Source of the DNA: Bacteroidota bacterium
Lineage (GTDB): Bacteria; Bacteroidota; Bacteroidia; Bacteroidales; JABHKC01
Length of the DNA: 46,387 nt
NCBI GenBank assembly: GCA_018692315.1
Contig: JABHKC010000217.1
Location: 1 to 46,387 of the forward strand
Reading direction: 5' to 3'
The translations under genes and the position numbers were made by a program. A model generated the notes under the pieces. That model saw only the letters and a list, made by a program, of their open reading frames with translations. It made no database searches and was not told the DNA's origin. Shown in pieces: positions 1 to 46,387 of this stretch (position 1 is the first letter of the stretch; each line of letters begins with the position of its first letter).

Positions 1-153
1 AACAGCTAAGATAGCATAAATATCATTAAGCTAAAATTTTAGCTTATAAGATAAGACCCATAATAGCCGCTTTGAAAAACGTTCATTCGTTTTACTGAGA
101 GAGCTGTGCATTATAGTTAGGTTGTTAGTTTTATGTAAGTTTAACATATTTTT

Positions 154-200
154 AAAAGACCATTTAAGTATTTTCACACTTAAATGGTCTTTTTTATTTT
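154..200 (+). terminator. Intrinsic terminator hairpin
   Basis: A perfect 16-bp stem (154-169 with 178-193) encloses an 8-nt loop and is followed by a T-rich tail. It probably ends transcription entering from left of the window. The A-run on the 5' side means it could also work in reverse. Confidence 0.8.
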
Positions 201-219
201 GTATATTCCTAAATTTCAA

Positions 220-227
220 TAAATTTG
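220..227 (+). promoter_or_regulatory. Bacteroidota -7 promoter box (TAAATTTG)
   Basis: This is an exact match to TAnnTTTG, about 100 bp upstream of the ATG at 330 and just after the upstream terminator. It would give the T9SS cargo gene a leader of roughly 100 nt. Confidence 0.45.
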
Positions 228-329
228 TATTAATATTATTTAAGTTTATGTATTGAAAGCAACCAAGCTTTTTGGTATTAAGTCTTAAAGAGTGAGTTGA
301 AAAAATGTTTATTTATTGAAATTATTGTT

Positions 330-3300
330 ATGAAATTAAGAATTTTTATTTTCGTTTTAGCTGTCATAAGCTTTAAATTATATGCTCAACCCATCACAGT
401 TGATGCCACAACATATACGCCCCAACAATTAGTTCAAAATGTTTTAACATCAGGCTGTCTCTCAGCACAAAATGTTGTATTCACAGGATCTGCTGCAGCT
501 ATAGGCTATTTCGATGCAACAGGAACTCCTTTCGATACAATTTTCACCTCAGGAATAATTTTTGCCTCAGGAAATGCAACAAATGCTATTGGGCCTAATT
601 CTTCGGGTGGTATTTCTACAGGTTTGGGAGTTCCGGGCGATACCGATTTAGATGCGCTTATTCCTCAAAGCACACAAGATGCTTCAGTAATCGAATTTGA
701 TTTTGTACCTTCCGCAGATACATTAGAATTTCGCTATGTTTTTGGATCCGATGAATATCCGGAATATGTAAACAGTAGCTTTAACGATGTCTTTGCATTT
801 TTCTTATCAGGACCAAATCCAGCAGGAGGCTCATACACGAACGAAAACATTGCAATTATTCCCGGAACAACAACAGCAGTCTCCATTAATAATGTAAATA
901 ATGGCTCGAACTCACCTCCAACAGGACCTTGCACAAACTGTGAATACTATTTCGACAACTTAAATGTAACTAATGCAGCTATCGAATATGATGGATATAC
1001 AGTAGCTTTAACAGCAACAGCAATTGTTACTCCCTGTCAAACTTATCATATTAAGTTAGCTGTGGCTGATGCTGGTGATTCTGCATTAGATTCAGGAGTT
1101 TTCCTCGAAGCTGGAAGTTTTTCGTCAGGTTCTTCTGTTTCCATTCAAAATGTCAGTAACGTTGGTACGTTAAATGATATGTATGAAGGATGTACGAATT
1201 TTTACATTTTCTCTAGAAATGATTCTCTAAGTATCGCCGATCCTGTAATGATACTTTTGCAATATGCTGGAACAGCTACAATGGGCTCAGACATTACAAT
1301 GTTTCCTGACACTTTTTGGATTCCGTCAGGACAAATGAGCGACACAATTTTCTATGATGCGTTCAACGATGGCATTCAGGAACCTGTCGAGACTTTCATC
1401 ATTGAAATTCTTGCCGGTTGCCCTTGCAATCCTAGCACATCGGCAGATACTATAACAATTTATGATTTCACTGAATTTAAAGCAGGAATTGCAAACACTG
1501 ACTCTATGTTTTGCGGTATAACCGCTCCTTCATCATATACCATTCAGGCAGAGTGTGTTAGTCATCCATCGTGGTTTGTTACATTTCTATGGAATACTGG
1601 CGAAACTACCACAGATATTACTGTAACTCCACCTCCAACAGGCACATCGGATGTTTATTGGGTTGAGGTTTCGGATTTATGTGGTAATAGTATAATTGAC
1701 AGTATAACAATTGGAGTTTCCACTCTATCTGGAATTGATATAAGTTCTCAAGATGCTTTGTGTTACAATGCCTGCAACGGACAAGTTGAAGTAACAGCAC
1801 TGGGAGCTACCCAACAAGTTACTTATTTATGGTCAGAACCTACAATTAATTCTCCTTATTCAGGATTGGTTTATACATTATGTGCCGATTCGTATAGCGT
1901 AACCATCACAGATGCTTCTCAGTGTTCATTTGTAGGATATTTTGCAATTGACCATCCGCTAATTGCTTTAGACCCAAATTCAGGGATTACAAATACAAAT
2001 ACTGTTTTTTGTGAAAATCCCGGAACTATTACTTTAGAAACATCTACAAATTTATCAGACGTAAATTATCTGTGGAGTTCAGGAAATACTACACCAACAA
2101 TATCATTTCCAGCTTCATTAGGAAATTCGGTTTTTTGGGTTGACATTTCCGATTTTTGTGGACTTACATATAGAGACAGCATTGTTGTAGGAGTATCAGA
2201 TTTTCAAGGTTTGGTGCTTTCCACTGATACAGTTTCATGTTACGGTTCTTGCGATGGCTCGGTAAACGTCCTCGGATTGGCTGGGATTAGCCCTTTTCAA
2301 TATAATTGGCCTACGGGAATTGGGAACCCAAACTCAGGCAACATTTTAGATTTATGCACAGGTTTTTACGGAGTAACTGTTACTGATGATGTTGGTTGTA
2401 GCTACGATACAACTTTTAATATTACTGGTCCTGAAGATTTTTCCCTTTGCGGAATATCAACAAATTACGAATTTTGTGGAACTTCAGCCCCACCCTCCTT
2501 AATTTTAGAGACATATGTAAATACAGGTTTAGTTACTTATTTGTGGAACACCGGCGATAATGGTTCTTCAATCGCAATTGTTCCTCAATCAGGTGATGTA
2601 TATTGGGTTCAGATAACCGATATTTGTGGAAATATAATAACTGATACAGCAAGAATTGCAATATCAGACTTTTCTGGAATGAATTTAAGCTATGCAGATG
2701 TACTATGCTATGCAACATGTACTGGGCAAGTTGATGCCACTCCTCAAAATGGAACTCCACCGTTTAGATTTACCTGGTATCCTTCAAATATTGGTACACA
2801 GACTTCAGGCGTAATTACAGATTTATGTCCCGGGAATTATATGGTTACAATTATAGATGATTTAGGATGTAATTTCGATAGCACTTTTATTATTGGAGAA
2901 CCTGATGAATTACTTATTTCCTTAAATGCAATAAATGCAAGTTCTACAGCCTGCACAGGAGCAGCAACTGCAATCGTTGATGGCGGAGTTCCTCCTTATT
3001 CATATTTGTGGAACGATGCTCAAAATCAAACAACATACAATGCTCAAGACCTTTGCGCCGGAACCTATACTGTTTCTGTGAAAGATGCTAACGAATGTAT
3101 AATTATCGACAGTGTTGAAATAAGCGGCTTTGTAGCAATCTCTGAAATATCGAATCAAAACCAAGTTCTGATTTATCCTAATCCAAATCACAATGGTAAT
3201 TTTTATATTGAATTTGATAACCCATTTTCAAACTATTCATTGAAAATTTTTGATATTACCGGTAAGGAAATTAGGTTTAAATATTCGTTAAATAAAAATA

Positions 3301-3398
3301 TTGTCAAAATAGAAAACATTCCGGTTGGAATAAATCTTTTACAGATAACTATCAACAATAATGAAATAGTAAGGAAAAAATTAGTTGTTCTGAAATAG
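330..3398 (+). CDS. Secreted choice-of-anchor L / SprB-repeat protein with T9SS sorting domain
   Basis: Very large exported surface or secreted protein, about 1022 residues. I chose ATG 330 because the signal peptide MKLRIFIFVLAVISFKLYAQ starts there; an upstream in-frame TTG at 297 would add 11 residues. Domains in order: signal peptide (1-20); choice-of-anchor L domain (about 22-270, with the typical FRYVFGSDEYPEYV stretch); a Calx-beta-like domain (about 277-385); three alternating pairs of a cysteine-containing Ig-like module (A) and a SprB-like repeat (B), from about 395 to 870; one further SprB-like repeat (about 873-935); and a C-terminal T9SS type A sorting domain (about 948-1022, starting LIYPNPNHNG). 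Such proteins are carried across the outer membrane by the T9SS and attached or released after domain cleavage. Adhesion is a reasonable guess from the SprB-like repeats, but the substrate or partner cannot be seen. Confidence 0.85.
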   Translation: MKLRIFIFVLAVISFKLYAQPITVDATTYTPQQLVQNVLTSGCLSAQNVVFTGSAAAIGYFDATGTPFDTIFTSGIIFASGNATNAIGPNSSGGISTGLGVPGDTDLDALIPQSTQDASVIEFDFVPSADTLEFRYVFGSDEYPEYVNSSFNDVFAFFLSGPNPAGGSYTNENIAIIPGTTTAVSINNVNNGSNSPPTGPCTNCEYYFDNLNVTNAAIEYDGYTVALTATAIVTPCQTYHIKLAVADAGDSALDSGVFLEAGSFSSGSSVSIQNVSNVGTLNDMYEGCTNFYIFSRNDSLSIADPVMILLQYAGTATMGSDITMFPDTFWIPSGQMSDTIFYDAFNDGIQEPVETFIIEILAGCPCNPSTSADTITIYDFTEFKAGIANTDSMFCGITAPSSYTIQAECVSHPSWFVTFLWNTGETTTDITVTPPPTGTSDVYWVEVSDLCGNSIIDSITIGVSTLSGIDISSQDALCYNACNGQVEVTALGATQQVTYLWSEPTINSPYSGLVYTLCADSYSVTITDASQCSFVGYFAIDHPLIALDPNSGITNTNTVFCENPGTITLETSTNLSDVNYLWSSGNTTPTISFPASLGNSVFWVDISDFCGLTYRDSIVVGVSDFQGLVLSTDTVSCYGSCDGSVNVLGLAGISPFQYNWPTGIGNPNSGNILDLCTGFYGVTVTDDVGCSYDTTFNITGPEDFSLCGISTNYEFCGTSAPPSLILETYVNTGLVTYLWNTGDNGSSIAIVPQSGDVYWVQITDICGNIITDTARIAISDFSGMNLSYADVLCYATCTGQVDATPQNGTPPFRFTWYPSNIGTQTSGVITDLCPGNYMVTIIDDLGCNFDSTFIIGEPDELLISLNAINASSTACTGAATAIVDGGVPPYSYLWNDAQNQTTYNAQDLCAGTYTVSVKDANECIIIDSVEISGFVAISEISNQNQVLIYPNPNHNGNFYIEFDNPFSNYSLKIFDITGKEIRFKYSLNKNIVKIENIPVGINLLQITINNNEIVRKKLVVLK

Positions 3399-3421
3399 AA
3401 AACCGAAACACTAATTGGGAG

Positions 3422-3476
3422 TCTCAAAAAAAACGCCAACAAAAATTATGCTTTTGTTGGCGTTTTCTTTTTGAGA
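3422..3476. terminator. Long bidirectional terminator
   Basis: Nearly perfect hairpin: TCTCAAAAA (3422-3430) pairs with TTTTTGAGA (3468-3476) outside a GC core, CGCCAAC/GTTGGCG, with one bulged C and a loop around 3445-3451. It sits between convergent genes and touches the stop of the minus-strand gene, so it should terminate both. Confidence 0.88.
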
Positions 3477-4136
3477 TTAATTTGTCTTGTCCTCCCTAAT
3501 AATATCATAGTAGTTCAATAACAAAATGATATCCATATTTTTTCTAAGATTTAACTTATTGATTTTGATAAATTCTTCCAACAATTCATTTTTATCTGAT
3601 AACAAATTAAGGATTTCGTTTTTATTTCTTTTAGCGATAATAGCTGGATTTTCTCCAATTTTGATATAATATTTTTTAATAACATTTTGAGAAGCCTCAT
3701 AGCCAAAAGCTCCTTTCCTTCCTGGCGTTCTTTTTACTGTATATCTTAAAAGTAACTTAACATTTCCCTCTGACAATAGCTCAAAATATCCACTTCTTAT
3801 TTCATCGTCCTCTTCAAAAGAAGAATAAAAATACACTTTTTTGTCGCAATAAATCCTCCCTACTTTTTCAGGATTTAGATCTGCCCGCATTTCAAATTTA
3901 TCGCTACTTACATTATATTTAAAATAAACATTTGACACAATTTGATTTTCGGCAGTTTGCAAACTTCCAACCTTCCATTCGTCGTCTAAATATTTAATTC
4001 CCGATTCGTCGCTTTTAATATTTGGATTCGATTGAACAAGAATGGTAGATCGGCCAGTATTAACATAATGACTTTGTTGCTGAGCTAAAACAAAAAATCC
4101 ATTAATTATCAGTAAAATAGAAACTAAATATCGCAT
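3477..4136 (-). CDS. Exported protein of unknown function
   Basis: 219-residue protein that I do not recognise. It begins with a signal peptide (MRYLVSILLIINGFFVLAQ) and should be exported to the periplasm or outer membrane. There are no membrane helices after the signal. The mature part alternates charged and aromatic strands (for example KVYFYSSFEEDDE and IRSGYFELL) and ends in a lysine/leucine-rich helical segment (about 165-219). It has no T9SS domain and no lipobox. A promoter box lies 21 nt upstream on the minus strand (4158-4165). It is transcribed alone, towards the T9SS cargo gene, and shares that gene's terminator. The pattern resembles small Bacteroidota-restricted exported proteins, but I cannot name the family. 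Confidence 0.75.
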   Translation of the reverse strand: MRYLVSILLIINGFFVLAQQQSHYVNTGRSTILVQSNPNIKSDESGIKYLDDEWKVGSLQTAENQIVSNVYFKYNVSSDKFEMRADLNPEKVGRIYCDKKVYFYSSFEEDDEIRSGYFELLSEGNVKLLLRYTVKRTPGRKGAFGYEASQNVIKKYYIKIGENPAIIAKRNKNEILNLLSDKNELLEEFIKINKLNLRKNMDIILLLNYYDIIREDKTN

Positions 4137-4157
4137 AATTTTTTAATATTAATTTTA

Positions 4158-4165
4158 CAAAAATA
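4158..4165 (-). promoter_or_regulatory. Bacteroidota -7 promoter box (TATTTTTG on minus strand)
   Basis: Plus-strand CAAAAATA is an exact TAnnTTTG match on the minus strand, 21 nt upstream of the start at 4136. The distance agrees with other boxes in this window. Confidence 0.55.
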
Positions 4166-4289
4166 ATTATTTCCTTTGAAGTTTTTTGTTGAAAAGTATA
4201 AATATATCAATAAATGAAATTATTAAAATATTACAATATTATAATATTATAGTCGTTAAACAGAAATTATTTTGAAAAGTGTAAATTAT

Positions 4290-5156
4290 ATGAATTTGTC
4301 CAAAAGCCTACAATTATTATATTTGTTTTTTGTTGTTTTTTTCACAGTTTCATGTGAATTAATAAATCCTGCCGAAGAAATACCTTCATATATTTATGTC
4401 GATGAATTTACTCTTTCGACGAATCTGCTTGAAGAAGGAGAAAACACTCACAATATTAACGATGTATGGATTTATATAGAAGGAGAGTTTATCGGTATTT
4501 TCGAGCTTCCTGCCGAAATTCCTGTGCTTGCAAGCGGCGAGAATGAAATTTTATTGTATCCCGGAATTAAAGTTAATGGAATTGCAGCCAGTAGAGATAA
4601 ATATCCATTTTATTCTAATTACACAACAAGCGAAACTTTAAGCCCATACGAATCCGACGAAGATATCCTTAAGCTTAGCCCGAATGTACAATATTTAAGT
4701 GAAACTGTTTTTGAATGGATAGAAAATTTTGAAGATGCAGGATTAACTTTAGACACCACATACAATAGCACTACAAAAATTCAAATTAAAAATGAATCTG
4801 GAAATAATTTTGGGTTTATTAGTCTTGATGATAGTCATATAGATTTTGAATGTATTTCTAATGATGCTTTCGTTCTTCCGCAAAACAATACGCCAGTATA
4901 TCTTGAATTGGATTATAAAAATAACTTGAATTTTCAGATCGGTTTAATTATTTCAAATCCCTCAAGTACAGATATACAACCGGTAATCAGCCTAAATCCT
5001 ATCGAAAATTGGAATAAAATATATATAGACCTTACATATTTTGTTGTGCAGAACATAAATGCATCAAGTTTCATAATATTTATTGCGGCCTCGAAAACAG
5101 ACGAAATTGATACAGCTGAAATCTACATTGACAATCTAAAACTAATTCATTTTTAA
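4290..5156 (+). CDS. Lipoprotein of unknown function, coupled to the sugar transferase
   Basis: I chose the ATG at 4290 over the upstream TTG at 4272 because it gives a clean lipoprotein signal (MNLSKSLQLLYLFFVVFFTVSC) with the lipidated Cys at 22. The mature protein (about 267 residues) opens with a beta-rich segment around NINDVWIYIEGEFIGIFELPAE, which looks like a PEGA or carboxypeptidase-like fold. The second half (about 150-288) ends in AEIYIDNLKLIHF, which resembles galactose-binding-like jelly-roll domains. Its stop codon overlaps the next gene's start by one base (TAATG at 5154-5158), so the two are almost certainly translated together. That context suggests a role in making or presenting a surface polysaccharide. 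This is inference; no catalytic motif is visible. Confidence 0.78.
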   Translation: MNLSKSLQLLYLFFVVFFTVSCELINPAEEIPSYIYVDEFTLSTNLLEEGENTHNINDVWIYIEGEFIGIFELPAEIPVLASGENEILLYPGIKVNGIAASRDKYPFYSNYTTSETLSPYESDEDILKLSPNVQYLSETVFEWIENFEDAGLTLDTTYNSTTKIQIKNESGNNFGFISLDDSHIDFECISNDAFVLPQNNTPVYLELDYKNNLNFQIGLIISNPSSTDIQPVISLNPIENWNKIYIDLTYFVVQNINASSFIIFIAASKTDEIDTAEIYIDNLKLIHF

Positions 5157-6571
5157 TGAACAAACCTTTACACATTTCAAAATACCTCATTTCAGATATA
5201 CTTTCAGCCTCAGCGGTTTGGACGTTGTTTTATATTTTCAGAAAACAATGGGTAGAACCATTAAAATTTGGATATGATATTCCTGTTGAATTTGGTACAA
5301 GATATCAACTCGGATTAGTTACAATACCAATATTTTGGGTGTTAATCTATTATCTTGTAGGTTATTATAAAGACATATATAGAAAATCTCGACTAAAAGA
5401 ACTTGGGCAAACTCTTTTTGTTTCAATTGTTGGAGTAACCATAATATTTTTTGTTTCTATTCTCGACGATACTGTTGAATCTTACAAAAATTATTATTTT
5501 TCATTTTCTGTATTGCTATCACTTCATTTCGTTCTGACTTACCTACCAAGATTATGGATAACTACCAGAACAGTTCATAGAATCCAAAACGGAAAAATTT
5601 CATTTTCGACAATATTGATTGGCAGCAATACAAAAGCCCTCCAACTTTACGAAGATTTTTTGTCTAAACCAAAATCTGGCGGTAACAAATTTGTTGGATT
5701 CATAAATGTACTCGACAAAAAAAACTATCTCTTATCTAAATTCCTACCAAGAGTCGGAGAATTGAAAGATTTACTGAATATTATTAAAGAAAAGCAAATA
5801 AATGAAGTAATCATTGCAATAGAATCGTCAGAACATGATGAAATTGGAAGAATAATAAACAAACTTCAGGAAACAGATGTTACAATAAAAGTAATTCCGG
5901 ACATGTATGATATTTTGACCGGCAAAGTCAGAATGTCTTCGCTGTATGGAGTTCCATTAATCCAAATTACTCACAGTTTAATGCCTGTTTGGGAAGAAAA
6001 TCTAAAAAGAGTTTCAGATGTAATAATTGCAATTTTTGCTTTAATTATACTGGCTCCTGTATTTATTTTTCTAATTTTCGGAGTAAAATTTTCATCAAAA
6101 GGCCCAATTATATATTCACACGAACGAATTGGAAGATACGGTAAACCATTCATTATATACAAATTTCGCTCTATGTTTATAGACGCAGAAAAAAACGGGC
6201 CAAGCCTTTCAAGTAAGAATGATTCACGAATTACGAAGTTTGGAAAATTTATGAGGAAATTTCGATTAGACGAATTTCCACAATTTTTTAATGTTTTGAT
6301 TGGCGATATGTCTTTGGTAGGTCCTCGGCCCGAACGCCTTTTCTTCATTGAACAAATAATAAATAAAGCACCTCATTATGCACATCTACAAAAAGTTAGA
6401 CCCGGAATTACTTCTTGGGGACAAGTAAAATTTGGCTATGCCGAAAATGTGGAAGAAATGATAATTCGCCTAAAATACGATATTATTTACATCGAAAATA
6501 TGTCGATTTATGTCGATATAAAAATTCTGATATACACAATAAGGACAATTCTGGAAGCCAGAGGAAAATAA
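5156..6571 (+). CDS. Undecaprenyl-phosphate sugar phosphotransferase (polyprenyl glycosylphosphotransferase)
   Basis: 471-residue inner-membrane enzyme that moves a sugar-1-phosphate from a nucleotide sugar to undecaprenyl phosphate, the first step in building a capsule, exopolysaccharide or O-antigen unit. The layout is that of WbaP/WcaJ-type enzymes: about four N-terminal membrane helices (to about 140), a CoA-binding-like central domain (about 145-265), a re-entrant or membrane helix (about 285-310) and the C-terminal bacterial sugar transferase domain. That domain shows YKFRSM, LDEFPQFFNVLIGDMSLVGP, RPE (about 386-392) and RPGITSWGQ (about 415). Length is normal for the family. It overlaps the preceding lipoprotein gene by one base. 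No other polysaccharide genes follow, so it stands apart from a classical cluster. The sugar specificity cannot be read from sequence. Confidence 0.93.
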   Translation: MNKPLHISKYLISDILSASAVWTLFYIFRKQWVEPLKFGYDIPVEFGTRYQLGLVTIPIFWVLIYYLVGYYKDIYRKSRLKELGQTLFVSIVGVTIIFFVSILDDTVESYKNYYFSFSVLLSLHFVLTYLPRLWITTRTVHRIQNGKISFSTILIGSNTKALQLYEDFLSKPKSGGNKFVGFINVLDKKNYLLSKFLPRVGELKDLLNIIKEKQINEVIIAIESSEHDEIGRIINKLQETDVTIKVIPDMYDILTGKVRMSSLYGVPLIQITHSLMPVWEENLKRVSDVIIAIFALIILAPVFIFLIFGVKFSSKGPIIYSHERIGRYGKPFIIYKFRSMFIDAEKNGPSLSSKNDSRITKFGKFMRKFRLDEFPQFFNVLIGDMSLVGPRPERLFFIEQIINKAPHYAHLQKVRPGITSWGQVKFGYAENVEEMIIRLKYDIIYIENMSIYVDIKILIYTIRTILEARGK

Positions 6572-6631
6572 ATTGCCTTTTTATAGATTATATTTCGATT
6601 CAAAAACAGAAATTCGCACGAAGAAAAAGCC

Positions 6632-6639
6632 TACTTTTG
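6632..6639 (+). promoter_or_regulatory. Bacteroidota -7 promoter box (TACTTTTG) of rpe
   Basis: Exact TAnnTTTG match 23 nt upstream of the ATG at 6663. It lies inside the apparent N-terminal extension of the longer open frame that starts at TTG 6573, which supports the shorter rpe start. Confidence 0.6.
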
Positions 6640-6662
6640 CAGAAATACTATTTATTGAAAAA

Positions 6663-7310
6663 ATGAAACATTTGATTGCTCCCTCTTTTCTTTCAGCAAA
6701 TTTCGGAAACTTAGATAATGATATCGAAATGATAAATAACAGTCAGGCAGACTGGTTTCATCTTGATATAATGGATGGCGAATTTGTGCCAAATATTTCC
6801 TTCGGTTTTCCGGTGATTGAATATGTTAAACAAAAAGCCACAAAACCTCTCGATGTTCATCTGATGATTGTGAAACCGGAAAAATTCATAAAAAGATTTT
6901 CTGAATCGGGAGCAGATATCCTCACAGTTCATTTAGAAGCCTGCACACATTTGCATCGCACAATTCAGGAAATAAAAAAACATAATATGAAAGCTGGGGT
7001 TTCAATCAATCCACATTCGCCGGTACATTTGCTCGAAGATATTATTTGTGAACTTGATTTGGTTTTAATAATGTCAGTTAATCCTGGCTTTGGTGGGCAA
7101 AAATTCATAGAAAATACCTACAAAAAAGTAAGTCAACTGAAACAATTAATTAAAAAAACCAATTCATCAGCTTTAATTGAAATTGATGGCGGAGTGGACA
7201 ATTCCAATGCAAAAAAATTGATAGAATTTGGAGCAAATGTTTTAGTAGCAGGTTCGTATATTTTCAATTCTAAAAATCCTGATTTAACAATTTCAGAAAT
7301 GAAAAAATAA
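6663..7310 (+). CDS. rpe: Ribulose-phosphate 3-epimerase
   Basis: Interconverts ribulose 5-phosphate and xylulose 5-phosphate in the pentose phosphate pathway; a cytoplasmic TIM barrel. The start at ATG 6663 gives 215 residues beginning MKHLIAPSFLSANF, which matches the usual N-terminus of the family. A longer frame from TTG 6573 adds 30 unconserved residues that overlap a promoter box. Visible motifs: HLDIMDGEFVPN, with metal-binding His33 and catalytic Asp35; HLM as a further metal ligand; MSVNPGFGGQ in the phosphate-binding region; and IDGGV, with the second catalytic Asp at about 175. It follows the sugar transferase by 91 bp, but the TACTTTTG box suggests its own transcription. Confidence 0.96.
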   Translation: MKHLIAPSFLSANFGNLDNDIEMINNSQADWFHLDIMDGEFVPNISFGFPVIEYVKQKATKPLDVHLMIVKPEKFIKRFSESGADILTVHLEACTHLHRTIQEIKKHNMKAGVSINPHSPVHLLEDIICELDLVLIMSVNPGFGGQKFIENTYKKVSQLKQLIKKTNSSALIEIDGGVDNSNAKKLIEFGANVLVAGSYIFNSKNPDLTISEMKK

Positions 7311-7330
7311 AGCCCTTTCGTTTTTTTTTA

Positions 7331-7338
7331 TACTTTTG
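7331..7338 (+). promoter_or_regulatory. Bacteroidota -7 promoter box (TACTTTTG) of the C10 protease gene
   Basis: Exact TAnnTTTG match, 24 nt upstream of the ATG at 7363 and just after a T-run. It is the same 8-mer found upstream of rpe and fabI. Confidence 0.6.
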
Positions 7339-7362
7339 CCTCACTAACTAAAACATTGAGAA

Positions 7363-10300
7363 ATGAGAACAAAAGTATTAATAGCATTACTAATTTTAAC
7401 TTCCATATATAAGCTAAGCTATTCTAAAGAAGTAAATATTAGTATTGCAAAAAAAGTAGCAGAGAATATATTCTATGAACGATTTCCTTCTTCGATCAAC
7501 AAGTTAAGCCATAAAATAATAGCTGCCGAATACACCGAATTTGAAAGCACAATTCCTCTTTACTATATTTTTGATATTTCCAACGAAAATGGATTCATTA
7601 TTATTTCTGCGGACGATTATGTTCAGCCAATTTTAGGATATTCTTTCGAAGGAAATTTTGACTTTTCAAAAAATAGTATGCCACCGGCGCTAATTGATTT
7701 TCTTGAAAACTACAAGAGCCAAATCCTTTATGTTAAATCAAATAAAATATTGCCTGATGGTAAAATAAAAGCAGAATGGGCTTTTTATAAAACTACTTTC
7801 GATAACAATTTCAAAAATACTAAAAGTGTATCGCCTCTTGTGTCAACAAACTGGGACCAAGATTGTTATTATAATGCCGATTGCCCTATAGACGCAAATG
7901 CACCTTGGTATCTTTGCGGACGTGTCTATGTTGGCTGTGTAGCTACGGCTATGGGCCAAATTATGAAATACCACGACTATCCACAAAACGGAGCAGGTTC
8001 GCATACATATAATGCTGGAACTTATGGCAGTCTGACATCGAATTTTGGCAACGCTACATACAATTGGGGAAATATGCCAAATATTGTCAATAGCTCAAAT
8101 TCCGATGTTGCTCAATTGCTGTATCATTGTGCCGTGTCGGTAGATATGGATTTTGGAATTGATGGCTCCGGTGCATATACAAGTGATGCAAGGAACTCAC
8201 TTGTAAATTATTTTAATTATTCAAGTTCGGCTGACATGAAAAACAAAAATCAATATACTACTAATCAATGGATTAATTTGCTAAAAGACCAATTAGACAA
8301 TTCAAAACCCATGCTTTATAGAGGGGATGGACCTTCAGGGGGACATGCTTTTGTTTGCGATGGATATAATGGAAGCAATTATTTTCATTTTAACTGGGGA
8401 TGGAGTGGTTCATACGACGGTTATTTTAGTGTATCAAATTTGAATCCAGGCACCTCAACTTTCAACCAAAACCATGGTGCTGTTATAGATATTACACCAG
8501 CTGCAACAATTCCAGTAGCAGATTTTGAGGCAGATGTAACTACAATATTGGTTGGAGAATCGGTAAACTTTTACGATTTATCGTACGGAGTTCCATCATC
8601 ATTTACATGGATATTTAGTGGAGGAATTCCGAATAGCTCAAGCTTACCAAATCCCGGAAATATTGTATATAATACTATTGGAAATTACAATGTTAGCTTG
8701 ACAGCAACTAACTATTTAGGAACAGACACAGAAACTAAAGTTGAATATATTCATGTTGTTGCAGGTTTTCCAGACCTTGTAGTTCAGAGTTTTTCAATTT
8801 CGCCTCAGGTAATTCCACCAGATTCGTCAATAGTTTCAACAGGTGCAATTTTTAATATGTCAAGTTATATTGCACCTCAAAGTGTGCTAAACTATTATAT
8901 TTCGCTTGATACAAACTTCAATCCTATAGTAGATTTTCACTTTCATAGCGAAAATGTCCCACAACTGTCAGCCTTTTCTTATTTCCCATTTACACACACA
9001 GTACCAATGCCTTACTTGTCAACCATGGGTACATATTATATGTTTTGTGTAATCGATGGTGATAATTATGTTGTTGAAACAAACGACGACAATAACGAAT
9101 TTTTTCAAGCTGTAACTGTAGCTTTGCCAGATTTGGTTATTCAAAATTCCGAACTTGATCCTGTTGAAGTAATTCCGGGCGAAGAAATAATTGCAAGTTG
9201 TACTTTCAAAAATGTAGGCAATAGTACTGCCGAGGCAAATAACATTAAGTTTTTCCTTTCGGAGAATAGTATCTACGAAAGTTTCGATATATTGATTGGG
9301 ACTGAAAATGTCGATTCTATTCAAGCTCAGGAAGAGATTATAATAAATAAATCACTGATAATTCCACAAAATACAGCTATTGGAAATTGGAAAATAATTT
9401 TTTATGCTGATCATGATGAAGCGGTTTACGAAAGTAATGAATCAAATAATTATTCCTTCGTACAATTTACTGTAGAGCCTCCATTACCCGATTTGCAAAT
9501 TATTAATCCAAACTCAAGCTCAGATACAATTTTTGCTGGAGAAACAATTGAACTTAGCTTTGACTTGATAAACTCCGGTACAATTTTATCGGAATCAAGT
9601 TTAATAAAATATTATTTATCGGAAGATAGCATAATTGATTCTGGAACAGATGTTTTTCTTGCATCCCAAACTGTAGATTCAATTTCAATCGGAAATACAA
9701 TTCTGGTTGATACCTCAGTTATGATACCCGGTAATATGGACATAGGAAGTTGGGTAATAATTTTACTTGCTGATGCTACCGAACAAATTCAGGAAGAAAA
9801 CGAAGATAATAATACCCAGTTTCTCGAAATAGAAATTGTGTCATCATTTCCTGATTTATCAGTTCAGAACATTTTTGTAAGTAGCTCTAACATTCCGGCA
9901 GGTTCTGATGTTTCCGTCAATTGCGAAATTCTAAACTCTGGCTTTAATTTTGCCGAAGCCTCTATTCTAAAATACTATCTTTCAAAAACCGAAACATTAG
10001 ATTCCGACTCTATCTTACTTAGCTCAGACGAAGTTTTTAGTTTGGTTAGCACAGCCACAAGCTACGAATCTGCAGAAATTCACATTCCATATTCGACCCA
10101 GCCAGACGACTATTTCCTATTATTTTATGCCGATGCAAATTATCAAATCTTAGAATCTAACGAAAATAATAATATCGAATCATATCAAATAACTGTGGAG
10201 GAGGCAAGTACGATTCTATTCCATGAAAATGAAAATATCAGTTGTTTCCCAAATCCTTCGAACGGAATTTTTGAAATTGAACTAAAATCAGGAAGTAATT

Positions 10301-10470
10301 TTGAAATTGAAGTTTCAGACATAATTGGGAACTCTATATTTAGAAAAAGCATTATAGATGATTCAAATTCGAATACAAAAATTGATATTTCTAATAAATC
10401 GAAAGGGATTTATCTACTGTCTGTAAAATCTGAGAACTTTCATATTGTTCAGAAAATTATCATTCATTAA
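7363..10470 (+). CDS. Secreted C10 (streptopain-like) cysteine protease with PKD, CARDB repeats and T9SS domain
   Basis: 1035-residue exported protease. Order: signal peptide (about 1-21); an inhibitory prodomain of the Spi/SpeB type (about 22-145); a peptidase C10 catalytic domain (about 155-380); a PKD domain (about 385-465); four CARDB-like repeats of about 115 residues, each opening with PDL and closing with a YE/VE-x-NE-x-NN turn (about 470-945); and a T9SS type A sorting domain (about 950-1035, CFPNPSNGIFEIE). The catalytic Cys is probably residue 192 in VYVGCVATAMGQ and the catalytic His residue 328 in GGHAFVCDG, followed by FHFNWGWSG. The family is made as a zymogen and matured by cleavage of the prodomain. 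The repeats probably act as a stalk or binding tail. Degradation of external protein is likely, but no substrate can be seen. Confidence 0.92.
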   Translation: MRTKVLIALLILTSIYKLSYSKEVNISIAKKVAENIFYERFPSSINKLSHKIIAAEYTEFESTIPLYYIFDISNENGFIIISADDYVQPILGYSFEGNFDFSKNSMPPALIDFLENYKSQILYVKSNKILPDGKIKAEWAFYKTTFDNNFKNTKSVSPLVSTNWDQDCYYNADCPIDANAPWYLCGRVYVGCVATAMGQIMKYHDYPQNGAGSHTYNAGTYGSLTSNFGNATYNWGNMPNIVNSSNSDVAQLLYHCAVSVDMDFGIDGSGAYTSDARNSLVNYFNYSSSADMKNKNQYTTNQWINLLKDQLDNSKPMLYRGDGPSGGHAFVCDGYNGSNYFHFNWGWSGSYDGYFSVSNLNPGTSTFNQNHGAVIDITPAATIPVADFEADVTTILVGESVNFYDLSYGVPSSFTWIFSGGIPNSSSLPNPGNIVYNTIGNYNVSLTATNYLGTDTETKVEYIHVVAGFPDLVVQSFSISPQVIPPDSSIVSTGAIFNMSSYIAPQSVLNYYISLDTNFNPIVDFHFHSENVPQLSAFSYFPFTHTVPMPYLSTMGTYYMFCVIDGDNYVVETNDDNNEFFQAVTVALPDLVIQNSELDPVEVIPGEEIIASCTFKNVGNSTAEANNIKFFLSENSIYESFDILIGTENVDSIQAQEEIIINKSLIIPQNTAIGNWKIIFYADHDEAVYESNESNNYSFVQFTVEPPLPDLQIINPNSSSDTIFAGETIELSFDLINSGTILSESSLIKYYLSEDSIIDSGTDVFLASQTVDSISIGNTILVDTSVMIPGNMDIGSWVIILLADATEQIQEENEDNNTQFLEIEIVSSFPDLSVQNIFVSSSNIPAGSDVSVNCEILNSGFNFAEASILKYYLSKTETLDSDSILLSSDEVFSLVSTATSYESAEIHIPYSTQPDDYFLLFYADANYQILESNENNNIESYQITVEEASTILFHENENISCFPNPSNGIFEIELKSGSNFEIEVSDIIGNSIFRKSIIDDSNSNTKIDISNKSKGIYLLSVKSENFHIVQKIIIH

Positions 10471-10496
10471 ATTGATTATCAACATAATATAATTAT

Positions 10497-10523
10497 AAAA
10501 AGCCCAGCAATTATGGGCTTTTT
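10497..10523. terminator. Bidirectional terminator between the C10 protease gene and dnaA
   Basis: Perfect 10-bp stem AAAAAGCCCA (10497-10506) / TGGGCTTTTT (10514-10523) with a 7-nt loop. It lies 27 bp after the protease stop, and T-runs on both strands let it serve the convergent dnaA as well. Confidence 0.85.
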
Positions 10524-10636
10524 GTGTTATTATTAATGGCCATTTATAGCTTCAATTCAACAAATATTGAAAGCTAAATGTTTGGGGAAATATAAAAGTT
10601 GTGGTTGTCTGAATAAAAAGCAAAAAGCTGGAATAG

Positions 10637-12067
10637 CTACTTCTTAATAATATGCTCAATATCTTCAATATTTTGCTTAAATTCTTTATCAATATCCATT
10701 AGATTTTTTACTGTCCTTGAAGCATGTAGAACAGTGGCATGATCTTTCTGACCAATTTCACGACCAATTTTCGATAAAGAATTATTTGTGCAATTTTTTG
10801 CAAAATACATGGCAATTTGTCGTGCCTGAACAATTTCTCTTTTTCGTGTTTTAGAAAGCAATTCTTTTACAGGAATATCGAAAAAATTACTGACAACTTT
10901 GATTATAAAAGGATTATCAATTTCTTTTTGATTGCTTTTCACCAATTCGCTTACAATTTTTCTTGCCAGATCAATAGTAATTTTCTTTTTGGTAAGAGTA
11001 GATTGAGCCAAAAGGGTAATCAAAACACCTTCAAGGTCTCTGATATTGTTTGTGATATTCGATGCTAAAAAATCTAAAATCTTACTGTCAAGTTCAATTC
11101 CATTTGTATAAATCTTTCTTTTTAAGATTTCAAGTCGTGTTTCGTAATGCGGAAAATCAAGTTTTGCAGTAAGTCCCCACCTAAAACGCGAAATTAATCT
11201 GTTTTCGATTCCTGAAAGGCTCGATAGTGGCTTGTCTGAAGTGAAAATTATTTGCTTTTTATTTTGATGGAGATGATTAAAAATCTGAAAAAATATTTCC
11301 TGCGATTTTTCTTTTCCACTAAACTCATGAATATCGTCAATTATTAAAACATCTAAAGCCTGATAAAAATTTATGAAATCGTTGATATTTTTATTTCTAA
11401 TTGATTCAACAAACTGAGTCATGAATTTGTTTGAACTCACATATAAAACAACGTAATCGGGAAATTTGCTGACAATCTCATTTCCTATTGCATTCACTAA
11501 ATGAGTTTTTCCTAAGCCAGAGCCACCATAAATTAAAAGCGGATTGAATATAGTTTTTAATGGATTTTGCGAAATATCAATTCCTGCTGTGCGAGCCAAT
11601 TTATTGCATTCTCCTTCAATAAAATTACTGAAAGTGAAATCTTCATTTAGTTGAGAATCAATATGTAATCGTTTGATTCCGGGAACCACAAACGGATTAG
11701 GAATAAGTCTGTTTTCTTGCGAGGAAATAAACTTGTCTTGATTACTTTTTAAAGTATAATTATTTTTCGATGGAAAAGTATTCGTCAATGGTTTTCTGTC
11801 TGAATGCTGATTGTTTTCAATAATTACATTGTATTCCAATTTGGCATCTTTTCCAATTTCCTTTTTTAATATTTTTCCTAGAATATCAATAAATTGTTCT
11901 TCTAAATATTCGTAAAAAAACGGACTTGGAACTTGAATTGTAAGAATACTACCTTCAAGTCTAAGCGGAACAATAGGTTCAAACCATGTTTTGAAACTAA
12001 CAGTAGGCAAGTTGTCTCTCAAAATTTGAAGACAATTATTCCATATTTTTATATGATTATTGCTCAT
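10637..12067 (-). CDS. dnaA: Chromosomal replication initiator protein DnaA
   Basis: 476-residue AAA+ ATPase that binds DnaA boxes and melts the origin. Domain I (about 1-85) begins MSNNHIKIWNNCLQIL and contains TVSFKTWFEPI. A short variable linker, domain II, covers about 86-125. Domain III (about 130-350) shows Walker A GGSGLGKTH (about 181-189), Walker B LIIDDIHEF (about 239-247), and an arginine-finger region IENRLISRFRWGL. Domain IV (about 360-476) holds the DNA-binding signature GQKDHATVLHASRTV (about 437-451). Length is normal. It is transcribed alone. The divergent gene is an unrelated giant CotH protein, and neither dnaN nor recF is nearby, so this is not the classical dnaA-dnaN arrangement. 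Confidence 0.97.
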   Translation of the reverse strand: MSNNHIKIWNNCLQILRDNLPTVSFKTWFEPIVPLRLEGSILTIQVPSPFFYEYLEEQFIDILGKILKKEIGKDAKLEYNVIIENNQHSDRKPLTNTFPSKNNYTLKSNQDKFISSQENRLIPNPFVVPGIKRLHIDSQLNEDFTFSNFIEGECNKLARTAGIDISQNPLKTIFNPLLIYGGSGLGKTHLVNAIGNEIVSKFPDYVVLYVSSNKFMTQFVESIRNKNINDFINFYQALDVLIIDDIHEFSGKEKSQEIFFQIFNHLHQNKKQIIFTSDKPLSSLSGIENRLISRFRWGLTAKLDFPHYETRLEILKRKIYTNGIELDSKILDFLASNITNNIRDLEGVLITLLAQSTLTKKKITIDLARKIVSELVKSNQKEIDNPFIIKVVSNFFDIPVKELLSKTRKREIVQARQIAMYFAKNCTNNSLSKIGREIGQKDHATVLHASRTVKNLMDIDKEFKQNIEDIEHIIKK

Positions 12068-12647
12068 TTATTTATAATCAGCGTTTTAGCTTACTGTTAA
12101 TATCCATTTTTTCTATTGGCAAATATTATATTAAAAAAATTAAAAAAAAAACATGTTTGCTCTTGACTTTTAAATAAAATGTATATTAATTTTAGTATCA
12201 ACGAAATAAAAAATTACTTTTTTTTAATTTTTTTTTATGTATCACATTATCAAGATAGTAAACTATATGGCTGCTATTCAGCTATTTAAATAACACATAT
12301 GATTTTCATGTCTATTTATCTATATATTCTTTTCTATTTTTTATATAGTTTCATTTCAAATATTTAGATTCTAATTTTCTCAAGACAATAATTATTTCTC
12401 ATCTCCAAACCAAGCTTTTTTTCAAATAAGATAAAAATACACTTATCAGAATTTAGCAAACGAAAATATAAATTTCCAGAAACAAACGAATCAAAACAAA
12501 AAATGAAATATATCTAATACGTAGTAATTGCAAAAATACTGTACACATACTATCAAATATTGAAAAATGTAAAAATCCATACATTATTACATTAAATTAA
12601 AAAAAAATTGTAATTTTAGGTTTTGTTTAATTTAACATAGATTTACT
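12068..12647. other. Very AT-rich 580-bp spacer between dnaA and the CotH gene
   Basis: Long A and T runs fill this region (for example 12211-12238 and 12599-12608). I found no gene and no site within one mismatch of the DnaA box TTATCCACA on either strand; the best is TTATCTATA near 12317 with two mismatches. Promoters for dnaA (a near-match, TAATATTTG, on the minus strand around 12119-12127) and for the CotH gene (TAGGTTTTG near 12617) may lie here. An origin cannot be claimed. Confidence 0.5.
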
Positions 12648-15600
12648 ATGAAAAATATTTACTTCATTTCTATATTTTTTTTCATTAATATTAATCTTTT
12701 TTCTCAGCAATTGTATATCAATGAAATAATGTCTTCGAACGATACTACAATTGGTGACTTTGATGGCGACTATACCGACTGGATTGAAATTTATAACAAT
12801 ACTCCTGACTCTATAAATCTGGCTGGATATTTCCTGTCTGACGACACAACAAACTATTTTCAATGGAGTTTTCCAAATGTTTCGATTCAAGCATACGATT
12901 TTTTAATAATTTGGGCAACACTAAAAGATACTGTTTATCCAAATTTAGAATTGCATACAAATTTTAAAATTAGTGCATTGGGCGAAACTATTAGCTTATA
13001 CTCACCTGATAGTAGCGTTCTCGTAGATCAAATAATTCTTGGACCATTAGATACAGATTATTCCTATGGGCGTCAACCAGATGGAGGTACAAATTTAGTA
13101 ATTTATATTGAACCCTCTCCAGGCTATCCGAATGCAACTACCGGCTTCATTGGCTACATCGATCCTCCGACTTTCTCACAAATAGCAGGCTTTTATACCG
13201 ATTCTTTCTATCTATTTCTAAGTTCACAAAATTCTTTGGATTCCATTTATTATACTCTTGATGGCTCAGAACCTACAATCAATTCAAATATTTTTTCCGA
13301 TTCTATTCTTGTTTCAAGCAGAATAGGAGAACCAAATGGCATTTCAGAGATTCAGACAGCCACTGATTTAGGAATAATTTTCGACTATTGGAGTCCACCG
13401 GATGGAGAAGTTTTCAAAATAAATGTAGTAAGAGCAAGAGTAATAAAAAGCGGATATTTGCCCAGCGATGTTATAACCAAATCATATCTGGTAGATACAA
13501 ATATGTTCAACCGATATACATTTCCAATCATTTCATTAAATACTGACTCTGTCAATCTTTTTGACGATACAGTTGGAATATACGTGCCAGGAGCAAGTTT
13601 TGACGGAGTAGATCATCATACATGCAATTTTTCTCAAAGTGGGAGAGATTGGGAAAAAAGAACTCATATTGAATTTTTTGAACAAAATGGTGAACTTTCA
13701 CTCGATCAGGATATTGGAATCAGAATTGCAGGAAACGCATCAAGAACATTAAATGTAAAATCTTTGCGACTGTATGCCAGAGATGATTATGGAGATCCAG
13801 ATTTTAATTATCAATTTTTCACTACAAAAGATCAGGACAACTGGAATCGTATAACCCTTAGAACAGCTGGAAATGATTGTCATAATGCATATATGAGAGA
13901 TGGATTTCATCATTATATGCTCAAAGATCTTGATGTTGATTTAATGCAATACCGTCCTATAATTTTATTTATAAATGGCGAATATTGGGGTATCCATAAT
14001 ATTCGAGACAGATATAGCACAGAGTATATTTTTGATAATTGGGGAGTAGAAGAAGATAGCCTTGACTTTTTAGAAATTAACTCCGAAATAATTAGTGGAG
14101 ATGTCATTCATTATAACAATATGAATGATTTTTTGGATAACAATGATATGAGCGATTCAGCAAACTATGCATACATAAAAACTCAAATTAATGTAGAAAA
14201 CTTTATAGACTACATATCAGGAAACCTTATTATTTGTAATACCGACTGGCCTTATAATAATATCAGATATTGGAGAAAACGAACCAATTCTTACAAACCA
14301 GATGCTCAACCAGGTCACGATGGACGATGGAGATGGATGGTTTATGATACAGATTATGGATTTGCACGAATTCAACCATCTTCTTATAATCAAATAGCAA
14401 ATGTACTAACAAGTAGTGGATATTCTACAGGTATTATGAGACGCTTGATTGGGAACAGCGAGTATCCTGGCAACCAAGAATTTAGAGAAGACCTGCTTAA
14501 CAAAATATGCGACGAACTAAACACAAGTTTTGATACTACCTATACTTTGAGTGTTATTGATTCTTTTAAAAATCGTCTTGTTCCCGAAATGGAAGAGCAC
14601 ATTGACCGATGGAACAAACCGGGAAATTATAATTGGTGGGCAAATACTCAAATAGAAACCAATATGAAAAACTTTGCAAGAGAACGTCCCGACTACCTTA
14701 GAGGTCATTTAAGAAGTCAGTTTGGCATTAGCCAAGATGCAAAACTTACTTTAAATGTATCTAATATAAATGCAGGTGTTATTAAAATAAACAGTAAAAT
14801 TATTGAGCATTCAACAGCAGGTGTTCCAGAGCAAACATATCCTTGGCAAGGAATATATTTTCCCGGAATACCCTTTACTCTCACAGCAATGAAGAATCCA
14901 GGATACAATTTTGTATGCTGGAGCACGGGCGACTCTTGTGTTACTATAAATGTTGTTCTATCATCGGATAGCACAATTACTGCAATATTCGAAATAGATT
15001 CTACAACAATTTCAGGATTATATATCAATGAATTTCTCGCTGTAAACCTAAGCGATACTGTTGATGAGTTTGGAGGAACCGAAGACTGGATTGAACTTTA
15101 CAACAATGGTATCGACACAATAGATATTCAACGACTATTTTTTACCGACAGCCTCAACAAGCCTGCAATGTGGCAAATCCCTGAAAGAAACACCGATTCA
15201 ACAATTATTCCACCGGGCGAATACTTATTGCTTTGGGCTGACAATTCTCCTGAAAAAGGTGTTTTACATCTTGGATTCAGATTAGATGGATTTGGGGAAC
15301 AAATTGGAATTGCAAAAATTATAGGAACTGATACTATAATTATTGACACCCTCACATATAATTTACAAACAAACAATATTTCATTCGGCAGATTTCCTGA
15401 TGCTTCAAACACTCTGAAGTATTTTGAAAATACAACACCTTTTGAAGCAAACCAATATGCAATATCGCCACCTGAAAACACAGAAGGATTAATGATTAAT
15501 GAAATATTGCCAGACAACGACAACGGAATATACGATAATTACGGCGAACGCGAAGATTGGATAGAACTCTATAACAACGGTAGCCAACCAATTGATATTG

Positions 15601-16922
15601 GAGGCCTATTTTTAACAGACGACTTCTCCGATCCATTTAAGTTTCAGATGTCGAAAAATTATCCAGAACTAACAATAATCCATCCGGGCGATTTCTTACT
15701 ACTTTGGGCAGATAATGATACTGAACAAGGCATTTTTCATTTGAATTTTAAACTAAGTAAAAATGGAGAAGAATTTGCAATCATACAGTTCGATGAAGGC
15801 AATTTGAATTTCTTAGATTCAAAAGTTTACAACCAATTAGCTCCAGATATCTCTTACGGAAGATATACCGATGGATCGAATAGCTGGGAAGAATTTACAA
15901 CAACAACTCCCGGCTACCCAAATATGTCAGACACAATGACCACAACATCTCCATCATTATTTCGCCGGCTTGACATAAACGAAATAATGACAATAAATCT
16001 ATCAGACTCTACCGACAATTACAATGAATATGATGATTGGATTGAGATTTTTAACGATGGAATACTACCATTAGATCTTGGCGGACTTTATATATCGAAC
16101 AATCGTGAAAATCTGACAATGTATAAAATTCAAGACACATATCCCGACTCTACAACAATTCCGGCAGGTGGTTTTAAGGTATTGTGGGCTGACAACCAAA
16201 CCCAACAGGGAGTTTTGCATTTAAATATCAATGTTAGTGAAAATGGAGGCGATCTCTACTTAGTTCAAATTTATCAAACCGATACCTTAGTTATAGACTC
16301 GTTCAGCTATGGAATTCAAATGCCCGATATGTCCTACGGCAGGTATCCTGATGGAAGCTACAATCTTGAGATTTTTTCTATTACAACTTTCATGGCACCA
16401 AACATTACAAGCTTAGTGCAAGGGACTCAGACAATTGAGCTTCCACAAAATTGGAGTATTATGTCATCATTCATCGATCCTGATTATCCAAATTTCCATC
16501 AGGTTTTTATCAATATTTTCGAAAATGTAATAATTGTTAAAAATGATATAGGCTCAATATACTATCCATCATGGGCAATAAATAATATCACCGACATGGA
16601 AATTGGTGAAGGATATTATGTAAAAATGATGAGTGCAGAAACTCTCGAAATAGAAGGGAAGGTAATTATTCCGGAATTAACTCCATTAGATTTGCCTCAA
16701 GGCTGGAGCCTGATTGGATACATTCGTCAATCTTTTGCCCCGATTGGTCAAATGCTAAACAGCATTTCCGGAAGTTTAATTTTAGTGAAAAATGAAGCCG
16801 GATTTGTTTATTGGCCAGCCTACTCAATAGACGAATTAGGAAATTTGTATCCCGGCAAAGGATACTTAATTAAATTGACAAATGGCGACATACTAACATA
16901 CCCTAGCAATAATACAAATTAG
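12648..16922 (+). CDS. Giant exported lamin-tail / CotH kinase-family protein lacking a T9SS domain
   Basis: 1424-residue exported protein. Order: signal peptide (about 1-20, ending FSQQ); lamin-tail domain LTD1 (about 22-165); a chitobiase/hexosaminidase C-terminal-like domain (about 172-285, with YYTLDGSEPT); a CotH kinase-like domain (about 290-690); a short InlB B-repeat-like module (about 700-785); LTD2-LTD4 (from about 790, 947 and 1106); and two copies of a GWS-IG module (about 1262-1424). The CotH domain shows NTDWPYNN and RWRWMVYDTDYGF, which match the asparagine/aspartate metal- and ATP-binding positions expected for this atypical kinase family. Unlike its neighbour at 17101, it stops right after the second GWS module, with TAG then in-frame TGA and TAA, and has no visible sorting domain. 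How it is located is unclear. Secreted-protein phosphorylation is possible but unproven. Confidence 0.85.
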   Translation: MKNIYFISIFFFININLFSQQLYINEIMSSNDTTIGDFDGDYTDWIEIYNNTPDSINLAGYFLSDDTTNYFQWSFPNVSIQAYDFLIIWATLKDTVYPNLELHTNFKISALGETISLYSPDSSVLVDQIILGPLDTDYSYGRQPDGGTNLVIYIEPSPGYPNATTGFIGYIDPPTFSQIAGFYTDSFYLFLSSQNSLDSIYYTLDGSEPTINSNIFSDSILVSSRIGEPNGISEIQTATDLGIIFDYWSPPDGEVFKINVVRARVIKSGYLPSDVITKSYLVDTNMFNRYTFPIISLNTDSVNLFDDTVGIYVPGASFDGVDHHTCNFSQSGRDWEKRTHIEFFEQNGELSLDQDIGIRIAGNASRTLNVKSLRLYARDDYGDPDFNYQFFTTKDQDNWNRITLRTAGNDCHNAYMRDGFHHYMLKDLDVDLMQYRPIILFINGEYWGIHNIRDRYSTEYIFDNWGVEEDSLDFLEINSEIISGDVIHYNNMNDFLDNNDMSDSANYAYIKTQINVENFIDYISGNLIICNTDWPYNNIRYWRKRTNSYKPDAQPGHDGRWRWMVYDTDYGFARIQPSSYNQIANVLTSSGYSTGIMRRLIGNSEYPGNQEFREDLLNKICDELNTSFDTTYTLSVIDSFKNRLVPEMEEHIDRWNKPGNYNWWANTQIETNMKNFARERPDYLRGHLRSQFGISQDAKLTLNVSNINAGVIKINSKIIEHSTAGVPEQTYPWQGIYFPGIPFTLTAMKNPGYNFVCWSTGDSCVTINVVLSSDSTITAIFEIDSTTISGLYINEFLAVNLSDTVDEFGGTEDWIELYNNGIDTIDIQRLFFTDSLNKPAMWQIPERNTDSTIIPPGEYLLLWADNSPEKGVLHLGFRLDGFGEQIGIAKIIGTDTIIIDTLTYNLQTNNISFGRFPDASNTLKYFENTTPFEANQYAISPPENTEGLMINEILPDNDNGIYDNYGEREDWIELYNNGSQPIDIGGLFLTDDFSDPFKFQMSKNYPELTIIHPGDFLLLWADNDTEQGIFHLNFKLSKNGEEFAIIQFDEGNLNFLDSKVYNQLAPDISYGRYTDGSNSWEEFTTTTPGYPNMSDTMTTTSPSLFRRLDINEIMTINLSDSTDNYNEYDDWIEIFNDGILPLDLGGLYISNNRENLTMYKIQDTYPDSTTIPAGGFKVLWADNQTQQGVLHLNINVSENGGDLYLVQIYQTDTLVIDSFSYGIQMPDMSYGRYPDGSYNLEIFSITTFMAPNITSLVQGTQTIELPQNWSIMSSFIDPDYPNFHQVFINIFENVIIVKNDIGSIYYPSWAINNITDMEIGEGYYVKMMSAETLEIEGKVIIPELTPLDLPQGWSLIGYIRQSFAPIGQMLNSISGSLILVKNEAGFVYWPAYSIDELGNLYPGKGYLIKLTNGDILTYPSNNTN

Positions 16923-16931
16923 CAATGATAA

Positions 16932-16964
16932 CTTGTTGGAATAACAAGAACTCTTTTTATTTTG
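16932..16964 (+). terminator. Weak terminator-like hairpin
   Basis: Stem CTTGTT (16932-16937) / AACAAG (16943-16948) with a 5-nt loop, followed within a few bases by CTTTTTATTTT. It lies just after the 1424-residue gene. The stem is only 6 bp, so it may be weak. Confidence 0.45.
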
Positions 16965-16990
16965 AGTGCTTGTAGGTGCAAAAATATTAG

Positions 16991-16998
16991 TAAATTTG
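16991..16998 (+). promoter_or_regulatory. Bacteroidota -7 promoter box (TAAATTTG)
   Basis: Exact TAnnTTTG match about 100 bp upstream of the ATG at 17101. Together with the weak hairpin before it, this suggests that the second CotH paralogue has its own promoter and a leader of about 100 nt. Confidence 0.45.
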
Positions 16999-17100
16999 CA
17001 TTTATGAATAACAGTTTCATTTTATACTTTAATAATTAATTCTTGAAAATAAAATAACATTAGAGTAGTAAAAAATAAAATAGAAATCTAAAAAAAAATT

Positions 17101-20100
17101 ATGAAAAAATTTATTGTGCTAATTTCAATTTGTTTTGTTTACACAACCAATTATTCTCAACAATTGTACATAAATGAGATTATGCCGTCAAATGATACAA
17201 CAGTTGCAGATTTTAATGGGAATTTTTCCGATTGGATTGAATTATTTAATTCATCAGCCTCAGCAATAAATTTGCAAGGCTATTTTCTTACTGACAACGA
17301 AAATGATTCTACAAAATGGGTTTTCCCAAATATTATGATTGATGCAAATAGCTTCCTGATAATTTGGGCCTCATTAAACGATACTGTTTATCCTAATGGA
17401 GAAATACATACGAACTTCAAATTGAGTTCCTCAGGCGAAGTTTTATCTTTATACTCTCCCTTAGACACAAGCTTGATAGATCAATTCGATTCAATCAGTA
17501 TTGCAAACAATTATTCCTACGGAAGATTTCCTGATGGAGCTAATGATTTATACCATTTTTCTGTATCATCATTCAATTTGCCAAACGACACAAGTTCTGG
17601 TTATCTACCAGTATTTAATAGCAATTTGCTAATAAACGAATTTATAACAGCCAACGACTCAATTTTGACTGATAATTTTGGTGAATACGACGATTGGATT
17701 GAAATCTATAATCCTAGTAATGACACCATTAACATGAGTGGATATTTCCTAACAGACGACCTTAACAATCCCTCAAAATGGCAAATTCCAAATACCGATT
17801 CTGTATCAACTACAATTCTTCCTGGAGGATTTTTACTATTTTGGGCAGATAATGAAACTTCGCAAGGAATTATGCACACTAATTTCAAATTAAGCTCAGG
17901 TGGCGAACAAATTGGAATTTCACAATTCATCAACGGTGAATATATTTTTTCAGATACCATAACCTTTGGAATACAATTAACAGATATTTCATTTGGAAGA
18001 ATTCCTGATGGTAGTCAAACTTTCCAAAATTTTCAAAATCCTACGCCAGGCACAAGCAATAATAGTGCCCCTATAATTGAAATTTTAAATCCCCCTGTAT
18101 TTTCTCATGATGCTGGTCTTTATTTAGACTCTTTCTATTTAAAGCTTAGCTCCATAAATCCTGACGACACAATATATATTACCAGAGATGGATCTGTTCC
18201 TGATGAGAACTCCGAGATGGTTACCGACTCAATTCTTATAAAATCCCGCATTGGTGAACTATTTTCAATTGCAGGAATAAGAACTACATTCACAGAATCT
18301 TATCAGGGATTCAATTCATGGCATTTGCCCGATGAAGCTGATGTTTTCAAAATCAGTACAATTAGAGCAATTTGCAAAAAAAATGGTGCTATTTCAAGCA
18401 AAATAATAACAAAATCCTTTCTTGTAGATCAAGATATTCATAACAAATATTCAATTCCCATTTTTTCTTTAGTTACTGATTCTTTGAATCTTTATGACTC
18501 CACTATAGGCATATATATACCAGGTGCCAACTATGACCCTACTTATTCTAGTACATATGCATGGACTACAGCAAATTATTCCCAATCAGGTATTGAGTGG
18601 GAACGTCCAATTCATGTTGAATTTTTTAATGAAAGTGGAGTAAAGGATTTTTCATTTGATGGAGGTGTTAGAATTCAAGGACACTTAACCAGAACCATGA
18701 ATATTAAATCGCTTCGAATTTACTTGCGTTCAGAATATGGATTAAGCCAACTCAATTATCAATTATTTCCAGATTATGAAGTAGGTGTTTTCAAACGATT
18801 TCTTTTAAGAAACTCAGGAAATGATTGTCAATATTTATATTTTAGAGATGCATTTATGCAAAGCATTGTCCCGGAAGAACATTCTATAACTCAATCATAC
18901 AGACCTTCAATAGTGTTTCTTAATGGCGAATTTTGGGGTATTCACAACATTAGAGAACGATTTGACAAATACTTTTTCGAAACCAAATACAATATTCCTG
19001 AAGATAGTTTAGACTTACTTGAATTAGATGCTGTACCAATAGAAGGAGATGAAAATGACTGGGATCTACTTGATGAATTTGTCGATGATATGGATATGAC
19101 AGATTCAAGCAACTATGCTTATGTAAAAACGAAAATTGATGTAGAAAACTACATTGATTATCTTGCAACTGAATTTTTTGTAAATAATACTGACTGGCCT
19201 CAAAACAACATCAAGTTTTTTAGGTATAGAGGTTCTTATAATCCAAACGCACCATATCCAAAAGATGGGAGATGGCGTTGGTTAACTTTTGATTTAGATT
19301 TAGGTTTTGATCGAACTTCATCATACTCAAATAACTTAATCCAAACAAAATTCAATAATACCGGATGGTCAGCAAAGTTTATGCGACATTTAGTAGGAGT
19401 ACCAAGCGATTCTTCAATCCCTGGAAATCCAGAATTTAGAGAAAAATTTATAACTCGATTTGCAGATCTCCTTAACTCTAGCTTTAAAAAAGAACATACA
19501 ACAGAACAATTATATATATTTGAAGATCGTATCGAAGATGAGTTCATAATTCACAGAGACAGATGGAATTATCCATCCTCAAGTACACATTCATCCCATA
19601 TTGGGAAAGTGCACACTTTTGCAGAGGAAAGACCCAATTATATCTTTCAACAACTCGAAGGTTGGTTTACAAACACAATAAATGAAATTGACACAATAAG
19701 CCTTGATGTATCTGATATCGTAGCAGGAAATATAAAAATTAATACAATTACAATTAATGAAGAATTATCTGGAGTTTCTTCATCAGTTTATCCTTGGGAA
19801 GGAAGATATTTCGATGGTGTCCCTGTAACAATTACTGCAATCCCAAATACTGGTTACCTCTTTGACTCATGGTCGGATGGCGACACTACGCAAATTAGAG
19901 TAGTTTCGACAATTTCCGATTCTACCTACACTGCAATATTCGTTGTTGACTCTACATATACCCCCCCTCCAACATACAATCTATTCATCAACGAGTTTCT
20001 CGTTTCAAACAATTCTGATATCACTGACAACTATGCCGAATATGAAGACTGGATTGAAATATACAATGCGGATACTATGGCAATTGACTTAGGTGGATTT

Positions 20101-23100
20101 TATTTTACTGACGATTTTTCAAATCCATTAAAATGGCAAATTCCTACAACTTATCCGGATTCTACAACAATCCAAGCCGGAGAATTTCTTGTATTTTGGG
20201 CAGACAATCAACCCGAGCAAGGAATCCTGCATCTTGATTTTAAACTTAGCGGAAGCGGAGAACAAATCGGCTTATTAACATCCATTCAAGGCATTACAAA
20301 TTTCATCGACTCTGTTTCTTATGTACAACAGTATTCAGACACATCTTTTGGCAGATATACTGATGGAACAAACAATTGGGAACATTTCAGAATAACTACA
20401 CCAGGCTATGAAAATATTTCTGATACTGCTGGACTACCTACTTCTGAAATTACTAATTTATTTATAAACGAATTTCTTGCTGTAAATTTAACCGACACAA
20501 CAGATAACTATGGAGAATACGATGATTGGATAGAATTATATAATGCAGATTCAATTGCTGTAAATATAGGAGGCATGTACATTACCGACGATCTGACAAA
20601 TTTAACAATGTGGCAAATTCCGCACAATTCGCCTGATTCAACTACAATTCAACCCGGAGAATTTCTTGTACTATGGGCAGATAAAAATGTAGGTCAAGGA
20701 ATCTTGCACACCGATATTAAACTTGGCGGAACAGGCGAAAGTATTGCAATTGTTCAAGTGTTAGGAAACGACACCATTATTATAGATTCATTATCATTTG
20801 GAATTCAATCTGAAGATATTTCTTACGGAAGATACCCTGATGGCACAAGTACATTAGAATATTTCAGCACTACTTCTTTCGAAGCTCCAAATGTTTATGG
20901 AAGTCCGAATTTCCAAACAATTACTGATTTATATATAAACGAACTTCTCGCATCCAATAATAATGATATTGTTGACAATTATAACGAAAATGAAGATTGG
21001 ATAGAAATTTACAATGCCGGACAAAGTCCTGTTGACATTGGTGGTTTGTATTTGACTGATACTTTTCCAAACCAAAGTTTATATCAAATTCCAACTACTT
21101 ACCCCGACTCAACTACAATTGCTCCCCAAGAATACTTAGTACTTTGGGCCGATAATAATATAGAACAGGGAATTTTACATTTAGGTTTGAAACTGTCTGG
21201 CTCCGGCGAACAAATCGGAATTAGCCAATTCAACGGTCAAAATTTAGTTTATCTTGACTCTATCACCTTCGGACAACAATTTCCAGATACTTCATTCGGA
21301 AGATATCCTGACGGAACTATTGATTGGGAATATTTTCTAACAACAACACCCGGCAGTTCGAACATTTCAAATACGACAGTTAATCCCCCTACAGAAATTT
21401 CAAATTTATTCATAAACGAGTTTCTCGCAATAAATGTTGGAGATACAACAGATAACTCTGGCGAATATGATGATTGGATTGAACTGTACAATGCTGATAC
21501 TATTGCTGTGAATATTGGTGGATTGTTCATTACAGACAATTTGACGAATCCAACTATGTGGCAAATCCCAGACAGTTATCCCGACTCAACTACAATTCAA
21601 CCGGGAGAATTTCTGGTACTTTGGGCTGATAAAGATACGACTCAAGGAATCTTGCATACTAATATTAAACTTACAGGAAGCGGCGAAAATATTGCTATTG
21701 TTCAAGTTTTAGGAAACGATACAATTATTATAGATTCCCTAAGCTTTGGAATTCAATCTGATGACATTTCTTTTGGAAGATATCCCGATGGTTCGAGCAC
21801 ATTGGAATATTTTAGTACTACTTCTTTCAGAGCTCCAAATATTTATGGAAGTCCAAATATTCAATCAATCAACGATTTGTATATAAACGAACTTCTTGCA
21901 TCAAATACTGGCGATATTGTTGATAACTACGGCGAAAACGAAGATTGGATAGAATTGTACAATGCAGGAACAAGTCCTATAGATATTGGCGGATTGTATT
22001 TTACAGATTCCTTAGCCAACCAAAGCCTGTATCAAATTCCAAATACTTATCCCGACTCCACAACAATTGCTCCCGGAGGATTTTTAGTACTTTGGGCCGA
22101 TAATGATACTGAACAAGGAATATTGCATTTAGGTTTGAAACTATCTGGTTCCGGCGAACAAATCGGTATTAGTCAATTCGATGGACAAAACTTAGTATGG
22201 CTTGATTCTATAACTTTCGGACAGCAAATTGCTGATACTTCCTTTGGAAGGTATCCTGACGGAACTACAAACTGGGAATCATTTAATAATACAAGTCCGG
22301 GTAGTACTAATGTCGAAAACTCAATTTTATCATCACCAAATTGGAACATACCACAAATTACCACTGATAATCATGTAATTTTAATACCAAATACTGCAAA
22401 TATTACAATAAATGGAATTCCTATAGAAAATGGCGACTGGATCGGAACTTTCTACGATTCGGTCGGAACCTTAGTTTGCGCAGGCTCTCTTTTGTGGGAA
22501 GGAATAACAAATTCTATAACAGCCTGGGGAGCAGATATCGGAGACGATGGATTTGTCGTTGGAGAAGTACTTAAATGGAAAATATGGGATGCATCGGAGG
22601 AAACAGAATTTCAAGCAATTGCAAGCTATGATCAAACCACATTTCCAAACACAAATACATATTCAAATCAAGGAATTAGCGGTATTGAAAGCTTAAATGC
22701 TTTTTCCAACCAAACCCTTGATTTACCATCCGGATGGAGCATTTTCTCTACATATATTTTACCAAATGAATTAAATATAGATTCCGTCTTTGTAACTATT
22801 TCTCAAGATATAATTATGATAAAAAGTGGAAATGGCTTGGTTTATTGGCCCGAATATTTTATCAATAATATTGTAGATATGATTGCAGGTCAAGGATATT
22901 TAGTAAAAATGCTCAATGCTCAAACAATAGATGTAGAAGGTATTATACTAATTCCTGAAGTTACAGAAATACCAATAGTTTCAGGTTGGAGCATCATAGG
23001 ATATTTACGCCAAAGTTCGGCTCCAATAGACCAAATGCTCAGCGATATTGTTCAAAATATAATTATGGTGAAAAGCGGATCCGGTTTGGTTTATTGGCCA

Positions 23101-23880
23101 ACCTACTTTATTAATAATATTGGCGACATGCACCCTGGGCAAGGATACAGAATTAAATTGACAGTTGCCGATACTCTAATTTACTCAGCAAACACATATT
23201 CAAATGTATCAAAATCAGAAACATATGATTCAAATCCCGATTCACAAATAAAGAGTACAGGCAGCAATATGGTTCTTGGAATTCCTAACTATGCTTGGAC
23301 AGTGAAACCAAAAGTTGGCTCAGAAATTAATGTATTCTCCGAAAGTGGAATACTTGTTGGAAAAGCTACATACCAAGGGAAAAACATGGCAATTACAATT
23401 TGGGGCAACGACAAATTGTCGAAAATTGCAGATGGAATTGAAACTGACGAAAAGTTTATTATCAAACTTTGTACTGAAAATAAATTTGATAAAAACAGTA
23501 AAACTACATGCGAAATTATCCTCGAAGTAGAAAATTGGATAGAAGGAGACGAATATTTCTCCGAAAATAAAATTTCGGTTATCGAAAAATTCTCCCAATC
23601 CGTTCAGAACAATCAGAATATAGTTTTATATCAAAACATTCCGAACCCATTCAAAAGCAAAACCCAAATTAAGTTTTATTTGCCAAAATCGATGAAAGTT
23701 GAAATAACAACCTACAATTTATTAGGAGAAAAAATTGAATGCCTTATAAATGAGACTTTTGCTGCTGGAAATCAAACTATTGAGTTTAGTTCAAATAATT
23801 ATCCTTCCGGAACATATTTTTACAAAATGAAAGCAGAAAATTTTGAAGCAACCAAATATTTGAATATCATAAAAAGATAG
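17101..23880 (+). CDS. Giant secreted lamin-tail / CotH kinase-family protein with T9SS domain
   Basis: 2259 residues, the largest gene in the window and a paralogue of its upstream neighbour. Order: signal peptide (about 1-19); LTD1 (20-150) and LTD2 (176-320); chitobiase C-terminal-like domain (331-445); CotH kinase-like domain (450-850) with NTDWPQNN and RWRWLTFDLDLGF; InlB B-repeat-like module (860-955); LTD3 to LTD7 (starting about 960, 1118, 1277, 1434 and 1592); a beta-rich module (1745-1860); two GWS-IG modules (1873-2035); a related pre-terminal module (2057-2160); and a T9SS type A sorting domain (2173-2259, NIPNPFKSKTQIKFYLP). Each LTD carries EDWIELYN or a close variant and a WAD motif. 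All positions are approximate. CotH proteins elsewhere are kinases of secreted proteins; here the domain sits inside a long repeat stalk, so a surface or extracellular role is inferred. Confidence 0.88.
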   Translation: MKKFIVLISICFVYTTNYSQQLYINEIMPSNDTTVADFNGNFSDWIELFNSSASAINLQGYFLTDNENDSTKWVFPNIMIDANSFLIIWASLNDTVYPNGEIHTNFKLSSSGEVLSLYSPLDTSLIDQFDSISIANNYSYGRFPDGANDLYHFSVSSFNLPNDTSSGYLPVFNSNLLINEFITANDSILTDNFGEYDDWIEIYNPSNDTINMSGYFLTDDLNNPSKWQIPNTDSVSTTILPGGFLLFWADNETSQGIMHTNFKLSSGGEQIGISQFINGEYIFSDTITFGIQLTDISFGRIPDGSQTFQNFQNPTPGTSNNSAPIIEILNPPVFSHDAGLYLDSFYLKLSSINPDDTIYITRDGSVPDENSEMVTDSILIKSRIGELFSIAGIRTTFTESYQGFNSWHLPDEADVFKISTIRAICKKNGAISSKIITKSFLVDQDIHNKYSIPIFSLVTDSLNLYDSTIGIYIPGANYDPTYSSTYAWTTANYSQSGIEWERPIHVEFFNESGVKDFSFDGGVRIQGHLTRTMNIKSLRIYLRSEYGLSQLNYQLFPDYEVGVFKRFLLRNSGNDCQYLYFRDAFMQSIVPEEHSITQSYRPSIVFLNGEFWGIHNIRERFDKYFFETKYNIPEDSLDLLELDAVPIEGDENDWDLLDEFVDDMDMTDSSNYAYVKTKIDVENYIDYLATEFFVNNTDWPQNNIKFFRYRGSYNPNAPYPKDGRWRWLTFDLDLGFDRTSSYSNNLIQTKFNNTGWSAKFMRHLVGVPSDSSIPGNPEFREKFITRFADLLNSSFKKEHTTEQLYIFEDRIEDEFIIHRDRWNYPSSSTHSSHIGKVHTFAEERPNYIFQQLEGWFTNTINEIDTISLDVSDIVAGNIKINTITINEELSGVSSSVYPWEGRYFDGVPVTITAIPNTGYLFDSWSDGDTTQIRVVSTISDSTYTAIFVVDSTYTPPPTYNLFINEFLVSNNSDITDNYAEYEDWIEIYNADTMAIDLGGFYFTDDFSNPLKWQIPTTYPDSTTIQAGEFLVFWADNQPEQGILHLDFKLSGSGEQIGLLTSIQGITNFIDSVSYVQQYSDTSFGRYTDGTNNWEHFRITTPGYENISDTAGLPTSEITNLFINEFLAVNLTDTTDNYGEYDDWIELYNADSIAVNIGGMYITDDLTNLTMWQIPHNSPDSTTIQPGEFLVLWADKNVGQGILHTDIKLGGTGESIAIVQVLGNDTIIIDSLSFGIQSEDISYGRYPDGTSTLEYFSTTSFEAPNVYGSPNFQTITDLYINELLASNNNDIVDNYNENEDWIEIYNAGQSPVDIGGLYLTDTFPNQSLYQIPTTYPDSTTIAPQEYLVLWADNNIEQGILHLGLKLSGSGEQIGISQFNGQNLVYLDSITFGQQFPDTSFGRYPDGTIDWEYFLTTTPGSSNISNTTVNPPTEISNLFINEFLAINVGDTTDNSGEYDDWIELYNADTIAVNIGGLFITDNLTNPTMWQIPDSYPDSTTIQPGEFLVLWADKDTTQGILHTNIKLTGSGENIAIVQVLGNDTIIIDSLSFGIQSDDISFGRYPDGSSTLEYFSTTSFRAPNIYGSPNIQSINDLYINELLASNTGDIVDNYGENEDWIELYNAGTSPIDIGGLYFTDSLANQSLYQIPNTYPDSTTIAPGGFLVLWADNDTEQGILHLGLKLSGSGEQIGISQFDGQNLVWLDSITFGQQIADTSFGRYPDGTTNWESFNNTSPGSTNVENSILSSPNWNIPQITTDNHVILIPNTANITINGIPIENGDWIGTFYDSVGTLVCAGSLLWEGITNSITAWGADIGDDGFVVGEVLKWKIWDASEETEFQAIASYDQTTFPNTNTYSNQGISGIESLNAFSNQTLDLPSGWSIFSTYILPNELNIDSVFVTISQDIIMIKSGNGLVYWPEYFINNIVDMIAGQGYLVKMLNAQTIDVEGIILIPEVTEIPIVSGWSIIGYLRQSSAPIDQMLSDIVQNIIMVKSGSGLVYWPTYFINNIGDMHPGQGYRIKLTVADTLIYSANTYSNVSKSETYDSNPDSQIKSTGSNMVLGIPNYAWTVKPKVGSEINVFSESGILVGKATYQGKNMAITIWGNDKLSKIADGIETDEKFIIKLCTENKFDKNSKTTCEIILEVENWIEGDEYFSENKISVIEKFSQSVQNNQNIVLYQNIPNPFKSKTQIKFYLPKSMKVEITTYNLLGEKIECLINETFAAGNQTIEFSSNNYPSGTYFYKMKAENFEATKYLNIIKR
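20455..22350 (+). repeat. Tandem duplication of a 948-bp two-LTD unit
   Basis: Copy 1 spans 20455-21402 (LTD4-LTD5) and copy 2 spans 21403-22350 (LTD6-LTD7), each 316 codons. The paired regions keep long identical stretches in protein, such as VLGNDTIIIDSLSFGIQS and LHLGLKLSGSGEQIGISQF, with many silent differences. This is an in-frame repeat expansion inside the 2259-residue gene. Confidence 0.85.
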
Positions 23881-23900
23881 ATAGAAAATATACTATAAAT

Positions 23901-23962
23901 AAGCCATATTTTGAATAATACATTTTAAGATATGGCTTCTTTTATGAAAACTTTTTTTTTAC
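23901..23962 (+). terminator. Terminator after the 2259-residue gene
   Basis: Twelve-pair stem with one G-U wobble (23901-23912 with 23927-23938; core AAGCCATAT/ATATGGCTT), a 14-nt loop, then CTTTTATGAAAAC and a run of T. It isolates the CotH gene from the bamD cluster. Confidence 0.7.
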
Positions 23963-23965
23963 AGA

Positions 23966-23984
23966 AAATAAATAAATAAATAAA
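23966..23984. repeat. Tetranucleotide microsatellite (AAAT)4 next to the bamD promoter
   Basis: Four AAAT units plus AAA, ending about 28 bp before the -7 box at 24013. It is short and may be chance in AT-rich DNA. Confidence 0.5.
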
Positions 23985-24012
23985 CTTTTCGTTTCCATTT
24001 TTAAAAATGATA

Positions 24013-24020
24013 TATCTTTG
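24013..24020 (+). promoter_or_regulatory. Bacteroidota -7 promoter box (TATCTTTG) of bamD, almost touching the start codon
   Basis: Exact TAnnTTTG match ending 4 nt before the ATG at 24025. If the box is centred near -7, the transcript starts at or next to the A of the ATG, giving a leaderless mRNA. Confidence 0.6.
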
Positions 24021-24024
24021 CGCC

Positions 24025-24828
24025 ATGATTAGAAATAGAAATAAGTTAATTGGTTTATTCTTAGTAGCTTTGCTTACCTTATCAGCTTGTAGTAAATATT
24101 CAAAATTGCTAAAAAGCACCGATTATGAATTAAAATATAAAGAGGCTTTAAAATATTATGAAGAAAAAGAATACTTAAAAGCCATTGGTTTATTCGAAGA
24201 ACTTATTCCTATTTACAGAGGTACCTCAAAAGCCGAAAAAGTATATTATTATTATGCATATTGTCACTATGGACAGGAAGATTATATAATGGCTGGTTAC
24301 TATTTCTCAAGCTTTTCAAAAACCTTTCCGAACAGCAAACACACGGAAGAAGCTGAATTTTTGGCAGCCTATTGCTATTATATGGATTCTCCAAAATCAA
24401 GTCTCGATCAATCGAATACATACAAAGCCATCGAAGAACTTCAGCTTTTTATCAATAGGCATCCCGAAAGCGAAAAAATTGAAGAGTCGAATGAATTAAT
24501 TGATAAGCTTAGACATAAACTTGAAAAAAAATCGTACGATAATGCACTTTTGTACTTTAATATTGGAGATTATAAAGCAGCAATTTTTGCAATAAAAACA
24601 AGCTTAAAAGATTTTCCAGATTCAAAATACCGAGAAAAACTCTTACTTTTTCAATTAAAATCATACTATTTATTAGCAATAAATAGTATCGAATCTAAGA
24701 AAAATGAAAGATTTCAATCAGCTATTGATTCCTACTACGAACTAATTGATGAATTTCCGAACTGCTCGGATAAAAAAAATGCAGAAAAAATATACGAAAA
24801 CACAAGAAATAAATTAAGTAATAAGTAA
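24025..24828 (+). CDS. bamD: Outer membrane assembly lipoprotein BamD
   Basis: Lipoprotein of the BAM complex, which folds barrel proteins into the outer membrane. I chose ATG 24025 (267 residues, starting MIRNRNKLIGLFLVALLTLSAC), which places a lipobox LSAC with Cys at 22. The upstream in-frame ATG at 24007 lies before a promoter box and would disturb the signal. The mature part is made of TPR-like helical pairs (about 30-265), for example YYEEKEYLKAIGLFEELI and KVYYYYAYCHYGQEDYIMAGYYFSSF, which is typical of the YfiO/BamD family. It is followed 15 bp later by rpoZ, and it heads a cluster with coaBC, porD and recN, a gene order common in Bacteroidota. Confidence 0.92.
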   Translation: MIRNRNKLIGLFLVALLTLSACSKYSKLLKSTDYELKYKEALKYYEEKEYLKAIGLFEELIPIYRGTSKAEKVYYYYAYCHYGQEDYIMAGYYFSSFSKTFPNSKHTEEAEFLAAYCYYMDSPKSSLDQSNTYKAIEELQLFINRHPESEKIEESNELIDKLRHKLEKKSYDNALLYFNIGDYKAAIFAIKTSLKDFPDSKYREKLLLFQLKSYYLLAINSIESKKNERFQSAIDSYYELIDEFPNCSDKKNAEKIYENTRNKLSNK

Positions 24829-24843
24829 AAATAATAGAATAGT

Positions 24844-25191
24844 ATGGATTATAAAAAATCAACAGCTCCTTTAAGTACAATTACTCGCGACTTAAATGTT
24901 TTAGAAGGCGATACCGGGAATATTTATGAAACTCTTTCAATAATTGCAAAACGTTCAAATCAGATTTCTTCTGAAATAAAAAAAGAATTAAGCTCTAAGC
25001 TTGATGAATTTGCTTCTTTTACCGACAATCTTGAAGAAGTTTTTGAAAACAGGGAACAAATTGAAATATCAAAGTTTTACGAAAAACTTCCTAAACCAAC
25101 TTTAATTGCTTCTGAAGAATATATGGAGAAAAAAATATATTACAGAAATCCAGCAAAAGATAAAAAACCTGATACTCCTCTGAGCGAATAG
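24844..25191 (+). CDS. rpoZ: DNA-directed RNA polymerase omega subunit (Bacteroidota type)
   Basis: 115-residue omega/RPB6-family protein that helps assemble RNA polymerase around the beta-prime subunit. The conserved core is about 22-75: GDTGNIYETLSIIAKRSNQI, followed by a helical stretch with SSKLDEF. The first helix with its I-x-x-RSNQI pattern is typical of the Bacteroidota members. The charged tail (KDKKPDTPLSE) is variable. It lies 15 bp after bamD and 24 bp before coaBC, so it is very probably co-transcribed. Confidence 0.85.
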   Translation: MDYKKSTAPLSTITRDLNVLEGDTGNIYETLSIIAKRSNQISSEIKKELSSKLDEFASFTDNLEEVFENREQIEISKFYEKLPKPTLIASEEYMEKKIYYRNPAKDKKPDTPLSE

Positions 25192-25215
25192 TTTAAAACT
25201 TAGAAAACATAACTA

Positions 25216-25779
25216 ATGAATTCATTAGCAGGAAAAAAAGTTATATTAGGAATTACCGGTAGCATTGCAGCTTACAAATCGGCACATTTAATAAGGTTGC
25301 TGATTAAAGAAGGTGCTCAGGTAAAAGTAATTATGACACCCTATGCAAAAGAATTTATTACACCAGTAACAATTGCAACTCTGTCGAAAAATACTGTCCT
25401 GCACGACTTTTTTTCTCACGATGATGGACAATGGAATAGCCACGTTGAATTAGGAATTTGGGCTGATTTAATGCTAATTGCCCCAATAACAGCAAATACA
25501 ATTGCAAAAATGGCAAATGGAATTTGCGACAATTTACTTCTAACTACATATCTATCAGCACGCTGCCCTGTTATGATAGCTCCAGCAATGGACTTAGATA
25601 TGTTTCAGCATCCTGCTACAACAAAAAATATTGAAACTCTAAAAACTTTTGGGAATATTGTTGTAGAGCCCACTGCCGGTGAACTTGCAAGTGGCCTTGA
25701 AGGAAAAGGCAGAATGGAAGATCCTGAAAAAATAATCGAAAATATTAAGTTTTTTTTTACCCAAAAAGCAACAAATTAA
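25216..25779 (+). CDS. coaBC: Phosphopantothenoylcysteine decarboxylase domain (CoaC half of CoaBC)
   Basis: Flavin-dependent decarboxylase that makes 4'-phosphopantetheine in coenzyme A synthesis. The 187 residues hold a complete CoaC domain: the Rossmann-like start ILGITGSIAAYKSAHLIRLL, catalytic His76 in HVELG, and substrate-recognition motif PAMDLDMF (123-130). That motif has Asp126 where the classical PxMNxxMW motif has Asn. The frame ends with TAA at 25777-25779, soon after a run of nine T (25750-25758). The CoaB half continues in the -1 frame. In nearly all bacteria with this layout the two are one fused protein. Either the CoaC stop is bypassed by slippage at the T-run, or the run carries an indel. 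Confidence 0.9.
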   Translation: MNSLAGKKVILGITGSIAAYKSAHLIRLLIKEGAQVKVIMTPYAKEFITPVTIATLSKNTVLHDFFSHDDGQWNSHVELGIWADLMLIAPITANTIAKMANGICDNLLLTTYLSARCPVMIAPAMDLDMFQHPATTKNIETLKTFGNIVVEPTAGELASGLEGKGRMEDPEKIIENIKFFFTQKATN

Positions 25780-26429
25780 AAAATAAAGTATTCCTGATAA
25801 CAGCTGGTCCTACTCACGAAGCAATTGATCCAGTGAGGTTTATAGGAAATCATTCCTCCGGCAAAATGGGATTTGCTTTAGCCGAACATATTGCAAACTT
25901 AGGTGGATTTGTACATTTGGTTTGCGGTCCCAGCTCATTAGAAATTTCTCATCAAAATATTAATGTAGTAAATGTTGTTTCGGCAGAAGAAATGTACATT
26001 GAAGCTTCCAACATTTTTCCAAAAGCCGACATAACAATCCTTTCTGCAGCAGTTGCCGATTATACTCCAGTTCAAAAGTCGAGAGAAAAAATTAAAAAAA
26101 AGGATGGAAATTTTTCAATTGAATTGCAAGCTACCAAAGATATTGCTTTCGAATTAGGGAAACTGAAAAGAAAAAATCAAGTTCTCGTAGGATTTGCACT
26201 TGAAACGCAAAATGAAGTTGAAAATGCCAAGAAAAAAATGATTAAAAAAAATCTTGATATAATTGTTTTAAACTCGTTAAAAGACAATGGAGCAGGATTT
26301 AAACACGATACGAATAAAATCTCAATTATCTCTAAAAACAATAAAATTTTAAATTACAAGTTGAAGCACAAAAAAGAAGTAGCAAAAGATATTGTAGATA
26401 GAATAGTTGATTATGTTGAATTTCAATAA
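25749..26429 (+). CDS. coaBC: Phosphopantothenate-cysteine ligase domain (CoaB half of CoaBC), frame-broken from CoaC
   Basis: CoaB joins phosphopantothenate to cysteine using CTP. In this frame a stop lies at 25746-25748, and coding sense begins at 25749 inside the T-run. It runs through the CoaB opening strand KVFLITAGPTHEAIDPVRF, then FIGNHSSGKMGFALAEH (dinucleotide-like fold), ILSAAVADYTP, and the KIKKKDG lysine loop, to the end at 26429. No ATG precedes the first strand; the first GTG (25833) would remove the essential ITAGPT loop. This half is therefore probably made only as a fusion with CoaC through a -1 shift, or the break is an assembly error. It ends 8 bp before porD. Confidence 0.85.
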   Translation, partial: VFFYPKSNKLKNKVFLITAGPTHEAIDPVRFIGNHSSGKMGFALAEHIANLGGFVHLVCGPSSLEISHQNINVVNVVSAEEMYIEASNIFPKADITILSAAVADYTPVQKSREKIKKKDGNFSIELQATKDIAFELGKLKRKNQVLVGFALETQNEVENAKKKMIKKNLDIIVLNSLKDNGAGFKHDTNKISIISKNNKILNYKLKHKKEVAKDIVDRIVDYVEFQ

Positions 26430-26437
26430 ATTATAAA

Positions 26438-27382
26438 ATGAAAAAAATTGCATTTATTTTTCTTTTAAATTTTCTAATAGTAAGCATTTTTGCTCAGGAA
26501 TTTGATTGTAAAGTTCAAGTTATGTCCCAGCAGATTCAAGGAACTAACAAACAAATATTCAGGACATTACAAAGCGAAATATACGAGTTCATGAATAACA
26601 AAAAGTGGACAGAACACGTTTTTGGGATTAGCGAAAAAATTGATTGCAATATTATGATCACGCTTACCGAAGAAATTTCGGTTGATGAATTTAAAGGAAA
26701 AATTCAAATTCAAGCTCGCCGACCAGTTTACAATTCTTCGTACAATTCAGTCCTACTTAACTATGTTGACAATAATTTTCACATCAGATATGTTGAATTT
26801 GAACCTCTCGAATTTAATGAAACAGGAACATCATCGAATTTAGTCAATATTCTGGCATATTATTCATATGTAATTTTAGGATTCGATTACGACACCTTCG
26901 GAATGTTAGGTGGTTCAACGTTTTTTCAAAAAGCCGAACAAATAGTTTCGAAATCGCAAAATGCTCAAGAGAGAGGTTGGAAAGCCTTCGAAAGCTTGCG
27001 AAACAGATACTGGTTGATTGACAATCTATTGGACGACAACTATAAAGAAGTGAGAGAATGCTCTTATCGTTACCATCGTTTAGGATTAGATATTATGAGC
27101 GAAAAAGTAAATGATGGCAGATCGGAAATTGCTGAAAGTTTGAAACTCCTGCAAACTGCCCATAGAAAAAAACCCGGATCGTTCTTAATGCAAGTTTTTT
27201 TCGACGCTAAAGCCGACGAAATAGTGAATATTTTTTCGCAGTCTTTCCCCGATGAAAAAAATAGGGTAATTCAAATTCTTACTGAAGTAGATCCGGCAAA
27301 CTCCACAAAATATAACAAAATTAAATCAGGCGAACAAGGCAGTACAACTCAGGGTACGTCAGGTGTGGGCGGAAAGTATTAG
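26438..27382 (+). CDS. porD: DUF4835 family protein, annotated as T9SS protein PorD
   Basis: 314 residues with a signal peptide (about 1-19, ending IFAQ). It matches the DUF4835 pattern: EFDCKVQVMSQQIQGTNKQIF near the mature N-terminus, RPVYNSSYNSVLLNYVD (about 95-111), and LVNILAYYSYVILGFDYDTF followed by GGSTFFQKAEQIV. The family is restricted to Bacteroidota and is annotated as PorD, linked to the type IX secretion system; my memory of that name is moderately certain. The C-terminus is a low-complexity Gly/Ser/Thr tail. It sits between coaBC and recN as in many relatives, so the position supports the call. This is the only T9SS machinery candidate in the window, beside several T9SS cargoes. 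Confidence 0.75.
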   Translation: MKKIAFIFLLNFLIVSIFAQEFDCKVQVMSQQIQGTNKQIFRTLQSEIYEFMNNKKWTEHVFGISEKIDCNIMITLTEEISVDEFKGKIQIQARRPVYNSSYNSVLLNYVDNNFHIRYVEFEPLEFNETGTSSNLVNILAYYSYVILGFDYDTFGMLGGSTFFQKAEQIVSKSQNAQERGWKAFESLRNRYWLIDNLLDDNYKEVRECSYRYHRLGLDIMSEKVNDGRSEIAESLKLLQTAHRKKPGSFLMQVFFDAKADEIVNIFSQSFPDEKNRVIQILTEVDPANSTKYNKIKSGEQGSTTQGTSGVGGKY

Positions 27383-27460
27383 TTCATTTAATTGTATCTC
27401 TAATAGTTATTCTTCTATGAAAAATATTTTAATTTGTAATTTATAATCTGAATTCAATCA

Positions 27461-29113
27461 ATGTTAAAAAGTCTGATAATAAAAAATTATACATTAATTG
27501 AACATTTAGAAATAGATTTTAACAATGGATTTTCTATTATTACCGGCGAAACAGGAGCAGGAAAATCAATTATTATTGGAGCATTATCTCTGCTTTTTGG
27601 TCAAAGAGCTGAATCTTCAATAATTAAATCTGACACAAAAAAGTGCATAATCGAAGGAGAATTTTCGGTTTCAGAATTCAAGTTAGATAGCTTCTTTTCA
27701 GAAAATGATATTGACAATGAACAAGTTTTGCTAATCAGACGCGAAATAAATTCAAACGGAAAGTCAAGAGCATTTATTAACGATACTCCCGTAAACATCA
27801 ATATTTTAAAGACACTCAGGCTTCAAATTATTGATATTCATTCGCAGCACCAAAATTTATTGTTGAACAATACGAATTTTCAATTGCAATTGATTGATTC
27901 TTTTTCAAAACAATTAAAAGCAATAAGCAATTTTCAATCACAATATTTCAGACTTCAAGAATTAAAAAAGAAACATAAAACATTAAAGGAAACTGAAGAA
28001 AAATCAGCTAAAGAACTCGATTATTTGTTATATCAATTAAATGAGTTAGAGAAAGCAAATTTACAAACAGAGGAGCAAGAAAACTTCGAGAAAGAGCTCG
28101 AGACCTTAAATCATGCAGAGGAGATTAATTTAAATTTTGCGGAAGCAGAGGAGATTTTATTGGGTTCAAACGCAGTTCTTTCACAACTTAAAAAAATAAA
28201 CAATAATATTGACAAAACTATAAAGTATGTTGCAGATTCAGCAGAGCTTTATAAGCGAATTGAAAGTTGCTTTTTTGAATTGAAAGATGTTGGCGATGAA
28301 ATTGAAAAACTTAATAGCAACATTGAAATAGATCCTGAAAAGATTGATTTTATTAAACAAAGGTTAGACTTAATTTATAATTTACAACTTAAGCATAGAG
28401 TAAATTCAGTTTCAGAATTATTAGATATTCAGGATAAACTGAAAGCTCATATTTTAAAAATTTCTTCTTTCGATGAAGAAATACAAATACTTGAAAAAGA
28501 AATTTTTGAGCTTGAAAAAAAGACTGTAAATAGTGCTATGGAAATTTCGGAAAATCGCAAAAAAGCCATTCCTTCAATTGAAAACAAAATAACTGAAATG
28601 CTCAAATTGCTTGGAATGCCAGACGTTGAATTTAAGATAGAACTTTCTGATAAACCTGAACTTTCTGAAACAGGCTTCAACAATATTAGTTTGCTTTTTT
28701 CTGCAAACAAAATGATAGCTTTGCAAGACATTACAAAAGTTGCTTCTGGCGGTGAAATATCTCGTGTTATGCTAAGTATCAAAGCTTTATTGGCAAAATC
28801 TTTAGTTCTTCCTACAATAGTTTTCGATGAAATAGATTCAGGAATTTCAAGCGAAATTGCTTCAAAAATGGGAGATATTTTAAAAAATATGTCTGAACAA
28901 ATTCAAGTAATAAATATAACACATTTGCCACAAATTGCAGCAAAGGGAGACATTCACTATTATGTTTTCAAAAATGCGGAAAACAAAAGAACAACTACAA
29001 AGATTAAGATATTGAATCACAAAGAAAGAATTGAAGAAATTGCAAAAATGCTGAGCGGAGAAAGTGTTTCTGATGCTGCCTTCGACAATGCACGCGAACT
29101 TCTTAAAAACTAA
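27461..29113 (+). CDS. recN: DNA repair protein RecN
   Basis: 550-residue SMC-like ATPase of double-strand break repair. Walker A is GETGAGKS (29-36). A coiled-coil arm spans about 150-375, rich in Glu/Lys/Leu heptads and folded back on itself. The C-terminal head has the ABC signature ASGGEISRVML, Walker B VLPTIVFDEIDSGIS and the switch region NITHLPQIAAKGD. The N-terminal block VLLIRREINSNGKSRAFIND is typical of RecN and separates it from RecF and SbcC. It lies 78 bp after porD and is probably part of the same unit. Length is usual for the family. Confidence 0.96.
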   Translation: MLKSLIIKNYTLIEHLEIDFNNGFSIITGETGAGKSIIIGALSLLFGQRAESSIIKSDTKKCIIEGEFSVSEFKLDSFFSENDIDNEQVLLIRREINSNGKSRAFINDTPVNINILKTLRLQIIDIHSQHQNLLLNNTNFQLQLIDSFSKQLKAISNFQSQYFRLQELKKKHKTLKETEEKSAKELDYLLYQLNELEKANLQTEEQENFEKELETLNHAEEINLNFAEAEEILLGSNAVLSQLKKINNNIDKTIKYVADSAELYKRIESCFFELKDVGDEIEKLNSNIEIDPEKIDFIKQRLDLIYNLQLKHRVNSVSELLDIQDKLKAHILKISSFDEEIQILEKEIFELEKKTVNSAMEISENRKKAIPSIENKITEMLKLLGMPDVEFKIELSDKPELSETGFNNISLLFSANKMIALQDITKVASGGEISRVMLSIKALLAKSLVLPTIVFDEIDSGISSEIASKMGDILKNMSEQIQVINITHLPQIAAKGDIHYYVFKNAENKRTTTKIKILNHKERIEEIAKMLSGESVSDAAFDNARELLKN

Positions 29114-29132
29114 AGTACAAAATGAATATATT

Positions 29133-29603
29133 ATGAATAAAAAGAGAAGTATTTTTGGAATAGGCATATATTGGGCAATAGTTTCGATAATATATTCTAT
29201 TATTGTAGTTTTTGTAAATATTGTTTTCTTCGAAAGACTGATAATCAGAGATGTACCTATGCTTCTTTTAGACACTTTTGGAATTGGTTTACTTGCATTT
29301 GGACTTATTATGATGATCGTTTCAATAATTACATTTAGAATTGCATTCAAAAATAATAAACTAATTACCAAAGGAATATATAGCATTGTCAGGCACCCAT
29401 TATACTCTTCAATAATTTTGCTTATTGTTCCCGGTATTGTAATTCTCACCAAATTAATTTTGGGACTAACAGTTCCTGTTTTTATGCTCATAGCTTATAA
29501 ATTCATGATTTACAAAGAAGAACATGAACTATTTTTGGAATTTGGCAACGATTATATAGTATATAGAAATCAAACAAATGCTTTAATACCAAAATTGAAT
29601 TGA
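29133..29603 (+). CDS. Membrane methyltransferase of the isoprenylcysteine/phospholipid methyltransferase type
   Basis: 156-residue integral membrane protein. I chose ATG 29133 (MNKKRSIFGIG); the longer open frame to 29064 would overlap recN by 50 bp. About four hydrophobic helices are visible (about 8-30, 42-65, 97-112 and 114-128). The C-terminal half carries the family signature GIYSIVRHPLYSS, then EEHELFLEFGNDYIVYRNQT, which binds S-adenosylmethionine in PEMT/ICMT-like enzymes. The substrate (lipid, isoprenoid or other) cannot be told from sequence. It follows recN by 19 bp and may be co-transcribed. Confidence 0.8.
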   Translation: MNKKRSIFGIGIYWAIVSIIYSIIVVFVNIVFFERLIIRDVPMLLLDTFGIGLLAFGLIMMIVSIITFRIAFKNNKLITKGIYSIVRHPLYSSIILLIVPGIVILTKLILGLTVPVFMLIAYKFMIYKEEHELFLEFGNDYIVYRNQTNALIPKLN

Positions 29604-29716
29604 TTTCTTTAATATTTTGAAATCGATTTTGAGGAAGAAAAATAGGTAGGTGAGAAACAATCATTTATTGGTTAACACGCAATTATTAAACACATTACAA
29701 TTTATTTTGATATATA

Positions 29717-29734
29717 AAAGTATTTAAATACCTT
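29717..29734. promoter_or_regulatory. Palindrome over the -33 region of the fabI promoter
   Basis: AAAGTATTTAAATACCTT, an 18-bp palindrome with one mismatched pair and a perfect 12-bp core GTATTTAAATAC (29720-29731). It lies 19 bp before the -7 box, where the -33 element should be. A repressor operator is possible; chance is not excluded in AT-rich DNA. Confidence 0.35.
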
Positions 29735-29753
29735 AATATCTAATATCTTTATT

Positions 29754-29761
29754 TACTTTTG
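29754..29761 (+). promoter_or_regulatory. Bacteroidota -7 promoter box (TACTTTTG) of fabI
   Basis: Exact TAnnTTTG match 19 nt upstream of the ATG at 29781. It implies that fabI is transcribed separately from the recN cluster. Confidence 0.62.
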
Positions 29762-29780
29762 CGACAGAAAAAAATTAGAT

Positions 29781-30617
29781 ATGGCTTATAATTTATTAAA
29801 AGGGAAAAAAGGAATAATTTTTGGAGCACTAAATAACAGTTCTATTGCCTGGCATATTGCCGAACGAGCTTACGAAGAAGGGGCAGAATTTGTTCTTACA
29901 AATACTCCTGTTTCAATGAGATTTGGCGAAATTTCTGAACTTGCGAAAAAATGTAACACCCAGGTTATTCCGGCAGATGCAACAAATGTAAAAGACTTAG
30001 AAAATCTTATATCAAAAACAATGGAGATTTTTGGTGGAAAAATCGACTTTATTCTTCATTCAATCGGAATGTCCTTAAATGTTAGAAAAGGCAGACTCTA
30101 CGATGATTTAAATTACGACTTTTTTCATAAAACATTGGATATATCAGCAATATCATTTCATAAAATGTTGCAAGTTGCGCGAAAACTCGATGCTATCAAT
30201 AATTGGGGCTCAGTAGTGGCCTTATCATATGTTGCTTCGCAGCGAACTTTATACGGATATAATGACATGGGAGATGCAAAATCTTTGCTTGAATCTATAA
30301 CCAGAAGTTTTGGATACATTTATGGCAGAGATAAAAATATTCGTGTGAATACAATTTCTCAGTCTCCAACAAAAACTACAGCCGGAAGTGGCGTAAAAGG
30401 CATTGATGGATTGATGGATTTTACGGAAAAAATGTCGCCTCTCGGAAATGCCACCGCTGAAGAATGCGCTGACTTTTGCATAACTTTATTCTCAGACTTA
30501 ACGAAAAAAATCACCATGCAAAACCTCTTTCACGATGGAGGATTTTCGAATATGGGAATGAGCCTAAAAGCAATGCAAACCTATAATTTAAGCTTGAAAG
30601 AAGAGGAAAACGAATAA
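29781..30617 (+). CDS. fabI: Enoyl-[acyl-carrier-protein] reductase (NADH)
   Basis: Last reductive step of the fatty acid elongation cycle. 278 residues of short-chain dehydrogenase type. The N-terminal nucleotide motif is the FabI form GALNNSSIAWHIAE. The catalytic residues are Tyr150, Tyr160 and Lys167 (SYVASQ, then YGYNDMGDAK); this spacing of 10 and 7 is the same as Tyr146, Tyr156 and Lys163 of E. coli FabI. HSIGMS, GPT-like SPTKTTAGSGVKG and FHDGGFSNMGM are further family blocks. Length is slightly longer than E. coli (262) because of the C-terminal tail, as in other Bacteroidota. It has its own promoter box and a palindrome upstream. Confidence 0.95.
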   Translation: MAYNLLKGKKGIIFGALNNSSIAWHIAERAYEEGAEFVLTNTPVSMRFGEISELAKKCNTQVIPADATNVKDLENLISKTMEIFGGKIDFILHSIGMSLNVRKGRLYDDLNYDFFHKTLDISAISFHKMLQVARKLDAINNWGSVVALSYVASQRTLYGYNDMGDAKSLLESITRSFGYIYGRDKNIRVNTISQSPTKTTAGSGVKGIDGLMDFTEKMSPLGNATAEECADFCITLFSDLTKKITMQNLFHDGGFSNMGMSLKAMQTYNLSLKEEENE

Positions 30618-30693
30618 GTTACTCTACACTTTTCAAACTTTCATATGAATTGAGAGGATTTTTCATTTATAGCATATCAAATTCAAATTATCA

Positions 30694-30718
30694 TTTCTAT
30701 AAATATTTTTCATAGAAA
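30694..30718. promoter_or_regulatory. Inverted repeat before the 30761 gene
   Basis: TTTCTAT (30694-30700) and ATAGAAA (30712-30718), separated by 11 nt, immediately upstream of the -7 box at 30722. It could be an operator, but the sequence is simple enough to arise by chance. Confidence 0.3.
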
Positions 30719-30721
30719 TAG

Positions 30722-30729
30722 TATATTTG
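30722..30729 (+). promoter_or_regulatory. Bacteroidota -7 promoter box (TATATTTG)
   Basis: Exact TAnnTTTG match 31 nt upstream of the ATG at 30761. Confidence 0.58.
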
Positions 30730-30760
30730 CAACAATTGGATTTATTGTAAAATAATAGAA

Positions 30761-31348
30761 ATGAAAAAAAGTTTTTTAGCATTAGCCCTTATTATTTCAA
30801 TTAGCTTCATTGCTAATAACATATATTCTCAAGAAACTAATTATGCAAGAGTCAATCTTTTAGGTCTTGCTACAACTCAATTTGTAGGTTTGGGATTCGA
30901 ACACAATTTAAATGGCTACTCTACTCTTTGCATAAGTGCCGATTTCGGTCGTTACGCAAAAGACAGCAAGAAAGAATTTGGTCAGACATTATGGAAAAAA
31001 CAAATTATAGGCTTTGGAATAACACCGGCATACAGATATTATTTCAGATCGAGAACACACAGTAGAAACCCATCTGGTTGGTTTACTGGACTCTATGCAA
31101 GATACATGGATGTAAAATATACTAAAGAATCCCTTACTCCTTTAGACGATTTTTCTGAAAAGGCAAATAATCTCGGAGGTGGAGCAATTCTTGGCTATAA
31201 ATACAAAAAGCCCGATTCACCATTCTTCTTCGAAACACTTGTAGGCTTAGGTTGGGGAATATCAACCCTCACAGGATACGAAAGCGATATATTACCAAAG
31301 GAAACAAATACCTGGAGATATGAATTTTCAATTGGGTATGCATTCTAA
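30761..31348 (+). CDS. Small outer-membrane beta-barrel protein
   Basis: 195 residues with a signal peptide (MKKSFLALALIISISFIANNIYSQ). The mature part alternates short amphipathic strands and turns (FVGLGFEHNLNG, IIGFGITPAYRYYF, GLYARYMDVKY, GGGAILGYKY, FFFETLVGLGWG) and ends in a terminal Phe (YEFSIGYAF), the usual barrel C-terminal signal. It resembles DUF3575-type or PorT-like small barrels; the exact family is not certain. It has its own promoter box with an inverted repeat upstream. No ligand or enzyme motif is visible. Confidence 0.72.
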   Translation: MKKSFLALALIISISFIANNIYSQETNYARVNLLGLATTQFVGLGFEHNLNGYSTLCISADFGRYAKDSKKEFGQTLWKKQIIGFGITPAYRYYFRSRTHSRNPSGWFTGLYARYMDVKYTKESLTPLDDFSEKANNLGGGAILGYKYKKPDSPFFFETLVGLGWGISTLTGYESDILPKETNTWRYEFSIGYAF

Positions 31349-31380
31349 TGAATAATATCCAAACAATATAAACAGATGGT

Positions 31381-31411
31381 GATTTAATTGAATTTTGATT
31401 CAAATTAAATC
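31381..31411. repeat. AT-rich hairpin before the cvfB-like gene
   Basis: GATTTAATTGAA (31381-31392) pairs with TTCAAATTAAATC (31399-31411) with one bulge and a 6-nt loop. There is no T-tail on the plus strand, so it is not a standard terminator. It could affect the leader of the next gene. Confidence 0.4.
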
Positions 31412-31440
31412 AAAACCTTCATTCAACTAAAGAAATTAGA

Positions 31441-32274
31441 ATGGAAATTGGAAAAACAAATAAACTTACTGTTGCCAGAAATAGTGATTTTGGCTTTTAT
31501 CTTATTGACGATGATAAAAACGAAGTCCTATTGCCAAATTCGTATGTAAGCGAAGATTTAAAAATTGCTGACGACATAGAAGTTTTCATTTATAAAGACT
31601 CAGAAAATCGGATAATTGCTACAAATCTCAAACCTTTTATTCAGTTGGGAGAATTTGCTGTTTTGCAAGCCAAAGATGTAAACGAATACGGAGCATTCAT
31701 GGACTGGGGATTGGCAAAAGATTTATTTGTTCCTTTTGGAGAACAAACAAAAAAAATGGAGGCTGGAAATTGGTATTTGATATATCTCCTTTTAGATGAA
31801 GAAACCAACCGATTGATTGGCTCCAATAAAGTGAAAAAGTTTTTACATTTCGATGAAATTGATGTAAAACAAAATGACCAAGTTGACCTACTTCTTTTCG
31901 ACAGAACAGAACTTGGAATAAATGCAATTGTAAATAATAAATACAAAGGTTTAATATTTAATTCAGACATTCACAAAAACATTCAAGCTGGCGATAAAAT
32001 GTCAGGATTTATAAAGCAGGTTCGAGAAGATGGGAAAATCGACCTAAGTTTAGAACCCATTGGTTACAAAAACAGTATTGATATAAATTCCGAAATTATA
32101 ATATCGGCATTAAAAAACAATAATGGATTACTAGAATTGACAGATAAAAGTTCTCCTGAAAATATTAAATACATTTTAGGATTGAGTAAAAAAGCATTCA
32201 AAAAAGCCTTAGGAAATTTATATAAAAACAAAATAGTTGAATTACATAAAAATGAAATTAAATTGATAAAATAA
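31441..32274 (+). CDS. CvfB/YitL-like S1 RNA-binding protein
   Basis: 277-residue cytoplasmic protein with three S1-like beta barrels (about 1-62, 65-135 and 145-210) followed by a winged-helix domain (about 215-277), the layout of the CvfB family. Recognisable blocks are the N-terminal MEIGKTNKLTVARNSDFGFYL, DVNEYGAFMDWGLAKDLFVPF in the second S1 module, and SGFIKQVREDGKIDLSLEP in the third. The winged helix carries LGLSKKAFKKALGNLYK. CvfB binds RNA in Staphylococcus and affects virulence regulators; in Bacteroidota the role is unknown. It ends 63 bp before an acetyltransferase gene. Confidence 0.85.
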   Translation: MEIGKTNKLTVARNSDFGFYLIDDDKNEVLLPNSYVSEDLKIADDIEVFIYKDSENRIIATNLKPFIQLGEFAVLQAKDVNEYGAFMDWGLAKDLFVPFGEQTKKMEAGNWYLIYLLLDEETNRLIGSNKVKKFLHFDEIDVKQNDQVDLLLFDRTELGINAIVNNKYKGLIFNSDIHKNIQAGDKMSGFIKQVREDGKIDLSLEPIGYKNSIDINSEIIISALKNNNGLLELTDKSSPENIKYILGLSKKAFKKALGNLYKNKIVELHKNEIKLIK

Positions 32275-32337
32275 TTTGCATTTTAACCTAAGTAGTGTCT
32301 CTATGTATAAATAATCGGAAATTTCATAGCAAAAATA

Positions 32338-32802
32338 ATGAGTCTCATCATAAGAAAAGCCACCAACAAAGATTTTCCAGCAATTCTTTCTTTAATAAAA
32401 GAACTTGCCGATTTTGAAAAAGCACCCGAGAAAGTTACAAATTCGATAGAGCAAATGAAAAATGAAAAAGACTATTTTCAGGCATTTGTTGCCGAAAACG
32501 AAGAGAATGAGATTGTTGGAATGGCTGTTTACTTTTTTGCATATTTTACATGGGTTGGAAAATCTTTATATTTAGACGATATTTATGTAAAGAAATCGCA
32601 ACGTGGGAAAAAAATAGGAACCAAATTACTGAAAAAAATCTTTGAAATTGCAAAAGCTGAAGAATGCAAACGAGTTCGTTGGCAGGTACTTAATTGGAAT
32701 ATTCCGGCAATTGAAATGTATAAAAAATGCAATGCCAATTTAGACGATGAGTGGATAAATTGCGATTTCGATTTGCAGGGAATCAGAGAGTTTAAAATTT
32801 AA
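32338..32802 (+). CDS. GNAT acetyltransferase, diamine/thialysine (SSAT-like) subgroup
   Basis: 154 residues, a single GNAT domain that moves acetyl from acetyl-CoA to an amine. IRKATNKDFPAILSLIKELADFEKAPE at the N-terminus, YLDDIYVKKSQRGKKIGTKLL (the acetyl-CoA loop Q-R-G-x-x-I-G at about 90) and RWQVLNWNIPAIEMYKK at the C-terminus match the spermidine/spermine N1-acetyltransferase-like group. The substrate may be a polyamine, thialysine or a similar small amine; sequence alone does not decide. Length is typical. It is probably transcribed with the upstream S1 protein gene. Confidence 0.88.
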   Translation: MSLIIRKATNKDFPAILSLIKELADFEKAPEKVTNSIEQMKNEKDYFQAFVAENEENEIVGMAVYFFAYFTWVGKSLYLDDIYVKKSQRGKKIGTKLLKKIFEIAKAEECKRVRWQVLNWNIPAIEMYKKCNANLDDEWINCDFDLQGIREFKI

Positions 32803-33035
32803 CATCTATTCTATATAAGGAAAATCTCTTATGAAAAATTTTGAACAATGAATTACTTCGAGACAGAGCGTAGAGCTATCAGATGAAATTTTCTATTTCC
32901 GACTTATAAGATCGGGTAATTGAATCACCTTTGATTAAATTATAAATAATTTTTTACATTTTTTTTAATTCATTGAATCATTTTCATAAAAAATTAATAG
33001 ATTTACAAATTAATTTTTGTAAAACATTTTGAATT
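32803..33035. other. Intergenic region
   Basis: 233 bp without a gene. It ends in an AT-rich promoter region with TAATTTTTG at about 33012-33020, one base longer than the usual -7 box. No terminator is visible. Confidence 0.4.
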
Positions 33036-36000
33036 ATGAAAACCAAGCAATTTATATTAAAAGCCATTTTAGTTTTATCTTTTTTTACATTTCTTAATTT
33101 CCATACAATCTTTGGTCAGACTTCGGGCGATTTTCGCTCTAAAACAACTGGAAACTGGTCGGGATTTTCTTCATGGGAAAAATATAATGGATCTTCTTGG
33201 GTCGATGCCATAAGTGGAGAAATCCCTGGTGTTAGCGTAGGTGAAAATATTTCAATTCTTGATGGTCATACAATTACCATTGATGAAACTCCGGCAAATT
33301 CAATATTAAGTCTAACTGTAGGCGAAGGCTCAAGTGGCTCTCTAATATATGGAACTCTTGCCGATTATACTTTGTCGGTTTCGGGCAATGTTTTGGTTAC
33401 AGATAATGGATCGTTCACAGTAAATTCATCAACAAACAGAACACATTCTCTAATAGTTACAGGGAATCTATCAGTAGGAAACAGTGCCACTTTTAATATG
33501 TACGGTGCAAGCTCAAGACGAGTAGATGTTTCGTTTAATAGTTCATTAGTTGAAGATGTTACTATTAGCTCAAACGGAACTCCTACGAAACTGAAATTTG
33601 GAGGAATAACATTAGATAGGGGAGCAATTGACAGAAAAGTAGTTTGCAGTATTGACGCAGAAACAGGGAGTATTGCAAATGCAATTTCATATACAAATGG
33701 AACCTGGGAACAAAGTGCCGGAACATTTTCGTTTGGTGGTACGGCAAGCAATCAAACTATTAGTGTCAATGGTAAAATGATAATTTCGGGAACGGGAAGT
33801 ATGTCTTGTGGTCAAGATTTCATTGTAAATGCAGGAACTTTTTCAGTAAATACAAGTGGGACAATTACAATAGGAAGCGACAACGATAGATTCTATAATT
33901 ATAATGGCGGAACTACAACGCTATCATCTGGAACTGTAAATGTAGGAGGAAGATTTTATTTCACAAACGGTTCAGTAACAATAGACGGTGCAACAATAAA
34001 CGTCCCATACTCAAGTCTTACTAGCTCAACAAGTACACATTATCCATTCTATGTGGCTTTGGGTGTAAGCTCTTTCACTATGTCTGGAGGGACATTAAAT
34101 ATTTTAACTGCAAATCAAGATGCCGCTTTTTCAAATTCTGATTTATATATTAGAAAAGGAACTTTGAGTGGAGGAACAATAATAGTTGGCGATGGTGCTT
34201 CATCAGGAACTGAAGACATTCTAATTAATATAAATCAGCAAGTAAATAATGTTACATTTAATAGCGGAACCACAAATATAGAAATAACCGGCAATGACCT
34301 TGACATAGATGGAACTCTGACACTAAGTTCGAGTGGAACAATAACTACCACAAATAATATAGCTTTCACTTCAAACGGAATTTTAAAGTATGATGGCACA
34401 ACTGAACAAACCACTACAGATGCAGAATTTCCAACATTAAATGTCCCTAACAGCCTTACTGTAAGCAATTCAAATGGAGTTATACTTCATGCAAGTAGGA
34501 CTATTAATGGGGCAATTACTATTGATGGATATTTAAATTGTCAGGATAAAACTCTATCAGGAACCGGAACTTTTAACTTAAATTCAGGCGGAACAATTGG
34601 GATAGCTGATGCAGATGGCATAAACAACTCAACAGGAAATATAATTGTTTCTGGAACTAAAACATATGACAATACTGCCAACTATATTTTTAATGGAAGT
34701 GTAGCCCAAGTAACTGGAACTGATATGAATACAACTATTAATAATATCGAAATTATAAATTCTCATGCAACTGAAACTGTTTCTCTATCGAATAGCACAA
34801 CTGTAAATGGAACTTTTACAATCTCAGATGGTAAATTTGAAATTCCAATTGCTGCAAATTTCACTGTGAATGGAAATAGTACAATAACAGGTGCCGAAGC
34901 TCTAATCATAAAATCTACAGGAGTAGGTTCAAACGAAACAGGTTCTTTTATAGATAACGGTTCAGTATCCTATCCAAGTTCAGGTTCGGCTAAAGTAGAA
35001 CGCTTTTTCTCAGCCGAGAGATGGTGGTACTTTTCGCCACCAACAAGCGATGCAAGCAGTGCTGATATTGATGTTGATTTTTCTACTGCCAATAATAACA
35101 GGCTTTATTTTTGGAATGAAACTGCCACAGGAACACATGGCTGGAATCAAATTCAAAATACAACTACAGATTTGAATGTTTTGCAAGGATATTCATACCA
35201 AAAATTTGATTTAGGCTCCACTACTAAATCTTTTTCTGGCTCTTTAAATACTGGTAGTGTAGGCTCTGCCGACAATCTAACCAGAACAAGTGGTCAATCT
35301 AACGAGGGCTACAATTTAGTTGGCAATCCATATCCTTCGGCAATTGATTGGGGGCAGTCAGGTGATGATGTTGCTGGCTGGACTAAAACAAATATAGAAA
35401 CATCTATCTGGTATAGAACTACTTATGATGGAAATACACGTGGATATGCAACTTTTAACTACACTGGAGGAGTTGCAACTAACGGAGGTTCAAGAAATAT
35501 TCCAGCCATGCAGGCATTTTGGGTTCGAGTTTCGAGCGGACAAACCACCGGAACTTTAACGATGACAAACTCTGTCAGACAGCACAACTCCCAAGCTTTT
35601 TACAAAAATGGAAATAATTCGCAAAACAAATTATTAAAATTAAAAATTGACAATAACGTATATAGTGATGAAACTATCATATATTTCAATTCAAATGCTG
35701 TGGATGGATATGACGATTTCGACTCTTTCAAAAAATTTAGCTTAGACAGTGAAGTGCCACAGATTTATACAAGTCTCCAAAACTATGAACAACTCGCTAT
35801 AAATGGATTCTCTGAACTATCAACAAATCAATCTATCCCTCTGGGTTTCAGAACACAAATGCAAGATACTTTTAATTTGACAGTTGAAAATTTAGAAAAC
35901 TTTGTACCAGGAACACAGATTTTTCTTGTGGACCAAATAGAAAATGCAATTGTTGAATTAAATCAAAATACTGTTTATACCTTTAGTTCGGATGTTGTAG

Positions 36001-36284
36001 ATAACTTAAATAGATTTATAATTCATTTTTCTCCTGTAATTACTGAATTAACTAATTCAATTACAGATATTTCAATATTTTCTTATGAAAAAAACATTTA
36101 TATAAAAAATATAAGGGAAGATGGATTTGTTGAAATATTCGATATTCTTGGAAAAAAATTGTTTGATAAAGAAATTTCAGCAATTGAAATTGAAAGGATA
36201 AAACTAAATTTGGAAAATCAGATTGTGATTGTTAAGATAATTTCTAATAACAATAATTATAGCAAAAAATTGCTTATCAAATAA
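33036..36284 (+). CDS. Large secreted beta-repeat protein with T9SS domain
   Basis: 1082-residue exported protein. A signal peptide (about 1-28, ending IFGQ) leads into a G8-like opening (GNWSGFSSWEKYNG, about 40-55, and NISILDGHTITID, about 72-84). A long run of short Gly/Ser/Thr/Asn-rich beta strands follows (about 90-640), such as SGTITIGSDND and GGTIIVGDGASSG, suggesting a right-handed beta helix. A second block (about 655-850) carries ERFFSAERWWYFSPP and YNLVGNPYPSAIDW (about 758-772), a module often seen before T9SS domains. The C-terminus (about 1010-1082; GFVEIFDILGKKLFDKEIS) is a T9SS type A sorting domain. Function is unknown; a surface adhesin or polysaccharide-binding role is only a guess. 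The next gene starts 21 bp later. Confidence 0.82.
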   Translation: MKTKQFILKAILVLSFFTFLNFHTIFGQTSGDFRSKTTGNWSGFSSWEKYNGSSWVDAISGEIPGVSVGENISILDGHTITIDETPANSILSLTVGEGSSGSLIYGTLADYTLSVSGNVLVTDNGSFTVNSSTNRTHSLIVTGNLSVGNSATFNMYGASSRRVDVSFNSSLVEDVTISSNGTPTKLKFGGITLDRGAIDRKVVCSIDAETGSIANAISYTNGTWEQSAGTFSFGGTASNQTISVNGKMIISGTGSMSCGQDFIVNAGTFSVNTSGTITIGSDNDRFYNYNGGTTTLSSGTVNVGGRFYFTNGSVTIDGATINVPYSSLTSSTSTHYPFYVALGVSSFTMSGGTLNILTANQDAAFSNSDLYIRKGTLSGGTIIVGDGASSGTEDILININQQVNNVTFNSGTTNIEITGNDLDIDGTLTLSSSGTITTTNNIAFTSNGILKYDGTTEQTTTDAEFPTLNVPNSLTVSNSNGVILHASRTINGAITIDGYLNCQDKTLSGTGTFNLNSGGTIGIADADGINNSTGNIIVSGTKTYDNTANYIFNGSVAQVTGTDMNTTINNIEIINSHATETVSLSNSTTVNGTFTISDGKFEIPIAANFTVNGNSTITGAEALIIKSTGVGSNETGSFIDNGSVSYPSSGSAKVERFFSAERWWYFSPPTSDASSADIDVDFSTANNNRLYFWNETATGTHGWNQIQNTTTDLNVLQGYSYQKFDLGSTTKSFSGSLNTGSVGSADNLTRTSGQSNEGYNLVGNPYPSAIDWGQSGDDVAGWTKTNIETSIWYRTTYDGNTRGYATFNYTGGVATNGGSRNIPAMQAFWVRVSSGQTTGTLTMTNSVRQHNSQAFYKNGNNSQNKLLKLKIDNNVYSDETIIYFNSNAVDGYDDFDSFKKFSLDSEVPQIYTSLQNYEQLAINGFSELSTNQSIPLGFRTQMQDTFNLTVENLENFVPGTQIFLVDQIENAIVELNQNTVYTFSSDVVDNLNRFIIHFSPVITELTNSITDISIFSYEKNIYIKNIREDGFVEIFDILGKKLFDKEISAIEIERIKLNLENQIVIVKIISNNNNYSKKLLIK

Positions 36285-36305
36285 CTACAAACATTAACTA
36301 TAAAC

Positions 36306-37109
36306 ATGGACATTAAAAAAATTTGTGAACAAACAAAATCTTTGGCCATTGAAGTTGGTGGATTTATCCGCCAGGAATCAGGAAAAATAACAAAAGAATT
36401 AATTGAAGTAAAAGGCTTGCACGATTTTGTAACATATGTTGACAAAAACGCTGAAGAAAAAATTGTTGCAGGTTTGCAAAAGATTTTACCCCAAGCCGGA
36501 TATATTGTCGAAGAAGGGAGCATTGTTAGAGAAGGAGAAAAATACAATTGGATAGTAGATCCGCTTGATGGGACTACAAACTTTATTCATAATATTCCCC
36601 CATACGCCGTCAGCATTGCTTTGATGGAAGATGAAAAAATTATTATGGGAGTTGTTTACGAAATTTCACAAAACGAATGTTTTTATTCATGGAAAGGGGC
36701 ACCTGCTTTCTTAAATGGAAAAGAAATAGAAGTTTCAAATAAGAAGAAATTGATGGATTCGTTTTTAGCAACAGGTTTTCCATATTACGATTATTCAAAA
36801 TTGAATGCGTATATGAAAAGTATGGAAGAACTTCTTAAAACAACCATAGGAATCAGAAGGCTTGGCTCGGCTGCTACAGACCTGATTTATGTTGCCTGTG
36901 GCAGGTTCGATGCCTTTTACGAATATAGTTTAAGTCCTTGGGACGTTGCTGCCGGTGCATTTATAGTAGAACAAGCCGGCGGAAAAGTCAGCGATTTTTG
37001 TGGAGGAAACAATTATATATTTGGGAAAGAAATTATAGCTACCAACGAATTTATTTTTGAAGAATTTCTGCATATATTGAAAAAATATTTTAATTTAAGA
37101 AATTGTTGA
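36306..37109 (+). CDS. Inositol-1-monophosphatase family protein (SuhB-like)
   Basis: 267-residue Mg-dependent phosphatase. Metal ligands are clear: Glu69 and Glu70 in VEEGS, the motif DPLDGTTNF with Asp85 and Asp88, and WDVAAG with Asp213. The blocks RRLGSAATDLIYVACGRFDAFYE and AGGKVSDF are typical of the family. It may hydrolyse inositol phosphate or another sugar phosphate; the family also includes PAP and fructose bisphosphate phosphatases, so the exact substrate is open. It starts 21 bp after the T9SS cargo gene and is probably read through from it. A small hairpin (37137-37154) follows. Confidence 0.92.
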   Translation: MDIKKICEQTKSLAIEVGGFIRQESGKITKELIEVKGLHDFVTYVDKNAEEKIVAGLQKILPQAGYIVEEGSIVREGEKYNWIVDPLDGTTNFIHNIPPYAVSIALMEDEKIIMGVVYEISQNECFYSWKGAPAFLNGKEIEVSNKKKLMDSFLATGFPYYDYSKLNAYMKSMEELLKTTIGIRRLGSAATDLIYVACGRFDAFYEYSLSPWDVAAGAFIVEQAGGKVSDFCGGNNYIFGKEIIATNEFIFEEFLHILKKYFNLRNC

Positions 37110-37136
37110 TATTTAAATATGTGGATTTTTAGAATA

Positions 37137-37154
37137 GAAAATCTTGAGATTTTC
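37137..37154. promoter_or_regulatory. Hairpin over the upstream promoter element of the lipid A deacylase gene
   Basis: GAAAATC (37137-37143) and GATTTTC (37148-37154) enclose TTGA, which lies 22 nt before the -7 box and could be its -33 element. It may be a weak terminator for the phosphatase gene, an operator, or chance. Confidence 0.3.
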
Positions 37155-37169
37155 AGGAGTTTTGCAAAT

Positions 37170-37177
37170 TATATTTG
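37170..37177 (+). promoter_or_regulatory. Bacteroidota -7 promoter box (TATATTTG)
   Basis: Exact TAnnTTTG match 52 nt upstream of the TTG start at 37230. Confidence 0.5.
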
Positions 37178-37229
37178 AAAATTGTTTGAAAAAGTTAACG
37201 CAACCCAATGAAATGAACATTCTTGTATT

Positions 37230-38321
37230 TTGAAAAAATTCCTTTTTATATTATTAATATTATACTTTTCCGTAGCCAAAGCTCAAAAGAGAAACAGATT
37301 TATTCAGTTCGATAACATAGAATATAAATTTAACTATGGAACTATTGCACCCCATCGTTCATCAATCAGATATTTGCAAAGAGGACATATCCCATCTTTC
37401 GAAATAATACTTAGTCAGCAAAAAAATGGGGAAAAACTATGGGAACAATTATTCCGTTATCCAACAGTTGGTTTAGGTTATTATTTCTCATATTTGAACT
37501 ATCCTGAAGTGTTGGGAAATGCTCATGCTCTATTTACATTTATTAATGTTCCATTGCTAAAATTCACCAGATATTCAATAAACTACAATCTTGCCTTTGG
37601 AGTATCATATATCACTAAACCATTTGACATTGACAAGAATTACTATAATGTGGCAATTGGTTCGAATGCTAACGTTTACCTAAATTTTGCGATCGATCAG
37701 AAAATTCGTTTGTCAAAAAAGCTTGAATTGCTCTTAGGAATCGGATTAACGCACTATTCAAATGGTTCGATAAAAAAACCAAATCTCGGACTAAATATAT
37801 TATCTGCTCAGACAGGAATTAAATATTTTTTTTCAAAGGAAGAAAAACCGAAAATCATTACCCAAAAACCAAAAATTCAAAATCCATACAATTTTCAAAT
37901 AGTCTATTCTGCCGGTTATAAAAGAATATATCCGCCCGGAGAAAATATATTTTTAACTTCATCGCTAACATTTGATGCTGAAAGAGCAATTTTCATAAAA
38001 TATGGACTTGGTTTAGGTTTTGACATTTTTTACAATAGCTCGCTTTACGAAAAACTCAAAAAAGAAAATGTCGAAAATCTATCCAAACTGTACAACTTTC
38101 GTGGAGGAATTCATCTCAGATACAAAATTAACTTCGGAAAACTGAGCTATTATATGCAAATTGGCTATTATTTATATACAAAATGGCAAGCAGATAGAAA
38201 CATATACAACAAGTTCGGATTAAATTATTACTTTTCTAAACACTATATTGCAAATCTGGGCGTAAAAACACATCTTGGCAAAGCCGATTTCATCGAATGG
38301 GGTTTTGGATATCGTTTTTGA
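37230..38321 (+). CDS. PagL-like lipid A 3-O-deacylase (acyloxyacyl hydrolase family)
   Basis: 363-residue outer-membrane protein. It starts with TTG: the frame has a stop at 37209-37211 and no ATG before the signal peptide (MKKFLFILLILYFSVAKAQ). The first half is a barrel with the catalytic pair His175-x-Ser177 in LTHYSNGS, the PagL motif; the family removes an acyl chain from lipid A in the outer leaflet. The second half (about 225-363) is a further set of barrel-like strands (FQIVYSAGYKRIYPPG, IHLRYKINFGKLSYYMQIGYYLY) and ends in GFGYRF, a terminal Phe barrel signal. At 363 residues it is about twice the length of Pseudomonas PagL, as in other Bacteroidota members. A MITE-like element begins 40 bp downstream. 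Confidence 0.85.
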   Translation: MKKFLFILLILYFSVAKAQKRNRFIQFDNIEYKFNYGTIAPHRSSIRYLQRGHIPSFEIILSQQKNGEKLWEQLFRYPTVGLGYYFSYLNYPEVLGNAHALFTFINVPLLKFTRYSINYNLAFGVSYITKPFDIDKNYYNVAIGSNANVYLNFAIDQKIRLSKKLELLLGIGLTHYSNGSIKKPNLGLNILSAQTGIKYFFSKEEKPKIITQKPKIQNPYNFQIVYSAGYKRIYPPGENIFLTSSLTFDAERAIFIKYGLGLGFDIFYNSSLYEKLKKENVENLSKLYNFRGGIHLRYKINFGKLSYYMQIGYYLYTKWQADRNIYNKFGLNYYFSKHYIANLGVKTHLGKADFIEWGFGYRF

Positions 38322-38360
38322 TAATTTTCAATTTACAAAAACAAATAAAGTTTTCCATTA

Positions 38361-38521
38361 AGGCTTTGCTACGAAATATGCTGACCAAAGCAAGCGAAGT
38401 TATTTTGTGCGATAACAAGGCAAAAAACACAGGCATAGCTATAGTTACGGCGAGTATTTTTAACGAAGTTTGCGTGCAAAAGTGCAAGCTTGAATGGGCA
38501 AGTTATTTCTTTGCAATGCCT
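38361..38521. mobile_element. MITE-like 161-bp element
   Basis: The ends are inverted copies: AGGCTTTGCTACGAAATA (38361-38378) and, on the minus strand, AGGCATTGCAAAGAAATA (38521-38504), with 15 of 18 positions identical. The inside is less AT-rich than its surroundings and has small palindromes (GTTAT...ATAAC at 38399-38416). It contains no transposase. The right end overlaps the stop codon of the minus-strand gene. I found no second copy in the window, so mobility is inferred from structure only. Confidence 0.45.
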
Positions 38522-39062
38522 AAATATTCATCATATAAACAATTTTTTTGTTAGGAATATCGTAAATTTCCATTGCTTCTCCTAGTTCAACTCCATTTTC
38601 TGTAGCATATTCTTTAAAAGCAGGGTAAGCTTTCATGATTCCTGCAAGAATTGACAATTGATTTTTAAAAGGGAATTCAATTACAATACACTGAGATTTT
38701 TCTTTTATTCTAATATTATATTTTGCTGAAAATGGTTCAATTTTTTTCGAGTTTTCAGAATTCAAAATACAACCCAAATCGCTTCTAAGTTTGGTTATTT
38801 CCACAGTATTTGGATCGTCGTAATAAATCCCAAAACCTTGAGTAGTTTCAATACCATCAGCCAACAATGATTCGTAAATTTCGTTCTGAACAATATGAGT
38901 TTTACTATAATCGCCTATGTGTTTTTTATAAATCAATTCGTAGGGTCCCATTTCCTTTTCAACAATTTCGACAGAGGTGAAAAAACCCGAATACCAAGCA
39001 AAACTAAGTATTGTAAGTCCAATAATAACGATAATAATAAAAATCCATTTTAACACTTTCAT
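38520..39062 (-). CDS. GyrI-like domain protein with N-terminal membrane anchor
   Basis: 180 residues. A single N-terminal helix (MKVLKWIFIIIVIIGLTILSFAW) anchors it, followed by a GyrI-like/SOUL-fold ligand-binding domain (about 35-180): MGPYELIYKKHIGDYSKT, GIYYDDPNTVE, and ending EAMEIYDIPNKKIVY. GyrI-like domains bind small hydrophobic or aromatic ligands, often beside AraC-type regulators or alone. Here no DNA-binding part is present, so the role is unknown, probably on the periplasmic face. The stop codon (TAG) lies within the right end of the MITE-like element, yet the C-terminus looks complete. Confidence 0.83.
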   Translation of the reverse strand: MKVLKWIFIIIVIIGLTILSFAWYSGFFTSVEIVEKEMGPYELIYKKHIGDYSKTHIVQNEIYESLLADGIETTQGFGIYYDDPNTVEITKLRSDLGCILNSENSKKIEPFSAKYNIRIKEKSQCIVIEFPFKNQLSILAGIMKAYPAFKEYATENGVELGEAMEIYDIPNKKIVYMMNI

Positions 39063-39085
39063 AACCTTAATTTTAGTTAAAAAAT

Positions 39086-39093
39086 CAAAAATA
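39086..39093 (-). promoter_or_regulatory. Bacteroidota -7 promoter box (TATTTTTG on minus strand)
   Basis: Plus-strand CAAAAATA is an exact TAnnTTTG match on the minus strand, 23 nt upstream of the ATG at 39062. Confidence 0.55.
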
Positions 39094-39134
39094 TAAAAAT
39101 TATGTTTTTTTTATTACTTTAAACAAAAAAAAAC

Positions 39135-39142
39135 TATTTTCG
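39135..39142 (+). promoter_or_regulatory. Near-consensus -7 promoter box (TATTTTCG)
   Basis: One mismatch from TAnnTTTG, 29 nt upstream of the ATG at 39172. With the minus-strand box it forms a divergent promoter pair. Confidence 0.4.
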
Positions 39143-39171
39143 CCTCAAAATATTAATTAAATTATTGAAAA

Positions 39172-39828
39172 ATGAAGAAATTATTAACTTTTATTATTGT
39201 TTTATTTGTGGCAAATTCTATGGTTGCTCAAATTTCTGTAGGACCACGATTGGGAGTAAACATTGCTTCGCATACTTACATTTCTGATGATAAAGATATT
39301 CAGAAAGATTTTAACGACCTTTCTGGATCCATTGTTGGAGCAAGTTTTGGCGGTGTTCTCAATATTAAAAAAGATAAATCAAAAGAATTCCAACTTGAGC
39401 TACTTATGGTTCAGAAAGGAGAAAGCTTTGAAATTTTTGATGAAAAATATAAATTCAGAACAAGTTACCTGAATTTGAAACCAATGTGGAATTGGGGAGG
39501 TGGAGATAGAAGAGGAAATTGGTTTGCTTATGGACAGTTTGGACCTTATGTTGGATTTTGGATGGGCGCAAAAGATGTTGAGAGCGGCACAAAATATGAA
39601 TTTGAAGATATAGATACGGAATATAAAGAACTAAGACATATAAGGTTCGATGTTGGGATTTCTATTGGAGCTGGTTTTAAATACAAAGTGGGACCGGGTT
39701 ATATAGATTTTAATCCTCGCTTTTCGCATGGTTTTGCTCCACAAATAATTGATGATATGAAATCTTACTGGACAGCAAACTTAAACAGAAACTTTAGTCT
39801 GAATTTTGGATATTTGATAGAATTATAA
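39172..39828 (+). CDS. Outer-membrane beta-barrel protein (PorT-like barrel family)
   Basis: 218 residues with a signal peptide (MKKLLTFIIVLFVANSMVAQ). The mature protein begins ISVGPRLGVNIAS, the usual first strand of the outer membrane protein beta-barrel domain found in many Bacteroidota. Further strands are FQLELLMVQKGESFEI, SYLNLKPMWNWG, WFAYGQFGPYVGFWMGA and FDVGISIGAGFKYKVG; the last strand is NFSLNFGYLIEL. Such proteins are small outer-membrane barrels of mostly unknown role. It is transcribed alone and ends at a strong terminator. Confidence 0.85.
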   Translation: MKKLLTFIIVLFVANSMVAQISVGPRLGVNIASHTYISDDKDIQKDFNDLSGSIVGASFGGVLNIKKDKSKEFQLELLMVQKGESFEIFDEKYKFRTSYLNLKPMWNWGGGDRRGNWFAYGQFGPYVGFWMGAKDVESGTKYEFEDIDTEYKELRHIRFDVGISIGAGFKYKVGPGYIDFNPRFSHGFAPQIIDDMKSYWTANLNRNFSLNFGYLIEL

Positions 39829-39846
39829 AAATATTGAAAGTAGAAC

Positions 39847-39879
39847 AAAAAACCCACGACCAAAAATCGTGGGTTTTTT
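39847..39879. terminator. Bidirectional terminator
   Basis: Perfect 13-bp stem AAAAAACCCACGA (39847-39859) / TCGTGGGTTTTTT (39867-39879) with a 7-nt loop, lying between convergent genes. T-runs on both strands allow it to end both transcripts. Confidence 0.92.
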
Positions 39880-39883
39880 ATTT

Positions 39884-42520
39884 CTACACTTTTAGTCCCA
39901 TAATTAAAATATCATCGACTTGTTCGAAATCTCCTTTCCAGTTTTCCAAAGTATTTTCAATAATTATCCTTTGCGCTTTCATTGGCAGATTACTATTTGT
40001 TACTATTAGCTCTTTAAATTGTTTGGTTTTGAATTTTTTGCCATTTCTCCAACCAAACTGGTCTATATAACCATCGGAAAACATATAAAACCTATCCCCT
40101 TTTTCAATTAGAATTTTTTTACTAGTAAACAGTTTTTTATCGTGCGGATGTACGCCTATCGGCATTCTGTCTGCCTTATAAACTTTAAGGTTGCCATCAC
40201 GAATTAGATACAGCGGATTATAAGCACCTGCAAAATCTAAAATCATATTTTTTAGGTCGAAAATACAAAGAGCCATATCCATTCCGTCTTTCGATTCAAC
40301 TTCGTTTGAAGTAGTATTTAATGATGATATTACATTTTCTCTAAGCTTAAAAAGCAGATTTTCTGCACTAATAAAGGTAGAATTATTTACCAAATCTTCC
40401 AAAGAAGCAATTCCCAGAATACTCATAAAAGCACCCGGCACGCCATGTCCGGTGCAGTCTGCTACTACAGTAATAATTTTATCTTCTTTGTACGAAATCC
40501 AATAAAAATCGCCACTTACAATATCACGGGGTTTATTTATTATAAAATATTCCTTAAAATATCTTGCCACTGAATTTTCGGATGGAAGCAAGGCAGATTG
40601 AATTTTTTGAGCATATTTTATACTATCTGTAATTCCAATGTTTTGCGACATTATCTTATCTTTTTGAATAAGAGCAATATCTCGCTGGTTTTCCATCTCG
40701 AGATGCTGATTCTTAATTTCCTCTTCTGCCATTTTAAATAAAGTTACATCAGAATCAAGAGCAACAATTTTTCTAAGATTATCATTCTTATCAAAAATTG
40801 GAGTTATTTCGCGTTTCAACCAATAGTTTTTTCCACTTACTGAAGCAAAATAAGATGTAAAATGCCCAGATTCTTTATTCTTTATGCAACTTTCAACAAT
40901 TTTTTCGTTAAGTATTGCATCCACTAAATTTGTCCCTTTTGTTTTTTTAAATTCTGCCAAAGTTTGCCCATACAATTGCTCGAAAGCATTATTTACCCAT
41001 TCTATTTCTCCATTATTATTAGCAATGATTACAGAATTATGAATTTCGCTTGCAACTATTGATAGTTTTTCTAACTCAATATTTTTAGAAATTAGCATTT
41101 CCGATTGTAATTCGAGTTTGTTTTTTTGTTCAGAAATCTTCTCATTTTTTAATTCGAGTTCACGATTTTTATTCTTTTTTAGGCGGTTTTTTTGGTATAG
41201 AAGAATGACAAAAAATGCAGTAATTATCAAACTAACAATCCCAACTGTGATTAAGGCTTTTTGCTTTTTCAACTGAATTGCATCGCGATATATCTGTTTG
41301 GATTTTATTTGTTGCTCTTTTTGAAGCTTCTCAATTTGCTTTTCATTTTTTGCGGATTTATATCTTGCCTCTAACTCAGCTATTTGCTTCAAACTAAACT
41401 CTTTGGTGATATATTCACGTTTCTGACTATAAAGCTGGTGATAGTATAGAGCTTGCTTATAATCGCCAATTAAAGAATAAACTTCTGCAAATGATTCGTA
41501 AATATTCATAATCAGAACGCCATCATTCAACATATTTGCTATAATTAGCGACTTTTCATATTCAGAAATTGCCCAAAGATTTTCGTTAAGGCCTAAATAC
41601 ATCTCAGCAATAGAATTGTATATATTAGCAATTTGTTTAGTATTTTTCAGGGCAATATAATTATGTAAAGACATATCAAAAAACTCTATTGCTTTATGAT
41701 ATTTTTTTTGGGAAGCAAAGATTTTTCCGTTGGAATATAAACTCATTGCCAATCCATTCTCATCTCCATTTGTTCTACATATTTCCAAAGCCTCATCTAA
41801 AAGCTCTTTCGCTTTTTTGTGGTCATTATCATAAATATAAATTTTTGCTAAATAATTCAAATTTTCCACAAGGTGTGTGCTATCCGACAATGTTCTGTAT
41901 ATTTCTAATGATTTTTTAAAATATTTTAATGCACTTACATAGCGTTCCTTTTTAATCATTTCTGCACCAATAATATCTTGTGTCTCAGCAATTTTATATG
42001 ACTTGCCTAATTTTTCAAATATTTTCAAAGCTTTTTTTGAATATTCTATCGAAACATTATAATTTGCCCACTTCGAAAAAATTTGTCCAATATCATTATA
42101 GCATTTTGCAATTTCTGATTGATAACCCAATTTTTCGTATATTTCAATAAGATTTTCGATATATGAAAGAACAATGATGTAATTATTGAAATAATTGTAA
42201 ACATTGATTATTAAATTATAAGTGTTTATAATATTCTCCAAAGAAATTATTTCGCCTTCGCTAAACTTTATACTTTTAGATAATTCTAATGCCTTTTTCG
42301 CATTTTTTAATGATTCTTCGGGAGAAGAACTCAGATAAAATTCGGCTATCTCATTTAGAATCAAAACCTTTTCTCTATCGTTCGATTTTGACAATATATT
42401 TTGAAGACTATCAACTTTTTGAGCCTGAAGTTCTATTGAATAGAAAGGACCGAGCAATAGCAACATAGAAAGCAAGAAAACTTTCGCAAAAATAAGCCTA
42501 ATAAATAATTCTGATTTCAT
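39884..42520 (-). CDS. TPR-PAS sensor with SpoIIE/PP2C serine phosphatase domain
   Basis: About 878 residues, starting at the second Met (42520; the first is at 42532, 4 codons longer). A signal peptide (to about 34, ending LQAQ) leads to a periplasmic array of about seven TPR units (40-355), then a coiled coil, one membrane helix (about 415-435; ALITVGIVSLIITAFFVILL), a second coiled coil, a cytoplasmic PAS domain (about 485-605) and a C-terminal SpoIIE-type PP2C phosphatase (about 635-878). The metal-binding motifs are intact: RDIVSGDFYW, VVADCTGHGVPGAFMS, SDGYIDQFG and the final DDI. Such proteins dephosphorylate anti-sigma-factor antagonists. No STAS or anti-sigma partner gene is visible here, so the target is unknown. 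It is divergent from a histidine kinase. Confidence 0.9.
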   Translation of the reverse strand: MKSELFIRLIFAKVFLLSMLLLLGPFYSIELQAQKVDSLQNILSKSNDREKVLILNEIAEFYLSSSPEESLKNAKKALELSKSIKFSEGEIISLENIINTYNLIINVYNYFNNYIIVLSYIENLIEIYEKLGYQSEIAKCYNDIGQIFSKWANYNVSIEYSKKALKIFEKLGKSYKIAETQDIIGAEMIKKERYVSALKYFKKSLEIYRTLSDSTHLVENLNYLAKIYIYDNDHKKAKELLDEALEICRTNGDENGLAMSLYSNGKIFASQKKYHKAIEFFDMSLHNYIALKNTKQIANIYNSIAEMYLGLNENLWAISEYEKSLIIANMLNDGVLIMNIYESFAEVYSLIGDYKQALYYHQLYSQKREYITKEFSLKQIAELEARYKSAKNEKQIEKLQKEQQIKSKQIYRDAIQLKKQKALITVGIVSLIITAFFVILLYQKNRLKKNKNRELELKNEKISEQKNKLELQSEMLISKNIELEKLSIVASEIHNSVIIANNNGEIEWVNNAFEQLYGQTLAEFKKTKGTNLVDAILNEKIVESCIKNKESGHFTSYFASVSGKNYWLKREITPIFDKNDNLRKIVALDSDVTLFKMAEEEIKNQHLEMENQRDIALIQKDKIMSQNIGITDSIKYAQKIQSALLPSENSVARYFKEYFIINKPRDIVSGDFYWISYKEDKIITVVADCTGHGVPGAFMSILGIASLEDLVNNSTFISAENLLFKLRENVISSLNTTSNEVESKDGMDMALCIFDLKNMILDFAGAYNPLYLIRDGNLKVYKADRMPIGVHPHDKKLFTSKKILIEKGDRFYMFSDGYIDQFGWRNGKKFKTKQFKELIVTNSNLPMKAQRIIIENTLENWKGDFEQVDDILIMGLKV

Positions 42521-42532
42521 ATTATCAGACAA

Positions 42533-43324
42533 TTTAAAATATTAATAACCATGGCATTATAAAAATATTTAATCTCAACACATTTTTAATATTCCCTTCG
42601 ATGAAAGACTAAACTAAAAATGGAAATATAGCGGTTTAAAAAGAAATTTCCTAAATCAATTCAAAAAATGTAGTAATACTTCAAAATATTCTTCAGTAAT
42701 CACGAAGCTAAAGAAAAAATAATTTTCTTTTAATCTCATCGTGTGTTCTGTAATATCTTTATTTAAAGATGATGCTACTGCCCACAAGCCGTCGCCCACC
42801 CGTCATTTTTTCTGGCCAACGCCTATAATTTTTATCTAAATTATTTTGGTGGGAACATTGTTGATAATTGTCGATAGCAATGAAATTCACGTCTTCTGCA
42901 ACTAATAGTCTCATTATTAGGCTCGTTCTAACTTTATTGCTGCGGTGGTATCGGAGAATTTTGGAAACAATGCAATTTAGCATTTTAGCTTACAGATAGC
43001 TATCACCAAAACATTTCTCTTCAATACCTCAAAAAAAGATTTAGCAATTTTTATAAAATAATTTATTTTTGATAAGATTTCTATTTTCTCCAATGCAGTA
43101 AATGCTTTTGTATTAGACAAATGAAAAAAAACAAAATATCTCAAAAAGGGATATTTCTAATTTTGAACTGTTTTCTTAGAAACTCTATTTAGTTTCATGT
43201 AACTTCTTAGTTTAAATGTAGTATTTGAAGATAATAAATTAAGATTTTCAGTTTTTTTGAAATTATTGTGTACTGTAAAATAATAATATATCTTTGAGAA
43301 TTAATAGACTAGTTATATTCAGAA
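42533..43324. other. 792-bp intergenic region between the two signalling genes
   Basis: No confident gene. Most is AT-rich. A clearly GC-richer stretch at about 42770-42830 (minus strand contains GACGGGTGGGCGACGGCTTG, with GTGGGC repeated 14 bp apart) looks foreign to its surroundings and may be part of a dispersed repeat or a decayed gene. A 74-codon minus-strand frame at 42759-42983 has no recognisable protein features. The promoter for the kinase gene lies at 43289-43296. Confidence 0.5.
43289..43296 (+). promoter_or_regulatory. Bacteroidota -7 promoter box (TATCTTTG) of the hybrid kinase gene
   Basis: Exact TAnnTTTG match 28 nt upstream of the ATG at 43325. A TTG at 43266-43268, 20 nt before the box, could serve as the -33 element. 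Confidence 0.6.
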
Positions 43325-46246
43325 ATGAAACTTTGGTTTAATAAAAATTTAGAAAAAGAATTTATAGAGAATTACTTCGCAAGATCTCTTAAAAATATCC
43401 GTTTTGCATTTATTCTTGTCATAGTTTTATATATTTTATTGAGTATTTTAGATATATGGTTTATTCCAGAATCAAAGGATATTTCATTCTATTTTCGTCT
43501 GATTTTTGTTTTTCCAATTGTGTTGTTTTGCTTAATTATTACGTTTAAAAAAACAATATTTCAAAAATATTTTCAACAAATCCTTGCAATTATTGCTCTG
43601 GTAACTGCCTCCGGCACTTTAATAGTCTTGCCCTTTATTAAAGAAACAGAAATTGGATATCATACATACTTTTTGTATCTGTCATTAATAATAGTTTGGA
43701 ATTTTACGGTTCTGCGCATAAGATTCTACCATGCTTTCATTACAAATTTTATAGTGTTTTGCATTTTTATTGCAATTGAGTACTATCATTTTATTAATAT
43801 TGAAGACGTATCTAAACTAAACGATTTTTTTATAATTATTAATAAAGTCATAATTCTTTCATGGTCTTTTTTGGTAGGAATTATTGCAGGGTATTTTATA
43901 GAAAGGTCATATAGAATTGATTTTATCCAAAACAAAAGAATAGCAGAAGCACAAGCAGAAATAAAAGAAACAGGCGACAGATTTAAAAAACTCTTTGATA
44001 GTTCGCCTGATGCAATTTTTGTGGAAGACAAAGAAGGATTTGTGATAGATGCAAATGTAGAAGCATGTAAAATACATGGCATAAAGAAATCTGAACTAAT
44101 TGGAAAAAATGTAATAGACCTTGTTCCTGAAAAAAACCAAAGAGAAGTAAAACTATTTTACCCGAAATGGTTTTCAGGCGAAGTGAATCAAGCAGAAGGA
44201 TATACTCACACAACCAATAAAAAAGCCATTCCTGTCGAAATAAGAGGAAATATTATCCAGTATGCTAACGAAAAGGCTTTACTTCTGCATGTTAGGGATA
44301 TAACCGATAGGAGAAAAATTGAAGAAACCCTCAGACAAAATGAAGCAAAGTATAGAAGAGTTTTTGAGCAAGCAAGTGTTTCAATAATTATTACATCATC
44401 GGAATCAGTAAGATTTGCCAATCCAAAACTCTTAGGTTTGTTGGGAGTAAATAAGGACAAAATATCTTCAATTTCAATAATTGATTATATTCACCCAGAC
44501 GACAAAGAAAAAGTAATATCCAATCAGAAAAACCGACTTGAAGGCAAGAAGGTAGAAGACAAATACGATATTAGGATTATTCATACAAATAGTCAGATTC
44601 TTTGGGTAGAAATTCAAAATACTCTGATTGAATGGGAAAAAGAACCTGCCGTGCTTACTTTCGTGATAGACAATACCGAAAGAAAAAAAATGCAAAACTC
44701 AATTGAAGAAAATGAGCTCAAGCTAAAAGCAATTTTCAAAAGCATTCCAATTCCTTCATATCTATTTAGAAAATTAGATAATTTCTTTGTTCTTGAAAAA
44801 TTCAACGAAGCAGCATTTAAAGTTACTCACGGGCAAATTAAAAATTTTATTGGTACCAACCATATCGATCTTTACAAAAACAATCCAAAATTTCAAAAAG
44901 ACATTGTGCGATGCTTTGTCGAAAAATGTACAATTTCTTATAACTATTCGCATCTTTTCAAAAAATCAGGAAAACTAAAACACTATGCCGTGAAGTTTGC
45001 TTTTGTTTTTCCCGATATGGTTCTTCTTCACACAGAAGATATTACAAAACAAATTGAAATAAGAGAAGAACTGATAGTTGCAAAAAAGGAAGCTGAGGAA
45101 GCAAATGTTGTAAAAAGCGATTTTTTAGCTTCTATGAGTCACGAAATGAGAACACCCATGAACGCAATTATGGGCTTCAATAATTTGATGGAAACTACAA
45201 AACTTACAAATCTTCAGCAAGAATATCAAAACAATCTTCAAAATGCTTCGGAAAGATTAATGTCAATTATTAAAGACATTCTCGATCTTTCGAAAATTAA
45301 GGCAAAAGGCATGATGATAGAAAATAACCCATTTGATATTTTTTCCTTCATCGAGAAAATAGTTGAACCACTCAAAAAAGAAATAGCAGAAAAAGGTATA
45401 GGATTTAGTCTCAATATCGATCAAAAAATTCCGAAATTTCTAATTGGCGATGAACATAACCTTCAAAAAATTATTGGACATTTGCTTGGCAATGCATTTA
45501 AATATACAAATAGTGGGAATATTGACTTTTCGATAAAACAAATTCATCGATACAAAAAGCAAACTGAAAAAGTTGTGGTTCAGTTTTCGATCAAAGATTC
45601 TGGAATTGGAATTGAAGAAAAAAATCACAAAAAAATATTCGAACGGTTCACTCAAGTTGACACTTCCGTTCAGCGAGAATTTGGAGGAATTGGATTGGGA
45701 CTAACAATATGCAAGCAATTAGTTGAACTTATGAACGGTAAAATTTGGGTAGAAAGCCAACTTGGCAAGGGTTCGGTTTTTTGTTTTACAATCTTGTTTA
45801 ATATCGATGAACAAAATGAAAAATCACAAAAACAGAAAAATATTTCCATTGTAAAATCAAAATCAAACAAAGTTCCTAAACTGACAATTTTATACGTTGA
45901 AGATAATCCGATGAATGCACATATTGTCAAATCATATTTTGTAAAAAAAGGACATAATATTTCTATTGCATTAAATGGAAGAATTGCAATAGATTATCTG
46001 TCAAAAAAAAGTTTCGATATTATACTTATGGATATAGAAATGCCGGTTATGGACGGAATTAAAGCAAGTGAAATAATTAGAGACGAGAATTCAGAAGTTA
46101 TAAATCACAAAGTTCCGATAATTGCAGTTACCGCCCACGATACAAAAAAATATCGAAGCCTCAGCAAGGAAATAGGCATCAATCATTTTTTTACAAAACC
46201 CGTAAAACTTGAAGAATTGCACACTTTAGTACAATCATGTTTATAA
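43325..46246 (+). CDS. PAS hybrid histidine kinase with receiver domain
   Basis: 973-residue inner-membrane sensor kinase. An N-terminal block of about six membrane helices (about 25-200) is followed by three PAS-type sensor domains (about 215-335, 340-460 and 465-590), a HisKA domain with phosphorylated His606 in SHEMRTPMNAIMGF, and a HATPase domain (N box GHLLGNAFKYT at about 718, G boxes DSGIGIEE and GGIGLGLTICK near 792). A receiver domain (about 855-973) has acceptor Asp903 in LMDIEMPVMDG. No output DNA-binding domain is present, so the signal probably passes to a separate Hpt protein or regulator. It is divergent from the TPR-PAS phosphatase gene. The ligand is unknown. Confidence 0.95.
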   Translation: MKLWFNKNLEKEFIENYFARSLKNIRFAFILVIVLYILLSILDIWFIPESKDISFYFRLIFVFPIVLFCLIITFKKTIFQKYFQQILAIIALVTASGTLIVLPFIKETEIGYHTYFLYLSLIIVWNFTVLRIRFYHAFITNFIVFCIFIAIEYYHFINIEDVSKLNDFFIIINKVIILSWSFLVGIIAGYFIERSYRIDFIQNKRIAEAQAEIKETGDRFKKLFDSSPDAIFVEDKEGFVIDANVEACKIHGIKKSELIGKNVIDLVPEKNQREVKLFYPKWFSGEVNQAEGYTHTTNKKAIPVEIRGNIIQYANEKALLLHVRDITDRRKIEETLRQNEAKYRRVFEQASVSIIITSSESVRFANPKLLGLLGVNKDKISSISIIDYIHPDDKEKVISNQKNRLEGKKVEDKYDIRIIHTNSQILWVEIQNTLIEWEKEPAVLTFVIDNTERKKMQNSIEENELKLKAIFKSIPIPSYLFRKLDNFFVLEKFNEAAFKVTHGQIKNFIGTNHIDLYKNNPKFQKDIVRCFVEKCTISYNYSHLFKKSGKLKHYAVKFAFVFPDMVLLHTEDITKQIEIREELIVAKKEAEEANVVKSDFLASMSHEMRTPMNAIMGFNNLMETTKLTNLQQEYQNNLQNASERLMSIIKDILDLSKIKAKGMMIENNPFDIFSFIEKIVEPLKKEIAEKGIGFSLNIDQKIPKFLIGDEHNLQKIIGHLLGNAFKYTNSGNIDFSIKQIHRYKKQTEKVVVQFSIKDSGIGIEEKNHKKIFERFTQVDTSVQREFGGIGLGLTICKQLVELMNGKIWVESQLGKGSVFCFTILFNIDEQNEKSQKQKNISIVKSKSNKVPKLTILYVEDNPMNAHIVKSYFVKKGHNISIALNGRIAIDYLSKKSFDIILMDIEMPVMDGIKASEIIRDENSEVINHKVPIIAVTAHDTKKYRSLSKEIGINHFFTKPVKLEELHTLVQSCL

Positions 46247-46283
46247 TATTTAGCCTGAATAATTCATAAATTTTCGTCTCGAA

Positions 46284-46311
46284 AGTTCAAAATGTGTGTC
46301 AGATTTGAACT
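46284..46311. repeat. Inverted repeat after the kinase gene
   Basis: AGTTCAAA (46284-46291) and TTTGAACT (46304-46311), 12 nt apart, 37 bp after the kinase stop. No T-run follows, so it is not a standard terminator. Confidence 0.45.
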
Positions 46312-46318
46312 ACCACAG

Positions 46319-46364
46319 ATTTTTATTTTTGAGTAATAGCGAGCTATTTTGATGGAATAAAAAT
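46319..46364. repeat. Two-part inverted repeat at the right edge
   Basis: An outer ATTTTTATT (46319-46327) / AATAAAAAT (46356-46364) and an inner AATAGC (46335-46340) / GCTATT (46343-46348) make a hairpin with an internal loop. It may be the end of an element that continues beyond the window. Confidence 0.4.
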
Positions 46365-46387
46365 TGAGGACGGTCAAAGATGATGTG

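Follow-up and report, generated by a model that had tools for sequence, protein, structure and literature searches.

The protein encoded by gene A of the window (the whole stretch of DNA analysed, 46,387 nucleotides) ends in a tandem of two ~80-residue modules, the GWS-GWS pair, and not in a sorting domain of the type IX secretion system (T9SS). We put at roughly 0.45 the probability that A is intact and exported, and that its terminal pair would act as an alternative C-terminal signal replacing the type A sorting domain. The pair forms an exact, recurrent terminus, recurs across families of the phylum, and exchanges with the sorting domain among paralogues and relatives.

How does A differ from its neighbour, gene B? 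Both open reading frames are real and lie where the sequence-only reading had placed them. Their features are as follows.

12648..16922, + strand: gene A, predicted exported lamin tail domain (LTD)/CotH protein of 1424 residues (ORF; Pfam; signal-peptide-like N-terminus)
13185..13487, + strand: A, chitobiase-like/Fn3_assoc region (PF13290, PF13287)
13719..14699, + strand: A, CotH kinase-fold domain (PF08757, 1e-33; alignment; profile match to PDB 5jd9)
14856..14999, + strand: A, InlB-like repeat (PF18998, E 6.4e-5; at 23.3 bits marginally below the Pfam cut-off of 23.6)
15474..15788, + strand: A, top-scoring lamin tail domain of the LTD array (PF00932)
16425..16919, + strand: A, terminal GWS-GWS pair (alignments; model pLDDT 96.3)
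17101..23880, + strand: gene B, predicted exported LTD/CotH paralogue of 2259 residues with a type A T9SS sorting domain (ORF; Pfam)
18139..18420, + strand: B, Fn3_assoc region (PF13287, 1.9e-6)
18667..19644, + strand: B, CotH domain (PF08757, 5e-36)
19747..19941, + strand: B, InlB-like repeat (PF18998, 1.6e-7)
22324..22662, + strand: B, beta module (BLAST among upstream parts)
22711..23193, + strand: B, internal GWS-GWS pair (alignment; genome matches)
23233..23610, + strand: B, pre-terminal module, located after the GWS pair and before the sorting domain, limits approximate (sequence)
23641..23856, + strand: B, type A T9SS sorting domain (PF18962, 4.8e-8; TIGR04183, 3.6e-6)

The LTD, Fn3/chitobiase-like, CotH, InlB-like, LTD-array and GWS-GWS regions are common to the two genes, and, in line with the sequence-only reading, Pfam finds LTD, Fn3_assoc/CHB_HEX_C_1, CotH and InlB-like domains in both, the InlB-like one of A marginally below the cut-off. 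The common order of modules claimed in the sequence-only reading holds as far as the LTD array. It fails beyond that point, where a beta module (residues ~1742-1854) is found in B and is absent from A; this module precedes the GWS pair of B (1871-2031), and does not follow it as had been proposed. Many other proteins of the genome, terminal as well as non-terminal, contain stretches similar to it (BLAST, upstream parts). B has seven LTD stretches and A four, one of the additional ones lying near the N-terminus of B. To judge by the 43% identity of their proteins over 1265 aligned columns, A and B are old paralogues; their GWS pairs are 48% identical over 161 columns and their DNA 64-87% identical in the aligned pieces. 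Both N-termini are charged, continue with a hydrophobic stretch and then Gln-Gln; here and below, signal-peptide calls come from a scripted hydrophobicity rule, not a trained predictor. The spacer between the genes is 178 bases long, with stops in all three forward frames. Just 3' of gene A, at 16970..16998 (+), TTG ... TAAATTTG is presumably at best a weak candidate for a Bacteroidota-type promoter of gene B, since it is one of 19 matches to the promoter pattern on the + strand of the window.

The two genes end differently, as had been noticed from the letters: PF18962 and TIGR04183 match B at residues 2181-2252, and neither matches A at E up to 1. The second GWS module of A starts at ~16671, and the stop, at residue 1424, stands immediately behind it. 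The tail of B is one of 43 from which the HMM of the pre-terminal module was made.

How common is an ending such as that of A? The GWS pair, which has no recurrent Pfam or NCBIfam match, was found 110 times in this genome: 47 copies are terminal (ORF end within 5 residues of the pair, ORF fragments included), 55 continue and eight run off contig ends. Most terminal pairs close in ...YPxN-stop. In 31 of the 40 terminal ORFs that hold a full pair the stop follows the last Gly/Ala-Tyr after exactly 17 residues, a regularity that, with the 47 shared ends, goes beyond chance; in 35 of these 40 no residue lies beyond the pair match. A sorting-domain HMM matches none of the 47 terminal ORFs and 43 of the 55 continuing ones; as it was built from those same 43, the second figure is circular and the first is not. 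Behind the pair, six of the 55 continuing ORFs have FISUMP-like tails. The HMM of the pre-terminal module matches seven of the 47 terminal ORFs, matches that we take for upstream beta modules. On a tree of 150 GWS pairs the ending changes at least 30 times.

The exchange of endings can be followed within families. CotH, C25 and C10 proteins of this genome are found with either ending. Among its eight C25 peptidases two are GWS-terminal, two carry the pair plus a tail of 210-215 residues, three have a sorting domain and no GWS pair, and one is PorU-like. A C10 peptidase in the window (7363-10470) has a sorting domain, and another (L105) a terminal pair; of the CotH-LTD proteins, A and a paralogue on contig C153 are GWS-terminal and B has the sorting domain. 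Relatives of A that carry a T9SS domain also exist. We read 21 A-like loci in other genomes, and within the parts read none has a GWS pair; the C-terminus is contained in 14, and all 14 are type A-like (eight by HMM, six by eye), so that CotH-LTD proteins elsewhere look like ordinary T9SS cargo, and in A the sorting domain has been replaced and not simply lost.

The end point of A recurs well outside this genome, in other families of the order and the phylum, where both endings are seen again. The terminal form is present in G004, G031, G040, G069, G122, G144, G176, G220 and G363; in named MAGs 19 of 81 GWS pairs are terminal (within 6 residues); and it reaches the distant genomes G422, G571, G588 and G718 (4/19 loci).

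What kind of protein bears the terminal pair? Signal-peptide-like starts were called for 34 terminal-GWS proteins, which reach 2116 residues. Among the families listed for them (25 of 46) are SprB repeat (9), PKD_4 (8), SBBP (7), Peptidase_C25 with propeptide (2), Peptidase_C10 (1) and S8 (1), and the C25 and C10 proteases come with a propeptide or inhibitor domain. These are families usual in T9SS cargo. T9SS genes are present in the genome. We suggest that A would enter the periplasm by Sec, and that the folded terminal pair would then direct it to a machinery of the outer membrane for export or attachment, most probably the genome's own T9SS. Where pair, pre-terminal module and type A domain follow one another, as in B, the type A domain would do the sorting. 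A and B would then be surface CotH/LTD proteins, exported or held via different C-terminal tags, and not a signalling pair.

A dedicated shuttle of the PorV family was considered for the terminal form and dropped. On contig C42 a terminal-GWS gene is followed, 280 bases further on, by a PorV-family gene, from the gene order possibly PorQ; this is the only such neighbour in 20 PorV-family regions (five of them from control genomes without a listed match). In a further region (G069, C88) a gene with GWS pair plus sorting domain lies 3.5 kb upstream. That no PorV-family gene travels with the terminal form in the regions read speaks against a signal.

Might the pair instead be a stalk, an adhesion or a ligand-binding module, its proteins reaching the surface bound to a sorting-domain protein or by an unrecognised route? 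This is a competing possibility of some weight, though well short of even. About 40 proteins hold the pair internally together with a sorting domain of their own, so that it must be more than a terminal tag; it precedes sorting domains or FISUMP-like tails, and its cargo families are of the surface type. Terminal and internal pairs, compared column by column, differ little (at most 0.2 bit of divergence in any column; in some columns more than in 300 shuffles, without control for relatedness) and display no class-specific residue signature; a signal might be expected to be under a constraint of its own. Terminal pairs are slightly better conserved over their last 20 columns (1.30 versus 1.57 bits), but also over GWS1 (1.84 versus 2.01 bits). 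On the other hand, a mere stalk does not account for an exact terminus that recurs across the phylum, nor for tag and pair swapping at the same place in homologues, and it would need a further route to the surface.

The sequence-only reading had also allowed that A stays in the periplasm. Such retention of A and the other terminal-GWS proteins, whether within the periplasm or on the outer membrane's inner face, appears to us unlikely. It agrees with their signal-peptide-like starts, the want of a recognised sorting domain and the absence of a lipobox from all 34 by a simple rule; it fits poorly with gingipain-like C25 and C10 proteases, SprB-repeat and PKD proteins among them, members of families whose other representatives in this genome have T9SS domains.

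Do A and B, as had further been proposed, form a two-component surface system, with one CotH kinase kept in the cell and one secreted? Their adjacency and the residues of their CotH domains would be in favour. PF08757 scores 117.7 bits in A and 125.3 in B (gathering cut-off 23.8), and the aspartates expected of the kinase fold are present in both, within N-T-D-W (residue 531) and Y-D-T-D (566) in A and within N-T-D-W (696) and F-D-L-D (730) in B. The two Asp are invariant in nine aligned CotH domains of the genome's 12, A and B included. A profile of these nine rows matches PDB 5jd9, with the Asp pair aligned to N-F-D and W-D-Y-D; the CotH region of A alone has no match among PDB sequences at E up to 1. 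The two Asp may correspond to D228 and D251, the residues named for Bacillus subtilis (PMC7821199). On contig C15, too, two CotH places are found, separated by 3.5 kb, and in one relative (G030) two A-like genes stand side by side, both with type A-like ends by eye. Against this, eight of the 12 CotH places are alone on their contig, among them that of C153, which has the design and the ending of A and no second CotH beside it. Only adjacency and old paralogy connect A with B, and a joint system seems to us very improbable.

Truncation of A, the other option of the sequence-only reading, we reject: B does possess a pre-terminal module and sorting domain, and a stop-tolerant read of the 900 bases after each of 39 terminal genes did find a downstream match to one of these HMMs in four (C176, C98:31782, C22 and C209; that of C176 is in frame and belongs to an ORF starting within 12 bases and containing a second GWS pair), so that recent breakage may account for some terminal genes, but no remnant of either follows A, the stop codons of the terminal genes are of three kinds, and the recurrence of one end point in 47 ORFs, in other families and in distant genomes argues against it.

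What would follow if the pair is a signal, the reading we prefer? Prediction of T9SS secretomes relies on searches for type A and B domains, which would overlook no fewer than 34 exported proteins of this genome, including proteases like the gingipains and giant adhesin-like proteins. The question which C-terminal domains the T9SS reads could then be tested with an unrelated new domain. If it is no signal, dozens of proteins of the T9SS cargo type, without a recognised tag and with one shared end domain, need a way across the outer membrane. The tail of A is an unnamed double domain that may be an unrecognised export or anchoring tag. More tentatively, the terminal pair could be another class of domain for sorting or attachment at the outer membrane, in addition to T9SS types A, B and C, one that has grown to dozens of cargo proteins in a few Bacteroidota lineages and is unseen by current models, in which case secretome predictions miss a large share. 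In the titles and abstract openings searched, where subscription papers are thinly covered, neither a GWS-GWS pair nor an LTD-CotH T9SS protein is described.

How does the pair compare with known systems? As lamin tail domain proteins, A and B share LTD repeats around CotH, and A ends in the GWS pair, not in a sorting domain. Like Bacillus CotH (PF08757; PDB 5jd9) they have the N-x-D and D-x-D motifs; unlike it, their CotH domain is embedded in giant exported LTD proteins.

The type A sorting domain is an Ig-like, seven-stranded beta-sandwich, necessary and sufficient for secretion and cleaved by PorU. The GWS pair resembles this class (PF18962, TIGR04183) in being C-terminal with an exact end, in its varied exported cargo and in being exchangeable among homologues. 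It differs in consisting of two modules, in occurring also inside proteins, ahead of true type A domains, and in lacking a match to the models, which weighs against a signal: none of 32 terminal pairs matches the type A or B models (NCBIfam, E up to 10), and the one TIGR04183 score among the 34 terminal proteins (L141) comes from residues 546-618 of 1010. Nor does structure provide a clear link. Foldseek, queried with the modelled pair and with modelled GWS2 by itself, gave no PDB match at E 0.001 or better; the best VIA matches were HPr for the pair (Z 4.1, 70 aligned, rmsd 3.0) and vitamin K-dependent carboxylase for GWS2 (Z 4.8, 75 aligned, rmsd 3.8); the fold-search matches listed include no sorting domain of the T9SS, and a profile of the pair has no match among PDB sequences at E up to 10. 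We do not claim a new fold from these searches. In type A domains a basic residue is conserved in the last strand, as motif E, according to PMC10202324 and PMC11969387. In the terminal pairs the final strand (~...LTYPAN) has no conserved Lys or Arg, by eye in an alignment of 32 rows, a further point against a signal.

Type B domains are at home in this genome (21 matches to TIGR04131, 15 of them over the cut-off, all on contigs other than C217). The terminal GWS pairs are unlike them, with no TIGR04131 match in 32 at E up to 10 and no travelling PorV-family gene. Yet types B and C do offer the likeness of a precedent: as PMC10202324 has it, one T9SS machine accepts distinct families of C-terminal domain, type B (PF13585, TIGR04131) and type C (ChiA).

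Do the adjacent paralogues A and B end in the same way? ORF reading, with dnaA directly upstream of gene A, gives the following arrangement:

10637-12067, minus strand: dnaA
12648-16922, plus strand: ORF A, 1424 residues
17101-23880, plus strand: ORF B, 2259 residues

The two genes are flanked by dnaA, on the opposite strand, and a BamD-like gene; the 178 bases between them hold stops in all three forward frames. In Pfam they have in common LTD repeats, Fn3_assoc/CHB_HEX_C_1, CotH and an InlB-like repeat (weak in A). The sequence-only reading had described the genes correctly except on one point: the beta module of B (22324-22662) lies before the tandem GWS pair, and is absent from A. The proteins are 43% identical over 1265 aligned columns, their GWS pairs 48%. 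In A the final 165 residues are this pair, its two modules each some 80 residues long and starting near ...WS. That A lacks a T9SS sorting domain and B has one was borne out: Pfam places PF18962 in B alone, at residues 2181-2252, and NCBIfam concurs. Elsewhere in the window, coaBC occupies two ORFs in different frames (25216-25779, plus strand, Flavoprotein domain; 25833-26429, plus strand, DFP domain), the gene being either split naturally or affected by a frame error, and a 1082-residue ORF (33036-36284, plus strand) has no Pfam match at E 0.001.

Is A truncated, as had been suggested as one possibility? Across its own genome (4.98 Mb, 248 contigs) a two-row profile of the GWS pair finds 110 places at E 0.001. 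The surrounding ORFs end within five residues of the match in 47 cases, continue in 55 and run off the contig in 8. The number of residues after the pair is bimodal, with one mode at zero and another spanning 207-235 residues and taking in 41 of the 55 ORFs that continue. The long tails are mostly a pre-terminal module and a type A (PF18962/TIGR04183) sorting domain. An HMM built on the last 85 residues of 43 continuing ORFs matches 43 of the 55, a circular count, and none of the 47. Although those 47 take in contig-end fragments, 40 hold the full pair; in 35 of the 40 the match reaches the very last residue, and in 31 the stop falls exactly 17 residues past the last Gly/Ala-Tyr. All three stop codons are used. 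Among the 39 terminal genes with more than 150 residues, reading 900 bases downstream through stops revealed pre-terminal or sorting-domain matches after 4 (C176, C98:31782, C22 and C209). A small number may thus have broken recently; no such match follows A. With 47 of 110 places ending alike and no remnant downstream of A, truncation is rejected. We conclude that the ending of A is common and not accidental.

Three variants deserve mention. FISUMP-like tails, recognized by motif in six of the 55 continuing ORFs, are possibly a third kind of ending; at locus L134 (on C91; locus positions 1-16500) three consecutive GWS-pair proteins carry such tails, of 192-195 residues. At locus L079 (on C176; locus positions 1330-2346, plus strand) the stop after a terminal pair and the start of a further in-frame ORF lie no more than 12 bases apart. 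That ORF encodes another GWS pair, the pre-terminal module and a sorting domain; the arrangement could reflect a new break, a duplication or two separate genes. In the own genome, contig ends and small ORFs (e.g. L146, L147, L151) also repeatedly show terminal-GWS ends, several with identical last residues ...IKMLAADTLLYPAN; recent copying of this tail, breaking the assembly, may be responsible.

The alternative C-terminus was found to be widespread. Within the order the pair occurs in 65 of 393 genomes, the own genome included (E 1e-15), four of them holding 85, 48, 32 and 16 matches (E 1e-20). Among 56 loci, one from the own genome, pairs lie within five residues of the end in G004, G031, G040, G069, G122, G144, G176, G220 and G363. 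The best 80 of 233 loci from a named genome collection, which possibly does not include the own genome, come mostly from Bacteroidales/Bacteroidia metagenome bins; Flavobacteriales or Ignavibacteria is the label of a few, Desulfobulbaceae that of one. Their 81 pairs comprise 19 terminal (within six residues), 52 followed by a sorting domain (HMM), one that runs off and nine with other tails, two of just 7 and 11 residues and some others type A-like by eye. Phylum-wide, 31 of 395 genomes, again including the own, have the pair (E 1e-15); the 19 loci read give 14 with a sorting domain, one that runs off and four terminal (G422, G571, G588, G718), G422 and G571 being single-contig genomes.

What is the pair? 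Pfam gives scattered weak matches to 78 pairs, no family matching more than three, and NCBIfam matches seven families to 32 terminal pairs, each with one member. An AlphaFold2 model from a 78-row alignment is confident (mean pLDDT 96.3); no clear match to it was found among solved structures.

How do homologues end? Relatives of A (E 1e-60) occur in 13 of 60 genomes, both counts including the own. No GWS pair appears in the parts read of the 21 loci; 14 reach the C-terminus, where eight match the sorting-domain HMM and six are type A-like by eye. In the own genome, 11 of 12 CotH places, one of the two on C15 among them, were read: A and C153 end in the GWS pair; B, C164, C136, C6, C62 (with a stop in the match) and C149 end type A-like, mostly by eye; the C15 place carries a type B (PF13585/TIGR04131) domain; and the short C240 and C91 have no tag. 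The eight C25 peptidases divide as follows: two have a propeptide and terminal GWS pair (L073, L088), and two the pair and a 210-215 residue tail (C126, C128); GWS is missing from three that bear a sorting domain (C34 plus a further two, on C196, assigned by matching ORF lengths), and one, adjoining PorV, is PorU-like. A C10 peptidase with a Spi inhibitor domain has a sorting-domain end in the window (7363-10470) and a terminal GWS end at L105. In these homologues the pair occupies the sorting domain's place. A quick tree (about 160 columns) of 150 pairs, 57 terminal and 93 with a sorting domain (assigned in the own genome by a 200-235 residue tail), with 12 other-tailed pairs and contig-edge pairs set aside, needs at least 30 changes of ending against a shuffled mean of 45.8 (minimum 38; 500 shuffles); for 79 own-genome pairs the figures are 15 and 26.6 (minimum 19). 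Since changes are many, yet fewer than in shuffles, the ending is inherited in part and exchanged often.

Might the terminal pair serve in export? Thirty-four terminal proteins have signal-peptide-like starts and domains typical of T9SS cargo, and a simple rule finds no lipobox in them; such proteins require an outer-membrane route. A T9SS is present in the own genome, which encodes SprA and PorV-family proteins and yields at least 150 type A and 21 type B matches, 15 of the latter above the cut-off. Parsimony suggests that the terminal pair would assume the sorting domain's role. We put such functional replacement at about 0.45, somewhat short of even, because the pair also lies internally in proteins with their own sorting domain, terminal and internal pairs differ little, the motif E basic residue, described as a type A trait in PMC10202324 and PMC11969387, is missing from the terminal end, and, outside C42, no PorV-family gene accompanies the terminal form in the regions read around such genes. 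(Further literature: PMC12618676 and PMC7821199.) At locus L361 (on C42; locus positions 551-4844) a PorV-family gene lies 280 bases past a terminal-GWS gene; a link is not supported, this neighbourhood being absent at the other PorV-family genes read. Four tandem PorV-family ORFs occur in G144 (contig C8, locus L345, locus positions 5950-11301), the relative with 85 GWS pairs.

Nothing was found joining A and B in one signalling system, and the proposed two-component surface system is unsupported. The kinase-fold residues that the sequence-only reading wished checked are present: two aspartates are invariant in nine own-genome CotH domains, A and B among them, and kinase activity is plausible. 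The CotH profile matches Bacillus CotH (PDB 5jd9), with the aspartate motifs, common to it and the own-genome domains, in alignment.
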